From contig NZ_REEZ01000010.1 in NCBI RefSeq assembly GCF_003990445.1, positions 99,303 to 163,302 of the forward strand: a stretch of DNA of 64,000 bases, read 5' to 3'. The DNA comes from Pararhodobacter zhoushanensis. GTDB lineage: Bacteria; Pseudomonadota; Alphaproteobacteria; Rhodobacterales; Rhodobacteraceae. The notes beneath the pieces were generated by a model. That model was not told where the DNA came from. It was given only the letters and a program-made list of their open reading frames with translations, and made no database searches. Below, piece by piece: positions 1-64,000 of the stretch (within the stretch, counting starts at the first letter, position 1; each line of letters opens with the position of its first letter). Made by a program: the position numbers and the translations under genes.

Positions 1-1081
1 CTGCGGCGGTTTCCGCCTGCAGATAATCGTCAACCGCCTGCCGGAACCGATCATCGGGGAACCAATGCAGCGAATGCACGGCACTCGGCAGATAGCCGCG
101 CGCCAGCTTGTGTTCTCCCTGCGCGCCTGCCTCGACCCGGCTCAGCCCGTTGGCCAGCGCCCAGTCAATCGCCTGATAGTAGCACAGCTCGAAATGCAGA
201 CAGGGGTGATCCTCGGTGCAGCCCCAGTAGCGGCCAAAGAGCGTTTCCGAGCCAATGAAATTCAGCGCCCCGGCAATGGGTTGGCCGTCACGCTCGGCAA
301 GGATCAGCAAGGTGTCGTCGCGCATCGTCTCCTGGATGCGGTCAAAGAACGCGCGGGTCAGATAGGGCGTGCCCCATTTGCGGCTGCCGGTGTCTTGATA
401 AAATTCCCAGAAGGCATCCCAATGCTCGGGCCGCAACGCGTCGCCGGTCAGCGCGCGGATCTCGCCGCCAAACGCCTGCGCCTGCGCGCGTTCGCGGCGG
501 ATCGTCTTACGCTTGCGCGAACTGAGCGCGGCCAGAAACCCGTCGAAATCGCCGTAGCCCTCATCCTGCCAATGGAATTGCTGGGTCAGGCGGTGAAGCC
601 AGCCCTCCTCGACGCCGACCGCTGCCTCATCCTCGGTGCAAAAGGTGATGTGGGCCGAGGACAGGTTGTTCGCCCCCGTCACCTCGGCAAGGGCGCGCAG
701 CAGGATCGGGCGCAGTTCCTCAGCCCCCAGCAGCCTCGCACCCGTCGCAGGGGTGAAGGGGACTGCCGATTGCAGCTTGGGATAATACCGCCCACCCGCG
801 CGCTGCCAGGCATCGGCGAAGGCATGGTCAAAGATGTATTCGCCCTGACTGTGGCCCTTGGCGTAAAGCGGCATCGCGGCCAGCAAGCGGCCATCCTGCC
901 GGATCGTCAGGTGTTTTGCTTCCCAGCCACTGCGGCCCCCGACCGAACGTGAGTCCTCCAGCGCCGCCAGAAAGCGATGCGTGGTAAACGGGTCAAGCGG
1001 GCGGGCGCCGTCTTGTGCGCACAGCCCGTCCCAGTCTTCCGCTGCGACTTGGCTGATGGCGTCGATGATCGCGATATCCAC
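1..1081 (-). CDS. DUF482/COG3146 GNAT-fold acyltransferase-like protein (3' partial)
   Basis: The minus-strand reading frame is open from a GTG at 1081 to the window edge: 360 full codons and one extra base, with no stop. An AAGGAG site lies five bases upstream of the GTG, which decides the start. The protein begins VDIAIIDAISQVAAEDWDGL. It carries features I associate with the DUF482 (COG3146, 'peptidogalycan biosynthesis') family: an N-terminal PFTTHRFLAALE segment, a central FYQDTGSRKWGTPYLTR stretch, and near the end EAGAQGEHKLARGY. The family has a FemAB/GNAT-like fold and its substrate is not established. The remaining C-terminus should be short, since family members usually have about 370-390 residues. 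It is third in an operon after ridA and the phosphodiesterase, 69 bases downstream of the latter. Family assignment is by motif recall only. Confidence 0.85.
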   Translation of the reverse strand, partial: MDIAIIDAISQVAAEDWDGLCAQDGARPLDPFTTHRFLAALEDSRSVGGRSGWEAKHLTIRQDGRLLAAMPLYAKGHSQGEYIFDHAFADAWQRAGGRYYPKLQSAVPFTPATGARLLGAEELRPILLRALAEVTGANNLSSAHITFCTEDEAAVGVEEGWLHRLTQQFHWQDEGYGDFDGFLAALSSRKRKTIRRERAQAQAFGGEIRALTGDALRPEHWDAFWEFYQDTGSRKWGTPYLTRAFFDRIQETMRDDTLLILAERDGQPIAGALNFIGSETLFGRYWGCTEDHPCLHFELCYYQAIDWALANGLSRVEAGAQGEHKLARGYLPSAVHSLHWFPDDRFRQAVDDYLQAETAA

Positions 1082-1120
1082 GGCGTCTCCTTGGCCTTTG
1101 GCCAAAGCTGGGCGACGGAG

Positions 1121-1140
1121 GGCCGGAGTCAAGTCCGGCC
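1121..1140. repeat. Intercistronic hairpin
   Basis: A perfect 7-bp inverted repeat, GGCCGGA / TCCGGCC with a 6-base loop, lies between the phosphodiesterase stop and the DUF482 start. There is no T-run after it in the direction of transcription, so it is more likely an RNA stability or attenuation element than a terminator. Confidence 0.5.
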
Positions 1141-1150
1141 CCGGTCGCAT

Positions 1151-1930
1151 TTAGGACTGCGCGGCGGGGTATCCCTCAAAGGTGATGTTCTGGGCGATGC
1201 GCCGCGCCGCCGCCTCTTCCTCGGTCGAGCGGATGGTCCAGCACAGCACCGCAGCCCCCTGGACTTTCAGCGCGGCCACGCGCGGGCGATCCAGATCGCG
1301 CCAGTGGTGCGAGATGAAGCTGGCCTCGACCGCGTCGAAATCGGCAATCGCGGCCAGCGCTTCGCGGTGCGCGTTCAGCTCTGGCCCCATGTCGGCCGGG
1401 AAATCGGACGCCGGGAAGGCATAGGTGGTCAGCCCGCGCGGGATTTCAGGCGCCAGCCGCGCCATATGCGCCACGGACGAGGGATTGAACGACATCAGCG
1501 CAACCGGCCCGTCGTAGCCTTGCAGCGCATTGGCGGCAGCGGCTTCGAGCACGCCATCGGTCGGCCCCATGACCCCGGACTGATCCTTGATCTCGATCAG
1601 CAGCGGCACGCGACCGGCAACCTCAGCCAGCACCTGACGCAGGGTCGGGATCGGCTCGGGCGACGAGCGCACGCGGATGCGCTGAAGCTCGGCGGCTGAA
1701 CGGCCCGCGACGGGGCCGGTGTCATAGGTCAGCCGGTCCAGATCGTCGTCATGAAACACCATCGCCTGACCATCGGCGCTGGGTTGCAGGTCGATCTCGA
1801 TGCCATAGCCCTCACGGATCGCCGCCCGGATCGCGGGCAGCGAGTTTTCGGGGCGGCGCGATCCTGCGTCATGGAACGCGCGATGCGCGATTGGCAGGCG
1901 CAGGAAGTCAGGGTGCAAGCTGGGGCGCAT
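1151..1930 (-). CDS. Glycerophosphodiester phosphodiesterase
   Basis: A 259-residue protein of the GDPD (UgpQ-like) family, which hydrolyses glycerophosphodiesters to sn-glycerol 3-phosphate and an alcohol. The family's active-site signature is visible: H16-R17 in AHRAFHDAG, E28-N29 in RPENS, E45 and D47 in IEIDLQ, and H60-D61 in VFHDDDLDRLT. No signal peptide is apparent, so a cytoplasmic enzyme is inferred. The chosen ATG at 1930 overlaps the ridA stop by one base (TGATG), indicating translational coupling. The frame stays open further upstream, but that part has no family similarity and lies inside ridA. Confidence 0.93.
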   Translation of the reverse strand: MRPSLHPDFLRLPIAHRAFHDAGSRRPENSLPAIRAAIREGYGIEIDLQPSADGQAMVFHDDDLDRLTYDTGPVAGRSAAELQRIRVRSSPEPIPTLRQVLAEVAGRVPLLIEIKDQSGVMGPTDGVLEAAAANALQGYDGPVALMSFNPSSVAHMARLAPEIPRGLTTYAFPASDFPADMGPELNAHREALAAIADFDAVEASFISHHWRDLDRPRVAALKVQGAAVLCWTIRSTEEEAAARRIAQNITFEGYPAAQS

Positions 1931-2394
1931 CAGGCGATCTCGAAAATCGCCTCGATCTCGACCGCGACCCCCATTGGTAGCGACGGGGCACCGACGGCGG
2001 CGCGGGCGTGGCGACCGGCCTCTCCCAGCACCGCGACCATCAGGTCCGACGCCCCGTTGATCACCTTGGGCTGGTCGGTGAAATCGGCGGTGCAATTGAC
2101 GAAACCGGTCAGCTTGACCAGACGGCTCAGCCTCGACCAGTCGCCGCCCAGCGCGGATTTCGCCTGCGCCAGCAGTGACAGCGCACAGGCGCGCGCGGCC
2201 TGGGCACCCTGTTCGGTGCTCAGATCGGCGCCCAGTTTGCCTGTGATCAGGCCGCCTTCGGACTGGCTGATCTGCCCCGAGACGAAAATCTGGTTACCGC
2301 TGATAACCCACGGCACGTAATTTGCGGCGGGGGCTGGGGCTGATTTCAACTCGAGACCCAATTCGGCAAGGCGAGCTTCGATGGCATGGGGCAT
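1930..2394 (-). CDS. RidA family protein
   Basis: A 154-residue protein of the RidA/YjgF/YER057c/UK114 superfamily. Classical members hydrolyse reactive enamine/imine intermediates from pyridoxal-phosphate enzymes. It starts MPHAIEARLAELGL and contains the family segment YVPWVISGNQIFVSGQIS and later VKLTGFVNCTADFTDQP. In place of the classical C-R-E substrate pocket the end reads LPMGVAVEIEAIFEIA, typical of the longer RidA subgroups whose substrates are uncertain. It is the first gene of the ridA-GDPD-DUF482 operon. The promoter should lie in 2395-2620. Confidence 0.92.
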   Translation of the reverse strand: MPHAIEARLAELGLELKSAPAPAANYVPWVISGNQIFVSGQISQSEGGLITGKLGADLSTEQGAQAARACALSLLAQAKSALGGDWSRLSRLVKLTGFVNCTADFTDQPKVINGASDLMVAVLGEAGRHARAAVGAPSLPMGVAVEIEAIFEIA

Positions 2395-2518
2395 GGCGCG
2401 GTCTCCTGATGGGATGCGCGGACAAAAGCACGTTTATCGCGCAACGGAAAGCCCCGGACAGCGCATGGGCGCCATGACAGGGATCGCGCGCCTCACCCCC
2501 ATCGAGGGGGTTCGGCGC

Positions 2519-2567
2519 GCGCGGGGCCAGCCCCGCGCCCCGCCCAAGGGGCCTTGGCCCCCTTGGG
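2519..2567. repeat. Pair of GC-rich intergenic inverted repeats
   Basis: Two back-to-back stem-loops sit between ridA and the HlyD gene. The first is GCGCGGGGC / GCCCCGCGC (2519-2527 and 2530-2538). The second is CCCAAGGGG / CCCCTTGGG (2543-2551 and 2559-2567). The second belongs to the same family as the inverted repeat at 26707-26736, which has identical CCCAAGGGG arms. Neither is followed by a clear T-tract on either strand. The rest of 2395-2620 shows no gene. Confidence 0.7.
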
Positions 2568-2620
2568 AAACCCCGTCACCGCAAGAGTGCCAACGCCGCA
2601 CAGGCCGCGATGTCTTCCTT

Positions 2621-3913
2621 TCAGGGTTCGCGCAGGGCCCGGGCAAAATGCTCACGAAGGGGGTCGATCAGATAGGCCAGCGGCGTCCGTTCGCCGGTGG
2701 TGAGGAATGCCTGAACGGACATCCCCGGAACGAGTTCGCGGTCCGCAAGGATCTCCAGCGATTCCGCCGTAGGACTGAGGGAGACGCGGAAATGGCGGAT
2801 GCCCGTCCGTTCGTCGATGAACGTGGCGGCGGAAACATTGGTCACGACGGCAGGCAGATCGGGCAGGTTCCGCTCGGCAAGACCCGGAAAGCGCAGGGTG
2901 GCGGTCTGACCTATCACCACATGGTCGATCTCATCCGGGCTGACGCGCACCATCAGACTGGGCGGCGCGGAATGGGCAAAAATCTGCATGACCACCTCTG
3001 CCGGGCGAACCACCGCCTCGGCTGCCGGGACGGTGAGATCATGCACCACACCTGCGGTCGGCGCGCGAAGATCCAGGGCGTCAAGCCGGGCGCGCAATGC
3101 CGACCGGCGCGCCTGAAGTTCGATAAGCTGCATGCCGGTATCGGCGAAGGCCTGCTCTGCCTCTTCCCGCCGGACGGCAGCCAGGGCACCCGTTTGCAGA
3201 GCAATCTCCGAAATCTGCCCGCGCAGCTCGGCATCCCGCGCGACCATGGCGGCCCGCGACCCCGCCAGCCGCGCCGCCGAACGGGCCAGAGCGCTGACCT
3301 GTTCGGCCCGAGCCAGACCGCTGGCGCGCAGGGTGCGCAGCGTCTGCAACTCTTCGTTCAGCAAGGCTTGCTCGGTATCCATCTGCGCGCGGCTCTCGGT
3401 CAGGCCGGTCAGCTCAGCCTCGGTCTGGTGGCGGCGTTGGACCAGCTGGGCCTGTTGGCGCTCAAGCGTGTCCCGGCGCGCATCGAACAACCGCCGCTGC
3501 GCTTCCAGAGCCGCAATAAACGCGCGGTCCTGCATCCGGTCAGGCGGAACCTGCGGAAAGCTGCCTGTATCGCGTTCGGCGCGCAGGCGCATCAGGCGCG
3601 CTTCGAGCTCGCGCACCTGCGTGTCGATGAAGCGCAGCTCATTGCTCAGAGGTTCGCCGTTCAACCGGATCAGAAGCTGCCCGGCGGTGACGGCGTCACC
3701 TTCACGGACCAACAGTTGCGCCACCACACCGCCATCGGGATGCTGAACCGGGTGCCGGGCCGGGGTTGAATCCACCTCACCATTGGCGACGACAGCCGAC
3801 GAAATGGACGCCCGCGCAGCCCAGCCGAAAATACCGACCAGCAGCATCAGACAGGCCATGCCCCCCAAGGCGATCGCACGCCCTGCCCCCAGTTCCGAAA
3901 CCGAGGCGCTCAT
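2621..3913 (-). CDS. HlyD family type I secretion periplasmic adaptor
   Basis: A 430-residue membrane-fusion protein that links an inner-membrane ABC exporter to an outer-membrane TolC-type channel. It has one N-terminal membrane helix (about residues 13-33, ALGGMACLMLLVGIFGWAA). The biotinyl-lipoyl-like segment VVAQLLVREGDAVTAGQLLIRL follows, then a long alpha-helical hairpin rich in Arg, Glu and Gln (about 80-270). After that come the second half of the lipoyl domain (LRAPTAGVVHDLTV) and a beta-barrel. Length and order match PrtE/LapC-type adaptors. Its ATG overlaps the stop of the ABC gene by four bases (ATGA). No outer-membrane partner is present in the window. The most obvious nearby candidate cargo are the RTX proteins at 12779 and 37213, but that link is inference. 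Confidence 0.93.
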   Translation of the reverse strand: MSASVSELGAGRAIALGGMACLMLLVGIFGWAARASISSAVVANGEVDSTPARHPVQHPDGGVVAQLLVREGDAVTAGQLLIRLNGEPLSNELRFIDTQVRELEARLMRLRAERDTGSFPQVPPDRMQDRAFIAALEAQRRLFDARRDTLERQQAQLVQRRHQTEAELTGLTESRAQMDTEQALLNEELQTLRTLRASGLARAEQVSALARSAARLAGSRAAMVARDAELRGQISEIALQTGALAAVRREEAEQAFADTGMQLIELQARRSALRARLDALDLRAPTAGVVHDLTVPAAEAVVRPAEVVMQIFAHSAPPSLMVRVSPDEIDHVVIGQTATLRFPGLAERNLPDLPAVVTNVSAATFIDERTGIRHFRVSLSPTAESLEILADRELVPGMSVQAFLTTGERTPLAYLIDPLREHFARALREP

Positions 3914-5613
3914 GACTCTCTCCCAGCTGGCACGACCGCGACATGGTTGCGGACCATTTGACGAAGAATGATGTCGCGCGGGCCAAAGCCGGTCTGCACA
4001 CCACCATCGAGCACCAGAAGGTCATCACATTCCGAAATCGAGGCGGGGCGAAGCGCGGTGATAACAATCACCGCGCCGCGCGCCTTCAGCTCACGAATTG
4101 CGGTGTTGAAGGCGGCCTGCGCGTCGGCATCGAGATGGGCATTGGGTTCGTCCAGCACCACCAGTGCCGGGTCGCCATAATAGGCGCGCGCCAGCCCTAT
4201 GCGCTGCAGCAAGCCGCCCGGCAGGTGCGCCGCGTCCGGCTCGGCCGGAGTTTCATAGCCCGAGAACAGGGCGGCGATGCCCGGATGCGCGCCAGCCAAG
4301 CGGGCCGCGGCTTCGATCCGGGTCGGGTCCGCATCGGGCGCGTGACGCGAGATCGTCTCGGCCAGCGTGCCCGGCAAGAGCCCGAAGCGCTGAGGCAGGA
4401 AGCCGATGCGGTTAATGGGCACCTTGGACAGTGGCACCTGCCCCAGCCGCAACACGCCGGCGGAAGGCGGGACCGATCCGGCCAGCACGCGCGCGAACAG
4501 GCTCTTGCCCGAGCCGCCCGGTCCAATCACACCGAGCGCGCGGCCCGGCGACACTTCGAACCCGTGGAGGCGCAGCACGGCTTCTCGCCGGCCCTGCGGC
4601 ACCACGACCAGACCACGCACGCTGAGCGCGCCTTCAAAAGGCCCGAGCACCGGCTCGACCGGGCGCCCCGTGGCGCGCAAGAACGCGTCAAGGCGCCGCC
4701 ATCCGGTCAGGGCGGCGTGCAGCGTGCTCCAATGGGCCGCCAGTTGCTCGACCGGGGCCAGCGCCCGGCCCAGCAGGATCGACGCACCGACCATCAGCCC
4801 CGGTGAGAGCTGCTCATGCAGGACCAGCCAAGCCCCCAGCGCCAGCGTTGCCGATTGCAGGAACAACCGGAACGTCCGCGCCAAAGCCGACGAGCGCACC
4901 GAGCCATCCGCCGTCCGCAAAAGCGCCGCCAGCGCGTGATCGCGGTGGCCGAGCCAGCGGGCGATGACATCGGGGGTCAGGCCGGCAACGCGATCACTGC
5001 CCTCATTCTCAATCGCGGATTGCAGCTGGTCGGCGGCGGCCCCCTCATGCCGGGCGTCGCCAAGCAGTCGGCGCTGGGCAAGATGCCCGGCAAAGGCCTG
5101 AACGGCCAGCACGACACTGCCGCCCACCGCCAGCCAACCCAAGGCCGGATGCACGGCATACAGGATGGCCAGAAACACCAGCGTCCATGGCAGATCAAAC
5201 GCCGCCTGCGCCACGGTCGAGCCCAGGACGCGCTGCACCGTATCCAGATCCTGCATCGCCATAGCTGCGCGGGGATCGGGCGGGTCGCGCAGGCGGGCAC
5301 GCAAGCTTGCTTCGAACACGCGTTGTTCCAGCGCATGCCGGGTGCGCGCGCCGATGCGGACCATCACCTGCGCACGCGCCGTGTCGATCCCGGCCATCAT
5401 CGCATACACAAAGGCAACCAGTGCAAAGAGTACGATCAAGGTGGCGGTCGAGCGCCCGGTCAGCACGCGGTCATAAACCTGCAGCATGAATATCGGACCG
5501 GTCAGGATGAGCAGATTTGACACCGCGCCGAAAACCAGCACCGCCAGCCAGAGCCCGCGCAAGTCTGCTGTCCAGTTACCGGCTGTGATCCGGTTCGGCA
5601 TAACGCACCCCAA
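3910..5613 (-). CDS. Type I secretion ABC permease/ATPase (PrtD-like) with degenerate ATPase motifs
   Basis: A 567-residue half-transporter: a membrane domain (about 20-300) followed by a nucleotide-binding domain. Walker A is GPGGSGKS (364-371), the Q-loop FLPQ (405-408), Walker B VVLDEP (485-490) and the D-loop HLD. Two motifs are unusual. The signature reads LPGGLLQR (464-471) where PrtD-type proteins have LSGGQ.QR. The H-loop position reads TALRP, placing Leu521 where the switch histidine is expected. The frame is intact, so this is not simple decay. The gene could start at 5613 or at the second Met (5601). It forms a two-gene operon with the HlyD gene. Family assignment is firm; normal ATPase activity is not certain. 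Confidence 0.92.
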   Translation of the reverse strand: MGCVMPNRITAGNWTADLRGLWLAVLVFGAVSNLLILTGPIFMLQVYDRVLTGRSTATLIVLFALVAFVYAMMAGIDTARAQVMVRIGARTRHALEQRVFEASLRARLRDPPDPRAAMAMQDLDTVQRVLGSTVAQAAFDLPWTLVFLAILYAVHPALGWLAVGGSVVLAVQAFAGHLAQRRLLGDARHEGAAADQLQSAIENEGSDRVAGLTPDVIARWLGHRDHALAALLRTADGSVRSSALARTFRLFLQSATLALGAWLVLHEQLSPGLMVGASILLGRALAPVEQLAAHWSTLHAALTGWRRLDAFLRATGRPVEPVLGPFEGALSVRGLVVVPQGRREAVLRLHGFEVSPGRALGVIGPGGSGKSLFARVLAGSVPPSAGVLRLGQVPLSKVPINRIGFLPQRFGLLPGTLAETISRHAPDADPTRIEAAARLAGAHPGIAALFSGYETPAEPDAAHLPGGLLQRIGLARAYYGDPALVVLDEPNAHLDADAQAAFNTAIRELKARGAVIVITALRPASISECDDLLVLDGGVQTGFGPRDIILRQMVRNHVAVVPAGRES

Positions 5614-5710
5614 CTGACGGGGATGCGAGGTTGCCCTTGCCGTTGTCCCCTTTTACACCAACGTTGCGCACAAAGTGCTAGTATTCGGTAAACACCGGCA
5701 GGAGAACGCG

Positions 5711-6496
5711 ATGGCGATGGCGATGGCGACACGCGAACATGGGGGGCTGATGGCTCTGGTGCTGGTCGGGCTGGTTGCCGGCTGCGCCAGCCCAACGGTC
5801 GCGCCCGGTTTCAACGATCCGTTCGAGAGCACGAACCGCGCTTGGTTCGAGCACAACATGGCCCTGAGTGGCGCCCTGACCGGCGGCGACGAACCGGCAC
5901 CGGCCGTCGCTCCTGTCACGGACGCGACCACCGTGGTCGCCCCGGCGCCGCCCCGCTCGAGCCGGTTTCGCCGCATCGTCGGTAATTTCGGCGGGAATCT
6001 GGGCCAACCCTCGGTGATCCTGAACGATCTGCTGCAAGTGCGCCCGGACCGGGCCTTCGAAAACACCGTCCGCTTTGTGATCAACACCACCGTGGGTCTG
6101 GGCGGGCTGTTCGACCCTGCCGGGCATATGGGCATCCATGGTCGCAGCACCGATTTCGGCGAAACGCTGCACCGGTGGGGTGCCGGAGAAGGGGCCTACA
6201 TGGTGTTGCCGCTCTTTGGTCCCTCGACCGAGCGCGACACCGCCGGGCTGGTCGTCGACGCCTTCATCAACCCGCTGCGGTTTGTCCTGCCTCAGCCCGA
6301 ATCGAGCCTGACCTCGATCGCGCGCATTGGCGGCAGACTGGCCGATGCGGCCGAGTATTCGGACATACTCGACGCGAATGTGATCAATACCGCCGACCCC
6401 TATGCCCAGGCGCGGCTTCTCTACTTGCAGACGCGGCGGTATCATCTTGGGATTGAAGCTGAGGACGAGATCATTGACCCCTATGCCGACTTTTAA
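5711..6496 (+). CDS. mlaA: MlaA/VacJ family outer-membrane lipoprotein
   Basis: A 261-residue lipoprotein of the MlaA family. MlaA removes mislocalised phospholipids from the outer leaflet of the outer membrane and passes them to MlaC. The lipobox LVAGC follows a short hydrophobic segment. The MlaA core follows: DPFESTNRAWFEHN, then RFRRIVGNFGGNLGQPSVILNDLLQ, RFVINTTVGLGGLFDPA and GAYMVLPLFGPSTERDT. AGGAG at 5700-5704 decides the ATG at 5711. An upstream GTG in frame (5675) has no ribosome site. A proline/alanine-rich insert (about residues 58-80) lies between DPFEST and the core. The gene overlaps mlaC by 14 bases. Confidence 0.94.
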   Translation: MAMAMATREHGGLMALVLVGLVAGCASPTVAPGFNDPFESTNRAWFEHNMALSGALTGGDEPAPAVAPVTDATTVVAPAPPRSSRFRRIVGNFGGNLGQPSVILNDLLQVRPDRAFENTVRFVINTTVGLGGLFDPAGHMGIHGRSTDFGETLHRWGAGEGAYMVLPLFGPSTERDTAGLVVDAFINPLRFVLPQPESSLTSIARIGGRLADAAEYSDILDANVINTADPYAQARLLYLQTRRYHLGIEAEDEIIDPYADF

Positions 6497-7091
6497 GCCA
6501 ACCCGCCGCTCGTTGCTGGCCGCTATGGCCGCAGCCACCGCGCTGCCCTTGCTGCCCCGCACCGCTGCGGCGATGACCCAGGGACAGGCGAGCGAGCTGA
6601 TCACCAGCGTGATGCGCGACGTTCACGGGATCATCAACTCGGGCGCGTCGGAAGCACGGATGATCGGGCAGTTTGCTGATCTGTTCGACCGTTACGGCGA
6701 CGTGCCGGTGATTGCGCGCTCGGTTCTGGGGCCGCCCGCGCGCAGCGCCAGTGCGGCGCAGATGGCGGCGTTCACCACGGCGTTCCGCGACTACCTGTCG
6801 CGCAAATATGGCCGTCAGTTCCGCCGGTTCGTCGGCGCCTCGGTCGAGGTGACGGGTGCGCGCGCGGTGCAAAGCTTTTATGAGGTCATCACCACGATGA
6901 CCATGCGCGGCGACGCCCCGTTCGAGGTGCGTTGGCAGGTGTCAGACCGCAGCGGGCGCGACCTGTTTTTCAACCTGATCATCGAGGGCGTGAACCTGCT
7001 GGCGGCTGAGCGGCAGGAAATCGGCACCATGCTGGAACGGCGCGGCGGCAATATCGACCAGATGATCGCGGATCTGCGTCAGGCAGGCTGA
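6483..7091 (+). CDS. mlaC: MlaC-like ABC transporter substrate-binding protein
   Basis: A 202-residue periplasmic phospholipid-binding protein of the MlaC/Ttg2D family, which shuttles lipids between MlaA and the MlaFEDB inner-membrane complex. A twin-arginine-like leader (TRRSLLAAMAAATALPLLP) precedes the mature protein. Family features include FADLFDRYGDVPVIARSVLG, a YLSRKYGRQF segment and FFNLIIEGVNLLAAERQEI near the C-terminus. The start at 6483 lies inside the end of mlaA, so translation is probably coupled. No mlaFED genes are in the window. Confidence 0.9.
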   Translation: MPTFKPTRRSLLAAMAAATALPLLPRTAAAMTQGQASELITSVMRDVHGIINSGASEARMIGQFADLFDRYGDVPVIARSVLGPPARSASAAQMAAFTTAFRDYLSRKYGRQFRRFVGASVEVTGARAVQSFYEVITTMTMRGDAPFEVRWQVSDRSGRDLFFNLIIEGVNLLAAERQEIGTMLERRGGNIDQMIADLRQAG

Positions 7092-7111
7092 GGCCACAGT
7101 CAGAAATGAAA

Positions 7112-7142
7112 AACGCCGGGGTCACGCAGACCCCGGCGTTTT
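7112..7142. terminator. Bidirectional rho-independent terminator
   Basis: A perfect 12-bp inverted repeat (AACGCCGGGGTC / GACCCCGGCGTT, loop ACGCA) lies between the convergent mlaC and penicillin-binding protein genes. It is flanked by short A and T runs and can serve both directions. Confidence 0.85.
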
Positions 7143-7146
7143 CGTG

Positions 7147-9384
7147 TCAGTTCCCGCCGAGAATGCCGTTCAGGATCCCCAGGACCGCATCGCCCAGATT
7201 GCCGTTGCCGCCTTGCGTGGCACCGGGCGCGCCACGGGTTGTAGGCGGCTCCAAGGCGGGCGGTTGCGGCACGACCATAGGTAGCGGGTGCAGCGGCATG
7301 CCGTCGTTGATGCGCACCATGGTCTCGCGCCAGATCTCGGCGGGCAACCCGCCGCCAGTCACGCCTGCAAGCGGGGTGTTGTCGTCATTGCCCATCCAGA
7401 CGCCGACGACGTAGTCAGCGGTAAAGCCGACGAACCACGCATCGCGCGCCGAGTTGGTGGTGCCGGTCTTGCCCGCCGCCTGCCGCCCATCGGGTAGCCG
7501 CGCACGGCGACCGGTGCCATAGGGCGCTTCCAGCACCTGCGTCATCATCCAGACCAGACGGTGCGCCGCGTCTTCGCTGATCACCCGCTCACCGATGCCC
7601 GAACCGATGGTCATCAGCGGCGCGCGCTCTCCGGCCAGTGTGAGAGAGGTGAAGCCATACGGCCTGACCGAATTGCCCCCGTTCAGAATCCCTGCAAAGG
7701 CCGAGGTCATGTCGAGCAGCGTCGCTTCACTGGCCCCCAGCGCCAGTGCCGGTCCTTCGGCCAGATCCGAGTGCAGGCCAAAGGCGTTCGCCGCCTGTCG
7801 CACCCGTTCGCGTCCCATGGCTTCGGAAATCCGCACGGCGGGGATGTTCTCGGACCGCGCCAGCGCCTCGGCCAGCGTCATCATCCCCAGGAACCGGTTG
7901 GAATAGTTGCGCGGCGACCACGGACCGGACCCGGGCACGGTGATCGTCAGCGGCGCGTCCTCAACCATGTCATAAGGCTGATAGCCGTCATCCATTGCCA
8001 GCGCATAAACGAAGGGTTTGAACGCCGAGCCGGTCTGTCGCTGCGCTTGCGTGGCGCGATTGAAGCCCCCGGTTATATAGCTGCGCCCGCCCACCATGCC
8101 GCGCACGGCGCCATCGGCAGACATGACGAGCACGGCTGCCTCGGCCTCGGACCCGTCGCGCACGCGGTCGGCGAAGACCTGCCGCACCGCCTCTTCGGCG
8201 GCTTGCTGGATGCGCTGGTCCAGCGTCGTCTGGATCGTCACATCCTCGGTTGTGTCGCGGGTCAGCCAGGCGGGGCCGGATTGCATCACCCAATCAGCAA
8301 AGAACCCGCCCGTCGGGCTTTCCGCCGCCTCGTGCAGGGTCGCCGGATTGGCGCGGGCGTCGGCGTATTGCGCGTCGGTGATGTAGCCTTGTTCATGCAT
8401 CAACCCCAGCACGATACCGGCGCGGGCCTGCGCACGCTCAAGGTTGCGGGTCGGCGCATAGTAGCTGGGTGCGACCAGCAGACCGGCAAGCATCGCCCCC
8501 TCAGCCGGGCGCATCTCGCTGGCGGAATGGCCAAAATACCGCTCGGAAGCCGCCTCGAACCCGCGCGACCCGGCGCCAAGGAAGGCGCGGTTGATATAGA
8601 TCGAGAGGATTTCGTCTTTGGTATAGCGCAACTCCAGCGCAAAGGCGTAGGGCAGCTCCTGGATTTTGCGCCAGACCGTGCCTTCGCGGCAGTCGGATTC
8701 GTATTCGGCCTCGGTCGGCCAGATGTCGGGATCATAGGCGCGGCCCAGGCACAGCAGCTTGGCGACCTGCTGCGTGATCGTCGACCCGCCCGCACCCTGA
8801 AACGGCCCGCGCCCGGCGGCGATGTTGCCGGCGATGGCCCCGGCAATCCCGCGCGGGCTGACGCCGAAGTGCCACCAGAAGCGCCGGTCCTCGGTCGCGA
8901 CGATGGCGTTGCGCAGGTTTGGTGACACCTCGGTCGACGGGGTGAAGCCGCCGAAATTTTCACCACGCCAGGCAAAGACCTGACCGTCGGCATCCAGCAT
9001 CGTCACCGAGCCGCGCGCACGACCATCCATCATCGCGACGACGTCGTTCGGCATGGTGGTGTAGAAATAGAAGGTCGCGGCGGCCATCACCAGCACGCCC
9101 AGCGCGGTAACACGCCAGGTGAAACCCCAGATGACGCGCCAGATCAGGCGCAGCAACCCGCCGAACACCCGTGTGAACCAGTTGCCCCCGCGTTTAGGCG
9201 CCCGACGCGGCGGGCGGCGTTTTCCGCCACCGCCACCACCCCCGCCCGAGCGACGCTGACCGCCGTTTTGTGCCCGGGGTGCCGGGGTCCGCTGATCCGC
9301 CACCAGAGGGGGACGTCGAGTGCCGTTGCCTGCCATGCCTGGATCTGCCTGCTGCCGTATCGTTTCTGGTTGGTGGGTTAACAT
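7147..9384 (-). CDS. Class A penicillin-binding protein (transglycosylase/transpeptidase)
   Basis: A 745-residue bifunctional murein synthase. Residues 40-70 are a Gly/Arg/Lys-rich cytoplasmic tail, followed by a membrane helix at about 90-108. The GT51 domain has its catalytic Glu165 in ATEDRRFWWHFG and the GGSTITQQVAK motif (199-209). The transpeptidase domain has SAFK (Ser453, Lys456), SEN (511-513) and KTGTTN (639-644). The C-terminus ends in a Pro-rich then Gly/Asn-rich tail. All catalytic motifs are intact. The start may be the ATG at 9384 or the second Met at 9336; neither has a strong ribosome site. It resembles PBP1A-type enzymes, but I cannot say which paralogue. Confidence 0.93.
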   Translation of the reverse strand: MLTHQPETIRQQADPGMAGNGTRRPPLVADQRTPAPRAQNGGQRRSGGGGGGGGKRRPPRRAPKRGGNWFTRVFGGLLRLIWRVIWGFTWRVTALGVLVMAAATFYFYTTMPNDVVAMMDGRARGSVTMLDADGQVFAWRGENFGGFTPSTEVSPNLRNAIVATEDRRFWWHFGVSPRGIAGAIAGNIAAGRGPFQGAGGSTITQQVAKLLCLGRAYDPDIWPTEAEYESDCREGTVWRKIQELPYAFALELRYTKDEILSIYINRAFLGAGSRGFEAASERYFGHSASEMRPAEGAMLAGLLVAPSYYAPTRNLERAQARAGIVLGLMHEQGYITDAQYADARANPATLHEAAESPTGGFFADWVMQSGPAWLTRDTTEDVTIQTTLDQRIQQAAEEAVRQVFADRVRDGSEAEAAVLVMSADGAVRGMVGGRSYITGGFNRATQAQRQTGSAFKPFVYALAMDDGYQPYDMVEDAPLTITVPGSGPWSPRNYSNRFLGMMTLAEALARSENIPAVRISEAMGRERVRQAANAFGLHSDLAEGPALALGASEATLLDMTSAFAGILNGGNSVRPYGFTSLTLAGERAPLMTIGSGIGERVISEDAAHRLVWMMTQVLEAPYGTGRRARLPDGRQAAGKTGTTNSARDAWFVGFTADYVVGVWMGNDDNTPLAGVTGGGLPAEIWRETMVRINDGMPLHPLPMVVPQPPALEPPTTRGAPGATQGGNGNLGDAVLGILNGILGGN

Positions 9385-9612
9385 ACAGGCAGCGCTGGCT
9401 GTTGTGGAGGGTCAGAAGACAGCCGATTCGCCTTCGTGATGCGCTTAATCTTTCATCAGACATGCCTATTTGGTGAATTTTTCAGCAGAAGTCTGGGATT
9501 CATGGCGAGTCCTTGCCTACCGCAACATTGCGGTTTGAGCCCGCAGAACCCCGTATGGGCGCAGGACGCGCCCTCATCGGGGCGCCCCTGGGACCGTTAT
9601 AAGGGGGCACAC

Positions 9613-9951
9613 GTGAAGTACATCATTGCAGCAATCAAGCCGTTCAAGCTGGAGGAGGTGCGCGAGGCGCTCACCGCCATCGGCGTTCGCGGGTTGATGG
9701 TTACCGAGATCAAAGGCTTCGGCACTCAGTCGGGTCACACGGAAATCTATCGCGGCGCCGAATACGCCGTGAACTTTGTTCCGAAAGTTAAGCTCGAAAT
9801 CGCCGTGCCTGACAGCCTGGCCGAGCAAGTCGTCGAGACGCTCTCGCGGACCGCACGCACCGGCAAGATCGGTGACGGCAAGGTCTTCGTGCTGGATCTG
9901 GAACAAGCAACTCGTGTGCGCACCGGCGAAGCCGGCGACGACGCGCTCTGA
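9613..9951 (+). CDS. glnK: Nitrogen regulatory protein PII (GlnK)
   Basis: A 112-residue PII signal protein that senses 2-oxoglutarate, ATP/ADP and, through uridylylation, glutamine. It opens MKYIIAAIKPFKLEEVREAL from a GTG preceded by AGGGGG (9602-9607). The T-loop segment GHTEIYRGAEY carries the uridylylation tyrosine Tyr51. The B-loop TGKIGDGKVFV is present, and the end RVRTGEAGDDAL is typical. amtB starts 29 bases downstream. In this arrangement GlnK binds and blocks AmtB when nitrogen is plentiful. The 228 bases upstream are the divergent promoter region shared with the penicillin-binding protein. Confidence 0.96.
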   Translation: MKYIIAAIKPFKLEEVREALTAIGVRGLMVTEIKGFGTQSGHTEIYRGAEYAVNFVPKVKLEIAVPDSLAEQVVETLSRTARTGKIGDGKVFVLDLEQATRVRTGEAGDDAL

Positions 9952-9980
9952 GTGGCTAGGGAAATAGGGAACAACCTGAG

Positions 9981-11318
9981 ATGAACCTGAAGAAAATCCT
10001 TCCCCTGGCGGCTCTGGTGGCGGTTGTGCCGCTGGCGCTGTATGCCCAGGATGCTGCGGTTGTCGACGTCGACATGACTCCGCCGAACGAAGAAATCGGC
10101 TATATTTTCACCACCTTCATGTTCCTTGTGACCGGCTTCCTGGTCATGTGGATGGCCGCTGGCTTCTCGATGCTGGAAGCGGGTCTGGTGCGGTCCAAGA
10201 ACGTCACCATGCAGTCGCTCAAGAACGTCGCGCTCTTCGCGATCGCCGCGATCATGTACTACCTCGTCGGCTATAACCTGATGTACCCAGGCGACGGCTG
10301 GACCATCCCCAACATGCTCGGCGCCTTCTCGATGGCCGTTATGGAGCCCGTCGGCGGCAGCGCAGATACCGACCTGACCTACGCGTCGGTAGGTTCGGAC
10401 TTCTTCTTCCAGCTGATGTTCTGCGCCACGACCGCCTCGATCGTTTCGGGCACCCTGGCCGAGCGCATCAAACTGTGGCCGTTCCTGATCTTCACGGTCG
10501 TGCTGACCGGCTTCATCTACCCGATCCAGGCGTCGTGGAAATGGGGCGGTGGCTTCCTGGATGCGGATTACGGCTTCCTCGACTTCGCAGGTTCGACCGT
10601 CGTTCACTCGGTCGGTGGCTGGTCGGCTTTGGCCGGTGCGCTGATCCTCGGCCCGCGTCTGGGCAAATACAAGGACGGCCGCGTCAACCCGATGCCCGGC
10701 TCGAACCTGACGCTCGCCACCCTGGGTACGTTCATCCTGTGGCTCGGGTGGTTCGGTTTCAACGGCGGCTCGCAGCTGTACATGGACACCGCTGGCAACG
10801 TTGCTGACATCTCGCGCATCTTTGCGAACACCAACACGGCTGCTGCCGGTGGCGCGCTGGCCGCGCTGATCATGACCCAGCTGATGTACAAGAAGCCTGA
10901 CCTCACCATGGTGCTGAACGGCGCGCTGGCTGGTCTGGTGTCGATCACCGCCGAGCCGCTGACCCCCGGTCTGGGTGCTGCAACGCTGATCGGTGCCTTC
11001 GGTGGTATCCTGGTCGTCCTGGCCGTGCCGCTGCTCGACAAGCTGAAGATCGACGACGTCGTCGGCGCGATCCCGGTTCACCTGGTCTGCGGCATCTGGG
11101 GTACGCTGGCCGTGCTGATCACCAACCCCGATGCGACCGTCACCGGTCAGGTCGTTCCGATCATCATCGTGGGTGTCTTCACCTTCGTGGTGGCGGCGGT
11201 TGTCTGGTTCATCCTGAAGGCGACCATGGGCCTGCGCGTCTCGGAAGAAGACGAGATCCTCGGTCTCGACAAAGCCGAGCTGGGCATGGAAGCCTATCCC
11301 GAGTTCTACCGCGGCTGA
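9981..11318 (+). CDS. amtB: Ammonium transporter
   Basis: A 445-residue Amt/Rh family channel for ammonium uptake. A signal-like N-terminus (MNLKKILPLAALVAVVPLAL, ending at AQDA) precedes eleven predicted hydrophobic segments. Family signatures include EAGLVRSKN, the ammonium-transporter motif DFAGSTVVHSVGGWSALAG with the first pore histidine at His209, and HLVCGIWGTLAVL containing a second conserved histidine. The C-terminal cytoplasmic tail GLRVSEEDEILGLDKAELG is the site that responds to GlnK. It is co-transcribed with glnK. Confidence 0.96.
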   Translation: MNLKKILPLAALVAVVPLALYAQDAAVVDVDMTPPNEEIGYIFTTFMFLVTGFLVMWMAAGFSMLEAGLVRSKNVTMQSLKNVALFAIAAIMYYLVGYNLMYPGDGWTIPNMLGAFSMAVMEPVGGSADTDLTYASVGSDFFFQLMFCATTASIVSGTLAERIKLWPFLIFTVVLTGFIYPIQASWKWGGGFLDADYGFLDFAGSTVVHSVGGWSALAGALILGPRLGKYKDGRVNPMPGSNLTLATLGTFILWLGWFGFNGGSQLYMDTAGNVADISRIFANTNTAAAGGALAALIMTQLMYKKPDLTMVLNGALAGLVSITAEPLTPGLGAATLIGAFGGILVVLAVPLLDKLKIDDVVGAIPVHLVCGIWGTLAVLITNPDATVTGQVVPIIIVGVFTFVVAAVVWFILKATMGLRVSEEDEILGLDKAELGMEAYPEFYRG

Positions 11319-11342
11319 TCTCTCCTCATCCGCATGACGGCG

Positions 11343-11371
11343 AAACCCCGGGCCTTGCGCCCGGGGTTTTT
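11343..11371 (+). terminator. Rho-independent terminator of glnK-amtB
   Basis: A perfect 11-bp inverted repeat (AAACCCCGGGC / GCCCGGGGTTT, loop CTTGC) is followed by a T-run 25 bases after the amtB stop. Confidence 0.9.
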
Positions 11372-11393
11372 CGTTGCCCTTCAGCGCTCATGA

Positions 11394-11424
11394 AAAAACG
11401 CGCCCGTTGCGGGGCGCGTTTTTC
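11394..11424 (-). terminator. Terminator of the LacI-family gene
   Basis: A 12-bp inverted repeat (AAAAACGCGCCC / GGGCGCGTTTTT) with a six-base loop lies just beyond the stop of the minus-strand regulator. The A-run on the plus strand gives the U-run for minus transcription. It could also back up amtB termination. Confidence 0.85.
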
Positions 11425-11443
11425 CTGTCTTGGCGGCTGCCGG

Positions 11444-12478
11444 TCAGCGGCGGATCGTGTCGCCCGGCTCCAGCCGCGGGGTCAGCTCGATCCGGTGGCC
11501 ACCGATTACCCCGTCATCATAGCCCTTGCCCGCGATGATATTCGCCGCCTTCTCGCCGATCTCGCGGCGGCAGGCGTCGATGGTCGCCAGCTTCATCGGC
11601 AGCCCGTCCAGAAAATCGGTGCCGTTAAAGCCTGCCAGACCCAGCTTGCCGGGGATGTCATAGCCTTTTTCAAGGCAATAGAGCAGCCCGCCCGCGCCGA
11701 TCATGTCATTCGAGTAATAAAGGAAATCCAGATCCGGGTTGCGCGTCAGGATCGCCTCGGTCAGCTCACGGCCCTTTTTCAGCGCCGAGCCGCCCGAATA
11801 GAACTCGGTATCCACCAGCTCGATGCCATGTTCGGCCAGCCCTTCGGTCAGCCCCTCAAGCCGTTTGCGGGCGCGGTGGTCGTCGGTCATCTTGGTGCCC
11901 AGGAAACCGATCTTGCGATACCCCGCCTTGACGATCGCCTCGGCCATCTGCCGCCCGGCCCCACGATGCGAGATGCCGACGACCGAGTCGATCGGCTCGC
12001 CGTCGCTGTCCATGATCTCGATGATCGGGATGCCCGCATTCTCCATCATGGCGCGCGCCGCATCCGTATGCTCCATTCCGGCGATGATCACGCCCGTGGG
12101 CCGCCACGAGAGCATCTCGTAAAGGACGTTCTCCTCTTTCTCGACCGAGTATTGCGTCACGCCGAACACCGGCTGCAGCCCGCTGTCCTCCAGCGCGGCC
12201 GAGATCCCGCCCAGAACTTCGGGGAACACCATGTTCGACAGCGAGGGCACGATCACCGCCACCAGATTGACCTGCTGCGAGGCCAGACCTCCGGCGATCT
12301 TGTTGGGCACGTAACCAAGCGCCCGCGCCGAGGCGAGCACCTTTTCGCGCGTCGCAGGTGAGACATCTTCGCGGTTGCGCAGCACGCGGCTGACGGTCAT
12401 CTCACTGACTCCGCACGCTTCTGAGACGTCTCGCAGCGTCAGGGGGCGCCGATGGTCGGCATTGCGCGGTGGGATCAT
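11444..12478 (-). CDS. LacI family transcriptional regulator
   Basis: A 344-residue LacI/GalR-type repressor. The N-terminal helix-turn-helix is LTLRDVSEACGVSEMTVSRV, followed by the hinge YVPNKIAGGLASQQ. The periplasmic-binding-like effector domain starts at LVAVIVPSLSNMVFPEVLGG. The effector region (GIPIIEIMDSDGEPIDSVV, RKIGFLGTKMTDDHRARKR) recalls GntR-type gluconate repressors, but the sugar cannot be fixed. The ATG at 12478 is chosen because everything upstream in frame translates the reverse of tRNA-Arg. No sugar transport or catabolic operon adjoins it, so its targets lie elsewhere. Confidence 0.93.
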   Translation of the reverse strand: MIPPRNADHRRPLTLRDVSEACGVSEMTVSRVLRNREDVSPATREKVLASARALGYVPNKIAGGLASQQVNLVAVIVPSLSNMVFPEVLGGISAALEDSGLQPVFGVTQYSVEKEENVLYEMLSWRPTGVIIAGMEHTDAARAMMENAGIPIIEIMDSDGEPIDSVVGISHRGAGRQMAEAIVKAGYRKIGFLGTKMTDDHRARKRLEGLTEGLAEHGIELVDTEFYSGGSALKKGRELTEAILTRNPDLDFLYYSNDMIGAGGLLYCLEKGYDIPGKLGLAGFNGTDFLDGLPMKLATIDACRREIGEKAANIIAGKGYDDGVIGGHRIELTPRLEPGDTIRR

Positions 12479-12667
12479 AAATCGGGGGCCTCCCTCCCCG
12501 GGGCGCGTGGCGAGAGGGCCCGCGGCGGCACTAACAGATGACGAATGCTTCACTTCTAAAGCGCCGCTTGTGCAAGTGTCAAAGTTTCCCTGATATCGCG
12601 AACAGGTCCCTTTGCTCGCGCCAAGGCTTGCCATGCCCGACGCAAGACGCCAAAGAGAAGAGACGGT

Positions 12668-12744
12668 GGTCCCGTGGCTCAACTGGATAGAGCAGCCCCC
12701 TCCTAAGGGGCAGGTTGCAGGTTCGAATCCTGCCGGGGTCACCA
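12668..12744 (+). tRNA. tRNA-Arg (anticodon CCT)
   Basis: A 77-base tRNA with encoded CCA. The acceptor stem GGTCCCG pairs with CGGGGTC using two G-U pairs. The anticodon stem GCCCC/GGGGC frames the loop CTCCTAA with anticodon CCT at 12702-12704, which reads AGG. The T-arm is GCAGG TTCGAAT CCTGC. There is no integrase gene or duplicated tRNA end nearby. Confidence 0.95.
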
Positions 12745-12778
12745 ATCACCATGGTGTTCCGTCGTGTGCCATGCAGGG

Positions 12779-13885
12779 CTAGGTGGGCACCGTTTGGTCA
12801 CTGGTACCGGCCGGGACTACGACGATCTGCGCGGGGTCTAGGGTTTCGATGCCTTGCAGCAGCGCGACTGGTTCGCCATCGATGAACACACGCAACCCTC
12901 CCGCCTGAGCGTCGTACGCGGTGTCGATCACCGGGGCGGGGCCGTCGGCGTCATAGGCGACGGCGAGATGATCCGCGCCGGTGTCGAAATCGCTGATGAT
13001 CGCGGGCGCAGCGGCGTCCATCCATTCGCCCAGTACAAACCTGTCCGCCCCGGCACCACCGCTCGCGATATCGCCCGCGCCCAGAATCAGCACATCGTCG
13101 CCGTCGCCGCCGTTCAGAAAGTCCGTTTCACCGTGGTCATTGCCGCCGGTGAGTGTATCGTCGCCGTCGCCGGCCATCAGCAGATCGCTACCCTCGCCGC
13201 CGTCGAGACGGTCACCGCCCGCGCCGCCTTCGAGTGTATCGGCACCCTCACCGCCATTGAGACGATCCGCGCCGTCGCCCGCAGTGAGCGAGTCGCGACC
13301 CGAACCGCCGTCAAGAATGTCATCGCCCGTGCCCGCGATCAGGTGATCATCGCCATCGTCGCCGATCAGCGTATCGTCGCCCGCACCGCCAAGGAGCGTG
13401 TCGTCCCCCCCGGCGCCATCGAGCTGGTCAGCGCCCGCGAACCCCTCCAGCCACTCATCGCGCCAGCCGCCGATCAGCGTGTCATTGCCTGCACCGCCTT
13501 CAAGGGGCGCCCCCCCGTCACCCCCGTCAATCACCATATCCTTGGGCGGTACCGGCGGGGTGTCAGTGCTCATATATTCGCGGTCATCCGCATCAAGGCC
13601 TTCATATCCCTCGCGGATCTGCATGGGGCCGATGTCGGCAGCGACGTCGTCATCTGGGAGATCAGGTGGGGCGTCGTCAGCGGCAGGAACAAGATCACCG
13701 TCAGCCATGGGCGCGGCATCATCGGGGGCGTGGTCCAGCAGATTGCCGTGCTGCGCCTGAGCGGTGTCATCCGCCCCGTCTTGCGGCAGATCGTCGGGCG
13801 ACCCGGTGTCATCCTCGGCCCGCGTATACAGATCGGTTGCGCCCGCAGCGACGGCGACCCCGATCAATCCCAAGAGCAGCCACAT
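12779..13885 (-). CDS. RTX-repeat calcium-binding protein with N-terminal membrane segment
   Basis: A 368-residue protein. It starts with a hydrophobic segment (MWLLLGLIGVAVAAGA), either a signal or an anchor. A long acidic Asp/Pro-rich linker (about 24-125) follows. Then come some sixteen glycine/aspartate nonapeptides of the hemolysin type (about 128-285, GGAGDDTLIGDDGDD style), expected to fold into a calcium-bound parallel beta-roll. The C-terminal domain (DFDTGADHLAVAYD) resembles the segment after RTX blocks in other Rhodobacterales proteins. AGGGGG upstream supports the ATG at 13885. An N-terminal membrane segment is odd for a type I secretion substrate, which normally has only a C-terminal signal. 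Function unknown. Confidence 0.85.
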   Translation of the reverse strand: MWLLLGLIGVAVAAGATDLYTRAEDDTGSPDDLPQDGADDTAQAQHGNLLDHAPDDAAPMADGDLVPAADDAPPDLPDDDVAADIGPMQIREGYEGLDADDREYMSTDTPPVPPKDMVIDGGDGGAPLEGGAGNDTLIGGWRDEWLEGFAGADQLDGAGGDDTLLGGAGDDTLIGDDGDDHLIAGTGDDILDGGSGRDSLTAGDGADRLNGGEGADTLEGGAGGDRLDGGEGSDLLMAGDGDDTLTGGNDHGETDFLNGGDGDDVLILGAGDIASGGAGADRFVLGEWMDAAAPAIISDFDTGADHLAVAYDADGPAPVIDTAYDAQAGGLRVFIDGEPVALLQGIETLDPAQIVVVPAGTSDQTVPT

Positions 13886-14032
13886 CGAGACCCCCTGCCG
13901 CACAAGCGGCCGTTCCGCTATCTGGGCCCCATTGAACCCCGATTTCCTGAACAAACAGCGACCAGCGCCTTTGGGAAAGCCAGATTCTGCAACTGTGGTT
14001 AACACCGCAGGAACCCCGGGCCTTGAATCCAT

Positions 14033-14061
14033 TTGCTCTGGCGGCGGGGATCGCCTATATG
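14033..14061 (+). promoter_or_regulatory. Putative sigma-70-type promoter of rpsO
   Basis: TTGCTC and TATATG are separated by exactly 17 bases and lie about 97 bases before the rpsO start. The -10 region fits housekeeping promoters of this bacterial group; the -35 is a partial match. Confidence 0.4.
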
Positions 14062-14157
14062 CGCGCATCCTTGGCCGTTTTGGGCAAGGAGCCTCCATGG
14101 GCTTGTGCTGGACGACATCCCGGCCTGCGCCTTAACCCTTTTACACAGGAGATCCCG

Positions 14158-14427
14158 ATGTCGATCACCGTCGAAGAAAAACAACGCCTGCTGAAAGAAT
14201 TCGCGACCAAAGAAGGCGACACCGGTTCGCCCGAAGTCCAGGTTGCGATCCTGACCTCGCGTATCACCACCCTGACCGAGCACTTCAAAATGCACAAGAA
14301 GGACAACCACAGCCGTCGTGGCCTTCTGATGATGGTGGCCCAGCGCCGTAAGCTGCTGGACTACGTGAAGGGCAAGGACGAGGCTCGCTATCAGTCGCTG
14401 ATCCAGCGTCTCGGCATCCGCCGCTGA
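14158..14427 (+). CDS. rpsO: 30S ribosomal protein S15
   Basis: An 89-residue S15, the usual length. It begins [20 protein letters not shown] and includes [35 protein letters not shown] and the C-terminal [12 protein letters not shown]. It binds 16S rRNA early in small-subunit assembly. AGGAGA at 14147-14152 places the start. No truB lies upstream, and the usual neighbour pnp is 3.5 kb away. Confidence 0.98.
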
Positions 14428-14452
14428 CCTGATCCGACCTTGCGTCCAAGAG

Positions 14453-14478
14453 CGCCCGCTGGCAACAGCGGGCGTTTT
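14453..14478 (+). terminator. Rho-independent terminator of rpsO
   Basis: An 8-bp stem (CGCCCGCT / AGCGGGCG, loop GGCAAC) is followed immediately by TTTT. This makes rpsO a separate transcript from the potassium genes. Confidence 0.88.
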
Positions 14479-14553
14479 GCGTCCCCCTTTCCGGCCCTTG
14501 ACTAACGCAGCGCCGCAGCGCAGCGTCACGCCGAAAACGGGGAGAGAAACCTC

Positions 14554-15213
14554 ATGACCAAGAGTTCGCGTAGTTTTGCCGTTGTCGGACTGGGGGCCTT
14601 TGGCAGCACCGTTGCTGCCGAGCTGGCGCGCTTCGGCAACCGGGTGATCGGCCTCGATCTGGACGAAAGGCGCGTGGCGCAGATGTCCAACACGCTGTCG
14701 AGCGCGCTGATCGTGGACACCACCGACGAAGGCGCTTTGCGCGAGGCCGGGATCGACCGCTATGACGTGGCGCTGGTCGCCGTCGGGCGGGACATTCAGG
14801 CCAGCATCCTGACGGTGATGAACCTCAAGCTGTTGGGGATGGAAACCCTCTGGGCCAAGGCGTCGAACAAGACGCATCACCGCATTCTGGTCAAACTGGG
14901 CGTCGACCGGGTGATCCTGCCGGAACAGGAGATGGGCCGGCATATCGCGCAGATGCTCAACAACCCGGTGTTGCAGGATTATGTGAGCCTGGGCAACGGG
15001 TACAGCGTGGTGAACGTGGTGATCCCGCAGCGCATGGACGGGCGCGAGCTGGCCTCGCTGGGCATCGGCACCACGCATGATCTGCGCCTGCTGGGCCTGA
15101 TGCGGGGCAGCGAGTTCTGCCATCCGACCGCTGACATGATGCTCGCGCCCGAGGACAAGCTGATCCTGCTGGGCAAACGCGCCGAGCTGCGCCAGTTCGG
15201 GGACAGCCTGTGA
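14554..15213 (+). CDS. ktrA: Potassium uptake regulatory subunit, TrkA/KtrA family
   Basis: A 219-residue RCK protein. The N-terminal Rossmann nucleotide-binding domain reads FAVVGLGAFGSTVAAELARFG (glycine motif) with an acidic residue after the second strand (GLDLDE). The C-terminal RCK_C/TrkA_C domain spans about 135-219. The single-RCK length matches KtrA rather than the duplicated TrkA. It should form a cytoplasmic octameric ring that gates the membrane subunit in response to ATP/ADP. GGGGAGAG precedes the ATG, and the stop overlaps the ktrB start (GTGA). Confidence 0.92.
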   Translation: MTKSSRSFAVVGLGAFGSTVAAELARFGNRVIGLDLDERRVAQMSNTLSSALIVDTTDEGALREAGIDRYDVALVAVGRDIQASILTVMNLKLLGMETLWAKASNKTHHRILVKLGVDRVILPEQEMGRHIAQMLNNPVLQDYVSLGNGYSVVNVVIPQRMDGRELASLGIGTTHDLRLLGLMRGSEFCHPTADMMLAPEDKLILLGKRAELRQFGDSL

Positions 15214-16583
15214 AACCCCGCAAACCGCGGCACAGGCCCCTTTCCGGGCCGCTGCGACGTCTGTCGCGGCGCCTCTCGCGTGTGCCGCCGCCGCTGATTC
15301 TGGCGGCGCTTTATGCCACGCTCATTTCGCTGGGCGCGATGGCGCTGAAACTGCCGATCTCGCACCACGTCCCGATCAGCTGGAGCGACGCGATCTTTAC
15401 CGCGACCTCGGCTGTCACGGTGACCGGGCTGGTGGTGTTCGACATCGGCACCACGCTGACGTGGTTTGGTGAATTCGTCGTGGCCTTCCTGATCCAGCTG
15501 GGCGGGCTGGGGCTGATGACCTTTGCCGTGCTGGTGCTGGCTGCGCTGGGCATGCCGATGGGGCTGACCGGACAGGTCTATCTGCGCGAGGATCTTAACC
15601 ACAATTCCATGGATCAGTTGATGAAGCTGGTCACTACGATCCTGAAAGCCGTGCTGATCTGCGAAGTCGCCGGGGCGCTGCTGCTGTCGTTGACCTTTGT
15701 GCCCCGGCTGGGATTGCTGGACGGGCTGTGGACGGCGGCGTTTCACTCGGTCTCAGCCTTTAACAACGCCGGGTTTTCCACCTTTCCTGACGGGCTGATC
15801 GGCTATGCCATCGACCCGCTGGTCAATACGGTGATCCCCGCGCTCTTTATCATCGGCGGCATTGGCTATGTGGTGCTGCATGACGTGCTGAGCGGCAAAT
15901 CCCCGCGCGCGTGGTCGCTGCACACCAAGATCATGCTTCTGGGCACGGCGATCCTGATCCCATGGTCGATGGCAGCTTTTGCGGCGCTGGAATGGAACAA
16001 CCCCGGCACTCTGGGCCAGTTCGACAGCGTCCCGGCGCGGCTGGTTGTCAGCTGGTTTCAAGGCGTGACCACCCGCACCGCCGGGTTCAACACTACCGAT
16101 ATTGCGGCGATCCATGACAGCACGACGCTGCTGTTCATCTCGCTGATGCTGATCGGCGGTGGCCCGGCCTCGACCGCCGGGGGGATCAAGGTGACCACCT
16201 TTGTGGTGATGATCCTCGCCACGGTCGCCTTCTTTCGCCGCCAGACACAGCTGCACGCTTTTGGCCGGTCAATCGGGCTGGATCAGGTGCTCAAGGTCAT
16301 GGCGCTGACCGCGATCAGTGTGATCGTGGTGTTCTGCGGCGTGTTCCTGATGACGGTCTCGCATGACGGGCATTTCATCGACATCGCGTTCGAAGTGGCC
16401 TCGGCCTTTGGCACGGTGGGCCTGTCGCGCGGCTTCACGGGTGAGTTGAACGAATTTGGCCGCGCGGTGATCGTGGTGATCATGTTCCTTGGCCGGGTCG
16501 GACCGCTGACGCTGGGCTTCTTTCTGGCCACGCGCACGGTGCCGCGTGTTCGCTATCCCGAGGCGCAGGTGCATCTGGGTTAG
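15210..16583 (+). CDS. ktrB: TrkH/KtrB family potassium transporter
   Basis: A 457-residue integral membrane K+ (or Na+-coupled K+) channel-like transporter. An Arg-rich N-terminus precedes many hydrophobic segments and four pore-loop repeats with selectivity-type sequences: TATSAVTVTGL, SVSAFNNAGFS, GVTTRTAGFNT and SAFGTVGLSRG. The GTG start overlaps the ktrA stop by four bases, so the two are coupled. The length is right for KtrB. Confidence 0.92.
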   Translation: MKPRKPRHRPLSGPLRRLSRRLSRVPPPLILAALYATLISLGAMALKLPISHHVPISWSDAIFTATSAVTVTGLVVFDIGTTLTWFGEFVVAFLIQLGGLGLMTFAVLVLAALGMPMGLTGQVYLREDLNHNSMDQLMKLVTTILKAVLICEVAGALLLSLTFVPRLGLLDGLWTAAFHSVSAFNNAGFSTFPDGLIGYAIDPLVNTVIPALFIIGGIGYVVLHDVLSGKSPRAWSLHTKIMLLGTAILIPWSMAAFAALEWNNPGTLGQFDSVPARLVVSWFQGVTTRTAGFNTTDIAAIHDSTTLLFISLMLIGGGPASTAGGIKVTTFVVMILATVAFFRRQTQLHAFGRSIGLDQVLKVMALTAISVIVVFCGVFLMTVSHDGHFIDIAFEVASAFGTVGLSRGFTGELNEFGRAVIVVIMFLGRVGPLTLGFFLATRTVPRVRYPEAQVHLG

Positions 16584-16662
16584 GCAAGCTGTTGCGCAAG
16601 CAACGCATTAACGCTGATTAGGACTTCTGGCGCAGCGGCTCGCATGGTACCGACTCGATAAA

Positions 16663-17805
16663 ATGCCACACAATGATACGCCTTCGTCCGACCTGTCCTT
16701 CCCGTCCGCGACTCCTGAGGGGCATCGCGAACGGCTGAACGCGTCGTCGCGACTGACCGCCCTCGCCCGCAGCGAGCTGATGGACAGTATGCCCGAAGCC
16801 GTGTTTGACCGCGCCGCCCGGCTGGGCAGCCGTATTCTGGGCGTGCCGGTGGTGCTGTTCTCACTGGTCGACGACAACCGCCAGTATTTCAAGGCGGCGA
16901 CCGGGCTGTCAGAAGGCCTGAACCAGACCCCGCTCAGCCACAGCTTTTGCCAGTATGTCGTGACCGCCGAAGCGCCGCTGGCGGTGCCGGACGCGCGCGA
17001 ACACCCGCTGCTGCGCGACAATGGCGCGGTGCACGATCTCGACGTGATCGCGTATCTGGGTGTGCCGGTACGCGGGAACGATGGGGCCGTGCTGGGCTCG
17101 TTCTGCGCGATTGACGGAAAGCCGCACGACTGGACCGCCGAGCAGCTCAGCGACCTGCGCGACCTTGCCGCCGGGGTCGAGACCGAGCTGGCACTGCGTC
17201 AGGCGCTGGCCGACGGGCAGCTATTGGTCGAAGAGCTGCACCACCGGGTCAAGAACCTGTTCACCGTGGTCAGCGGCATCGTGCGGATGAGCCAGTCGGC
17301 CGGGGAAACCCCGGCAACGCTGCAAAATCGCCTCAAGGCGCTGTCGAGCGCGCATGCCCTCATCGCCCCCGCGATTCACGCCAACCGACCGACGGAACTG
17401 GGCACCGATCTGCAAACGCTGATCGAAACGCTGCTCTTGCCGCATGTCGCGACGCAAGACCGCGCAACCCTGCGCGGCCCCGAGCAGCAGGTGGGACCGA
17501 CCGCCGCCACGCCGCTGACGCTGGCGCTGTATGAGATGGTCACCAACGCCGCCAAATACGGCGCGCTGGCCGATGCCGATGCGCGTCTGACCATCGGCTG
17601 GGTCGATGATGGTGAACAGCTGACAATTCAGTGGGAAGAAAGCGGCCTGCACAAAAGCTCTGAGGGCGAAACCGGCAGCGGCTTTGGCTCGCGCCTGCTG
17701 GGGCTGACCGTCGAGGGGCAACTGGGTGGCAAGCTGAACAGTGTCTGGACCGAGGGCACGCTGGCGCGCACGATCCAGATCCCGCTGACCACGCTGCAAC
17801 GCTGA
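16663..17805 (+). CDS. GAF-domain HWE-family sensor histidine kinase
   Basis: A 380-residue soluble kinase. A GAF domain (about 35-180; VPVVLFSLVDDNRQYFKA, LSHSFCQYVV, VIAYLGVPVRG) is followed by the HWE-type phosphoacceptor ELHHRVKNLFTVVSGIVR, in which His194 is the likely phosphorylated residue. The catalytic domain reads LALYEMVTNAAKYGAL and later IQWEESG, the W.E element of the HWE class. No membrane helix and no partner regulator adjoin it. The GAF fold lacks obvious bilin-binding cysteine context, so the signal is unknown. It stands alone between ktrB and pnp. Confidence 0.88.
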   Translation: MPHNDTPSSDLSFPSATPEGHRERLNASSRLTALARSELMDSMPEAVFDRAARLGSRILGVPVVLFSLVDDNRQYFKAATGLSEGLNQTPLSHSFCQYVVTAEAPLAVPDAREHPLLRDNGAVHDLDVIAYLGVPVRGNDGAVLGSFCAIDGKPHDWTAEQLSDLRDLAAGVETELALRQALADGQLLVEELHHRVKNLFTVVSGIVRMSQSAGETPATLQNRLKALSSAHALIAPAIHANRPTELGTDLQTLIETLLLPHVATQDRATLRGPEQQVGPTAATPLTLALYEMVTNAAKYGALADADARLTIGWVDDGEQLTIQWEESGLHKSSEGETGSGFGSRLLGLTVEGQLGGKLNSVWTEGTLARTIQIPLTTLQR

Positions 17806-17920
17806 GGGCGCAGCAAGGGGCCTTTGATACGCCCCCTTCCCACAAGTCGGTTTTTCCTGTATGGCCCGGCCATCTGAGACGTGACGCTTCGACCCCGGCG
17901 TGATGCGAAGGATAGGGGTC

Positions 17921-17965
17921 GGCGGCAATGGGGCCGCCATAGAACGGGAGACCCGGAGGGCCGGG
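17921..17965 (+). other. Structured pnp leader
   Basis: The untranslated region before pnp can form two GC-rich hairpins: GGCGGC/GCCGCC (17921-17926 and 17933-17938) and CCCGG/CCGGG (17952-17956 and 17961-17965). In other bacteria pnp messages are autoregulated through structured leaders processed by RNase III. The same role here is inference. Confidence 0.35.
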
Positions 17966-17987
17966 AGTGCTCCCTTGAGGAAACTGA

Positions 17988-20126
17988 ATGTTCAATATTT
18001 CTAAGAAGTCGATCCAGTGGGGCCAGGAAACCCTCACGCTGGAATCGGGCCGAGTGGCCCGCCAGGCTGACGGCTCGGTCATCGCCACGCTGGGCGAGAC
18101 CTCGGTCATGGCCAACGTGACGTTCGCCAAGTCGCCCAAGCCGGGTCAGGATTTCTTCCCGCTGACCGTCCACTACCAGGAACGCACCTATTCCGCAGGC
18201 AAGATCCCCGGTGGCTTCTTCAAACGCGAAGGTCGTCCCAGCGAAAAAGAAACGCTGACCTCGCGCCTGATCGACCGTCCGATCCGTCCGCTGTTCGTCG
18301 AAGGCTTCAAGCACGAAGTGCTGGTTGTCACCACCGTGCTGTCGCATGATCTGGTGAATGAGCCCGACGTCGTCGCGATGATCGCCGCCTCGGCCGCGCT
18401 GACCATCTCGGGCGTGCCCTTCATGGGTCCGATCGCCGCCGCGCGCGTGGGCTTTGTGAACGGTGAATACGTTCTGAACCCCGAATGCGACGACATGGTC
18501 AAGCTGCGCGACAACGCCGAGCAGCGCCTCGATCTGGTTGTGGCCGGCACCGCCGACGCCGTGATGATGGTCGAATCGGAAGCCTATGAGCTGACCGAAG
18601 CCGAGATGCTGGGCGCGGTGAAATTCGCCCATGAAAGCTATCAGCCGGTTATCGACCTGATCATCGACTTCGCCGAAGAATGCGCCAAAGAGCCGTTCGA
18701 TTTCGCCGCTCCGAACTACGGCCCGATTCTGGCCCGTATCAAGGAACTGGGCGAGACCCAGATGCGCGCCGCGTTTGCCATCAAGGACAAACAGACCCGC
18801 GTCAACGCGATCTCGGAAGCCCGCGCTGGTATCAAAGCGCAGCTGAACGAAGCCGAGCTGGCCGATCCGACGCTGGATTCGGCGATGAAAAAGCTCGAAG
18901 CCTCGATCCTGCGTGGCGACGTGATCAACGGTGCCCCGCGCATCGACGGTCGCGACACCACCACCGTGCGCCCGATCTTCACCGAGACCTCGGTGTTGCC
19001 GCGGACCCACGGGTCGGCGCTGTTCACCCGTGGCGAAACGCAGTCGCTCTGCGTCGCAACCCTGGGCACCGGCGATGACGAACAGTTCGTTGACGCGCTG
19101 ACCGGCACCTACAAAGCCAACTTCATGCTGCACTACAACTTCCCGCCGTATTCGGTCGGTGAAGTGGGCCGCATGGGCTCGCCGGGTCGTCGCGAAATCG
19201 GCCACGGCAAACTGGCATGGCGCGCGCTGCAGGCCGTGCTGCCCGCCGCGACCGACTTCCCCTACACCATCCGCATCGTGTCCGAGATCACCGAGTCGAA
19301 CGGCTCGTCCTCGATGGCCACCGTCTGCGGCAGCTCGCTGTCGATGATGGATGCCGGTGTTCCGCTGAAAGCGCCGGTTGCCGGTGTGGCCATGGGCCTG
19401 ATCCTGGAAGAAGGCGGCAAGTTCGCCGTTCTGACCGACATTCTGGGCGACGAGGATCACCTCGGCGACATGGATTTCAAGGTCGCGGGTACCGAGAACG
19501 GCATCACCTCGCTGCAGATGGACATCAAGATTTCGGGGATCACCTTTGAAATCATGGAGAAAGCCCTGGCGCAAGCCAAGGACGGCCGCCTGCACATCCT
19601 GGGTGAAATGTCCAAAGCGCTGACCGCGCCGCAGGGCTTCAGCCAGTACGCGCCGAAGATCGAAACCATGACCATCCCCACCGACAAGATCCGTGAAGTG
19701 ATCGGCTCGGGCGGCAAGGTCATCCGCGAGATCGTTGAAGTGTCGGGTGCCAAGGTCGACATCAACGACGACGGCGTGATCAAGATCGCGTCCTCGGACG
19801 CGGATGCGATCAAGAAGGCTTACGACATGATCTATTCGATCGTGGCAGAGCCGGAAATCGGCAAGGTCTACACCGGCACCGTGGTGAAGATCGTCGATTT
19901 CGGCGCTTTCGTGAACTTCTTCGGCAAGCGTGACGGCCTCGTCCACGTCAGCCAGATCGCCAACAAGCGCCTGAACCACCCGTCCGACCTGCTCAAGGAA
20001 GGCCAGGAAGTGAAGGTCAAGCTTCTGGGCTTCGACGATCGCGGCAAGGTCCGTCTGGCGATGAAGATGATCGACCAGGAAACCGGCGAAGAAGTCGCCG
20101 AGACCAAAGGCGAAGGCGCCGAGTAA
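17988..20126 (+). CDS. pnp: Polyribonucleotide nucleotidyltransferase (PNPase)
   Basis: A 712-residue 3'-5' phosphorolytic exoribonuclease and degradosome component. The two RNase PH domains are present ([19 protein letters not shown] in the first; [17 protein letters not shown] and [16 protein letters not shown]-type segments in the second, reading [19 protein letters not shown]). A helical linker separates them. The C-terminal KH domain ([15 protein letters not shown]) and S1 domain ([20 protein letters not shown]) are complete. TTGAGGAAACTGA precedes the ATG at 17988. Confidence 0.98.
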
Positions 20127-20148
20127 TCGGCCTGAGTTAAGTGTTTCG

Positions 20149-20185
20149 GCAGCCCCGGTCGCAAGATCGGGGCTGCTGTTTTCTT
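20149..20185 (+). terminator. Rho-independent terminator of pnp
   Basis: A 9-bp stem (GCAGCCCCG / CGGGGCTGC) with a ten-base loop is followed by TGTTTTCTTC. It lies 22 bases after the pnp stop and separates pnp from the next gene. Confidence 0.88.
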
Positions 20186-20203
20186 CTGGCAACCGGACGG
20201 CAC

Positions 20204-20896
20204 ATGTCTGATCTTCCCACGACCTACACCTTCTACCAGAGCAACATCGACCCGCAGCTGGTCGAGGCGCAGGCGGCGGTGTTCCACCACCTCGGTATTC
20301 CGCTGGTGCAAGAGCTGGATGACAAGATCGACCATTCCGGCTGGCTGACGCGGACCTTCCGCAACGACGACCTTGGTCCGCTGGCCGTGGTCGCCGATAT
20401 CGACGCCTTTCCACTCAGCCTTGCTGGTTATCAACACCTGATCGCTGCCGCCGAGGCGGGCAGTGTGGCGGGACTCGCCCAGGTGGCAAACCACAAGAAT
20501 CCCGATCATATCTATGCCGCGCCGATGTTTCTGGCCGCGCGTCGTGACGTCTACAAACGTGCCGGTGCGCCCGAAATGCGGCGCACCGAGCGTTCGGATG
20601 TGGCGCAGATCCTGACCCTTTGCGCCGAAGAGGCGGGCATTCCGATAGCGCTGATCTACCCCAAGTTCTGCATCGCGCCCCGCTGGAGCCTTGCGCAATA
20701 CGGCGTCTATGGCATCGGCACATTTTATGGCGAGAACGCATTTTTCCACCTGTTCGAGGCGCGCCGCCAGCAATCCCGCGATCTTTTCCTTGCAGTGGCA
20801 CAAGGCGTGATCAACGGGCATCATGACTTTGATCGCTACATGGCGATCCTCGATCTCGTCCCGCCCAAACGGAAAAAATTCCTTGGTCTGTTCTGA
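20204..20896 (+). CDS. Uncharacterised protein, possible GT-A-type glycosyltransferase
   Basis: A 230-residue soluble protein I do not recognise as a named family. It starts MSDLPTTYTFYQSNIDPQLV. A hydrophobic strand ending in an acidic motif, LAVVADIDAFPL, resembles the DXD metal and nucleotide-sugar site of GT-A enzymes. The second half has conserved-looking aromatic segments (IALIYPKFCIAPRWSLAQYG, GTFYGENAFFHLFEAR). No signal peptide or membrane helix is visible. It is 32 bases upstream of a glycosyltransferase-like gene and two genes before a GT25 enzyme, which supports a sugar-transfer role. Function remains a guess. Confidence 0.72.
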   Translation: MSDLPTTYTFYQSNIDPQLVEAQAAVFHHLGIPLVQELDDKIDHSGWLTRTFRNDDLGPLAVVADIDAFPLSLAGYQHLIAAAEAGSVAGLAQVANHKNPDHIYAAPMFLAARRDVYKRAGAPEMRRTERSDVAQILTLCAEEAGIPIALIYPKFCIAPRWSLAQYGVYGIGTFYGENAFFHLFEARRQQSRDLFLAVAQGVINGHHDFDRYMAILDLVPPKRKKFLGLF

Positions 20897-20928
20897 CGCC
20901 AGTTTCCGATCACAAGGAAGACGCAAGG

Positions 20929-21615
20929 ATGCGTGACGACATCACCGTTTGCATGACCATGGGACGCAGGCCGGATCTGCTGCGTCGCACGCTCGACAGC
21001 CTGCGCCCGGATATCGACGGATTGGCGGTTCTGGCAATCAACGATTTCGGCGACGAGGCGACGAACGAGGTTTTCGCCGAGATCTGCCCACAAGGGCGGC
21101 GGCTCGACCTGGGTGGTCGGGTAGGACACCACCGCGCGGTCGATGCCCTGTATTCAGCGGTGACGACTCCCTACATCTTTCATCTGGAAGACGACTGGTT
21201 GTTCACCCGGCATGGATTTCTTCCTGAAGCGCGGCGCCTGCTGGATTCTGATCCCTCCCTTTCGGCCGTCTGCTTTCGGGGCATGACCGAGTTCGCAGAG
21301 CACGCCGCGCGCGACGAGAGCCGACGCCGCGTGGTAAGCGACGCGGGTGCCTATGTGCGTCTGGACGATCTGCATCGCGAGTGGCACGGCTTTACGTTCA
21401 ATCCCCACCTTGCGCGGAAGGCTCTGTGGCAGAGCCTTGGCGGGTTCTCAGGGTTCAAGAAAGAGCGCCACGTCTCGCGTCACGTCCGGTCGTTGGGACA
21501 GGTCATCGCCTATGCCTCGCCCGGTGCCTGCGCGCATATCGGCGAGGATGACAGTGTCTCGGTGGCGAAGGTGCCGATTGAGAAGCGGCTTAAAAACTGG
21601 TTTCTGCGCAGCTGA
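20929..21615 (+). CDS. GT2-like glycosyltransferase
   Basis: A 228-residue protein with a GT-A start (ITVCMTMGRRPDLLRRTLDSL), in which the first strand and helix match the nucleotide-binding entry of GT2-like enzymes. An acidic metal-site candidate, YIFHLEDDWLF, lies in the usual place near residue 85. The later region (FNPHLARKALWQSLGGFSGF) resembles acceptor-side segments of sugar transferases. It is short and lacks membrane anchors. The ATG follows GGAAGACGCAAGG. Donor and acceptor cannot be assigned. Confidence 0.75.
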   Translation: MRDDITVCMTMGRRPDLLRRTLDSLRPDIDGLAVLAINDFGDEATNEVFAEICPQGRRLDLGGRVGHHRAVDALYSAVTTPYIFHLEDDWLFTRHGFLPEARRLLDSDPSLSAVCFRGMTEFAEHAARDESRRRVVSDAGAYVRLDDLHREWHGFTFNPHLARKALWQSLGGFSGFKKERHVSRHVRSLGQVIAYASPGACAHIGEDDSVSVAKVPIEKRLKNWFLRS

Positions 21616-21679
21616 GGGCCACCTTTACCGGGCTGCGCGTCGCCGCCTGCGACTGAAAACAAATCCCGGGGCTTTTCTG

Positions 21680-22444
21680 ATGCCGACACCGCCGGTCTAT
21701 GTCATCAACCTCGACGGCTCAGCCGACCGTCTGGCCTCGGCCTCGGCGCAGCTGCATGCTGCGGGACTGACCTTTGAACGCGTCCCTGCTTTCGACGGCC
21801 GCGGCCTGACAGTGGCCGAGTTCCCCGACTATGACGCGGCGCGCGCGCGGGCCTATATGGGCCGACCGCTGCGCGGGGGAGAGATCGGGTGCTACCTCAG
21901 CCACTTGCGTGCCGCTCGCCGTGTCGCTGAAAGCGGCGCACTGGTTGGCATCGTGCTTGAGGACGACGTGCAATTATCGCCGGATTTCGCATCCGTATTC
22001 CCGCAGCTGCTGGATTGGCTGGCGGCGCAGCCGCGAGATTGGGATCTGATCAATCTAGGTGCCAACAAGCATCGGATCTACACCGTTCTCGACCAGATTA
22101 CGGGGCGCGACGGCAGCTATCAGATCACCCGCGCGCACTATTTTCCGATGATGGCATCGGCCTTGCTCTGGAGCCGTGAAGGGGCGCAGGCCTTTGTCGA
22201 CGGGCATGACCAGATCTTTGCCCCGGTCGACAATTACTTTCGCCACTGGCTGACGCGCAGTGATCGCGGGTTGGCCGTCTGGCCACCCCTGACGGCCACA
22301 ACCGGCGTCGTTAGCGACATCATGCCCAATGCCAAGCGTTCTGCCGAAGATCGCCACACGTTCTACGGCCTGATCAAGCAGCGCCGGTTGTTGGTGAATA
22401 AGCTGCTGGCCCTGCGCCACAAACGCGCGCTGGCCCGCCGGTGA
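21680..22444 (+). CDS. Glycosyltransferase family 25 (LPS-type)
   Basis: A 254-residue GT25 enzyme, a family that adds galactose or similar sugars to lipooligosaccharide. Family motifs are clear: VYVINLDGSADRLASAS at the N-terminus, FERVPAFDGR, GEIGCYLSHLRAARRVAESG, and the metal-binding GIVLEDDVQLS. The C-terminus is basic (KLLALRHKRALARR), suggesting loose membrane contact. The ATG at 21680 is chosen because family similarity starts there and the frame upstream lies in the preceding gene. Confidence 0.9.
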   Translation: MPTPPVYVINLDGSADRLASASAQLHAAGLTFERVPAFDGRGLTVAEFPDYDAARARAYMGRPLRGGEIGCYLSHLRAARRVAESGALVGIVLEDDVQLSPDFASVFPQLLDWLAAQPRDWDLINLGANKHRIYTVLDQITGRDGSYQITRAHYFPMMASALLWSREGAQAFVDGHDQIFAPVDNYFRHWLTRSDRGLAVWPPLTATTGVVSDIMPNAKRSAEDRHTFYGLIKQRRLLVNKLLALRHKRALARR

Positions 22445-22486
22445 TAGACAAGCCACGGCGGGATGCCCCGCCATGGCCCTGTTCGC

Positions 22487-24007
22487 TCAGAACGGCAGCG
22501 GTGCGCCATTCACGGTGATCGCGCCGCCCGGACGGATCGCCACTTCGGATTGCAGGTGATCCTCGCCGATCGAGCGGCCCAAACCGTTGATCATCATGCG
22601 CACAAAGAACAGCTGGTCAGCGGGCACCAGACCCATCGACTGCAACCGGTTCAGCAGGCGCTCGCCACCGACCAGGTCGAAGGTGAAATCGCCATCGGCA
22701 TTGGGACGGTCGCGACCGATCTGGCCCATCAACCCGCCCAGCAGCGTCACCGCACCGTCGCCGGTGAACTCGGAATCCCCGACAGCAAGCCGCAGATCGT
22801 CCAGACGCACGCGCGAGATATCCAGCGGCGGCGTGTCACCCTCGCCGAAATCGGGGCCGATTTCGCGGGTCAGATGGCCGTCTGCACTCAGATCGACGGT
22901 CATGGTCACCGCATCCCCGGCAAACTGGCTTGCGCCCACCATCGCCAGCAGCTCAGGCGAGGGCTGCAACCCGTCCAGCGAAACCATGTACCGGAACAGC
23001 TGGTCATCCGAGGTCACCACCAGTGGCGCACCAAAGGCCATGGTCATCCCGGCAAGCTGCGCCGCGCCCTGCATCGGACCGAAGTTGCCCGACAGCGCAA
23101 AAGCATCTGCCGAGCCGGTGATGTCCGCGCGTCCGTCGGCCACGGTGATCGTGAAGTCGCTGGCGCCGCCCTGCGTGTTCATCGCCAGCGGGGTGGTGCC
23201 CATCGACTGGCGCGAGCTTTGTTGCGACGCCTGCACGGTAAAGTTCAGCGACATCGCCATGCCCGCGTCAAAAGCCGCGCGCAGCATGCCGTCATCGCCC
23301 GACAGCATATCCAGCTCGGTCCCGGTGAAGGTCAGATGCGGTGCGGTCTGCACGCCCGATTGCGTGATCATGCCGCCGGTCTCGTTGGCCGGATCGGGGT
23401 AGACCAGATCATAGCTCACGCTTGCCGCATCAATCGTCAGCTCTGCCGTACCCTCACGCGCGGCGCGCAGCGACGCGTCGAGCGCGTTGATCGTCACGTC
23501 AACCCGCATGGGGTCAGCCGAGGCCTGCGGCGTGCCCTTGATGGTCGCCGGCGGCGCTGCCGACGGCACCAGATGCGCCGTCAACGTCGGAAAATTCAGA
23601 TCCAGCGCGGCGTTCTGTTCGGTCAGCATGCCCAGAATCTCGCCGTCATGCGTGACTTCGACGGTGCGGGTCTGGTTGCCGCCGGTCTGGGTGGTAACCT
23701 GAAACATCGGCGAGGGGATCAACGCCATCAGCTCCCCACGCGGCTGCAACGTCAGCGTATCCATGCTGACGACCACGCCGTTGGGGTCATTGGTCGGGAA
23801 AATCCGCACACCCGATGCCGTCACAGTGTCACCGTTGTTGGCAACCGAGCCCGAGGTGATCGACAGCCCGGCACCCAGAGCCAGTGAATTCAGCCCGGCC
23901 CAGGCCGCTGCAGCAGACATGGTCTGGGCGCCAGCCGGGGCGGTTACGGTCAGAGCCAGCAGAATGGCGGTTGCGGCGACCCGGGGGCGGCCAGTGTAAT
24001 CGAGCAT
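22487..24007 (-). CDS. DUF2125 domain-containing periplasmic protein
   Basis: A 506-residue protein with a signal peptide (RPRVAATAILLALTVTAPAGAQ, cut after AQ or nearby). The remainder is beta-rich and made of repeated short strands with many Thr, Asp and Gly (for example FDLVGGERLLNRLQSMGL and AEVAIRPGG-type ends, here SEVAIRPGGAITVNG). Overall pattern and length match the DUF2125 family, common in Rhodobacterales and of unknown function. AGGGAG upstream supports the ATG at 24007. It is transcribed alone. Confidence 0.82.
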   Translation of the reverse strand: MLDYTGRPRVAATAILLALTVTAPAGAQTMSAAAAWAGLNSLALGAGLSITSGSVANNGDTVTASGVRIFPTNDPNGVVVSMDTLTLQPRGELMALIPSPMFQVTTQTGGNQTRTVEVTHDGEILGMLTEQNAALDLNFPTLTAHLVPSAAPPATIKGTPQASADPMRVDVTINALDASLRAAREGTAELTIDAASVSYDLVYPDPANETGGMITQSGVQTAPHLTFTGTELDMLSGDDGMLRAAFDAGMAMSLNFTVQASQQSSRQSMGTTPLAMNTQGGASDFTITVADGRADITGSADAFALSGNFGPMQGAAQLAGMTMAFGAPLVVTSDDQLFRYMVSLDGLQPSPELLAMVGASQFAGDAVTMTVDLSADGHLTREIGPDFGEGDTPPLDISRVRLDDLRLAVGDSEFTGDGAVTLLGGLMGQIGRDRPNADGDFTFDLVGGERLLNRLQSMGLVPADQLFFVRMMINGLGRSIGEDHLQSEVAIRPGGAITVNGAPLPF

Positions 24008-24170
24008 GATAAAAACTCCCTTTGAGCCTCGCGGCAAAACAGGGCTGGATTCTGGCGGTGTGCCCGCAACCGTCAAGTGAAAAGCCGTGGCTCGGCGGGC
24101 TCCCGCGTAAAACAGCGCGTTACCCGGGTGAAACATGGCAGGGCGCACGCCGGGTCACAGGCGCACCGCC

Positions 24171-24206
24171 CGATTCAGGGCTCGTTTCAGGGCCCGATTC
24201 AGGGAT
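24171..24206. repeat. Three 12-bp direct repeats upstream of the SDR operon
   Basis: CGATTCAGGGCT, CGTTTCAGGGCC and CGATTCAGGGAT follow one another without gaps, 52 bases before the ATG at 24258. The 250-base divergent region contains no gene. The repeats could be a regulatory site or a replication-slippage expansion. Confidence 0.6.
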
Positions 24207-24257
24207 GGTCACGCGGAAATCAGCGCGCTACCAAAGTGGCAAAATCAGGAGATCCGC

Positions 24258-25025
24258 ATGACCAGCAAAACCGACCGCGATGCCGCCGTGCGTGGCAAAT
24301 CCGTTCTCATCACCGGCGCCAGCCGCGGCATCGGTGCCGCCACCGCCCGCCGCTTTGCCGCCGCCGGGGCCAAGCTGGGGCTGGCCGGGCGGCCCTCAGC
24401 CGAGCTGCAGGCCGTCGCGGATGAAACGGGCGCGACGCTGATCCCCTGCGACGTGGCCGAGGCGGCGCAGGTCACCGCAGCGGTGCAGGCCATGGTCACC
24501 GCCCACGGTCGTCTGGATGTGCTGATCAACAACGCCGGTCTGATCGACCCGATCGCCTTGATCGCGCAGGCCGACCCCGACGCCTGGGGCCGCCAGATCG
24601 ACGTGAACCTCAAGGGCGTGTTCTACGGCCTGCACGCCGCGCTGCCGGTGATGCAAAAGCAGGGCGGCGGCACAATCCTGACCGTCGGCTCGGGGGCTGC
24701 CTATAACGCGCTTGAGGGTTGGAGCGGCTATTGCGCGTCCAAGGCCGGGGCGATCATGCTGACCAAAGCGGCGCATCTGGAGGCGGGCGCGAAGGTGCGC
24801 GTGCTGTCGCTGTCGCCGGGCACGGTGGCCACCGACATGCAGCGCGCGATCAAGTCCTCGGGCGTCAATGCGGTCAGCCAGCTGGACTGGGAGGCGCATA
24901 TTCCCGCCGAATGGCCCGCCGAGGCGCTCATCTGGATGTGCACCAGCGATTCCGACACCTATCGCGGGGCCGAGGTATCGCTGCGCGACGAGGGTATCCG
25001 CAGACGGCTGGGCCTGATCGCATGA
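24258..25025 (+). CDS. Short-chain dehydrogenase/reductase
   Basis: A 255-residue classical SDR. The NAD(P) motif is TGASRGIG near residue 20 and the structural motif NNAG follows. The catalytic set is a serine in VGSGAAYNA and the Tyr-Lys pair in GYCASKAG. AGGAG at 24247-24251 fixes the ATG at 24258. Its stop overlaps the start of the crotonase-fold gene (ATGA), so the two act in one pathway. The substrate is unknown; a 3-hydroxyacyl substrate would fit the pairing. Confidence 0.9.
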   Translation: MTSKTDRDAAVRGKSVLITGASRGIGAATARRFAAAGAKLGLAGRPSAELQAVADETGATLIPCDVAEAAQVTAAVQAMVTAHGRLDVLINNAGLIDPIALIAQADPDAWGRQIDVNLKGVFYGLHAALPVMQKQGGGTILTVGSGAAYNALEGWSGYCASKAGAIMLTKAAHLEAGAKVRVLSLSPGTVATDMQRAIKSSGVNAVSQLDWEAHIPAEWPAEALIWMCTSDSDTYRGAEVSLRDEGIRRRLGLIA

Positions 25026-25648
25026 TCCGGCGCGAGGATGACGGCGCGCTGACCGTCCTGACGCTGGACCGCCCGGACAAGGCCAACTCGCTGACCCGCG
25101 CGATGATGGTGCAGCTGGTGGCCGAGCTGAAGGACGCAGGCACGCGGCAGCAGGCGGTGATCCTGACCGGCGCGGGCAAGGTGTTCTCGGCGGGCGCGGA
25201 TCTGGACGAGGCCCGCGCGGGCCTCGCCACCGATGGCATCTGGGAAGAGCTGAGTGGCACCCTCGCCGCGCTGCCCTGCCTGACGATTGCCGCGCTCAAC
25301 GGCACGCTGGCGGGCGGCGCGTTCGGGATGGCGCTGGCCTGCGACATCCGGCTGGGGGTGCCGGGGGCCAAGTTCTTTTACCCGGTGATGAAGCTGGGCT
25401 TTCTGCCGCAACCCTCAGACCCGGCCCGGATGGCCGCCCTGATCGGACCCGGGCGCGCCCGGATGATCCTGATGGGCGGGGCCAAGGTCGAGGCGACCGA
25501 GGCGCTGAGCTGGGGCCTGATCGACCGCCTTTCATCGCCCGACACCCTCCTCGACGACGCCCGCGCCCTGACCGCAGACGCGTGCGCCGCACCCGCCGGG
25601 CACGCGGGCAGGATCAAGGCGCTGATCCCGCGCGATTGGTCGCACTAG
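25022..25648 (+). CDS. Enoyl-CoA hydratase/isomerase (crotonase) family protein lacking the catalytic glutamates
   Basis: A 208-residue crotonase-fold protein, about 50 residues shorter than typical enoyl-CoA hydratases. The fold is recognisable: LTLDRPDKANSLTRAMM, the oxyanion-hole segment GKVFSAGADLDEA, and LNGTLAGGAFGMALACD. Aligned to rat hydratase, the position of Glu144 is Gly in GGAFGMALACD, and that of Glu164 is Val in YPVMKLG. Both hydratase catalytic residues are therefore missing, so it may be an isomerase, hydrolase or binding protein. It is translationally coupled to the SDR. Confidence 0.87.
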   Translation: MIRREDDGALTVLTLDRPDKANSLTRAMMVQLVAELKDAGTRQQAVILTGAGKVFSAGADLDEARAGLATDGIWEELSGTLAALPCLTIAALNGTLAGGAFGMALACDIRLGVPGAKFFYPVMKLGFLPQPSDPARMAALIGPGRARMILMGGAKVEATEALSWGLIDRLSSPDTLLDDARALTADACAAPAGHAGRIKALIPRDWSH

Positions 25649-25681
25649 CGCCCGGCGCAGCCAGGCCCTAGATTGACCGTC

Positions 25682-26032
25682 ATGAACCTCTCGCGCGCCC
25701 TTACCCTTTTCGGACTGGTGCTGGTGCTTGTCACCGGCTCGGTGGCAATGGCCACAGCGCGCCACCAGTTGCGCACGGTGGGTGAGGTGGTGATCTGCTC
25801 GGGCTACGGCCTGACCTCGATCAGCATTGACGCGAATGGCAACCCGACGGGGCCACGCATCCTATGCCCCGATTGCGTCCCGGCCTTTGCAGCACTGACC
25901 GACCCGGCTTTGCCCATCGCCGAGCGCGCCGGAACGCTGAACCCGATCCGCTTTACATCACGCGAGATCGCGGCCCCACCGCCCCCGGCCCCCGTGCATA
26001 GCTGGTCACGGGCTCCGCCTGTCGCAGCCTGA
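25682..26032 (+). CDS. Small secreted protein, DUF2946-like
   Basis: A 116-residue protein with an N-terminal hydrophobic segment (LTLFGLVLVLVTGSVAMA). The core VVICSGYGLTSI... RILCPDCVPAF has a single Cys followed by a C-P-x-C pair, as in DUF2946 proteins often found beside copper genes. The C-terminus is Pro-rich. It lies 41 bases upstream of a PCuAC copper chaperone, so a role in copper handling is inferred. Family match is weak and by pattern only. Confidence 0.65.
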   Translation: MNLSRALTLFGLVLVLVTGSVAMATARHQLRTVGEVVICSGYGLTSISIDANGNPTGPRILCPDCVPAFAALTDPALPIAERAGTLNPIRFTSREIAAPPPPAPVHSWSRAPPVAA

Positions 26033-26073
26033 AAACCAATCGTTTTTCAGACCTTTCACAGACAGGATACGCT

Positions 26074-26568
26074 ATGTTCCGCACTCTCTCTCTTGCTGCC
26101 GCTGCAGCAATCTTCGCCATGCCCGCCTTCGCCTGCGAGGGGGTCACCGTTTCCGACCCTTATTTCCGTACCTCGGGCGCCATGGCCCGCAGCGGCGCTG
26201 CCTTTATGGTCCTCAACAACGCCGGCGACAGCGACTGCCAGCTGGTCGGCGCGCGCTCGGACCTCTCGTCACGGCTGGAACTGCACACGCATATCCAGAT
26301 CGGTGACGGCATCATGCAGATGCGCGAAGTCGAAGACGGCTTCCGCATCCCGGCCCACGGCAGTCACGCGCTCGAGCGCGGCGCGGATCATGTGATGTTC
26401 ATGGGCCTCACGCATGTGCCCGAGCAAGGCGACGACGTCGAGGTTACGCTGATCTTCGCGGACGGCTCGGAACTGCCGGTCACCGTGGTGGCCGACAACG
26501 AACGGACGCCGATGCAGGGCCAGATGCAAATGGGCGGCCACGACATGTCGCACGGCGCGTCGAACTGA
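26074..26568 (+). CDS. PCuAC family periplasmic copper chaperone
   Basis: A 164-residue secreted protein with a signal peptide ending at AFA-C. The PCuAC (DUF461) fold is clear. Copper-binding residues lie in LHTHIQ, the methionines of GIMQMREV, and the H..HxM-type cluster HALERGADHVMFMGL. The C-terminal tail is Met/His-rich (MQGQMQMGGHDMSHG), a second likely copper site. This family delivers Cu(I) to the CuA centre of cytochrome oxidase. GACAGGATAC upstream supplies the ribosome site. Confidence 0.92.
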   Translation: MFRTLSLAAAAAIFAMPAFACEGVTVSDPYFRTSGAMARSGAAFMVLNNAGDSDCQLVGARSDLSSRLELHTHIQIGDGIMQMREVEDGFRIPAHGSHALERGADHVMFMGLTHVPEQGDDVEVTLIFADGSELPVTVVADNERTPMQGQMQMGGHDMSHGASN

Positions 26569-26583
26569 GGTCGGGAGGCCAGC

Positions 26584-26736
26584 AAGGGGGGCCTTGCCCC
26601 CCTCTTGGCCTGACGGCCAATTCACCCCCCAGGATATTTAAGGACAGATGATAAGGTTTCGTTAACCCTGTTTCATTTTCTGTCTGCAAATATCCACAGG
26701 GGGTTCCCCAAGGGGGGAGCGTGCTTCCCCCTTGGG
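26584..26736. repeat. Intergenic region with GC-rich inverted repeats
   Basis: The 209 bases between the convergent copper chaperone and NlpC/P60 genes hold two stem-loops. AAGGGGGGC / GCCCCCCTcTT spans 26584-26606. CCCAAGGGGG / CCCCCTTGGG occupies 26707-26716 and 26727-26736, and has the same arms as the repeat at 2543-2567. Between them is CCCAGGATATTTAAGGACAG, which resembles the sequence just before the glf gene (around 33908). Confidence 0.6.
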
Positions 26737-26777
26737 CGAGGGAGCGCGAGGGGCGAGCAGCCCCTCGCCACCCGCCG

Positions 26778-27593
26778 TCAGCTTGCCGGACGCAGCCGCC
26801 GGATCACCGGCTCCTCCGCGCGCGCTTCCACAATGGCCAGATCTTCTTCGGTCACCGCCATATGATGCGCATTGGCGTGAATCAGATGGCCCGGCCCAGA
26901 GATCAGCCCGACGTGGCCGCCCCAGAAAATCAGATCGCCGGCAAGCTCGTTGCCCGGCACCACCTCGACCCCGGCCATCGTGCTTTGCAGATCGCTGTCG
27001 CCCGGGCAGTCGCGGCCCTGTGCTCGGAACACCGCCTGCACCAGCCCCGAGCAGTCGATCCCTGCTCTGGAGTTGCCGCCCCACAGATAGGGCGTGCCCA
27101 GATAGCTGCGGGCGACGCTGACCGGATCGGCGCTCCAGTCGCCCAACGGGCGCACGTGACCGGCCGGGACATAACCTGCAGGTGTCACCGCGAAGCGCCC
27201 GACCTCGCCCGTGACGCACAGTCGCGCGCCCATCGACAGGGCGGCGCGCTCGCGTTGCTTGATGTCGGGTGCGGCGTAGAGATGCGTGGCCGGTGCTGTC
27301 ACCCAATGGGTGACGGCGGTATCGTCGCCCAGCGCGCTCTCGGGGATCCAGCCGCAATACCCCTCATCCTCGTCGAAGCCAAAGGCGTAGCCATCGCATT
27401 CGGTGATCACGCAGAACCGCGTGCCCAGCAGCATCTGCCGGTCGCGCGCGCCGCCCGGCGTGGCGCAAAGATCCGCCAGCGCCTCCGTCACGCGGAACCA
27501 GCGGCCGGGCACAAACAGCACCCCGTCCAGCGCGCCGCGCAGGCTTTCATGCGCCATGCCCCCGGCGGCGCGCAGATAGCGGCGGTCGGTCAT
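26778..27593 (-). CDS. NlpC/P60 family cysteine peptidase with SH3-like domains
   Basis: A 271-residue probable peptidoglycan endopeptidase. The N-terminal half has two SH3b-like segments (RDRQMLLGTRFCVITECDGY; HLYAAPDIKQRERAALSMG). The C-terminal NlpC/P60 domain contains the catalytic Cys in GGNSRAGIDCSGLVQAVF and the His in GHVGLISGPGHLIH. No signal peptide is obvious, as in several alphaproteobacterial homologues. The ATG at 27593 overlaps the aminopeptidase stop (ATGA), so the two are translated together. Confidence 0.92.
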   Translation of the reverse strand: MTDRRYLRAAGGMAHESLRGALDGVLFVPGRWFRVTEALADLCATPGGARDRQMLLGTRFCVITECDGYAFGFDEDEGYCGWIPESALGDDTAVTHWVTAPATHLYAAPDIKQRERAALSMGARLCVTGEVGRFAVTPAGYVPAGHVRPLGDWSADPVSVARSYLGTPYLWGGNSRAGIDCSGLVQAVFRAQGRDCPGDSDLQSTMAGVEVVPGNELAGDLIFWGGHVGLISGPGHLIHANAHHMAVTEEDLAIVEARAEEPVIRRLRPAS

Positions 27594-29011
27594 TCGCGGT
27601 TCTCGATGTCGGGCCCCAGCACTTCGGGCAGCGCCCAAAGCACGGCGCGTGCGCCCTGCCCTTGCCCGCCCTTGGGGCGGCCGGGCATGGCGCTCGGCTG
27701 CCAGCCATAGATGTCGAAATGCGCGAAGCGGCGGGTTTTCTGCACGAACCGGCGCAGGAAGAGGGCGGCGGTGATTGATCCGGCCATCCCGCCCGATGGC
27801 GCGTTGTCCAGATCGGCGATACCCGGCTCGATCAGCGGCTCATAGGGCGCGTGGAAGGGCAGACGCCAAAGCGGATCAGCCTCGACCATGGCACCATCAG
27901 ACAGGGCCAGCGCAAGGTCTTCGTCGTCAGTGTAGAACGGCGGCAGATCGGGTCCCAGCGCGACGCGCGCCGCCCCCGTCAACGTGGCCATGCAGATTAG
28001 CGCGTCCGGGTTTTCCTCATCCGCCAGAGCCAGCGCATCGGCCAGAACCAGACGCCCCTCGGCGTCGGTGTTGTTCACCTCGACCGTCAACCCGTTGCGC
28101 GCGGTCAGGATGTCGCCGGGGCGCATCGCGCTGCCGGAAATCGAGTTCTCAACCGCCGGGATCAGCACGCGCAGCCGGACCTTCCAGTCCAGGGCCATGA
28201 TCATCATCGCCAGCCCGATCACCGTGGCTGCGCCGCCCATATCCTTTTTCATCAGGCCCATCGAGGCACCGGGCTTGATGTTCAGCCCGCCAGTGTCAAA
28301 GCAGACGCCCTTGCCGACCAGCGTGATACGCGGGCCTTCGTGGCCCCAGCGCAGGTCCAGCAGACGGGGAATGCGGTCCGAGGCGCGGCCAACCGCGTGG
28401 ATCAAGGGCAGGTTTTCATGCAGCAGATCGTCGCCATAGGTGACCGAGACCTGCGCGTCGAATTCATCGGCCAGCGCCAGCACGCTGGTTTCCAGCTCTT
28501 CCGGCCCCATCTGCGAGGCCGGGGTGTTGATCAGGTCGCGGGTCAGCCATTCGGCGGCGGCGAGCACCTCGATGCGGCGCGCCTCGGCCCGGGGTGGGGC
28601 CTTGAGCGCCGGGATATCGGCATCACCGCCGGTTCGGTGGCGGAAGCGGTCAAAGCGATATCCGGCCAGCAGCCATCCGAGCAATTGTTCGGGCAGTTCG
28701 TCATCCTCGAACCCCGAGGCCAGATGGTAGATCCCGCGTGGCAGTTTACCGCGCGCGGCACCCAGCGCCATCCGCCCACGGATGCGCGCCTGCGCATCGC
28801 CCAGACCAAAGACCGCCAGCGCCAAGCCGCCTGCGGCGTCAGGCACGCAGACCGTCTGTCCGGTCTTTGCGGTGAAGCCGACGGCATCAAGCCAGGTGCG
28901 CACCCGTTCAGGTTGGGTATCGAGCCAGGCTGTCAGCCCCTCACTGCCGACGACATGAAGGGGAATTGAGGCGCTCTCGGGCGCGGCGAAGGCGGCATGG
29001 CTTTGGCGCAT
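27590..29011 (-). CDS. Leucyl aminopeptidase family (M17) metallopeptidase
   Basis: A 473-residue M17 aminopeptidase that releases N-terminal amino acids using two metal ions. The C-terminal catalytic domain shows LVGKGVCFDTGGLNIKPG (metal-site Lys and Asp), the KKDMGGAA segment and the signature NTDAEGRLVLADAL. An N-terminal macro-like domain precedes it. The ATG at 29011 is preferred over an in-frame GTG at 29023. Coupling to the NlpC/P60 gene suggests turnover of cell-wall or other peptides. It resembles PepB-type members as much as PepA. Confidence 0.92.
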   Translation of the reverse strand: MRQSHAAFAAPESASIPLHVVGSEGLTAWLDTQPERVRTWLDAVGFTAKTGQTVCVPDAAGGLALAVFGLGDAQARIRGRMALGAARGKLPRGIYHLASGFEDDELPEQLLGWLLAGYRFDRFRHRTGGDADIPALKAPPRAEARRIEVLAAAEWLTRDLINTPASQMGPEELETSVLALADEFDAQVSVTYGDDLLHENLPLIHAVGRASDRIPRLLDLRWGHEGPRITLVGKGVCFDTGGLNIKPGASMGLMKKDMGGAATVIGLAMMIMALDWKVRLRVLIPAVENSISGSAMRPGDILTARNGLTVEVNNTDAEGRLVLADALALADEENPDALICMATLTGAARVALGPDLPPFYTDDEDLALALSDGAMVEADPLWRLPFHAPYEPLIEPGIADLDNAPSGGMAGSITAALFLRRFVQKTRRFAHFDIYGWQPSAMPGRPKGGQGQGARAVLWALPEVLGPDIENRE

Positions 29012-29129
29012 GGTCAATCTCACGGCTGGTTCGCCCCACCCTAAAGCGCATCGCGCCGAAAACGGAAGGGGCTTGCCGCTGTTTACCGCTCAACGCACTG
29101 TTTGCGCGCCGGACACCGCCACCCTGAAT

Positions 29130-29510
29130 TCAGAGTGACAGCTCAGGCACTTCCCAGACCTGCGCCAACGAGCGGTCGCCAATGCGGACCAGACGTTCCC
29201 AGACCGCGCGATAGGCGACCACGTCCTTGCGTTGCGCGGTGACACCCATATCGCGTGAGACCCGAGCGAGCGACGACAGCCCGATTTCGGCGCTCAGCCG
29301 CGACACGCGTTGCAGATGGGGGGCGACGCCGGCCATCTGTCCCTTGCGAACGCGCGCGTCCACTTCAACGAGACAATCGGAAATCGCTTCAACTGTTTGC
29401 ATCACATGGGCCTCAGCCCCGCGATACCCTAAACGCTGAAACAGCGCATCCAGTGTTGCGGTATCGATAACGATCCGCTCACTGGGTCTGATCTCAAGAA
29501 CCCGTGACAT
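29130..29510 (-). CDS. Uncharacterised helical protein
   Basis: A 126-residue protein I cannot assign. It appears all-helical: LDALFQRLGYRGAEAHVMQT, then AISDCLVEVDARVRKGQM and ARVSRDMGVTAQRK, with many charged residues and no membrane helix. The layout recalls small Hpt-like four-helix proteins, but no phosphohistidine context is seen. The ATG at 29510 fits best. It is divergent from the carbonic anhydrase, with 158 bases between them. Confidence 0.7.
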   Translation of the reverse strand: MSRVLEIRPSERIVIDTATLDALFQRLGYRGAEAHVMQTVEAISDCLVEVDARVRKGQMAGVAPHLQRVSRLSAEIGLSSLARVSRDMGVTAQRKDVVAYRAVWERLVRIGDRSLAQVWEVPELSL

Positions 29511-29668
29511 ACCAGCACCCTTTTCTGCCTCACATGGAAACCCTTGCACCCGTCATCAGGATGTTGGATCCGGGCTAACAAAGTGTTGCCCCGGGCGCGG
29601 GTTCACGCTCGATTTTTCGATAAATTCAGACTAGCACTGAGTTTGGTCCGAATTAAGGCAAATTAGCG

Positions 29669-30322
29669 ATGACCTACGCACGAAAGCTTCCAGGCTACCT
29701 GATAAATCGATTTCGTGGCTGGCGCGCCACGCACTACACGGAAAACAAGAGCTGGTTCCGCCATCTGGCACAGGAAGGACAGCATCCGCGGTCGATGCTG
29801 ATCGCCTGCTGTGACTCTCGCGTCCATGTGACGGCGATCTTCAACGCCGATCAGGGTGAGTTCTTCATTCACCGCAACATCGCCAATCTGGTGCCGCCCT
29901 ACACACCCGATGGCGATCATCACGGCACCTCAGCCGCCATCGAATACGCGGTCACGGCCCTTAAAGTCGCGCATTTGCTTGTGGTTGGGCATTCCAACTG
30001 CGGGGGTGTTCGTGGCTGTCACGATATGTGTGCGGGCAAGGCGCCCGAACTCAGCTCGGGCTCCAGCTTTGTCGGCAACTGGATGGAAATCCTGCGCCCC
30101 GGCTACGAGCGCACCGCCGATATTGCCGACGCGGAAGCCCGCATCAAAGCGATGGAGCTGGAAGCTGTGCGCATCTCGCTTTCGAACCTGATGACCTTCC
30201 CGTTCATCAAGGAAGCGGTCGAAGCCGAGCGCCTGACCCTGCACGGATTGTGGCACGATATTGGCGAAGGCGGATTGTCGGTTTATGATTCGGATACCGA
30301 CCGTTTCGAGCCGGTAGCCTGA
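29669..30322 (+). CDS. Beta-class carbonic anhydrase
   Basis: A 217-residue zinc enzyme that interconverts CO2 and bicarbonate. The metal and active-site residues are Cys47, Asp49 and Arg51 in CCDSRV, plus His108 and Cys111 in GHSNCGGV. The rest (FFIHRNIANLVPPY, TSAAIEYAVTALKVAHLLVVG) matches the family throughout. The SulP transporter follows 92 bases downstream on the same strand, an arrangement that supports bicarbonate supply. Confidence 0.96.
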   Translation: MTYARKLPGYLINRFRGWRATHYTENKSWFRHLAQEGQHPRSMLIACCDSRVHVTAIFNADQGEFFIHRNIANLVPPYTPDGDHHGTSAAIEYAVTALKVAHLLVVGHSNCGGVRGCHDMCAGKAPELSSGSSFVGNWMEILRPGYERTADIADAEARIKAMELEAVRISLSNLMTFPFIKEAVEAERLTLHGLWHDIGEGGLSVYDSDTDRFEPVA

Positions 30323-30414
30323 CCCGGCGCGGCACAACGGCCCGGCGAAAGGCATTGCACCTGTGAAGAATGGCGCGCTAGGGTCGCGCCATTCACTGTG
30401 AGCAGGTAACTTTC

Positions 30415-32091
30415 ATGCCATCGTCCGACCGGCTGGTACCCGCCCTGGCGCGCGTTCTGCGTGAGGGCTACACGTTCGATCACCTCAAGCGCGACGCCAT
30501 CGCCGGGCTGACCGTGGCGATTGTCGCGCTTCCGTTGTCAATGGCGATTGCCATTGCCTCGGGCGGGACGCCCGCGATGGGGCTCTATACGGCGATTGTC
30601 GGCGGGTTCTTTATCTCGGCCCTTGGTGGCAGCCGGTTCCAGATCGGCGGCCCGGCGGGGGCGTTCATCGTGCTGGTCGCCGCGACGGTGCATGATTACG
30701 GCATCGCGGGCATGATGCTGGCCACGATGATGGCGGGGGTGATGATGGGGGCGCTGGGGTTGTTCCGGCTTGGCTCGTACATCCGCTTTATCCCCTATCC
30801 GGTGACCGTTGGCTTCACCAGCGGCATCGCGGTGATCATTTTTTCCAGCCAGATCAAAGATCTGCTGGGCCTGACCCTGACGGGACCAGAACCCGGACCG
30901 CTGTTGGAAAAGCTGCCGGTGATCTGGGACAGCCTGCCCAGCGCCAACCCTGAGACGATTGCACTGGCGGCAGTGACGATTGCGCTGATTGTCGGGCTCA
31001 AGCGGTTTGCGCCGCGTCTGCCCAACCTGCTGATCGCCGTGGCCGGAACCACGGTTGCCGTCTGGGCGCTGGGGCTGAACACGCCGACCATCGTGTCGAC
31101 CTTTGGCGACGTCCCTGCGATGCTGCCGCTGCCCAGCCTGCCGCCCTTTGATACCACTCTGGCGCTGGCCGTGTTGCCCAATGCCATCGGCTTCACGCTG
31201 CTGGGCTCCATCGAGGCGCTGCTGTCCGCCGTCGTCGCCGACGGGATGAGCGGCAAGCGGCACAATTCCAACATGGAGCTGCTTGCGCAGGGGGTGGCGA
31301 ATATCGCGTCAGCGATCATGGGCGGGATGGTGGCCACCGGGACCATCGCGCGCACCGCCACGAACGTGCGCGCGAATGCCCATAGCCCGGTGGCCGGGAT
31401 GCTGCATGCATTGTTCATCCTGCTCTTCATGATGGTTGCCGCCCCCCTGGTCGGCATGGTGCCGCTGGCCGCGCTGGCCGGGGTGCTGGCCACGGTTGCG
31501 TGGAACATGATCGAGCGTCACGCCATCGCCACACTGTTCCGCTCGTCGCGCGGGGATGCGGCGGTGGTGCTGGTCACGCTGCTGCTGACCATCTTCCGCG
31601 ATCTGACCGAGGCGATTGTCGTCGGCTTTTCGCTGGGTGCGGTGCTGTTTATCCACCGCATGTCCAAGGCGGCCGAAGTCTCGACCCTGATGCCGGACGA
31701 TGACACCGACGACGAAGCCCCCGACGTTACCCGAAGCGACGAAATCCTGATCTACCGCATCCGCGGCGCGTTCTTCTTTGGCGCGGCGGCCTCGGTCGGG
31801 GCGGTGCTGGAGCGGATCGCCGATACGCACCGGGTGATGATCATCGACTTCGCCGACGCGGCGCTGGTGGACTCCACCGCGCTGCACACGGTCGAGGGGC
31901 TGGTCACCAACGCCAGTCGCCGCAACGTCGCGGTGATCCTGACCGGGGCGTCGCAGGAAACCCTGACGCAATTCGCCGCACATGGGTTGCAGCCCCCCAT
32001 GGTCGAGATTGCAGGCACCGTTCAAGAGGGCGTCACACTGGCGCGCGAGAGGCTCGGCCGCCCTGCCCCCCTCGCCGCCGAGTTGACCTGA
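30415..32091 (+). CDS. SulP family anion transporter
   Basis: A 558-residue transporter. The membrane domain (about 25-415) has the SulP entry AGLTVAIVALPLSMAIAIASG and QIGGPAGAFIVLVAATV. A cytoplasmic STAS domain (about 440-545; RIRGAFFFGAAASVGAVLERI, IIDFADAALVDSTALHTVEG) follows. SulP proteins carry sulfate, bicarbonate or dicarboxylates. The adjoining carbonic anhydrase favours bicarbonate, as with BicA-type proteins, but the sequence alone does not decide. Confidence 0.92.
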   Translation: MPSSDRLVPALARVLREGYTFDHLKRDAIAGLTVAIVALPLSMAIAIASGGTPAMGLYTAIVGGFFISALGGSRFQIGGPAGAFIVLVAATVHDYGIAGMMLATMMAGVMMGALGLFRLGSYIRFIPYPVTVGFTSGIAVIIFSSQIKDLLGLTLTGPEPGPLLEKLPVIWDSLPSANPETIALAAVTIALIVGLKRFAPRLPNLLIAVAGTTVAVWALGLNTPTIVSTFGDVPAMLPLPSLPPFDTTLALAVLPNAIGFTLLGSIEALLSAVVADGMSGKRHNSNMELLAQGVANIASAIMGGMVATGTIARTATNVRANAHSPVAGMLHALFILLFMMVAAPLVGMVPLAALAGVLATVAWNMIERHAIATLFRSSRGDAAVVLVTLLLTIFRDLTEAIVVGFSLGAVLFIHRMSKAAEVSTLMPDDDTDDEAPDVTRSDEILIYRIRGAFFFGAAASVGAVLERIADTHRVMIIDFADAALVDSTALHTVEGLVTNASRRNVAVILTGASQETLTQFAAHGLQPPMVEIAGTVQEGVTLARERLGRPAPLAAELT

Positions 32092-32232
32092 GACCCGCCA
32101 CAGCCTATGCACCGCAAAGATACGACCATGCCGACCCGCTGCCTGCGTCGTCATGGTTCTGACCGATTGGCCCTCAGCAGGTCCGCGCTGCATCAAGGCA
32201 CCGTCTGACCCTGCGCTGAACAGAGGAAATCC

Positions 32233-33066
32233 ATGTCCCATATCGTTACAATCGGCGACATCGCCATCGGCGGATCGAACCCTTTCGCGCTGCTCGCCGG
32301 ACCCTGCCAGCTGGAAAGTCTGGACCACGCGCGCGCCATGTGCGCCGGGATACTCGAGGCCTGCGCCCCGACCGGAACCAAGCTGATCTTCAAGGCCAGC
32401 TATGACAAGGCGAACCGCTCGTCCATCGGCACCGAGCGCGGGCTGGGGATGGACGCGGGGCTGGAAATTCTGGCCAAGATCCGCGACGAATTCGGCGTGC
32501 CGGTTGTCACCGACGTGCACGAGCCGTGGCAGTGCGAAAAAGCCGCACAGGCCGTTGACGTGCTGCAAATCCCCGCCTTCCTGTGCCGCCAGACCGATCT
32601 GCTGCTGGCCGCCGGTGAGACGGGCAAGGCGATCAACGTCAAGAAGGGCCAGTTTCTGGCCCCCTGGGACATGCGCCACGTCGCCGCCAAGATCGAAAGC
32701 ACCGGCAACCGCAACATCATGCTGTGCGACCGGGGCACCTCGTTCGGGTACAACACGCTGGTGACGGATTTCCGGGGCCTGCCGACCATGGCGCAGACCG
32801 GCTATCCGGTGGTTTTTGACGCCACCCATTCGGTGCAGCAGCCCGGCGGACAGGGCGCAACCTCGGGCGGGCAGCGCGAATTCGTGCCGGTGCTGGCCCG
32901 TGCCGCCTGCGCCGTGGGCATCTCGGCGCTGTTCATCGAGACGCATGAAGACCCCGACAACGCCCCCTCGGACGGCCCCAACATGGTGCCGCTGGACCAG
33001 ATGAAGGCCCTGATCGGCCGGTTGCGCGCCTATGATGCGCTGACCAAGGAGAACTTCGATGCGTGA
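32233..33066 (+). CDS. kdsA: 3-deoxy-8-phosphooctulonate synthase
   Basis: A 277-residue enzyme joining phosphoenolpyruvate and arabinose 5-phosphate to KDO 8-phosphate, for lipopolysaccharide or group 2 capsule linkers. Family motifs: [53 protein letters not shown] and [22 protein letters not shown] precedes the ATG. It overlaps kdsB by eight bases. Its position at the edge of the capsule region suggests it feeds capsule synthesis. Confidence 0.97.
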
Positions 33067-33871
33067 TGCTGTGATCGTCATACCGGCGCGCTATGCGTCG
33101 ACGCGCTATCCTGCGAAACCACTGGCCACGCTTAAAGGCGTCTCGGGCATCGAGCGCACGCTGCTGGAACGCTCGGTGATGGCCGCCCGCGCCGCCGCCG
33201 TGTCCACGCGCGGCGTGACCGGCCTGTTCGTTGCGACGGATGACGAGCGCATCGCGGCCGAGGCCAAGCGCGTGGGTGCCGAGGTCATCATGACCGACCC
33301 GGCCTGCGCCAATGGCACCGAGCGCGTTGCACAAGCCGTTGAGCGCGCCGGACTGGGCCAGCCGATCATCGTCAACCTGCAGGGCGACGCGCCGCTGACA
33401 CCGCCGCATTTCGTCTCGACCCTGATCAATGCGATGCGCGAGGATGAGACGCGCATGGTCGCGACGCCCGTTCTGCGCTGCGACCGCGAGTCGCTGGACA
33501 ATTTCCGCAACGACCGGCGGCTCGACCGCGTCGGGGCAACGACGGTGGTGCGCGACCTCAAGGGCAACGCGATCTATTTCTCGAAAGAGGTGATCCCCTT
33601 CACCGGCACGCTGAAGGCTGACGGTCCGATCCCGGTGTTCCACCATGTCGGCCTTTACGCCTATACGCCCGAAGCGCTGCGGCTTTACGCCAGCCTGACG
33701 CCTGGTGAGCTGGAACAGCTGGAAGGGCTGGAGCAACTGCGCTTCATCGAGCACGGACACAAGATCGCCGCCGTCGAGGTCAGCGCGCCGGGCGCGGCCT
33801 TCTGGGAGCTGAACAACCCGTCAGATGTGCCGTTGATCGAAGACTACCTACACCGGATGGGCATGGAGTAA
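33059..33871 (+). CDS. kdsB: 3-deoxy-manno-octulosonate cytidylyltransferase
   Basis: A 270-residue enzyme that activates KDO to CMP-KDO. The nucleotide-binding start [17 protein letters not shown], the segment [21 protein letters not shown] and the later [13 protein letters not shown] match the family. The substrate-side motif reads [10 protein letters not shown] where enterobacterial KdsB has SGTER, still within family variation. It is coupled to kdsA by an eight-base overlap. Confidence 0.95.
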
Positions 33872-33879
33872 CGGGTAAC

Positions 33880-33924
33880 GGGGGCGTCGCCCCCCTCTGT
33901 GGCAGCCAGAGTTTTTCAGACAAG
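33880..33924. repeat. GC-rich palindrome before glf
   Basis: GGGGGCG T CGCCCCC (33880-33894) is a perfect palindrome just after the kdsB stop. It is followed by an AT-richer stretch, GAGTTTTTCAGACAAGATGA, up to the glf start. The palindrome-plus-AT-box layout resembles 26584-26650. Confidence 0.5.
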
Positions 33925-35097
33925 ATGATGAGGCGCGGATTGGCTCAACAGCGTGAGTATCTGGTTGTCGGAGCAGGGCTTTCAGGCGCGGTTTTGGGCC
34001 GTGAGCTGGCAGAGGCCGGGCACCGGGTGCGCATCATCGAGGCGCGCAACCACATCGCCGGGAATTGCCATACCGAACGCGACGCTGAAACCGGCGTTCT
34101 GGTCCATGTCTATGGCCCGCATATCTTTCACACCAACGATGCCGAGGTGTGGGAATACGTGTCGCGGTTCGAGCAGTTCCGCCCCTACAAGAACCGCGTG
34201 AAGGCGCAGACCGGTGGGCGGGTGTTTTCACTGCCGATGAACCTGCTGACCATCAACCAGTTCTTCGGCAAGACCCTGCGCCCCGACGACGCCCGCGCCT
34301 TTGTCGAAACACAGGCGGATCTCAGCATTACCGATCCGCAAAGCTTTGAAGATCAGGCGCTGCGCTTTGTCGGACCCGCGCTGTATGAAGCCTTCTTCAA
34401 GGGCTATACCCAAAAGCAATGGGGCTGCCACCCGCGCGAACTGCCCGCCTCGATCCTCAAGCGCCTGCCGGTTCGCTTCAACTATAACGACGACTATTTC
34501 GCACACCGGTTTCAGGGCATCCCCGAAGGCGGCTACACCGCGATGGTTGCGCGCATGCTGGATCATCCGGGGATCACCGTGACGCTCAACACGCCCTATG
34601 AACCGGCGATGGCCGACACGGTCGACCATGTCTTCTGGTCCGGCCCGCTGGATGGCTGGTTCGGCTATGACATCGGGCGGCTGGGCTACCGCACGCTGGA
34701 TTTCGAGCGTTTCACCGCGCCGGGCGACTGGCAGGGTTGCGCCGTGATGAACTATTGCGACGCGGATGTGCCGTGGACGCGGATCACCGAGCACAAGCAT
34801 TTCGCGCCGTGGGAAACGCATGAAGGATCGGTCCTGTACCGCGAGTTTTCGCGCGCCGCCGCGCCGGGGGATACGCCGTTCTATCCGATTCGGATGGTCG
34901 AAGAGAAAGCCTTGCTGGGCCAATACACCGCGCGCGCGCAGGCTGAGCGTGGGGTAACCTTCATGGGGCGGCTGGGCACGTATCGTTATCTCGATATGGA
35001 TGTGACCATCCGCGAAGCGCTGGACGCGGCGCGGGGCGTCCTGACATGCCTCAACCAAGACACGAGGATTCCGGCGTTTTTCAGTCAACCGGCCTGA
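33925..35097 (+). CDS. glf: UDP-galactopyranose mutase
   Basis: A 390-residue flavoenzyme converting UDP-galactopyranose to UDP-galactofuranose, the donor for galactofuranose in surface glycans. The FAD site is YLVVGAGLSGAVLGRELAEA with acidic RIIEARNHIAGNC. Further family motifs are VYGPHIFHTND, FSLPMNLLTINQFFG, GYTQKQWG and the active-site region RFNYNDDYF. The end SRPA-type tail is short. Start is the first of two adjacent ATGs at 33925; the ribosome site is weak. Confidence 0.96.
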   Translation: MMRRGLAQQREYLVVGAGLSGAVLGRELAEAGHRVRIIEARNHIAGNCHTERDAETGVLVHVYGPHIFHTNDAEVWEYVSRFEQFRPYKNRVKAQTGGRVFSLPMNLLTINQFFGKTLRPDDARAFVETQADLSITDPQSFEDQALRFVGPALYEAFFKGYTQKQWGCHPRELPASILKRLPVRFNYNDDYFAHRFQGIPEGGYTAMVARMLDHPGITVTLNTPYEPAMADTVDHVFWSGPLDGWFGYDIGRLGYRTLDFERFTAPGDWQGCAVMNYCDADVPWTRITEHKHFAPWETHEGSVLYREFSRAAAPGDTPFYPIRMVEEKALLGQYTARAQAERGVTFMGRLGTYRYLDMDVTIREALDAARGVLTCLNQDTRIPAFFSQPA

Positions 35098-35310
35098 ATT
35101 GCTGCATCGCGGCATAACGCTGCGCCCCTTGCCGCGCTGCCACTCGAACAGGCAAAGACTGGCACGAAGTCGCCATTCGATCAAATTTGACGGTAAATCT
35201 TGGTGCTTTTTGGCGGAAAATCGCCCATTCTGTGCTTAGGGATGTTCATTTGAATCCCAAGGCTCCATTTGATCCTCTCGATTGAATACTGCAGTTGCAT
35301 TGGTAAACGC

Positions 35311-37200
35311 ATGCTCGAACGCCTAACCACTCTTTCGCGGTCGGCCAAACAGACGATTCTGTTGGTTCTGGATATTGTCCTGGTTCCGGTGTCACTGTTG
35401 GTGTCGATGGCGATCTTGTCGGGCTATCTGCCGAGCGCGGCGGCAATCGTGGCAGAAGCCCCCGCGCTGATCCTGCTCACCACGGCCTCGGCGTTTTTGT
35501 CGATCGCTCTGGGTCTGCCCCGTGTTCAGCTGAAATCGTATGAGCTTTCGGCACTGGGGCGCTCGGCCGCATTGGCGGCTGTGCTGGCCGGGATCCTGGG
35601 CATCATGGTGATGGCCGGATTGTCCGATGTCGAAGTCGGCGCGCCCGTGGTTCTGGCGCTGATCTATACGGTGTTCAGTGCGGCTTCGCGGCTGTTTTTG
35701 CTGCAAATCCTGATCTCGGTCTATCGTCAGACCGGGGCCGAAACCCGCGTGATGATCTACGGCGCGGGCGTGACGGGGGTTCAGCTGGCAATGGCGCTGA
35801 AATCCTCGCAGGATGTGCGGTTGCTGGGCTTTCTGGATGACAACACGGTGCTGCATGGAATGACCGTTGCCGGGCAGACGGTTTACCCTGCCCAGCGCAT
35901 CGAAATGCTGCTTGAGACGCACAAGATCGACAAGGTTCTGCTGGCGATGCCCTCTCTCAGTCAGCCGCGTCTGGCTCAGATCGCCCGCCGCGTGTCCAGA
36001 CTGAAGGTCGAAGTGCAGACCCTGCCGTCCTTTGCGCAACTGATCGGTGAAGAGGCTATCGTCGACAAACTGGCCCCGGTCTTGCCGCAGTCGGTGCTGG
36101 GGCGCGAACATTTCGCGGACGCGCTGGACGGTGGCTGCGGGGCGTATGAGGGGCGTGTGGTGATGATCTCAGGCGCTGGGGGCTCGATCGGGTCCGAGCT
36201 GTGCCGCCAGATCCTGCACTGCAATCCCACCAAGCTGGTTTTGCTGGAAGTCACCGAATTCACGCTGTTCTCGATCGAGCGGGAATTGCGCGCACTTGCC
36301 GAAGAGACCCTGTGCCAGATTGTCCCCGTGCTGGCCTCGGTCTGCGATGCCCGCGCGGTGACTGCGACAATCCGCGCGCATGGCGTCAACGTCATCCTGC
36401 ACGCCGCAGCCTACAAACATGTGCCGATGGTCGAACGCAATCCCATCGCCGGGATCAGCAACAACATCTTTGGCACGCTGACCATGGCGCAGGCGGCTGC
36501 CGACACCGGGATCGAGCGTTTCGTTCTGGTCTCGACCGACAAGGCCGTGCGCCCGATTGGCGTGATGGGCGCGACCAAGCGTCTGTCGGAAATCGTCGTC
36601 GGCGATCTGGCGCGGCGCAACAGCACAACGATCTTTACCATGGTGCGGTTTGGCAATGTCCTGGGCTCGTCTGGCTCGGTCGTGCCGATCTTTTACGAGC
36701 AGGTCAGCCGGGGCGGGCCGGTCACGGTCACCGATCCTGACGTCACGCGATATTTCATGACCGTCCAGGAAGCCTGTCGCCTTGTGCTGTGGGCCGGAAC
36801 CCTGGCTCAGGGCAGCGGTGAAATCTTTGTGCTGGATATGGGCAAACCGGTCCGCATCGTCGAACTGGCGCGTCAGGTCATCGAAGGCTCGGGCTATTCC
36901 GTCCGAAATGCAAGCAACCCTGACGGGGATATCGAAATCATCACCACGGGCCTGCGCGACGGCGAAAAGCTGCACGAAGAGCTGTCGATTCATCAAAAGC
37001 TGGCACCCACAGCCCATCCCAAGCTGTCGCGCGCGCGCGAGGTTGCCTTGTCCGAGTTCGAGATTGCGCGCGCGCTGCAAGGGTTGCGAAGCGCGGTGGA
37101 CAAAGGCGACGCGAATGCCGCGGTCGAGGAAATGATGCGCTGGGTCAAGCGGGATCTGGTCGCCAACACCGCCCCCGGCGTTGCCACCGGCGACCTGTGA
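35311..37200 (+). CDS. Nucleoside-diphosphate-sugar epimerase/dehydratase (FlaA1/WbpM/CapD-type)
   Basis: A 629-residue membrane-bound enzyme. About four N-terminal helices (1-135) precede a Rossmann-like domain (MIYGAGVTGVQLAMAL, glycines near residue 151). The catalytic extended-SDR domain begins at GAGGSIGSELCRQI (288-301). The active site reads STDKAVRP (Ser408) and MGATKR, with Met419 in place of the usual SDR tyrosine and Lys423. That Ser-Met-Lys arrangement marks the long WbpM/PglF-type UDP-GlcNAc 4,6-dehydratases, which begin synthesis of dideoxy sugars. The ATG at 35311 is preferred to an upstream TTG. The 213 bases upstream are AT-rich and probably hold the promoter. Confidence 0.92.
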   Translation: MLERLTTLSRSAKQTILLVLDIVLVPVSLLVSMAILSGYLPSAAAIVAEAPALILLTTASAFLSIALGLPRVQLKSYELSALGRSAALAAVLAGILGIMVMAGLSDVEVGAPVVLALIYTVFSAASRLFLLQILISVYRQTGAETRVMIYGAGVTGVQLAMALKSSQDVRLLGFLDDNTVLHGMTVAGQTVYPAQRIEMLLETHKIDKVLLAMPSLSQPRLAQIARRVSRLKVEVQTLPSFAQLIGEEAIVDKLAPVLPQSVLGREHFADALDGGCGAYEGRVVMISGAGGSIGSELCRQILHCNPTKLVLLEVTEFTLFSIERELRALAEETLCQIVPVLASVCDARAVTATIRAHGVNVILHAAAYKHVPMVERNPIAGISNNIFGTLTMAQAAADTGIERFVLVSTDKAVRPIGVMGATKRLSEIVVGDLARRNSTTIFTMVRFGNVLGSSGSVVPIFYEQVSRGGPVTVTDPDVTRYFMTVQEACRLVLWAGTLAQGSGEIFVLDMGKPVRIVELARQVIEGSGYSVRNASNPDGDIEIITTGLRDGEKLHEELSIHQKLAPTAHPKLSRAREVALSEFEIARALQGLRSAVDKGDANAAVEEMMRWVKRDLVANTAPGVATGDL

Positions 37201-37212
37201 CCGCGGCCATCC

Positions 37213-39963
37213 TTACATGATCTCGATATAGTCGGGCAGGTTGTCCAGGTCATCGAACCCGTTCAGGATGACCACATTGCCACCGACGTCGCTGAAGTCG
37301 AGCACCACATTGCCTTGATCATCCAGCGAGCCGAACCGCTCGACGACCTGTTCTGCCGTCAGATCGCCAAGGGGGAACCAGATCCAGTCATCCAGACGGA
37401 TCAGGTCGCCGTCATCGGGGTTGAAGTCCATCAGCCTGCCGGTGTCGTGATCGCGGAAGAACTCGAACACATCCGCCCCGCCGCCGCCCCAATACAGGTC
37501 ATAGCCAGAACCACCGCGCAACGTGTCGTTACCGGCGCCACCACTGATCTCGTCGTCACCCTCACCACCCACGAGCCAGTCATCGCCCGCACCGCCCTGG
37601 ATCGTGTCGTTACCCGCATCCCCCCAGACGCGATCATTACCACTGCCCGCATCAATACTGTCGTTACCTTGCTTGCCATACAGCAGGTCGTTCCCGTCGC
37701 CGCCAGCGACCAGATCGTCGCCTTTGCCGGCCATGATCTGATCGTCGCCGTCGCCGCCCAGCATTGTATCGTCACCGACCCCGCCCCAGAGGGTGTCGCG
37801 ACCGGTGCCGCCATCCAGAACATCATTACCACCGGCACCAAAAAGCACGTCATTGCCGCCACCGCCGCGCACGGTGTCCTCGCCCCGGCCGCCGCCGGCG
37901 GCATCATCGCCGTCCCCGGCATCAATCAGGTCATTCCCCCAGCCGCCAAAGATAAGGTCGGTGTCGACGCCCCCCATCGCCGTGTCATCGCCGTTGCCGC
38001 CGAACATCCAGTTGCGTCCGCCTGTGTCGGAAAGATAGTCGTCGCCATCGGCACCCCCCAGAGTGTCGGCCCCGCCGCCCCCGAAGATGGTGTCATTCCC
38101 GGCCCCGGCCATGAGCAAATCCTTGCCACCGCCGCCGTCGATCCAGTCATTGCCAACGCCGCCAAGGACGGTGTCCTTGCCGCCCCCGCCGATCAGCGTG
38201 TTTTCGCCATCGATGACCTCGATCGAATCCTTGCCATCCCCGCCGTCGATCCAGTCATTGCCGACGCCGCCAAGGATGGTGTCTTTGCCGCCCCCGCCGA
38301 TCAGCGTATTATCGCCATCGGTGACCTGTATCGAATCCTTGCCACCCCCGCCGTCGATCTGGTCATTGCCGTCGCCGCCGGACAGAATGTCATTGCCATG
38401 GCCACCCTCGATGGTGTCGTCGCGCTCGGTGCCCGTCAGCACATCGCGCAAATCGCCGCCGATCAGATGCACGCCATCATTGGGCGGCGGTGCTTCCTGA
38501 GGTTCCTCAGGCTCGACATAGGCGAAATGATCGCCCCAATCGAAGCCCTCGGGGAACAGATCCTGAAGCGACAGCGGCCGTCCGTCCGCGGCCGTCAGAA
38601 TGATGAAATGACCGCGATACTCAAGGATCATGCCATGCGACGTTGTGGTCACCGTCAGTTGCGACGCATCGCGCAGCATCGGCAGATCGGACAGGTCCAG
38701 CCGGTCCATACCACGCTGAAAATCGGTGATTTCGGTCGTGCCACTGCCATTGCGGATCACGAACACATCCTGTCCGCCACCGCCCGACATCTGTGTCCCA
38801 CTGTCGCCGCTAACCAGAATATCCGAGCCCGCGCCACCCACCAGCGTATCATTCCCGCCCAGCGCCATAAGAATATCGTCGCCGCTGGTGCCCGTCAGCC
38901 TTTCGGGAGTGTTCGTGCCGCCCTGCACTGTGCCCAGCGATGACAGGTCCAGCGTGAACTGCGTCACACCGCTTTCATTCTGCGCGCCGACGAAGATATG
39001 CAGCGTCGTTCCTTCGACCACCATCGAGATCGCGCTGACCTTGTGCATCGAGGTATCGCTGGTGTCGCCGACGGTCTGGATCGCCACCAGCGAGCCATCC
39101 GGCAGCATCTGGAAAAGCGTCACCCCGTTATCTGCACCGCCCGCAACGACAAAGACATGGTCGCCCACCTGCACCACATCCATCGCCTGCACACCCTCAA
39201 ACCGGGTGTTGCCGGTGTCGACCACGTGGTCAACCGGCACCAGAGCGCCGCTTTCGGTCAATCGCATCACCGACAGCGACGAGGTTCCGGCGCAGGCAAG
39301 GATGACATAGGTCATCCCGCCGATCTGCACGACCTCCATCGCGGTCGGCGCGTCAATGCCAAGACCCTGCTCGACTCCTATGGTGCCGGTTTCGGTCATC
39401 CGGCCATCGGCCTGATCGACCCGGAACGCCGTAACCCCGTCCGTATCCCCGCCCAGCGCTGTCAGCACATAGCTGTGGCCCCCGACCGTGACGCCGACAA
39501 GGTCCACCAAGTGCGACCCATCAAAGCTTTGCGGGAACAGCGCGCTGGTGCCGTTGGTCATGGTGAGCAGGGCTTCAAGATGGCCCGTGCTGCCGTGCTC
39601 GGCGGCATTATCCGCATGCCACCAGCCGGTCGTTGTCTGTCCACCTATGGTGCCATCGGCGCGCAGTTCATAACCGATCAAGCCCTGCGCACGGGTGCCG
39701 ATCAACAGCGTGAGACCGTCGCCGGTTTCGGCGAGGATGATTTCGTCGTTGACGGTGCTGGTGATATTGTCGGGAAAGATCACCTGCGTATTCAGATGCG
39801 CCTGACCGTCGCCGCCGATGACGTAATCGACCAGTCCGCCATTGCGGCCTGTGCTGGAATACAGATGCACCTGCCCACCGACGAGCACCGCTTCGAGATC
39901 GGTGATGCCCGCATCGAGCATTTCCGTCCCTGACCCGATCACGCCCTGCAACTGTAGCCGCAT
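37213..39963 (-). CDS. Beta-propeller/RTX calcium-binding protein
   Basis: A 916-residue acidic protein with no N-terminal signal peptide. Residues 1 to about 365 hold repeated blade-like units (for example GGHSYVLTALGGDTDGVTAF and GDHVFVVAGGADNGVTLF), suggesting a beta-propeller. A first hemolysin-type calcium block with a serralysin-like segment follows (TGTSGDDILMALGGNDTLVG, then DVFVIRNGSGTTEITDFQRG). A long second RTX block of roughly thirty nonapeptides runs to about residue 860. The C-terminal tail ends VVILNGFDDLDNLPDYIEIM, a plausible type I secretion signal. It is transcribed opposite to the flanking polysaccharide genes. It is probably exported by a type I system, perhaps the one at 2621-5613. 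Confidence 0.88.
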   Translation of the reverse strand: MRLQLQGVIGSGTEMLDAGITDLEAVLVGGQVHLYSSTGRNGGLVDYVIGGDGQAHLNTQVIFPDNITSTVNDEIILAETGDGLTLLIGTRAQGLIGYELRADGTIGGQTTTGWWHADNAAEHGSTGHLEALLTMTNGTSALFPQSFDGSHLVDLVGVTVGGHSYVLTALGGDTDGVTAFRVDQADGRMTETGTIGVEQGLGIDAPTAMEVVQIGGMTYVILACAGTSSLSVMRLTESGALVPVDHVVDTGNTRFEGVQAMDVVQVGDHVFVVAGGADNGVTLFQMLPDGSLVAIQTVGDTSDTSMHKVSAISMVVEGTTLHIFVGAQNESGVTQFTLDLSSLGTVQGGTNTPERLTGTSGDDILMALGGNDTLVGGAGSDILVSGDSGTQMSGGGGQDVFVIRNGSGTTEITDFQRGMDRLDLSDLPMLRDASQLTVTTTSHGMILEYRGHFIILTAADGRPLSLQDLFPEGFDWGDHFAYVEPEEPQEAPPPNDGVHLIGGDLRDVLTGTERDDTIEGGHGNDILSGGDGNDQIDGGGGKDSIQVTDGDNTLIGGGGKDTILGGVGNDWIDGGDGKDSIEVIDGENTLIGGGGKDTVLGGVGNDWIDGGGGKDLLMAGAGNDTIFGGGGADTLGGADGDDYLSDTGGRNWMFGGNGDDTAMGGVDTDLIFGGWGNDLIDAGDGDDAAGGGRGEDTVRGGGGNDVLFGAGGNDVLDGGTGRDTLWGGVGDDTMLGGDGDDQIMAGKGDDLVAGGDGNDLLYGKQGNDSIDAGSGNDRVWGDAGNDTIQGGAGDDWLVGGEGDDEISGGAGNDTLRGGSGYDLYWGGGGADVFEFFRDHDTGRLMDFNPDDGDLIRLDDWIWFPLGDLTAEQVVERFGSLDDQGNVVLDFSDVGGNVVILNGFDDLDNLPDYIEIM
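38137..38352. repeat. Tandem 108-bp direct repeat inside the RTX block
   Basis: Two adjacent 108-base units (38137-38244 and 38245-38352) differ at few positions, and the start of a third follows. Each encodes 36 residues, four RTX nonapeptides, such as GNDWIDGGDGKDSIEVIDG. The high nucleotide identity points to a recent duplication. Confidence 0.85.
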
Positions 39964-40154
39964 GATGACACCCTTAATCCACCGGGGACCAGCCTGCCGC
40001 GACCGCATGGCACCCGGCGCCCGAGATTACGGCGAAATCATGGCGTTCATTTTGCATTCGACTCGATTTGCGCCGGGACTTTGGGCCGTCCGTACGGCAG
40101 GATTTGACAGCATCGGCCCGGCGGCCTAGCTGGGCTGCGGCGAAGGGGAACAGG

Positions 40155-41141
40155 ATGCACAACTCAACAGGGGCCGGAAACGGGCGGGTCGTGGCGGTGG
40201 TCGTGACCCATCAGCGGCTGGCCCAGCTGCGCGTCACGCTGCCCGCCCTGTTGGCCTGCGACCCGCAGGCGCTGGCAGCCGTGCTGGTGGTCGACAACGC
40301 GTCGGACGACGGCACGCCTGAGTGGCTGACCGCGCAATCAGATCCCCGCCTGAGCGTGCTGCGTCTGGATGAGAACCGCGGCGGCGCGGGTGGGTTTGAA
40401 GCGGGCATGCGCCGCGCGATGCGCGATTTGTCGCCCGACTGGATCGTTGTGATGGACGATGACGCACGGCCCGAACCGGGTGCGATGGCCGCGTTTCAGG
40501 CGCTCGACCTGAGCGGCTATGACGGTTTCGCCGCCGCCGTGCGTCACCCGAACGGTGCGCTCTGCGAGATGAACCGCCCGACCTATAACCCCTTTTGGCA
40601 CAAAGGGATTTTGCTGCGCACCCTGCTGGGCGGCGGGCGCGGCGCGTTCCATCTGGGGCCCGAGGATTTCGCCACCCCCGGCCTGCGCGCGATCGACGGC
40701 GCGTCCTTTGTCGGTTTCTTCGTCCGCGCAGCCACCGTGCAACGGCGCGGCTATCCTGACCCCGCGCTGTTTTTGTATGGCGACGACGCAATTTATACGA
40801 TGGGGCTGTCCAAGGCCGGGCACCGGCTGGGTTTTGACCCCTCGGTGCGGTTCGAGCATGACAGCAGCACCTATTCCGCTGCCGATCCCCGGATCAAGCC
40901 ACTGTGGAAGGTGTATTACTACCACCGCAATCTGCTGATCCTGTACCGCATCGCCACCGGCATCTTCTTTGTGCCGGTGCTGTGCCTGTACCTGCCCAAA
41001 TGGCTGCTGCGCCTGCGCCACCACCGGGGCGAACGCGGGCGCTTCCTGCGGCTGTTCGGGCTGGCTCTGATCGACGGCCTGCGCCGCCGCACCGACCGCG
41101 CGCGGGCCGAGGTGTTGCGGATCGCCGAGGGTCGCCGCTGA
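40155..41141 (+). CDS. GT2 glycosyltransferase, galactofuranosyltransferase-like
   Basis: A 328-residue GT-A enzyme. The start VVAVVVTHQRLAQLRVTLPAL and LVVDNASDDGT are typical GT2. NRGGAGGFEAGMRRA and the metal site IVVMDDDARPEPG resemble the GlfT2/WbbI type of galactofuranosyl- or rhamnosyltransferase. FLYGDDAIYTMGLSKAGHRL with a later FEHD supplies the acceptor-side acidic and His residues. A C-terminal hydrophobic, Arg-rich segment suggests membrane contact. UDP-galactopyranose mutase 5 kb upstream supports galactofuranose as donor. The ATG at 40155 follows AACAGG. Confidence 0.85.
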   Translation: MHNSTGAGNGRVVAVVVTHQRLAQLRVTLPALLACDPQALAAVLVVDNASDDGTPEWLTAQSDPRLSVLRLDENRGGAGGFEAGMRRAMRDLSPDWIVVMDDDARPEPGAMAAFQALDLSGYDGFAAAVRHPNGALCEMNRPTYNPFWHKGILLRTLLGGGRGAFHLGPEDFATPGLRAIDGASFVGFFVRAATVQRRGYPDPALFLYGDDAIYTMGLSKAGHRLGFDPSVRFEHDSSTYSAADPRIKPLWKVYYYHRNLLILYRIATGIFFVPVLCLYLPKWLLRLRHHRGERGRFLRLFGLALIDGLRRRTDRARAEVLRIAEGRR

Positions 41142-41149
41142 CAGCCGCG

Positions 41150-41977
41150 TCAGCGGTTGAGCAGATAGAGGTGATGCTTGCGCAGCAGCATCAGACCCAC
41201 GACCAGCGGAATCAGTGAAAAGAGCACCACATAGGTGACCGAAATGTAGTTGGGCTGATACGTGGAATAGAACGCCTCGCGCATCATGCCGGTGATGTGA
41301 ATGAGCGGATTATACCACATATAGCCCTGCGCTTCGCTGGGCAGATCCTCGTACAGCAGAATGACGCCCGAAATGATCATCAGGGGCGCTGACATGATGC
41401 CCCAGATATTCGACCAGATCACGACGCGCTCGAACAGGTAGCAGTTCAGCACACCGATGCCGAACCCAAGCAGCGCCGACAGCGCCATCGACAGGATGGC
41501 CATCGGCCAGTCAATGATCAGCGTCAGGCCTTCGTAGAGGATGATCCCGGTCAGGATCAAAACCGTTACCGCAACGGTAACCAGTGTGTTCAGGATCAGC
41601 CGCGCCAGCACGGCATCCATCCAGGTCACGCCGGGGTAGGAAAGCAAGGCCTTGGAATAGCTCAGACTTTTCGCGATCATGCCCGAGTTGCTTCTGAACA
41701 TGGTGAAGGGCATGATCCCCGTCGCCTTGAAGAAGATAAAGCTGGTCCCCAAGGATGGTGACCGGGCGATCAGCGAAAACGCCAAACCCAGAATGATGAT
41801 CGTCGCCAGCGGCTGCATGATGGCCCAGGCAAAGCCACCGGGTGTGCGGCCAAAGCGTGTCGTCATCTCGCGCAGGACCAGTGCTGTAATCGTCCGCACC
41901 GACCGGAAATTGCGTGACAACGCCACGTCCGGGATGCGCCCGGCTGGCAGACGTGGCCCTGAAATGTCGCTCGCCAC
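41150..41977 (-). CDS. kpsM: ABC-2 type polysaccharide export permease (KpsM-like)
   Basis: A 275-residue inner-membrane permease with six predicted helices. The N-terminus reads TITALVLREMTTRFGRTPGG, a hallmark of the KpsM/Wzm family just before the first helix, followed by FAWAIMQPLATIIILGLAF. It ends RKHHLYLLNR. It pairs with the KpsT ATPase to export group 2-type capsule chains. The gene is divergent from kpsE-kpsT across an 81-base region, rather than in the usual kpsM-kpsT order. Confidence 0.93.
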   Translation of the reverse strand: MASDISGPRLPAGRIPDVALSRNFRSVRTITALVLREMTTRFGRTPGGFAWAIMQPLATIIILGLAFSLIARSPSLGTSFIFFKATGIMPFTMFRSNSGMIAKSLSYSKALLSYPGVTWMDAVLARLILNTLVTVAVTVLILTGIILYEGLTLIIDWPMAILSMALSALLGFGIGVLNCYLFERVVIWSNIWGIMSAPLMIISGVILLYEDLPSEAQGYMWYNPLIHITGMMREAFYSTYQPNYISVTYVVLFSLIPLVVGLMLLRKHHLYLLNR

Positions 41978-42058
41978 CTGTACGTCCTTTTTCTGGCCTT
42001 TGGCGCGGGGACTATGTAGAAATCACGCCGACAAGGCAAATAACCTTTGGAGAGCCGC

Positions 42059-43354
42059 GTGAACGACGACACACCCGCAAGGGGCAAGCGGCAACTGGAC
42101 CCCGGCAACCCTCAACTGGCGCGACAAGCGGAACGACAGGCGGCGCGCAAGGCCCGCGCTGCCTCGGCGCTTTCGGGGGACAATGACACGGACCAGAGCG
42201 AGCCTGCCGCCGAAATGCGGGTGCGCCCCGTCGCCGCGCCCGCCCGGATCCGGCGGCGCCATCGGGGGCTCTTTTTGTCGTTCGTCATGATGGTGATCCT
42301 GCCGGTCACGCTGGCAACGGCCTATCTGTACGTTCTGGCGCATGACCAATACGCCTCAACCACCGGCTTCACCGTGCGCAGCGACGATTCCGCGTCGGCA
42401 TCGGAAATGCTGGGGGGATTGAGCGCGATCGTCGGCGGCGGCTCGTCGTCGAATACCCATGTTCTGTATGCCTATATCAAGAGCCAGCAACTGGTCGAAC
42501 GCGTGCAGGAACAGGTCGACATTCGGTCGCTCTATTCGCAAAACTGGGACTCGGATCCGCTGTTTTCCCTGTGGCCCGATGCCACCATCGAAGATCTGCT
42601 GTGGTTCTGGCAACGGATGGTTATCATCTCGTATGACATGAACTCGGGCCTGATGGATGTTCAGGTCAAAGCGCATACCGCCGAAATGGCGCAGCGGATC
42701 GCGCGGATCATCGTCAGCGAGAGCGAACAGATGATCAACGCGCTGAACGAACAGGCGCGCTCGGACGCGATGTCCAACGCCGAGTCCGATCTTGAGGCCG
42801 CTCTGGCGCGCCTGCGCAGCGCGCGTGAAGACATCGCCAGTTTTCGCGCCCGCACGCAGATTGTCGACCCGCAGGCCGATATCGCCGGACGGATGGGCGT
42901 GATCAACGGGCTGCAGGAGTCGCTGGCGACGGCGCTCGTTGACTATGACCTGCTGTTGCAGACCACCGCGGAAAGCGACCCGCGCGTGCGTCAGGCCGAG
43001 CGCCGCATCGAAGTGATCCGCCAGCGCATCGGCGAAGAACGGCGCAACTTTGCCACACAGGACGTGACTGTCTTTGATACCGATTATCCGCGTCTGATCG
43101 CCCAGTTTGAAAGCCTGACGGTGAATCAGGAATTCGCCGAGCGTACCTATACCGCCGCTCTGACCGCGCTGGACGCCGCACGGTCGACCGCCCAGCGCCA
43201 GAGCCTGTATCTGGCAACCTATGTGCAACCGACACTGGCGCAGCGGGCAGAGTATCCTCAGCGGGCACTTCTGGTGCTCCTGACGCTGATCTTTGCCGGG
43301 CTCATCTGGTCGGCTTTGGCGCTTATCTACTACAGCCTTCGCGACCGGGGTTAA
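42059..43354 (+). CDS. kpsE: Capsule polysaccharide export inner-membrane protein (KpsE-like)
   Basis: A 431-residue polysaccharide co-polymerase of the KpsE/BexC (PCP-3) type. A basic, Arg-rich cytoplasmic tail (1-75) leads to helix one (LFLSFVMMVILPVTLATAYL). The periplasmic domain starts YASTTGFTVRSDD and contains a coiled-coil-like stretch (about 240-340). The final helix is LLVLLTLIFAGLIWSALALIYY. GGAGAG at 42049-42054 supports the GTG start at 42059. It is first in the operon with kpsT, 15 bases downstream. The outer-membrane partner KpsD is not in the window. Confidence 0.9.
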   Translation: MNDDTPARGKRQLDPGNPQLARQAERQAARKARAASALSGDNDTDQSEPAAEMRVRPVAAPARIRRRHRGLFLSFVMMVILPVTLATAYLYVLAHDQYASTTGFTVRSDDSASASEMLGGLSAIVGGGSSSNTHVLYAYIKSQQLVERVQEQVDIRSLYSQNWDSDPLFSLWPDATIEDLLWFWQRMVIISYDMNSGLMDVQVKAHTAEMAQRIARIIVSESEQMINALNEQARSDAMSNAESDLEAALARLRSAREDIASFRARTQIVDPQADIAGRMGVINGLQESLATALVDYDLLLQTTAESDPRVRQAERRIEVIRQRIGEERRNFATQDVTVFDTDYPRLIAQFESLTVNQEFAERTYTAALTALDAARSTAQRQSLYLATYVQPTLAQRAEYPQRALLVLLTLIFAGLIWSALALIYYSLRDRG

Positions 43355-43369
43355 CAAGGCGGCGACCCG

Positions 43370-44041
43370 ATGATCCAGTTCGACCACCTGACAAAGGGAT
43401 TTTGGGTCCGCGGCGAATATTCGCCCGTGATCCGAAATCTCAACCTGACGTTGCCGACGGGCAAGTCTCTGGCGCTGTTGGGCGGCAACGGCGCGGGCAA
43501 ATCCACCCTGCTCGAGCTGATCGCCGGCACCATGCAGCCGGACCGTGGCGGCGTGTGGAGCGACGGCAGCATCTCATGGCCAGTCGGCTTTGGCGGCAGC
43601 TTTCACCGCGACCTGACCGGCGCGCAGAATACCCGGTTTCTGGCCCGGGTGTATGGCGTTGATACCGACGAGCTGATGGACTTTGTGCAGGACTTCGCTG
43701 AGATCGGACGTCACTTTCACATGCCGCTGCGCACGTATTCTTCGGGCATGCGATCGCGCCTGACCTTTGGCATCTCGATGGGCATCCCGTTCGACACCTA
43801 TCTTGTCGACGAAGTGACCGCCGTCGGCGACCAGCGGTTCCGCAGCAAAAGTCAGGCGCTGTTTCGCGACCGGATGAAGCGATCCAGTGCTATATTGGTG
43901 AACCACAACCTCGAAGAGCTGCGCTCGTTCTGCGATGCCGCCATCGTGCTTGAGAACGGCACGCTTGCCTATTTCAACGACCTCGACGAAGCCGTAGAGC
44001 AGCACAAGCGGAACATGGCCGCGCCCTTGAACAATGCCTGA
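43370..44041 (+). CDS. kpsT: Polysaccharide export ABC ATPase (KpsT-like)
   Basis: A 223-residue ATPase that powers KpsM. Walker A is GGNGAGKST, the signature YSSGMRSRL, Walker B YLVDEVTAVGD, and the H-loop VNHNLEEL. This shortened signature is characteristic of the KpsT/Wzt group. It lacks the C-terminal carbohydrate-binding domain of Wzt, which fits a capsule rather than an O-antigen exporter. The stop region overlaps a possible upstream start of the next gene. Confidence 0.95.
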   Translation: MIQFDHLTKGFWVRGEYSPVIRNLNLTLPTGKSLALLGGNGAGKSTLLELIAGTMQPDRGGVWSDGSISWPVGFGGSFHRDLTGAQNTRFLARVYGVDTDELMDFVQDFAEIGRHFHMPLRTYSSGMRSRLTFGISMGIPFDTYLVDEVTAVGDQRFRSKSQALFRDRMKRSSAILVNHNLEELRSFCDAAIVLENGTLAYFNDLDEAVEQHKRNMAAPLNNA

Positions 44042-44063
44042 CCGGAGCGAAGCAACGGGACCG

Positions 44064-45176
44064 ATGAGCACCGCACGCGAACTGATCCTGCATATCGGTC
44101 ATTACAAGACCGGGACAACGGCGCTGCAGGTTTTTCTGGAAAGCAACCGCGCGCTGCTGGCGCAGCAAGGGCTGAACTACGCCGACGCACCGGTCAAGTT
44201 TTCCAAGCATTCGGCGCTGGCGTTTTCGTTGCTGCGGGCGGCGGGCGTGACCGAGCTGATGCATGACTTTCGCAACAAGCACTCCGCGCAGGAGTTGTGG
44301 CAACAGCTGTTCACCGCCACCCGTGCCCTGCCCGAAGGCGCGTCGATGCTGGTCTCCTCGGAAGAATTCATCCGTCTGGGTGCCCATCCCGCCGCTGCCG
44401 CGCTGCTGCGCGCACAGATCGACACCGCGCGCGATCTGCGTTTTCGGGTGGTCGTCTATCTTCGCCCCCCGCAAGAGCATCTGAAAAGCTGGTACAACCA
44501 ACTGGTCAAGATGGGCATCGATGTCGGCAGCTTTGACGCCGCCGTGCGCGCGCAGATGGAGGCGGTGCATTGGGATTACGCACTGGCGCTCAAGCCGTGG
44601 ATCGAGATCTTCGGCCCCGAGGCCATCGTACTGCGGAGCTTCGAGACATCGCTGCGTGTCGGCGACGGACTGTTTGAGGACTTTCTCGCCGGTCTGGGCC
44701 ATGGCCTGCCGCTGGCGGCGGTTACCGGCTCTCGTGATCCCAATCCGCGCATGGATGACCGCCTTCTGGGCATTCGCCGGGCGCTCAACCGCTCCGGCCT
44801 GTCGGCGGACATGGCCCGGCAGGTTATGGACCGCGCCCAATCCAGTCTGGACGCCGAGGCCGCGAGCGATGCCCTGACCGATGCACCCGGTTTCGACACC
44901 ATCCGCCAGCGTGCCGAAGACGCTATCGCTGCGCTGGCCGCCTTGCCCGGGGCGGAGGGGCTGGATGCAACGGTGCTGCGCGCCGCCCTGCCCGCGCCGC
45001 AGGACGCAACCGAACGACAGCTGGAACAGACGGTCGCTGTGCTGAGCTTCGAACTGGCGCAGATGCGCACAATCCAGTTGCGGCAGGCCTTGAGGCTCAA
45101 CCTGCTGGAAAAGCGCCTGGACAAGGCAGAGGCCGCCGGCACCGGCGCCCCTGCGAAGCCGGACGACGAGGCGTGA
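44064..45176 (+). CDS. Sulfotransferase-like protein with C-terminal helical extension
   Basis: A 370-residue protein (380 if it starts at the ATG at 44034, which overlaps kpsT by eight bases). Its N-terminus ILHIGHYKTGTTALQVFLES matches the 5'-phosphosulfate loop of PAPS-dependent sulfotransferases. A later RFRVVVYLRPPQEHLKSWYN fits the 3'-phosphate-binding segment. The last 60 residues are coiled-coil-like (QLEQTVAVLSFELAQMR). It lies within the kpsE-kpsT operon, and the following gene overlaps it by four bases (GTGA). It is likely to act on the capsule; the acceptor is unknown. Confidence 0.78.
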   Translation: MSTARELILHIGHYKTGTTALQVFLESNRALLAQQGLNYADAPVKFSKHSALAFSLLRAAGVTELMHDFRNKHSAQELWQQLFTATRALPEGASMLVSSEEFIRLGAHPAAAALLRAQIDTARDLRFRVVVYLRPPQEHLKSWYNQLVKMGIDVGSFDAAVRAQMEAVHWDYALALKPWIEIFGPEAIVLRSFETSLRVGDGLFEDFLAGLGHGLPLAAVTGSRDPNPRMDDRLLGIRRALNRSGLSADMARQVMDRAQSSLDAEAASDALTDAPGFDTIRQRAEDAIAALAALPGAEGLDATVLRAALPAPQDATERQLEQTVAVLSFELAQMRTIQLRQALRLNLLEKRLDKAEAAGTGAPAKPDDEA

Positions 45177-46750
45177 GAGTTCTTTTTTACAACTGGGCCG
45201 ATCACCGTGACCCAGAGCAACGCGGCGGTGGCGTCAGCGTCTATCAGCGCAACATCATCAAGGGCTTGTCCAAGGTTGACGGCGTGGAAACCGCGTTCCT
45301 GTCCTCGGGACTTGCGCACACGCTGCTGCGGCGAAAGCCGCACGTCATCACGCTGGAGCGCGGCGAAAGCCCGCGTTATGCGCTGGTCAATTCGGGTCTG
45401 GTTGCCCCCTCTCATGCCGATTTCGCGGGCGTGGCACAGCTTGAGCACGCCGAAACCGAGGCCGCCTTTGCCGAATTCGTCGAGCGGACCGGCCCATGGG
45501 ATGTGATCCATTTCAACAACCTCGAAGGGCTGCCCGCCAATGTGCTCAGCCTGAAAAAGCGCTGGCCCGGCACCCGCTTCGTGCTGTCGCTGCACAACTA
45601 TTATCCGTTCTGTCCGCAAGTGAACCTGTGGTTCGCCGAGCGTGAGACCTGCACCGATTTTCACGGCGGCGCCAGTTGCACCCGATGCCTGCCCGCCCAG
45701 CCCGAGCCGCGCTCGATCCGGGCTGCCTATGCCATTGCCTGGTCCTTGTCGCGCTGGCGGCTGGGGCCGGGAACCGGTTTTTATGAACGGTTCTTTCGCC
45801 CGGTGATGGGCGCGGCATGGCGCGGCCTGCGCCGCGTCCTGCGCGCGCGCCACATGCGCCGCAATGCCGCGCTTGAGACGGCACTGGTCACGGTGGCAGA
45901 ACCTGCCGCCCTGTCGCCCGCCTCTGCCAATGTTCCCCCGATCGCCGCTGCCGGGACACATCACGCCCCCGCGGAACCGCGCCCGCAACCGCCTGCGGCT
46001 GCCGCCCCCTTGGCCGCAGCCTTTGCCCGCCGCCGCGCGCGGATGGTGGCGCTGATCAACGCCCATTGCGACTCGGTGCTGGCGGTGTCCGACCGGGTGC
46101 GCCAGATCGCGCTGACGTATGGTGTACATACCTCGCGGCTGAGCACGCTCTACATCGGCTCGGCCGAGGCGGGCGAATGGCACTACAGCCAACCGCGCCC
46201 GGCCTTTCTGCGCGCCGATGGCACGATCCGGCTGGCCTATCTGGGCTATATGCGGCGCGACAAGGGCTATCATTTCCTGATGCGCGCGCTGGCGTCGTTG
46301 CCCGAGACGCTGGCCAAGCGTGTTCATCTGACCGTCGCCGCCAAATCCGGCGATGCCGAAGCCATGGCGCTGCTGAACGCCCTGCGCGGTCATCTTGGGG
46401 CTGTGCAGCATAAGAACGGCTACACCCACGACACGCTGCCGACGCTGCTGGCCGATGTCGATCTGGGCGTGGTTCCGCCCGTGTGGGAGGACAACCTGCC
46501 ACAAGTCGCCATCGAAATGCACGCCCGCCATATCCCGCTGATCACCTCGGATCGTGGCGGCGCGCAGGAGCTGGGGCGCTGCAATGATCTGGTGTTCCGC
46601 GCCGATGACAGCGACTCGTTCCGTCACGTCCTTGAGCGGATCCTGGACGGCAGCACACTGCCCGCGCAGTATTGGGCCAATGCCATGGCACCCGTCGGCC
46701 TGCCCGAGCATATCGAGGCGCTGGTCAAGATCTACCGCGAGACGCCATGA
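45173..46750 (+). CDS. Glycosyltransferase family 4
   Basis: A 525-residue GT-B enzyme. The N-terminal domain reads VLFYNWADHRDPEQRGGGVS, with GPWDVIHFNNLEGLPANVL and FVLSLHNYYPFCPQVNLW. The C-terminal domain has IRLAYLGYMRRDKGYHFLM and VVPPVWEDNLPQVAIEMHA, carrying the E-x7-E-like region of GT4. Between the domains is an unusual Pro/Ala-rich insert (about 240-285) and a Cys pair in ASCTRCLP. It starts at a GTG overlapping the previous stop and overlaps the next gene by four bases, so the three are translated together. Confidence 0.9.
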   Translation: MRVLFYNWADHRDPEQRGGGVSVYQRNIIKGLSKVDGVETAFLSSGLAHTLLRRKPHVITLERGESPRYALVNSGLVAPSHADFAGVAQLEHAETEAAFAEFVERTGPWDVIHFNNLEGLPANVLSLKKRWPGTRFVLSLHNYYPFCPQVNLWFAERETCTDFHGGASCTRCLPAQPEPRSIRAAYAIAWSLSRWRLGPGTGFYERFFRPVMGAAWRGLRRVLRARHMRRNAALETALVTVAEPAALSPASANVPPIAAAGTHHAPAEPRPQPPAAAAPLAAAFARRRARMVALINAHCDSVLAVSDRVRQIALTYGVHTSRLSTLYIGSAEAGEWHYSQPRPAFLRADGTIRLAYLGYMRRDKGYHFLMRALASLPETLAKRVHLTVAAKSGDAEAMALLNALRGHLGAVQHKNGYTHDTLPTLLADVDLGVVPPVWEDNLPQVAIEMHARHIPLITSDRGGAQELGRCNDLVFRADDSDSFRHVLERILDGSTLPAQYWANAMAPVGLPEHIEALVKIYRETP

Positions 46751-47718
46751 AAGCCATTATCCACATCGGCACGCAAAAGACCGGCACGACCACGATCCAG
46801 TCTTTTCTGAACCTGAACCGGTCTGCCCTGTCGTCGCAGGGGATCCGGTTCGAGCCCTTCACGCCGCGCAACATCGCGCAGATGGAGCTGGGCCTTGCCG
46901 CCATCGTGCGCGCCGGGGACACATTGGACGTGATGGGCAAGCGCCACGCAATCGGGGTGCGGGGCCGGGAAAGTCAGGCCGCCTTTGTCGACCGGCTTGA
47001 GGCGCGGCTGCGCGCGGGCGTGGCGGAATGGCCCGAGCATACCTTTCTGGCCTCGAGCGAGCAGATCCATGCGTGGTGCTATAATCCGGCGCGGATCACG
47101 GCGCTGCACACGTTTCTGAGCGGCATTTTCGACGACGTCCGCTATGTCGTCTATTACCGCAGTCAGGAAGACTTCATGCTCTCGACCTATTCCGAGAACA
47201 TCCGCCGCGGTGAGATGCTGACGCTCGATGAACATATCGACGACATGATCGGCAAGATGAACTTCAACCGCCGGGTGCGGATGTGGAGCGATGTTGTCGG
47301 GCGCGACAACCTCACGGTGCGTCTGTTCGATCCGGCGCTGATGCCGAACCGCGACCTGCTTGATGACTTCTGTGCCCAGACCGGCGTGAACCGCGCGCCG
47401 CTTCAAACCCCGCCGCGCAAGAATGAATCGCTGAGCGTCGAAGAGATCGCGCTGTACCGCGACCTGAACCGCCGGATTCCGATGATGCTGCGCAACGGCG
47501 CGGCGAACCCGCTGTTCTTTCTGCTGGTCCGCCTGATGCGCCGTCGCCTGCCGCAGCCCGGCACACGCGTGCAACTGAGCGAGGCCCAGCGCGCCCGCAT
47601 CCACGCCCAGAATGCCGAGAGCAACGAACTGCTGCGCCAACGCCACTTCCCCGAACTGCCAACGCTGTTTGGCCCGCGTCAGGCCCCGGCGCAGACCCTG
47701 CGCACGAACTCGGACTGA
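46747..47718 (+). CDS. Sulfotransferase-like protein
   Basis: A 323-residue protein. It opens MKAIIHIGTQKTGTTTIQSF, the 5'-phosphosulfate-binding loop, and later has VRYVVYYRSQEDFMLSTYSE in the place of the 3'-phosphate-binding motif. The C-terminus is Arg-rich. The start overlaps the GT4 stop (ATGA). The last 40 bases overlap the 3' end of the convergent 1377-residue gene, so both C-termini are encoded by the same DNA. A capsule-sulfating role is inferred from context. Confidence 0.78.
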   Translation: MKAIIHIGTQKTGTTTIQSFLNLNRSALSSQGIRFEPFTPRNIAQMELGLAAIVRAGDTLDVMGKRHAIGVRGRESQAAFVDRLEARLRAGVAEWPEHTFLASSEQIHAWCYNPARITALHTFLSGIFDDVRYVVYYRSQEDFMLSTYSENIRRGEMLTLDEHIDDMIGKMNFNRRVRMWSDVVGRDNLTVRLFDPALMPNRDLLDDFCAQTGVNRAPLQTPPRKNESLSVEEIALYRDLNRRIPMMLRNGAANPLFFLLVRLMRRRLPQPGTRVQLSEAQRARIHAQNAESNELLRQRHFPELPTLFGPRQAPAQTLRTNSD

Positions 47719-50700
47719 TCCCACGGCACCGAGACCTCGGGATCATAGATCACGTCGCGTCCTTCAGACACCAGCGCCAGATACTTGCGGTATTCCTCGG
47801 CGTTGTTGAAATGCTGGCGGCGGGCAACTTCGGCCAGCGCTTTGGCGCGGAACGCCGCGTTGTATTTGAAATGCGCAAAGATCAGCGCGCGCCGCGCCAG
47901 CTTTGTGTCTGCCACAAAATGCAGCCCCGCCGACAGCCGCATCCACGGCCTGTATTTCAGCAACGCGATCTTTTGCGCGACGAACAACTCTGCGCGAGAG
48001 CCGGGCAGCAGCCGGTGACGCAACGCGCTGGTCCAGATCGGCGAATCCGAATACGGCCCGCGCGCGGCTGACGCGGCCAGAAACGGGTCGCGGTCCACGA
48101 AACCGGCCTGCGCAAAGGGCGTGTCGCTGACGAAATCGGCCTGCGCCAGCGAGCCTTGGGGATACATGTCCAGCATGAAGATCCGCGCCGCATCGGCCCC
48201 GGCGAAATCCTCGCTTTCAACCAGATCCGGCAGGTTGCCCGTCAGATCGGTGTTCCACAGCAACAACTCATCCGCATCCGCCATCAGCGACCATCGGCCT
48301 GAACGGAAGTTGGCCATCAGCGCCTGTTGCCACGCCACACCGTAATGCGACTGGTTGTAAGGGGTATCGACCGAAAACAGCGCCACATCAGGTTGCTCGG
48401 CCAGATACTCAAACGTTCCGTCATCCGAGCCGTTGTCGGCCATCAGGAACCCTTGCACACCCAGCGCCCGGTAGTGGTCGAAGAACCGGGGCAACATGAA
48501 CATCTCGTTGCGCAGACAGGCGACAACGGCGACCGGGGCCGCGTTCACCGCGCGCAACTGCGCATCCGACGAGATCAGATCCAGCGTGTTCGACCGCCCG
48601 CCCAGCCGCACCGGCTGAAAGCTGGGCCAGATCTTGGACGGGCGCGGCAAGGGGTCGGACAACCCGGCCAGCACCTCGGCCATGCGCTCGTGCCCGTCCA
48701 GATGCGCCAGTTTCACCCCACTGCCGGCGAACGGCAGAAAGCCGTTCTCCCACGCCGCGACCAAGGGCCCGCCCGGCTTGGTCCGCCGCAAGACGCTGAC
48801 CCGGTAGTCCGTGCCATCGACCCAGATATCACCTTTGGCCAGCAGATCGCCGACCAGCTTGTCCTCCATAAAGGACAGGTGGATCAGCTCTTGCCCCTCG
48901 GGACTGGCGGCAGCGGAAACCAGACGATCCATCGCGTGTCGTGACAAGGCATAGCCCGAGCCGCCATCGGCATAAACCGACGGTTCGGGTGACTTGTCCA
49001 GTTCAAGCCGCCCGCGCGCGCTGCGCGACTTGGGCATGTGCCAGCTGCGGTCCATCTGACCACGCACACGCGTCAGACGGCGGCCATAATAGTCCACCCC
49101 CCGATGCGCCAGATCCCCGAACCATGCCGCCGGGTCCAGAAAGCAATCGTCATCGACCTTGACCAGATGCGCAAAGCGCGTGTGGTCACGCACCCAGCGC
49201 GCCATCGCCAGCGACTTTTGCGGCAGGCCTTCATAATCGTCGGGCGCGTCCAGATAGACCACATCTCCGTCCCGCCGCCCGTCGCCGCCACCGACAAAGA
49301 TCAGCGCAGGCACGCCCATCCCGGCGAGCAGCGGCAACCACGTTTCGCGGATTGTCTGCACGCGGGTGCTCAGGTTGGGCTGGCAGGAATACAGGCACAA
49401 AAGCGTATCCTGCACCGGATCCGCCTGCGCCCAGAGATCGGCGGTGCGATCGTCGCGCGGCTCCGACAGGTCCGGCCCCAACAGCGGGTCAAGCACGGCG
49501 GCGATCCGCGTCACCGCCGGGTGTGCACCCTGCGCGTGCAGCAGGCTTTGCAGCGCCTGTCGCGGCGCGGCCTGCGTCGCCAGAGCCGCCCGTTCATCGT
49601 GTTTGGCCAGCGTTTCCGCCAGCGCCTCTACCCGCTCAAGCAGCGCCTGCGCCTCGGCGGTGCGCTCTTGCGCCAGCAGACCACGCGCCAGCGACAAGCC
49701 CAGAGTCAGGCCGAGAAAATTGGCATAAGCGCCACCAAGAGGGACCAACCGGTTCAGAACCTGCGCCAGATGCGCCGGCTCGGAGGGGTCAGCCAGCATC
49801 GCACTAGCTGCGGATCGCAGAGCGCTTTTCAAGCGGCCAAAGGGCGAGCGCGTCACATCGGGATTCGCCGTGAGCAAGCCCTGACGGGCCAGAACCAGCG
49901 TCGCCGGGTCGCGCGGCAGCGCCGCCCTGGGAAAAGCGAGCCCCCGTAACGCCGCTTCGCTCGGATCAAGCCCCTCGACCAAGGCTGCCAGCGCCTCGGC
50001 CGTGTCATCCTCAGCCACACCGCCCGCGCCGAACAGGTCGCGGCGATACCGGGCCAGATCACAGGCTCCAAATTGGCGGAAGAGGTTCAGCGCCTGATTC
50101 AACACAACGCGCCCTTCGGGCGTGGTCTGGGCATCCGCCTCGATCAGCGCGTTGATCTGCGAAAAGGCCGATTGCACGGTTGCCAGCTCTGAAGGCAGGC
50201 TCCAGCCGTCCCGGGCCTGCGCGTCACGGACCAACGCCCAGAAAGCCCGGCTAAGAGCGTACACATGACCGGTTACCCTGATCGCGCGTTCACGCAGCCA
50301 TGCAGGCAGCGTCTCAGAGGCCGCCAGAACAGCGATCATACCCTGCATCAGGCTCTTGCAACTGACCCTGTCCCAATATTCTGCCGACCGGCTCTCCAGC
50401 AGGTCCAACGCCGCATTGATTATGTAATCGCGCCCGTTGTCCAACGGCAGGCGACCCTGCAAATCAGGAGCCGAGACCGCTGCTTGCTCAAGCACCCAGC
50501 CCACTGCCGGTGTCGATATCCATCCGGGCCTTGGGGGCGCCAGCCGCCAGATTGACGTCGAAACCTTGTCGAACCGACCTTCCTCATAATCATACGGAAG
50601 CAGAATAGACGTCGTCCACAGGTCGTCCTCGCTGGCCGGTTCCGGCGGAGGCAGTGCCAGTTCACGGCGCAACGCCATCAAATCGCGAACGCGGTCATGC

Positions 50701-51812
50701 AGGCAGAACCATTCGGTCACCCGCGTGATCAGCGCAGCGCGTAGCGGGCCGGAGTGTGGCAGGGCCGCAAGCTCGGCGCGCAGCAGGGCGAGCGGGTCAC
50801 TGTCAGGCGCGCCACGCATCTGCGCGCCGAAGCGATCGGCGATCAGGGGCGTCGGGTCATCCGGTTCCTCGGATGGCGGCATCAGCACCGTCTCCGCCGC
50901 GCCCTCGGCGCGCCCCTCGGCCAGATAGCGGCTCAGCCCGAACAGGTCCGCAGCTGCGCCCAGCGCCGCGCGCGCCTTTGGCGTGAGCTGTGCCAGCACG
51001 CCTGCGTGGCGCGCGTGTTCGATCGCCTGCAAGGCTGCCCGGTCATCCAGAGCAAAGCCGCCCGACTGCGCCAGCGCCTCGATCCGGGCGGCGACCTGCG
51101 CACGCTCCAGCGTGAAGCTGCCCAGCGCGCGCCCGTTGGCATCGCTCAGGGCCAGGTCCAGCGCCTCGGCCCCGCCGTCCCAGACGCGGCCGGGCAGGAC
51201 AGCCGCCAGCGCGTATTCCGGCTGACCGCTGCGCATCGGAAAGGGCAGTCTGCGCAAGACGGCGGGAATATCCTCGGGGAAACCGGAAACGCGCAGGGTT
51301 CCGGCAGCGGTATGGGTGGCGGGCAGCCCGCGCAGAAGAACCTCGAACGCCTCGCTCAGATGCACGCCCGGCTGCGCATCGGCGCTGCGTTTGAGCTCGA
51401 CAAGGCGCACACTGTCCTGAGCCAGCGCACCAGCGGTTTCCACCCACGCGATCTGCTTCAGCGCGGGAAAGCCCCGACGCAGAAACAGCCGCCCGTTCCG
51501 GTCAGGCCGGGGCAGCGCATCAAAAATACCCACCAGTGTGTGGTCGACCCTGACCTCGACACGCCCGGCCGAAAAATGCAGATCAACGCTCAGGGGCCGC
51601 GGGGCAAACCGCCACGGCAGCCTCACCTCACGCCGCCACCCCGCCGCATCGCGGCGGTTGACCACGATCAGCTTTTCCGAGGCCCGGATCGACAGGTGAA
51701 ACGGAATCGTCTGGCGTTGTTCGTCATAGAAGTTGAGGTTCAGGACCGCTGCCATCGAAAAATCAGCGAAACACTGAAACCGGGCACCTTGAGCGGTTCG
51801 GAACGGGAACAT
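47679..51812 (-). CDS. Galectin-like / GT31-like / second glycosyltransferase fusion protein
   Basis: A 1377-residue protein with three recognisable parts. Residues 1 to about 130 look like a galectin carbohydrate-recognition domain: FHLSIR (His39, Arg43) and IVVNRRDAAGWRREVR, giving Asn52, Trp59, Glu62 and Arg64 at the same spacing as the galactoside-binding residues of galectin-1. Residues 150-790 are mostly helical and unassigned. Residues 800-1050 fit GT31 galactosyltransferases: VQTIRETW (818-825), HLVKVDDDCFL (DDD 887-889), GGSGYALS and MEDKLVGD. Residues 1094-1377 form another GT-A domain (VVACLRNEMFMLPRFFDHYR; DADEL 1179-1183), like GT92/GT2-type enzymes. There is no signal peptide. 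It is in tandem with the GT2 gene upstream. Confidence 0.85.
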   Translation of the reverse strand: MFPFRTAQGARFQCFADFSMAAVLNLNFYDEQRQTIPFHLSIRASEKLIVVNRRDAAGWRREVRLPWRFAPRPLSVDLHFSAGRVEVRVDHTLVGIFDALPRPDRNGRLFLRRGFPALKQIAWVETAGALAQDSVRLVELKRSADAQPGVHLSEAFEVLLRGLPATHTAAGTLRVSGFPEDIPAVLRRLPFPMRSGQPEYALAAVLPGRVWDGGAEALDLALSDANGRALGSFTLERAQVAARIEALAQSGGFALDDRAALQAIEHARHAGVLAQLTPKARAALGAAADLFGLSRYLAEGRAEGAAETVLMPPSEEPDDPTPLIADRFGAQMRGAPDSDPLALLRAELAALPHSGPLRAALITRVTEWFCLHDRVRDLMALRRELALPPPEPASEDDLWTTSILLPYDYEEGRFDKVSTSIWRLAPPRPGWISTPAVGWVLEQAAVSAPDLQGRLPLDNGRDYIINAALDLLESRSAEYWDRVSCKSLMQGMIAVLAASETLPAWLRERAIRVTGHVYALSRAFWALVRDAQARDGWSLPSELATVQSAFSQINALIEADAQTTPEGRVVLNQALNLFRQFGACDLARYRRDLFGAGGVAEDDTAEALAALVEGLDPSEAALRGLAFPRAALPRDPATLVLARQGLLTANPDVTRSPFGRLKSALRSAASAMLADPSEPAHLAQVLNRLVPLGGAYANFLGLTLGLSLARGLLAQERTAEAQALLERVEALAETLAKHDERAALATQAAPRQALQSLLHAQGAHPAVTRIAAVLDPLLGPDLSEPRDDRTADLWAQADPVQDTLLCLYSCQPNLSTRVQTIRETWLPLLAGMGVPALIFVGGGDGRRDGDVVYLDAPDDYEGLPQKSLAMARWVRDHTRFAHLVKVDDDCFLDPAAWFGDLAHRGVDYYGRRLTRVRGQMDRSWHMPKSRSARGRLELDKSPEPSVYADGGSGYALSRHAMDRLVSAAASPEGQELIHLSFMEDKLVGDLLAKGDIWVDGTDYRVSVLRRTKPGGPLVAAWENGFLPFAGSGVKLAHLDGHERMAEVLAGLSDPLPRPSKIWPSFQPVRLGGRSNTLDLISSDAQLRAVNAAPVAVVACLRNEMFMLPRFFDHYRALGVQGFLMADNGSDDGTFEYLAEQPDVALFSVDTPYNQSHYGVAWQQALMANFRSGRWSLMADADELLLWNTDLTGNLPDLVESEDFAGADAARIFMLDMYPQGSLAQADFVSDTPFAQAGFVDRDPFLAASAARGPYSDSPIWTSALRHRLLPGSRAELFVAQKIALLKYRPWMRLSAGLHFVADTKLARRALIFAHFKYNAAFRAKALAEVARRQHFNNAEEYRKYLALVSEGRDVIYDPEVSVPWDQSEFVRRVCAGA

Positions 51813-51883
51813 AACAGTCCTTGCTCAAATCGGAGTCACAAAGCCTGCTTATCGCCTGTCACCCCCGGCGTTGCAACGTCGCG

Positions 51884-53674
51884 TCACCGGGCGCGGCGAA
51901 AGAGCCGCAGAGCTGCGTGCACCCAGCGCGGCGTTTCAGGGTCGGCGCGGACATCCTGCTCAGCGGATAGCCATCGTGCGAACAGGGCAAGGGCCAGCGC
52001 CAGCGGCCACCGCAAGACACCCCTGCCCCGGCGCAAACGCACCAGCCGCAAAAACAACACCCCCCGCCAGCCACGCGGCAGCGCGGGCTCGCCGGGGAAC
52101 GCGGCGATCTGGCGGCGGGCGCGCAGCAAGCCCGGCACCGCGACGGGGCGATCCGGAGCGCCCGCGACTGCCAGCCGTGTATAGCCCGCCTTGTGCGCTA
52201 CCAGAGCGCTGGACAGGACCACGGCCTGCACGGCGGCAATGCCCGCCGGGACACGCAGATCCGGTTGCATTCCGGCCAACAGATCGCGCCGGATCACGCG
52301 GTTCGCCAGTAAAGGATACAAGAACAGCGCCGGGCGCGCGCCCAGCGGGATCAGGCCGCCGTGCACTGGCAGCGCATCCAGATCAGTCGCGACCCGCGTG
52401 TTGTCGGTCCAACCGTCGTGATAGCCCAGCGTTGCGCGCTCAAACCCGCCCATCGCCAGCCGAGCCTTGCTGGCCTCGCCAAGATTGACCAGCCGCATCG
52501 CGCCGTCGGGCAACAGTGTCTCGCCCGCACCGAGCAGCAGCACCCAGCGGCCTTGCAGCGCTTCGGCAAGCGCGGCCAGCGTCACCGGCGCTTCCAGATG
52601 CTGCACCGGCAGGTCCGGTGGCAGCCCGGCAGGCAGCGTGCGGCCCACCACCACAAGCTCGAAATCCGCCATTGTCTGCGCCAGCACGCCCGGCAGGGCG
52701 GCCTGCGCGTCCCCCAACAGGACCACCGACAGCGGTATCTCTCCGGCCAGCGCCAATCCCAGACCCCGGCTGATCTCAGGATCCCAGTCTGGCGACCAGA
52801 GCACCCCCAGCCGTTCGAACAACGCCACAACGCCGGTCAGAAACTGCGCGCGCCGCCTGCGGTCGCGCAGCGCCAGCGCGCGTTCGTGAACCAGCCGCGT
52901 TGCCAGCCGGGCGTAGCCCTCATGCGGGTTGGACATGCCGCTGGCCATGATCAACGGGTACAGGCGATCCAGCACCCTGAGTTGCTCGAACACCCGGTCG
53001 CTGTCGGCACCGGTGATCTGACCCATCCGCTCGCGACGGTGGCGGTACAGCGGCTCGGGCACATAGGCCAGCGCCGGCGCCCGCGCGGCAAGTGCCCAGA
53101 ACACCTCGTGATCCTCGAACCAGCTGCCCTCGGGATAGGCCAGCCCGTCGAACAGTGCCCGGCGATAGAGCTTGTTCCACGCCGACGGGAACTGGCGCGC
53201 AACCTCTCGGGCATCGGTAAGCGCGATGGTCCGCGCCGTTTCCGGCCCGGTGCTGGCGTGGATCGCCGGATGCATGCGCGCGCTTTCGTCGGGATAGGTC
53301 AGCAACACGGCGCAGGCGGCCCAGTCGGTGCCCTCACGCTCGATCGCGGCGTGCAGGTCGGCCAGAAAACGCGGCTCAAACGCGTCGTCACCGTCCAGAA
53401 ACGCGACAAACGCCCCACGCGCCAGCGCCAGCCCGGCGTTGCGCGCGCCGGAAAGCCCGCGATTGGCCTGACGAATGAAGCGAAACCGCGCATCGCCGGC
53501 CACCGCGGTCTCGGCCACCGCGCCCGACCCGTCGGTCGAGCCGTCGTCGATCACGATCACTTCGAAATCGGTCAGCGTCTGGCCCAGCAGACTGGCCATG
53601 GCCGCGCCGATCTGCTCCGCGACGTCGAACACCGGCACGATGACCGAAATCAGAGGAGAAGCGGTGCCATTCAT
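51884..53674 (-). CDS. GT2 glycosyltransferase with a second, degenerate GT-A unit
   Basis: A 596-residue protein. Residues 1 to about 230 are a standard GT2 domain: LISVIVPVFDVAEQIGAAM, FEVIVIDDGSTDGSG, GLSGARNAGLALARG, and the metal site FVAFLDGDDAFEP; SWFEDHEVFW supplies the catalytic acid region. From about 315 a second unit repeats the plan (LSVVLLGDAQAALPGVLAQT, FELVVVGRTLP, WVLLLGAGETLLPDGAM). There the DXD site is replaced by GAGET, so it is probably non-catalytic. A C-terminal hydrophobic Arg-rich segment suggests membrane contact. It lies 71 bases upstream of the galectin-GT31 gene on the same strand. Confidence 0.88.
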   Translation of the reverse strand: MNGTASPLISVIVPVFDVAEQIGAAMASLLGQTLTDFEVIVIDDGSTDGSGAVAETAVAGDARFRFIRQANRGLSGARNAGLALARGAFVAFLDGDDAFEPRFLADLHAAIEREGTDWAACAVLLTYPDESARMHPAIHASTGPETARTIALTDAREVARQFPSAWNKLYRRALFDGLAYPEGSWFEDHEVFWALAARAPALAYVPEPLYRHRRERMGQITGADSDRVFEQLRVLDRLYPLIMASGMSNPHEGYARLATRLVHERALALRDRRRRAQFLTGVVALFERLGVLWSPDWDPEISRGLGLALAGEIPLSVVLLGDAQAALPGVLAQTMADFELVVVGRTLPAGLPPDLPVQHLEAPVTLAALAEALQGRWVLLLGAGETLLPDGAMRLVNLGEASKARLAMGGFERATLGYHDGWTDNTRVATDLDALPVHGGLIPLGARPALFLYPLLANRVIRRDLLAGMQPDLRVPAGIAAVQAVVLSSALVAHKAGYTRLAVAGAPDRPVAVPGLLRARRQIAAFPGEPALPRGWRGVLFLRLVRLRRGRGVLRWPLALALALFARWLSAEQDVRADPETPRWVHAALRLFRRAR

Positions 53675-53820
53675 GCCTCTTGTTCCCGCGCGCGGACGCG
53701 ACTGTAAAGCCCTCTCAGTGGCGTTTCACAACAGCGGAGCCTGAGCAGGAATTGGTTGTCCCCTTCTGGGTAGCACGCTATTCGTGACAAAGTGTGTAGA
53801 AAGATCAGGGTTCCCACGAC

Positions 53821-54531
53821 GTGACAGAGTCCAAACCGAAACCGGCCGGGATCGAGGGGCACGTCTTCGTTGTCACCTATGGCCGGTCAGGCTCAACCTT
53901 GGTGCAGAACCTGCTCAACGCTATCCCCGGCTACTGCATCCGGGGCGAAAACAACAACACACTGGGACTGATGGCGCGCTCGTGGCACGAAGTGCAGGGC
54001 AACACCATTCTCAACAACCTCGCGCGCAACGGCGTCGAAACCTCGCCCGAGCATCCGTGGTATGGCGGCGAAAAGATCAACGCGAAGCGCTATGGCCGGT
54101 CGCTGGCTCAGGTGTTCTCGCGTGAAATCCTGTCGCCGCCGCCGGGCACCCGCGTCGCCGGGTTCAAGGAAATCCGCTGGGCCAACGAAGGCACGCCGCT
54201 GCCCATTTCGCTGAACTTTCTGGCCGGCTTCCTCAAGAACAGCCGCTTCATTTTCAACACGCGCGACCATGACGAGGTGGCGCGCTCGGGGTGGTGGGCC
54301 ACGATGGACCCGGACAAGGTCAAGGCCCGGCTGGCCAAGGCCGAAGCCGCCTTTACGCAATACCGGACGCGCCATCCTGAGCGGTGCCTGCACATTCATT
54401 ACAACGACTACGTCAGCGATCACACCAAGCTGAAGCCGATGTTCGATTTCCTTGGCGAGCCGTTTGATCTTGACCGTGTCGACGCGGTGATGAGCCGCGA
54501 ACTGACGCATCTGAAAGAAGACGACGCATGA
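53821..54531 (+). CDS. Sulfotransferase family protein
   Basis: A 236-residue protein with a P-loop-like phosphosulfate site, VVTYGRSGSTLVQNLLNAIP. The later segment FKEIRWANEG precedes FLKNSRFIFNTRDHDEVARSG, matching the 3'-phosphate-binding Arg/Ser motif of PAPS sulfotransferases. It starts at GTG 53821, just across a 146-base divergent region from the GT2 gene. This is a different subtype from the two HIG.KTGTT-type genes in the kps operon. The substrate is unknown. Confidence 0.82.
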   Translation: MTESKPKPAGIEGHVFVVTYGRSGSTLVQNLLNAIPGYCIRGENNNTLGLMARSWHEVQGNTILNNLARNGVETSPEHPWYGGEKINAKRYGRSLAQVFSREILSPPPGTRVAGFKEIRWANEGTPLPISLNFLAGFLKNSRFIFNTRDHDEVARSGWWATMDPDKVKARLAKAEAAFTQYRTRHPERCLHIHYNDYVSDHTKLKPMFDFLGEPFDLDRVDAVMSRELTHLKEDDA

Positions 54532-54613
54532 TCCCGGCCCGGACTGCCATGCGGTTCGGTCCGGTTACCCAGATCGCCCGCGCGATCCGTCTTTGCAAAG
54601 CAGGAACACGACC

Positions 54614-55270
54614 ATGCCGTTGATCATCCGCCGAAAGAATCTGGCCTATTTCTCGGTTCCCAAGGTCGCCTGCACGTCGATCAAGAACATGCTGCACGAA
54701 ATGAAGACCGGCGAGCCCTTCAAGCCGTGGACCCGGCCGAACGGCAAGACCGTTTTCGTACACAACCTTTACAGCTCGATCCATTTTGACGAGCTGCCGC
54801 ATGAAGAGCTGGCGCCGCTGCACAAGATCACCATCATCCGGGATCCGATCACCCGCTTCCTGTCGGCCTATTCCAACCGCGTCGTTCACCACCGCGAGCT
54901 GTCCAAGGAAAAATGCGGTGGCAAACTGGCCAAGGCCGATCTGCCGCCCGATCCGGATCTCAGCCTGTTCATTGACCGGTTCGAAGACTACGTGCGGACG
55001 GTGCCCGTCATCAATCACCACACGCTGCCGATGGTGACGTTTCTGGGAACCGATCCGGGCTACTTCAGCCGGGTTTATGATTTTTCGGAACTCAAACAGC
55101 TTGAGACCGACATGCAGGCGCTGACCGAAACCACCGTGCCCCTGCCGCGACTGCAGACCGGTGGACCGAAGCTGCGCAAAGAAGACCTGACCCCGGCCCA
55201 GATCGACCGCCTCAACGCCTATTACGCCGCCGATTACGCGACCTTTGGCGATATCCTGCAACCGACCTGA
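54614..55270 (+). CDS. Sulfotransferase family 2-like (carbohydrate) protein
   Basis: A 218-residue protein similar in pattern to Sulfotransfer_2 (HNK-1/chondroitin-type carbohydrate sulfotransferases). YFSVPKVACTSIKNML is the 5'-phosphosulfate site, KITIIRDPITRFLSAYSNRV the 3'-phosphate site. The chosen ATG at 54614 follows CAGGAACACGACC. It is 82 bases downstream of another sulfotransferase and is the last gene of the polysaccharide region; the gene beyond is convergent. This family often sulfates sugars, which fits the capsule context. Confidence 0.83.
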   Translation: MPLIIRRKNLAYFSVPKVACTSIKNMLHEMKTGEPFKPWTRPNGKTVFVHNLYSSIHFDELPHEELAPLHKITIIRDPITRFLSAYSNRVVHHRELSKEKCGGKLAKADLPPDPDLSLFIDRFEDYVRTVPVINHHTLPMVTFLGTDPGYFSRVYDFSELKQLETDMQALTETTVPLPRLQTGGPKLRKEDLTPAQIDRLNAYYAADYATFGDILQPT

Positions 55271-55324
55271 CCGGCTTGCAGCCCGACCAGGCCGGGCCGC
55301 AGGATCAGTTATTTGGGCGCTGCA

Positions 55325-56800
55325 TCAGTCCAGCAGGCCCGACGCCCCGGCAATCGAGTGGAAGCCCTGAAACTGCGTGACGCCCTCATAGCCGAAATTG
55401 CGCCCGATGCCGGATTTCTTGAACCCGCCGAACGGCGCGTTGCCATCATTGGCCGAGGGGCCATGAGCGTTGATGAAGGTGTAGCCAGCCTCGATCCGGC
55501 GGGCCATGGCAATGGCGCGTTCGGTATCGGCGGACCAGACGGACGAGGCCAGACCGAACTGGTCGTCATTGGCCAGCGCCACGGCTTCGTCCTCGCTGTC
55601 AAACGTCAGGATCGGCAGCACCGGGCCGAATTGCTCTTCGCGCACCACTGACAGCGTCGGATCGGCCCCGACCACCAGTGTCGGGCGCTGGAAATAGCCC
55701 TGCGCGTAAAGTTCAGGATCGGGGATCTGGCCCAGCTCCAGCACGCTGGCACCCTGCGCGCGCGCTTCGCCGATCATGTCAGTAACGGTCTTGAGCTGCT
55801 TGGCGTTGTTCATCGGGCCCATGGTCGTCTCGGGCAACAGCCCATCCCCGACAACCTGCGCATCCACGACGGCGCGCAGCCCGTCGACCACCTCGTCAAA
55901 GCGCGAGCGGTGGACGTAGAGTCGCTTGAGCGCATAGCAGATCTGGCCCGTCGACATGAACGCAGCGCGGTAAAGGCTGTCGAACGTATCGCGCGACAGC
56001 GCCGCGTCGTTCAGGATCAGCCCCGCGTCATTGCCGCCCAGTTCCAGCGTGACGGGGGTGATGTTTTCGGCGGCGACCTTCATCACATGGCGGCCCACAT
56101 CAACCGAGCCGGTAAAGTTCACGTAGCGCACCAGCGGGTGCCCGATCAGCGCGTCGCCGATCCGCCCGGCCGAGCCGGTGACGATATTCACCACCCCCGG
56201 CGGCAGCAGCTCGGCGATGCGGTGCAGGCTGATCGTCGGGGCCAGCGCGGAATTGGCCGAGGGTTTGACCACCACGGTATTGCCCGCCATCAGCGCCTGC
56301 GGCAGCTTCGCGCCCAGAATGGCCAGCGGCCAGTTCCACGGCACCACCAGCGCCGCCACGCCGCGCGGCTGGCGCGTAACGATGGTGTCGTTGCGCGGCG
56401 CGCGGATGATCTCGTCGCGTGCCAGCCGTTCGGCATAGTCCGCCGATTGCACGAAACGTTCGCCCAGACGGCTGATCTCCAGATGCGTCTCGCGCAGGAC
56501 CTTGCCGTGCTCGCGGGTGAACAGACGCGCGCGGGCATCGACAAGGGCGCTGTCCTCGGTCAGCGCGGCGGCGACCTTGCGCAGGATCGCGCCGCGCTCG
56601 TCATAGCTCAGCGCGGCCCATGCCGGGAAGGCGGCATGCGCGGCACGCACCGCCCGGTCGACATCCGCAACTGTGCCAGCGGCAGCGCGACCGACCAGTT
56701 CCGAAGGGCGCGCGGGGTTGTAGATCTCATAGCTGCCGCCGTCCGAGGCAGGGCAAGCCGCCCCATCGATGTACAGATGGGTTTCGACAGGTTCGGTCAT
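55325..56800 (-). CDS. Aldehyde dehydrogenase family protein
   Basis: A 491-residue NAD(P)-dependent aldehyde dehydrogenase. Residues include Asn156 in VPWNWPLA, Glu253 in LELGGNDAG and the catalytic Cys288 in STGQICYALKRLYV. The LVVGADPTLSVVREEQFGPV and SVWSADTERAIAMARRI segments match non-specific or aromatic aldehyde dehydrogenases. It is the last gene of the TRAP operon, 14 bases after dctM, so the transported compound is probably an aldehyde, or becomes one. The exact substrate cannot be read from sequence. Confidence 0.95.
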   Translation of the reverse strand: MTEPVETHLYIDGAACPASDGGSYEIYNPARPSELVGRAAAGTVADVDRAVRAAHAAFPAWAALSYDERGAILRKVAAALTEDSALVDARARLFTREHGKVLRETHLEISRLGERFVQSADYAERLARDEIIRAPRNDTIVTRQPRGVAALVVPWNWPLAILGAKLPQALMAGNTVVVKPSANSALAPTISLHRIAELLPPGVVNIVTGSAGRIGDALIGHPLVRYVNFTGSVDVGRHVMKVAAENITPVTLELGGNDAGLILNDAALSRDTFDSLYRAAFMSTGQICYALKRLYVHRSRFDEVVDGLRAVVDAQVVGDGLLPETTMGPMNNAKQLKTVTDMIGEARAQGASVLELGQIPDPELYAQGYFQRPTLVVGADPTLSVVREEQFGPVLPILTFDSEDEAVALANDDQFGLASSVWSADTERAIAMARRIEAGYTFINAHGPSANDGNAPFGGFKKSGIGRNFGYEGVTQFQGFHSIAGASGLLD

Positions 56801-56814
56801 GGTCAGGCTCTTTC

Positions 56815-58110
56815 TTAGCGCATCGCGTCCGGCAGAAACGTGGCGATCTGCGGGATGAGAAGGATCAGCACGCCGCCCAAAACCATGGCGACGATATAGG
56901 GGGTCACGCCCAGAAAGATCGCGCTCAGCGGGATTTCGGGGGCGACGGATTTGACGGTGAAGACGTTCATGCCGATGGGCGGCGTGATCAGGCCCAGTTC
57001 GATCACGATGATCACCAGAATGCCAAACCAGATCAGGTTCACGCCCAGCGATTCCAGCGACGGCAGGAAGACCGGGATGATCAGCAACAGGATGCCGATG
57101 GATTCAAACACCGTCCCCAACAGCACGCAGATCGCGCAGATCATCAAGACCAGACCGGTCGGCCCCAATCCCATGTCCAGCACCAGCGCGCGCAGCTCAT
57201 ACGGCATGCCGGTCAGGTTGACGAATTGCGCAAGGATCAGCGCGGCGAAGACAATCGCGAAGATCATTGCCGTGGTGCTCACGGTTTCCTCGATCACACC
57301 GAAGATGCTGGCGCGGTCCAGAAAGTGCCCACGCATCACGCCCATGATGAACGCCCCGGCGCAGCCGACACCGGCGGCCTCGGTCGGGGTGAAGATGCCG
57401 GCATAGATGCCCAGCAGCACGATGCCGAAGAGGATGATCACCGGCCAGGTAGAGTACGAGGCGCGCAGCGTCTCGATCAGGCTCATCGCGCGGCCTTTGG
57501 GGCCGAAATCGGGGCGGATGGCGGTGACGATCAGCACGGCCGCCATGAACAGGACAACCAGCATCAACCCCGGCAGAATGCCCGCGATGAACAACTGGCC
57601 GATGTCCTCACCGGCGACGATGCCATAGATCGCCAAGGGAACCGAGGGCGGGATCATGATCCCTAACGTCCCCCCGGCAGCGATGGTCCCGGCCGAGAAG
57701 CCCTCATTATACTTGAACTTGCGCATCGACGGCACGGCAACGCGGGTCATCGTGGCCGCGGTTGCCAGTGACGAGCCACAGACCGCCGCGAACCCGGCGC
57801 AGGACAGCACACCCGCCAGCGCCAGCCCGCCGCGAAACCGCCCGAGCCACGCGTAGGAGGCTGCATAGAGGTCGTTGCTGATGCCGGATCGGTGGATCAG
57901 CGCGCCCATGAAGACGAAAAGCGGGATGATCGAGAAGTTGTAGTTGGTCGATGTGTCCACGATCCACTGCGACGAGGCGGCAAAGGCCGCGTCGAAGCCG
58001 CGCAAATACATCAGGCCAAAGAACCCGACGGCGAGCGTGGCGAAGGCCAGCGGCACACCGACAAAGGCCAGAAACAGCAGGATCGCGAAACCGATCAGGG
58101 TGAGGGTCAT
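56815..58110 (-). CDS. TRAP transporter large permease (DctM)
   Basis: A 431-residue membrane protein with about twelve helices. Family segments: FLAFVGVPLAFATLAVGF at the start, PLFVFMGALIHRSGIS, the GTLGIMIPPSVPLAIYGI motif, and GLITPPIGMNVFTVKSVAPE near the end. It forms the ion-coupled channel of the TRAP system. Four bases separate it from dctQ upstream and 14 from the aldehyde dehydrogenase downstream. Confidence 0.96.
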   Translation of the reverse strand: MTLTLIGFAILLFLAFVGVPLAFATLAVGFFGLMYLRGFDAAFAASSQWIVDTSTNYNFSIIPLFVFMGALIHRSGISNDLYAASYAWLGRFRGGLALAGVLSCAGFAAVCGSSLATAATMTRVAVPSMRKFKYNEGFSAGTIAAGGTLGIMIPPSVPLAIYGIVAGEDIGQLFIAGILPGLMLVVLFMAAVLIVTAIRPDFGPKGRAMSLIETLRASYSTWPVIILFGIVLLGIYAGIFTPTEAAGVGCAGAFIMGVMRGHFLDRASIFGVIEETVSTTAMIFAIVFAALILAQFVNLTGMPYELRALVLDMGLGPTGLVLMICAICVLLGTVFESIGILLLIIPVFLPSLESLGVNLIWFGILVIIVIELGLITPPIGMNVFTVKSVAPEIPLSAIFLGVTPYIVAMVLGGVLILLIPQIATFLPDAMR

Positions 58111-58114
58111 GGCT

Positions 58115-58576
58115 TTATTCTCGGGGTTCTTGGGGCGCGCGCATCGCGGCCAGCGCGGCGAGGATCGCGAGGGCGGCCAGCAACGTCATGCCGCCGACGA
58201 TCCACAGCATCGGCAGGCGCAGGACGACCGTGGTCTCGGGGTAAGACAGCAGATCCCACACGCGCCAGCCCAGAATGACAGCAATCGCACTGACACCCAG
58301 CAGGCTCATCGCGTTGAAAACGAAGCGATAAAGCCGCGGGACGTGGCGCAGGAAGAACGGCTCGAACAGCGATACCGTCACATGCGACCGCTCGCGCGCC
58401 ACGGTGAACATCCCGGCAAAGACCAGAATGCCCAGCACCATCTGGACCATTTCCGCCGAGCCAAAGATCGGATGGCTGAAGGCATAGCGCATCACCACTT
58501 CGGCGCAGGTGATCAGCGCCATGGCGATCAGACAGATCCCGCCCAGCAGGACCGTCAGTTTCTGGATCGGTCTCAT
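58115..58576 (-). CDS. TRAP transporter small permease (DctQ)
   Basis: A 153-residue protein with four predicted helices. LGGICLIAMALITCAEVVMR is the characteristic first helix with its conserved Arg, followed by FGSAEMVQMVLGILVFAGMF and the signature ARERSHVTVSLFE. The ATG at 58576 is preceded by GGGAGGGACGC, which decides the start. It bridges the binding protein and the large permease. Confidence 0.92.
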   Translation of the reverse strand: MRPIQKLTVLLGGICLIAMALITCAEVVMRYAFSHPIFGSAEMVQMVLGILVFAGMFTVARERSHVTVSLFEPFFLRHVPRLYRFVFNAMSLLGVSAIAVILGWRVWDLLSYPETTVVLRLPMLWIVGGMTLLAALAILAALAAMRAPQEPRE

Positions 58577-58632
58577 GCGTCCCTCCCGGTGGCAGTCGGG
58601 GCGGCGCGCCATCGCGCCGCCCCTGTCCGCTG

Positions 58633-59664
58633 TCACGGCTGCGAGGCTGCGGCGACGCGAGCGCGGGTCGCGTCGATGATCGCGCGACCGTCCAGCCCAT
58701 AGGCCGCTTCGATCTGATCGACCCAAAGCTGCGCCACCCCGTCCGAGGCGTCGTGCATCGCGGCCAGCAGGTCGGGATCGACCGGCGCAAAGGTCACACC
58801 CATCGCCTCAAGCTGTGCGCGGGCCTCGTCATCGGCGACGTCGGTTGCGGCCCCCAGACGACGGGCAAGCGCCGGGCCCGAGTATTCGGTGATCACCGCG
58901 CGGTACTCTTCCGGCAGCCGGTCCCAGACGCGCTGGTTGAAGAAGATCGAGAAGCTGGCCGACAGCATATGCGGAGACATCTCGACGCAGGATTTGGTGT
59001 AGGGCCCGATCCCGAACGCAATCGTGGTTTCCATCGTCTGCCCGTAATGCGCATCGACCGTGTTGCGCGAGACCAGCTCTTGCAGGTTGACGGCGGGCGA
59101 GGCGGTGATCGCCAGATCCATCGCCGCGAAGGTATCGGCAATCGTGCCCGGCAGCGCCCAGATGCGGCGGCTGCGCAGATCCTCAAGCGTGGTGATCGGC
59201 GTATCGGTGGTCGAGCACAGATAGGTCGGGCCCAGATGGAAGCCCGAGACCAGCTCGACGCCCCGGATCTGCTCGACCCCGGCGAAGAATTCCTGATAGC
59301 TCTCCCAGAACGCCACCGACATCGCCTCGGAATTGCCAAGGTCGATGAAGGGCATCTGCGTCAGCATGGTGCCCGGCGCGGATTGGGCGAGAAAGCCGTT
59401 AAAGATGAATCCGCCGTCCGCCACACCGTTGCGCACGGCATCGACGATACCCGGCGGCGGGGCGACGGATTGCGGCGGAAAGGTAATGCGGACGTCTCCA
59501 TCAGTCGCGGCGGCAATGTCCGCCGCCCAGGCCTCGAACACGGGCCAGGCGAAATGGTTCTGCGGAATGAACAGGTTAAAGGTCAGATCGGTTTCCGCGA
59601 TCACCGGCGAGGCAAAAGCGGCGGCGGCAAACAGCGTTGCCACGAATGGTTTCTTCAGTGTCAT
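58633..59664 (-). CDS. TRAP transporter substrate-binding protein (DctP)
   Basis: A 343-residue periplasmic binding protein with a signal peptide (KKPFVATLFAAAAFASPVIA). DctP-family features: VFEAWAADIAAATDGDVRIT, RSRRIWALPGTIADTFAAMD and VNLQELVSRNTVDAHYG. The conserved substrate-carboxylate Arg would fall around LRSRRIWALPG. It is the first gene of the dctP-dctQ-dctM-aldehyde dehydrogenase operon. The LysR regulator lies 106 bases upstream on the same strand, separated by a likely promoter. Confidence 0.94.
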   Translation of the reverse strand: MTLKKPFVATLFAAAAFASPVIAETDLTFNLFIPQNHFAWPVFEAWAADIAAATDGDVRITFPPQSVAPPPGIVDAVRNGVADGGFIFNGFLAQSAPGTMLTQMPFIDLGNSEAMSVAFWESYQEFFAGVEQIRGVELVSGFHLGPTYLCSTTDTPITTLEDLRSRRIWALPGTIADTFAAMDLAITASPAVNLQELVSRNTVDAHYGQTMETTIAFGIGPYTKSCVEMSPHMLSASFSIFFNQRVWDRLPEEYRAVITEYSGPALARRLGAATDVADDEARAQLEAMGVTFAPVDPDLLAAMHDASDGVAQLWVDQIEAAYGLDGRAIIDATRARVAAASQP

Positions 59665-59770
59665 CAGGTCCTCCCACGGGCCGGTAGCCAGGCTACTGAA
59701 GCGTTCGTAGCGCCGTGCCGCGATAATGAGCAGCGCCATTTTATAAATCGCGATAGGCAGGATGTATCAC

Positions 59771-60664
59771 CTACAGCGATGTCACGCGGCGCCGGATACA
59801 CATTGCCAGCGCATCGGCAGCGGGGGTCAGCGGGTGCCCAGCGCGGGTCATCAACGAGATGCGCAGCGGCTCAATGGTCTCACGGATCGGGATCGGCGCG
59901 ATGCGCCATGTCTTCTGCACATCGTCCAGCAGCAGCGCGGGAAAGGTGCAGACCGCGCCCAGACTCTCCACCAGCGACAGCGCGCCGTAATAGGATTCCG
60001 ACGTGGTCGTCGCATGCGGCGGGGTAAAGCCGTGGTCCAGAAACGGTTTGCTGAAAATATCCCCCGGCCCGCCGGGCGCGCCAATCATGATCCATTGCGC
60101 CTGCTCCAGCTCACCCAGCGACCGCGCCTTCAGCATCGGCGAGTCCGACGCTGTGATGATGTGGATCGGGCCCTCCATTAGGAACTCCACGGCGATCTCG
60201 CGCGCCAGATCGGCGGGCGGGGCGGGGCCGATGACGATGTCGGTGCTGCCTTCGCGCAGGGGTTTGAGCGCGCCGGGGAACAGCCCGCTGGACAGGTGCA
60301 CGTCGATATTCGGATGCGTCTTGCGAAACGCGGCCAGTGCACGGGGCATGATCCGCGCGGCGGCAAAGGGCGAGACGCAGACATGCACCGCGCCGGTCAG
60401 CTCTCCGCGCAGCTGGTTGACCTCTTCGTCCAGCCGGTTGATTTCCGAGGTGATCGTGCGGGCGCGCAGCAGCACGCGCTCGCCAATCGGCGTCAGCACC
60501 ACCCCGCGCGAGGTGCGCATGAAGATGGGCAGGCCCAGCTCATCCTCGGCCTGCCGCAGCGCCTGGGTCAGCCCGGGCTGCGATTTCCCCAACGCTTTGG
60601 CCGCCGCGCGCAGGCTGCCATGCTCGGCGATGGCCACAAGGACCTGAATGTGTTGTACCTTCAT
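59771..60664 (-). CDS. LysR family transcriptional regulator
   Basis: A 297-residue LysR-type regulator. The N-terminal winged helix-turn-helix is IQVLVAIAEHGSLRAAAKAL followed by GKSQPGLTQALRQAEDELG. A two-lobed effector domain begins at about residue 92 (VHVCVSPFAAARIMPRALAA). It lies upstream of the TRAP operon and is divergent from the SDR gene across a 94-base gap, so it probably controls one or both. The effector is probably the transported compound. Confidence 0.93.
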   Translation of the reverse strand: MKVQHIQVLVAIAEHGSLRAAAKALGKSQPGLTQALRQAEDELGLPIFMRTSRGVVLTPIGERVLLRARTITSEINRLDEEVNQLRGELTGAVHVCVSPFAAARIMPRALAAFRKTHPNIDVHLSSGLFPGALKPLREGSTDIVIGPAPPADLAREIAVEFLMEGPIHIITASDSPMLKARSLGELEQAQWIMIGAPGGPGDIFSKPFLDHGFTPPHATTTSESYYGALSLVESLGAVCTFPALLLDDVQKTWRIAPIPIRETIEPLRISLMTRAGHPLTPAADALAMCIRRRVTSL

Positions 60665-60758
60665 GGTGATACTCAGAACTTATACGTCACGTTTTTTCAA
60701 GACTGTTCGTGATCACCCGCCTGCGCCATGGATCGCCCCTGTTGCGGGAGGAACTGAC

Positions 60759-61553
60759 ATGACACAGCGGACGTATGCCGTCACCGGCGTGGCAAGCGGG
60801 ATCGGCGCAGAATTGGCGCGCATCCTTAAAGAGCAGGGTCACCGGGTGATCGGGTTCGACATCCATGAAACCCACGCCAATCTGGACCGTTTCATCGCGC
60901 TGGATCTGAATGACGCCGCCTCGATCACCGCCGCTGCAGCGCAGGTTGACGAGCCGCTGGACGGGCTTTGCAACAACGCCGGGCTCCCCCCGCGCGAAGG
61001 GCTGCAAGCGACGATTCTGCAGGTGAATTTTCTCGGCACCCGCGCTTTTACGCACGCCCTGCTGCCCCGGTTGCGGGCGGGCGGCTCAGTCGTGAACATG
61101 GCCAGCCGCGCGGGTGCGCAATGGCGTGAGAACGTCGCGCAGATCAAACGGTTCGCGGCAGTGTGCGGGCGCGAAGACCTCGCTGCCTTCATCGCCGCCG
61201 AACAAATCGACGCGACGCGTTGCTACAATTTGACCAAAGAGGCGATCATCCTGTGGACGATGGCCGAGGCCGAAGCGATGATCCAGCGTGAGCTGCGCAT
61301 GAACACGCTCAGCCCGGGCGGCACGGCGACGGGCATCTTTGGCGACTTCCAGCGTGCGTTCGGCGCTGCGGTGGACCGCAACATCAAGCGCGCGGGCCGC
61401 GCCGGAAAGCCCGAAGAGATCGCCCAGATCGCCGCCTTTGTTCTGTCGCCCGCCGCCAACTGGCTGAAAGGCGCCGATATCGCCATCGACGGCGGCATGG
61501 GTGCTTTCAACCTGACCGACGCTATGGACCTGCAAGGGCTGCGCTTGGCGTAA
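60759..61553 (+). CDS. SDR family oxidoreductase, coniferyl-alcohol-dehydrogenase-like
   Basis: A 264-residue SDR. It opens YAVTGVASGIGAELARILKE and has LDGLCNNAGLPPREGLQ. The catalytic pair is in CYNLTKEAIILWTM (Tyr and Lys four apart). The C-terminal WLKGADIAIDGGMGAF is standard. The long insert before the Tyr, and the E-A-I-I-x-W pattern after it, match SDRs annotated as coniferyl-alcohol or 3-alpha-hydroxysteroid dehydrogenases. GGGAGGAACTGAC supports the ATG at 60759. With the nearby aldehyde dehydrogenase it could oxidise an alcohol to an acid in two steps. Confidence 0.88.
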   Translation: MTQRTYAVTGVASGIGAELARILKEQGHRVIGFDIHETHANLDRFIALDLNDAASITAAAAQVDEPLDGLCNNAGLPPREGLQATILQVNFLGTRAFTHALLPRLRAGGSVVNMASRAGAQWRENVAQIKRFAAVCGREDLAAFIAAEQIDATRCYNLTKEAIILWTMAEAEAMIQRELRMNTLSPGGTATGIFGDFQRAFGAAVDRNIKRAGRAGKPEEIAQIAAFVLSPAANWLKGADIAIDGGMGAFNLTDAMDLQGLRLA

Positions 61554-61765
61554 CCATCGCGGGGGCACCGAGAGCACGGTTGATCTCTCAGGGCCTTTGC
61601 GGACGTTCGCTGAGGTTGGCCGCGCTGCCTTGATCCTGGTCTTTGGGCCTGAGTGCCACGTCATGCTGGTCGTTCGCCACCAGCGGGGTAGCGGTCAACG
61701 CAAATCAGCAGGTCATCAGATCCGTGTCGCCTTCGACGATCCCACCCGGGTCAGAACGAGGAGCG

Positions 61766-62170
61766 CTAGTTTCCGTCTGCAATCAACTTCGCAACACGCT
61801 GCACGTGCTCAATCGTAAGCGGTTTGTTGATGAAGTCTTTCACGACGCCAAAAGTCTCGGCACGCTCGCGGTCAGCCGGATTCAGGGAGGTCGTCAGCAT
61901 CACAACGACCCCTTTGACAAACCTTCCGCCAATCTCGCTGACCGCGGCTTCGATGAATTCAAACCCGTTCATGCGGGGCATGTTGATGTCCAGGAAGATC
62001 ACATCGACCTCACGGTCCGGGTTCGTCTTGAGAAAGGCCAAAGCGTCGTCAGCATAGGTGAAACTGATGATCTCACCGATCAGACCCGATCGGCTCAGCA
62101 CCCTTTTGTACTGCCGCTGATCGATTTCCTCATCATCGACAAGAAGGGCAAGTTTGATCACAACGCTCAT
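61766..62170 (-). CDS. Single-domain response regulator
   Basis: A 134-residue receiver domain with no output domain. The acidic pocket is Asp12-Asp13 in LLVDDEE, the phosphoacceptor Asp61 in IFLDINMPRMNGFEF, the Thr in VVMLTTS and the Lys in FINKPLTIE. It overlaps the stop-proximal end of the upstream histidine kinase by four bases (ATGA), so the pair is co-translated. This form usually acts by protein-protein contact, like phytochrome-associated or Rcp1-type regulators. Its target is unknown. Confidence 0.94.
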   Translation of the reverse strand: MSVVIKLALLVDDEEIDQRQYKRVLSRSGLIGEIISFTYADDALAFLKTNPDREVDVIFLDINMPRMNGFEFIEAAVSEIGGRFVKGVVVMLTTSLNPADRERAETFGVVKDFINKPLTIEHVQRVAKLIADGN

Positions 62171-63534
62171 AGCAAAGTCTCCGGAAAGGTCATGGCGAAG
62201 GCCGTGCCACCGTCAATGCCGGGGCCAATGGTGATCCGACCCTGATGGTTGGACATAACCCGTTGGCAGATCGTCAAACCCAACCCGGTGCCGTCATAGG
62301 CAGACGGCGCATTCAGGCGCTGGAACAGGCCGAAGACCCGGTCGCGAAACTTCTCGGGGATGCCGATACCGTTGTCGGCAATGACAATTTGCAGACCTTC
62401 GGGCGCCCTCTCTGATGTGATCTCTATCTTTGGTACGCGGTCAGGCGCACGAAACTTGACGGCGTTGGAGATCAGGTTCTGAAACAGCATTCTCAGTTGC
62501 ATCTGGTTGCCCATCAGGTTTGGCAACGCACTGGTCGAAACCGTTGCTTGTGACTGGGCAATCTCGCTGGCCAGATCGGCTTTGACCTCTTTGATCAGGG
62601 CGGTCAGGTCGACCGGCTCCACTGTCATGGGTTTGTCCACGATCTGCGAGTATCTCAGGACATCGTCAACCAGCCGGCACATGCGCTGGTTGGTCGCCAT
62701 CATATCCGCCAGCACCTCGCGCCCCTCAGGTGTCAGAGTTTCAATTTCTGCAAGCTCGTCGATCAGCATGCCGATCGTATTGGACGGCGATTTCAGGTCA
62801 TGCGACATCGCATAGGTGAACTCGGCCTGCTCTTTGTTCGCCGTTTCGAGCCGGGTTAAGAGTGTCCCAATCGCTTCCGCATGCGCCTTTTCCTGCGCCA
62901 ATTCAACGCGTTGCCGTTCGTATGTAAGCAGAAGCTTTCGTTCCCGTTGCCAGCCCAGATAGATGATCGCTGCAATAAGGGAGCAAATGAGCAGGAAAAG
63001 AGCAGCCAGGCCGATCGACAGCAACTGCGCGGCGGCGCGTTGGCGCAGATCGAGAAGGCCGTCGATCTCCCGGTGCAGACTGATCAGCGCTGACTGCGCG
63101 CCTGTGTCATCGATGCGCACCAGACGATCAACATCGGCGATCGCAGTCCCGGCCGCATGCGCTGCACGGATCGCATCGAGCGCCTGTCCATAGGCGTCGA
63201 TGGTCGAGCGAATTTCCGATATATCAATGGTGAGCTCTGCCTGAAGAAGAAGCGCCTGCACCCGCGCCATTTCGGCGACAGCGGTGGCATAGGCTTGCGC
63301 GCCGAGATCAAGGTAGACAGGTTCATCCGGCCGCAAAACCGCGTTCTTGAAGTAATGGATCAAGCCCGAATAACCAATCGCACGCTCAAGGCCCAGAAAG
63401 GCGTCCGCGATCTCGCTGGTGACTGTTTCCGTCGTTTCGACTTTGCCCCTGAGTTCAAGGACAAACAGGCTGGCGATCATGACCATGATCAACGAGATCA
63501 ACACCGCTGCGCGTATCTTCAGCCGAGCGGTCAT
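62167..63534 (-). CDS. Membrane sensor histidine kinase
   Basis: A 455-residue kinase. Two membrane helices (about 10-28 and 173-194) flank a helical periplasmic sensor (29-172) without recognised domain. A coiled linker (195-235) leads to the HisKA domain with His245 in YAMSHDLKSPSN. The catalytic domain has the N-box LFQNLISNAVKF, DNGIGIPEKFRDRVFGLFQR and GTGLGLTICQRV. The ATG at 63534 is preferred to a GTG at 63558. The layout resembles phytochrome-type kinases that lost the chromophore module. It is coupled to the receiver protein. Confidence 0.93.
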   Translation of the reverse strand: MTARLKIRAAVLISLIMVMIASLFVLELRGKVETTETVTSEIADAFLGLERAIGYSGLIHYFKNAVLRPDEPVYLDLGAQAYATAVAEMARVQALLLQAELTIDISEIRSTIDAYGQALDAIRAAHAAGTAIADVDRLVRIDDTGAQSALISLHREIDGLLDLRQRAAAQLLSIGLAALFLLICSLIAAIIYLGWQRERKLLLTYERQRVELAQEKAHAEAIGTLLTRLETANKEQAEFTYAMSHDLKSPSNTIGMLIDELAEIETLTPEGREVLADMMATNQRMCRLVDDVLRYSQIVDKPMTVEPVDLTALIKEVKADLASEIAQSQATVSTSALPNLMGNQMQLRMLFQNLISNAVKFRAPDRVPKIEITSERAPEGLQIVIADNGIGIPEKFRDRVFGLFQRLNAPSAYDGTGLGLTICQRVMSNHQGRITIGPGIDGGTAFAMTFPETLL

Positions 63535-63970
63535 GGCCCAGCACCGCTGTCCGCGCACTCGACGATATGGCGGAATGAGGGGGGCAGATCACCAACCTTG
63601 GTGTTCGCTGCGGACCACCAACCCGCCCCTACCAAAGCAGATTGCGAATAGCTGTTTGGAGTGTTCAAGAGCCTGTCCACGGTCCGCCGGTCCCTCACTG
63701 CCCGTACCGACCTTGGGGCCATACATTTTACAATTCGTGAATGCTTTGCGGACGCCCCGGATCGGATCCATCCGGCAGCCAGCACAGGCCTCGCGCAGCG
63801 ACATATATGAGGGGATGGCTAGGTTTGAGCTCAGGGCTTGTTCGCTTGGTCGTTGCCATGCTGCCACGCCCGAGACTGACGCTGTGCTTGCAAGGCACTC
63901 ACACGGAGTTCCCAACGCAAGCAGCCCCACGTTTCCGCAGGGCTTAACTATCTGACAATGAACAAGTATC
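63535..63970. other. Intergenic region, no gene recognised
   Basis: These 436 bases lie upstream of the histidine kinase and before the tRNA. Open frames exist on both strands, but none has a family signature, a good ribosome site or convincing codon usage. The region presumably holds the kinase promoter. A short decayed gene cannot be excluded. Confidence 0.5.
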
Positions 63971-64000
63971 TGGTTGCGGGGGTAGGATTTGAACCTACGA
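63971..64000 (-). tRNA. Initiator tRNA-fMet (3' part only)
   Basis: Read on the minus strand, the last 30 bases are the T-arm GTAGG TTCAAAT CCTAC, then the acceptor strand CCCCGCA and ACCA. The CCCCGCAACCA end with its T-arm matches bacterial initiator tRNA-fMet. The anticodon and 5' half are outside the window. Confidence 0.8.

Follow-up and report, generated by a model that had tools for sequence, protein, structure and literature searches.

Does a bacterial capsule locus encode a glycosyltransferase that carries a genuine galectin, and what would a galectin do for such an enzyme? The question is raised by one gene in a 64,000-nucleotide stretch of the Pararhodobacter zhoushanensis genome (contig NZ_REEZ01000010.1, hereafter the window), for which an earlier note, made from the sequence, had proposed a galectin-like domain fused to a GT31-like and a second glycosyltransferase domain.

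Domain architecture of the galectin protein

The open reading frame at 47679-51812 on the reverse strand encodes 1377 amino acids from an ATG start, and the coordinates of the earlier note are reproduced exactly. The gene and its parts are as follows:

47679..51812, reverse: whole gene, galectin - beta domain/alpha-solenoid - GT31 - GT2 protein, 1377 aa
51399..51812, reverse: galectin domain, residues 1-138 (Pfam; profile against PDB; AlphaFold2; Foldseek; conservation)
49443..51365, reverse: small beta domain (residues ~150-236), then all-alpha solenoid (~237-790) (AlphaFold2)
48588..49430, reverse: GT31 domain, residues 795-1075 (Pfam; profile against PDB; motifs)
47682..48587, reverse: GT2 (PF13704) domain, residues 1076-1377 (Pfam; motifs)

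Profile and fold agree on the N-terminal part, which looks like a genuine bacterial galectin by sequence and predicted structure. PF00337 (galectin) matches residues 22-97 with E = 1.3e-4 and 21.8 bits, against a gathering score of 22.1; the same stretch reaches 26.6 bits in a six-frame search, above the cut-off. A profile of the N-terminal domain (66 rows) retrieves galectins from the PDB, the best being entry 4hl0, 'galectin' (E = 2.4e-18). The AlphaFold2 model of this part (pLDDT 95.5, pTM 0.88) matches galectin-family entries, judged by title, in all of the best 50 of 321 Foldseek matches at E<=0.001 (best E = 1.9e-8), with query TM 0.61-0.74 and identity 13-21% against the PDB among these 50. 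The beta-sandwich that had been anticipated here is therefore the fold that the model and its Foldseek matches return. Mean identity within the domain is only 33% across relatives, and PF00337 is matched by 12 of 15 aligned members at E<=0.1, the window protein included.

The two catalytic domains are matched by all 15 aligned members at E<=0.1, again with the window protein included. PF01762 (GT31) covers residues 847-996 with E = 5.5e-8 and 33.3 bits (cut-off 23), and PF13704 (GT2) covers residues 1101-1196 with E = 2.1e-22; the proposed second transferase domain is thus a GT2 domain that follows GT31. No NCBIfam model matches the protein at E<=0.001.

The galectin is parted from GT31 by an insert of about 640-650 residues. 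AlphaFold2 models residues 137-792 with pLDDT 91.2 as a beta domain followed by an all-alpha solenoid. This middle region has no Foldseek match at E<=0.001, and the 50 matches listed are solenoid-type and other large helical proteins with query TM 0.10-0.19.

Conservation of the predicted sugar site

We take the pattern HxNxR...N...WxxExR to be the galectin contact set, with His, Arg, Asn, Trp and Glu presumably the galactose contacts. His39, Ser41, Arg43, Asn52, Trp59, Glu62 and Arg64 stand in the window protein where the earlier note had placed them, and the first six are the predicted sugar-site positions. These six rank 1, 2, 3, 5, 6 and 7 of 137 positions by conservation (72 rows; ranks 4-7 tied), with P = 8.5e-10 if positions are exchangeable. 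The His, Arg, Asn, Trp and Glu are kept in 71-74 of 74 rows; Ser41, which replaces the Asn of HxNxR (presumably Asn also in galectin-1), is itself conserved in 71 of 74. Conservation had been expected for six residues and holds for His39, Arg43, Asn52, Trp59 and Glu62, whereas Arg64, although present in the window protein, occurs in only 11 of 74 rows. A few members (L072, L110, L089 and L103) have losses in the site. The alignment and the model show a galectin domain with conserved predicted sugar-contact positions. Owing to the Ser for Asn and the variable last Arg, its specificity may differ from beta-galactosides.

A chance motif match as the source of the galectin signature is ruled out by the profile, fold and conservation tests. 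A phage origin of the galectin was likewise rejected, on the weak evidence of a tblastn search of 50,697 phage records with the window's galectin domain; it gave no match at E<=0.001, but remote galectins could escape it.

Catalytic motifs, relatives and the partner gene

The catalytic motifs are intact in the sequence: the GT31 domain has DDD at 887-889 and MED (xED) at 982-984, and the GT2 domain has DxDE at 1179-1182. The role of the DxD and xED motifs in GT31 catalysis is treated in the part of PMC7185993 considered here. We gathered 80 related loci through GT31/GT2 peptide patterns. KxDDDC and ED[K/Q]xxGD occur in all 80 relatives and the DxDE of GT2 in 79. The GT31 identity suggested for residues ~800-1050 is supported. 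The only PDB matches of the GT31 profile at E<=0.01 are B3GALT6 (5.2e-9) and B3GALT5 (1.5e-6), both beta-1,3-galactosyltransferases.

The survey for co-occurrence of both domains, recommended with the original observation, finds the galectin N-terminal to GT31 in 73 of the 75 relatives that could be judged. Two relatives (L115 and L121) and one found by genome search (L017) keep GT31-GT2 and have no recognisable galectin domain; the galectin is therefore not strictly required. Galectin and GT31 distances are correlated (rho 0.43, a value reached in 0 of 500 permutations), less so than those of GT31 and GT2 (0.76). A further gene belongs to this arrangement:

51884..53674, reverse: partner GT2 gene, 596 aa, 71 bp upstream of the galectin gene and co-oriented

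In 24 of the 80 relatives the partner GT2 and the galectin protein form one chain, with the partner at the N-terminal end; in 31 more the two are adjacent.

Genomic context

By homology of its neighbours, the galectin gene is located in an ABC-transporter-dependent, kps-type capsule locus, and the capsule setting with a UDP-galactopyranose mutase described in the earlier note is supported by glf and the kps-like export genes. The relevant genes are:

32233..33871, forward: kdsA and kdsB, Kdo synthesis and activation (NCBIfam)
33925..35097, forward: glf, UDP-galactopyranose mutase (NCBIfam)
41150..41977, reverse: KpsM-like capsule ABC permease (PF01061 above cut-off; NCBIfam KpsM E = 1.4e-25, under curated cut-off)
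42047..43354, forward: KpsE/BexC/CtrB-like export protein (TIGR01010 E = 6.7e-68, under curated cut-off)
43370..44041, forward: polysaccharide-export-type ABC ATPase in the KpsT position (Pfam; NCBIfam)
44034..45176, forward: sulfotransferase-like protein (weak, PF00685 E = 0.025)
45173..46750, forward: GT4-type glycosyltransferase (Pfam)
46747..47718, forward: sulfotransferase-like protein, overlapping the galectin gene tail to tail (weak, PF00685 E = 0.015)
53821..54531, forward: sulfotransferase (PF13469)
54593..55270, forward: sulfotransferase (PF03567)

Homologues of KpsM, KpsT and KpsE are all present, though under the NCBIfam cut-offs for those exact names; the best NCBIfam matches of the ATPase in the KpsT position are teichoic-acid, galactan and Vi export ATPases, all under cut-offs. 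The Kdo supply and the KpsC/S-type Kdo transferases expected of a Kps-type, Kdo-linked capsule are represented by kdsA and kdsB in the window together with KpsC/S-family proteins (PF05159) on another contig of the same genome. Among 54 relative loci at least 20 kb long, the window's kpsM has a homologue in 31, its kpsE and kpsT in 32 each, and its GT4-type glycosyltransferase in 39. A glf homologue occurs in 25 of these loci and was not found in 29; a homologue of any of the four sulfotransferases occurs in 29 and was not found in 25; kdsA is near only three. The galectin-GT31-GT2 enzyme probably has a role in capsule building, judging from its sequence and neighbours, and its galectin and GT31 parts would bind sugar and transfer galactose, respectively.

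Relation to known systems

Close parallels are the plant GALT1-6 proteins, which, in the sources considered in part, combine a PF00337 galectin and then a PF01762 GT31 domain in one chain, as does the window protein; GALT2-6 are Hyp-O-galactosyltransferases. The plant-like order put forward for the window protein holds in it and in 73 of the 75 judgeable relatives. According to the respective parts of the sources, GALT5 has 672 aa with the galectin at 194-392 and the GALT domain at 465-672 (PMC4431829), the plant GALTs are predicted type II Golgi membrane proteins (PMC4687291), and no second transferase is named in those parts of either paper, whereas the window protein has an added GT2. It further differs in its capsule locus, the ~640-residue insert and the lack of a clear membrane anchor: the maximum 19-residue hydropathy is 1.59, with no strong membrane segment in a simple Kyte-Doolittle scan. 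We therefore do not file this bacterial protein as a plant-type GALT, which would have a single-anchor Golgi type II topology.

Beta-1,3-galactosyltransferases 5 and 6 share the GT31 profile match and an aligned DDD region, a likeness in sequence; the window GT31 differs in being bacterial, without clear membrane anchor and fused to other transferases. With animal and fungal galectins (PF00337) the window domain has in common the fold and the His/Arg/Asn/Trp/Glu signature, and differs in the Ser of HxNxR, the variable last Arg and its attachment to an enzyme. The Pasteurella hyaluronan and heparosan synthases are dual-transferase capsule polymerases and, like the window protein, have at least two GT domains per capsule enzyme; to our knowledge they have neither galectin nor GT31.

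Proposed role and alternatives

On sequence and model we lean, by a small measure, towards a soluble multi-domain enzyme acting as a multi-transferase capsule polymerase whose galectin would hold the growing chain. The GT31 part would add a beta-linked sugar, most likely galactose, while the GT2 part and the GT2 partner would supply the other sugars of the repeat. The galectin, borne on the solenoid, would grip beta-galactosides already within the growing chain and hold its end close to the active sites, and the protein would thereby act as a processive or length-controlling polymerase; the sulfotransferases may decorate the chain ahead of export. Mammalian polypeptide GalNAc-transferases also carry a lectin domain, and by analogy the lectin here would guide the acceptor or keep it bound.

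Alternatively, the galectin might bind the chain once it is complete or exported, or some other glycan of the cell, docking the enzyme at the exporter or sensing chain length and not placing the acceptor for catalysis. The galectin gene adjoins export genes, the beta domain and solenoid put ~650 residues between galectin and GT31, and a few relatives dispense with the galectin while keeping both catalytic domains, all of which would fit such a role. We nevertheless regard it as unlikely, because galectin-like domains are also found on glycosyltransferases of a few other bacterial architectures and suggest there a function in synthesis: among the few other alphaproteobacterial proteins with such a domain, L039 and L041 combine it with GT2 and L123 with a heparosan-synthase/KfiA-like domain, L036 being an exception.

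The identity of the ligand is a separate matter. That the galectin binds another sugar (galactofuranose, glucose, GlcNAc or a sulfated sugar) is a possibility we entertain with reserve, since Ser takes the place of the Asn in 71 of 74 rows and Arg64 varies freely (retained in 11 of 74). Entry 4hl0, which heads the PDB matches of the 66-row profile and which we take to be the Toxascaris leonina galectin, also has HxSxR in its first domain, and the PDB holds a glucose-bound mutant of that galectin according to the entry title; glf close by suggests galactofuranose in the polymer. The near invariance of His, Arg, Asn, Trp and Glu argues against a changed ligand. The same pattern of conservation, in which conservation within the domain peaks at the ligand positions and not in the core, makes it very unlikely that the galectin has lost sugar binding and persists as a structural relic or for dimerisation, even though some eukaryotic galectin-fold proteins no longer bind lactose and site residues are lost in the four members listed above.

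Other bacterial galectin-like domains and implications

L039 is located beside a UDP-galactopyranose mutase, and L036 has a galectin-like domain without a GT match. We discounted, as probably spurious, a galectin match in L040 (an open frame of 12,907 aa; E = 0.009). We tentatively suggest that bacteria may have galectins of their own, which would serve generally to hold the acceptor in glycosyltransferases of surface polysaccharides (GT31+GT2, GT2, heparosan-synthase/KfiA-like). If so, holding chains during polymer synthesis could rank among the old or ancestral functions of the galectin fold, with the plant galectin-GT31 pairing as one example.

No bacterial galectin-glycosyltransferase appears in titles or abstract openings of the open-licence PMC literature among the matches listed. 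A new kind of capsule polymerase would be added, as well as a source of bacterial galectins for glycobiology. The plant pairing in a bacterial enzyme offers a system for asking what a galectin does for such enzymes, and with dozens of diverged relatives, natural galectin-less versions and a measurable product, the capsule, the question would be directly testable. In the plasmid records considered, annotation of the gene goes no further than 'glycosyltransferase' or 'glycosyltransferase family 2 protein'.

Domain architecture and distribution of the family

The gene at 47679-51812 (-) of the window, in a source genome of 4.83 Mb on 56 contigs, is an intact open reading frame encoding 1377 aa. 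Pfam reports three domains, in this order along the chain:

Residues 22-97: galectin, PF00337 (E=1.3e-4, 21.8 bits, 0.3 bits below the gathering score)
Residues 847-996: GT31, PF01762 (E=5.5e-8)
Residues 1101-1196: GT2, PF13704 (E=2.1e-22)

The galectin stretch scores 26.6 bits in the genome search, above the PF00337 cut-off. A profile of the GT31 part (53 rows) matched two PDB sequences at E<=0.01, namely beta-1,3-galactosyltransferase 6 (E=5.2e-9) and beta-1,3-galactosyltransferase 5 (E=1.5e-6). The GT31 domain and the second glycosyltransferase domain of the earlier note are both borne out. Residues 137-792 are predicted to form a small beta domain followed by a long all-alpha solenoid (pLDDT 91.2), for which Foldseek found no specific structural relative. 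A simple hydropathy scan of the protein gave no strong membrane segment.

Relatives were sought by scanning the genome_contigs collection for two peptide patterns taken from GT31 and GT2; this gave 158 stretches and 109 relatives, and the 80 best were retained. All of these best 80 possess the GT31 and GT2 domains, with the KxDDDC and ED motif of GT31 in 80, DxDE of GT2 in 79 and DNxSDD in 75; these and the following figures of 80 include two identical copies from MAG SP161 (L053, L117). A section of PMC7185993 sets out the role of DxD and xED motifs. Seven of the 80 have no galectin match. Since the frames of five (L050, L090, L105, L107, L114) start at a contig end and two, L115 (Falsirhodobacter) and L121 (Marinobacterium), are true absences, the galectin is present in 73 of the 75 judgeable loci. 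The search patterns lie outside the galectin, but candidates were confirmed and ranked by the whole protein, so the galectin share could be somewhat lower in the 29 weaker relatives. Nearly all family loci are labelled Rhodobacterales, with single records labelled Methylobacterium, Bordetella petrii and Marinobacterium; the labels are those of the sequence records, where contamination is possible. Galectin and GT31 distances are correlated over 71 loci (rho 0.43, with 0 of 500 permutations as high), less than those of GT31 and GT2 (0.76). Among 18 same-genus genomes, G008 and G015 gave no family match and G016 GT2-type matches only; L017, from a same-genus genome, has an N-terminal domain that differs from galectin. 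Sharing a locus with a full family member, L082:3989-4516 (-) is a lone 176-aa ORF with a weak galectin-profile match (E=3e-4) and no Pfam match at E<=0.1.

The galectin domain and its putative binding site

Profiles of the N-terminal domain with 15 and 66 members both matched galectins in the PDB (best E=1.2e-9 and 2.4e-18, respectively). The AlphaFold2 model (66 sequences; pLDDT 95.5, pTM 0.88) is nearly all-beta and has 321 Foldseek matches in the PDB at E<=0.001, the best 50 of which are galectin-family proteins by title (best E=1.9e-8, query TM 0.61-0.74, identity 13-21%). Judged by profiles and predicted fold, the domain is a galectin, as had been proposed.

The earlier note had also listed His39, Arg43, Asn52, Trp59, Glu62 and Arg64 as site residues, with Ser41 replacing the galectin Asn; we take the family positions to be equivalent to the corresponding galectin-1 residue numbers. 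In 74 rows (73 relatives and the window; L091 is a fragment without the first three positions), His39 is found in 72, Ser41 in 71, Arg43 in 71, Asn52 in 74, Trp59 in 74 and Glu62 in 72, and Arg64 in just 11. Ranked by conservation over 137 positions (72 rows, duplicates and L091 removed), the first six stand at 1, 2, 3, 5, 6 and 7, with 4-7 tied (hypergeometric P=8.5e-10, positions assumed exchangeable), and Arg64 stands at 126. On these counts and ranks the list was right except for Arg64. Ser41 is a fixed trait of the aligned family members. The PDB entry matched best by the 66-row profile, 4hl0 'galectin' from Toxascaris leonina, likewise has HxSxR in its first domain.

Partner gene and capsule locus

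A co-oriented gene accompanies the galectin gene:

51884-53674 (-): GT2 protein (the partner), 71 bp upstream of the galectin gene

Among the best 80 of 109 relatives, 24 have the partner fused N-terminally to the galectin protein (frames of ~1,860-2,060 codons; L116 is cut by the contig end) and 31 have it as a separate gene within 1.5 kb; in the other 25, eight of which have <740 bp of upstream sequence, it was not found nearby. The fusions provide Rosetta-stone evidence for partner and galectin protein in one complex. By eye, the second half of the partner looks GT2-like as well and has no obvious DxD, possibly making it a pseudo-enzyme half; in L064, a fused relative, Pfam reports two GT2 stretches.

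The galectin gene is surrounded by KpsM-, KpsE- and KpsT-like homologues (scoring under the NCBIfam cut-offs that apply to these specific names), GT4, GT2, kdsA, kdsB, two clear and two weak sulfotransferases, and glf, the UDP-galactopyranose mutase already noted in this region. PF05159 (KpsC/S family) proteins are encoded on another contig of the genome. Across the 54 relative loci that are at least 20 kb long, homologues of the window genes were found for kpsM in 31, kpsE in 32, kpsT in 32, GT4 in 39, one or more of the four sulfotransferases in 29, glf in 25 and kdsA in 3. Adjoining the capsule genes, 37213-40008 (-) is a 931-aa ORF with many RTX-type glycine-aspartate repeats by eye. Outside the kps cluster, GT25-type (21347-22444, +) and GT2-type (20929-21615, +) glycosyltransferase genes are possibly a second surface-polysaccharide locus.

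Eight plasmid records match the galectin protein: query coverage is at least 80% in four and 42%, including GT31, in one from Palleronia, and three match the GT2 part only. A single annotated CDS on the Tropicibacter oceani plasmid, and likewise on that of Sulfitobacter sp. D7, reaches ~670 codons ahead of the match, an extension that may hold the partner; on the Thalassococcus sp. S3 plasmid the match is preceded by a separate 'glycosyltransferase family 2' CDS. The neighbours of the gene on the Tropicibacter oceani plasmid are a set of export genes, a sulfotransferase gene and an operon for dTDP-rhamnose. The capsule island, including its sulfotransferase and export genes, lies on Rhodobacterales plasmids L141 (NZ_CP124619.1), L142 (NZ_CP022305.1) and L143 (NZ_CP020698.1), one of which also has a dTDP-rhamnose operon and another a GDP-fucose pathway and glf.

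Possible role of the galectin

The window protein combines this architecture with intact motifs, a conserved lectin site, the surrounding locus and a fusion partner; we infer that it is a capsule polymerase with a chain-holding galectin. The galectin, carried on the solenoid arm, would hold the growing chain during the addition of sugars by its own GT31 and GT2 domains and by the partner GT2. The galectin might bind a different ligand, which we regard as unlikely though worth keeping in mind; a role in docking or chain-length sensing appears improbable, and that the domain is a relic would be quite surprising. L017, L115 and L121, which keep GT31-GT2 with the N-terminal galectin missing, degenerate or swapped for another domain, are natural controls for its role.

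Galectin and GT31 domains elsewhere

The likeness to plant GALT1-6 is one of domain pairing; the bacterial protein is not assigned to that group, from which the lack of a clear membrane anchor, an extra transferase and a different setting set it apart. The window's genome has one galectin. PF00337 is rare: at E<=0.01 it turned up in 10 genomes out of 295 searched in the bacterial family, 8 of them scoring above the cut-off, and at E<=0.001 in 2 out of 349 in the phylum, with none in the 14 control genomes of either search; 7 of the 11 places in the bacterial-family search are followed by the downstream domains of the galectin-GT31-GT2 family. In the class, the galectin profile A3 matched 3 genomes out of 385. 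Among 198 genomes searched in the bacterial family, 7 have PF01762, in every case within a frame that shows the solenoid, GT31 and GT2 of the galectin-GT31-GT2 family; PF00337 was detected in six of these seven genomes, not in G157. In the class, 2 genomes of 337 have PF01762, one of them below the cut-off.

Galectin-like domains joined to GT2, an architecture unlike that of the window protein, were found in L039 (1-1851, -; PF00337 E=0.004), with glf close by on the same contig, and L041 (1390-3192, +; E=0.006), both below the cut-off. L036 has a galectin match just under the cut-off (20.8 bits) and no GT match. Two loci from one alphaproteobacterial genus, L123 (1462-3324, +; E=7.5e-10) and L124 (1462-3282, +; E=5.1e-8), have clear PF00337 matches. 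In its C-terminal part L123 has matches to heparosan synthase B (E=3.3e-24) as well as to KfiA (E=8.9e-16), and L124 is similar there by eye.
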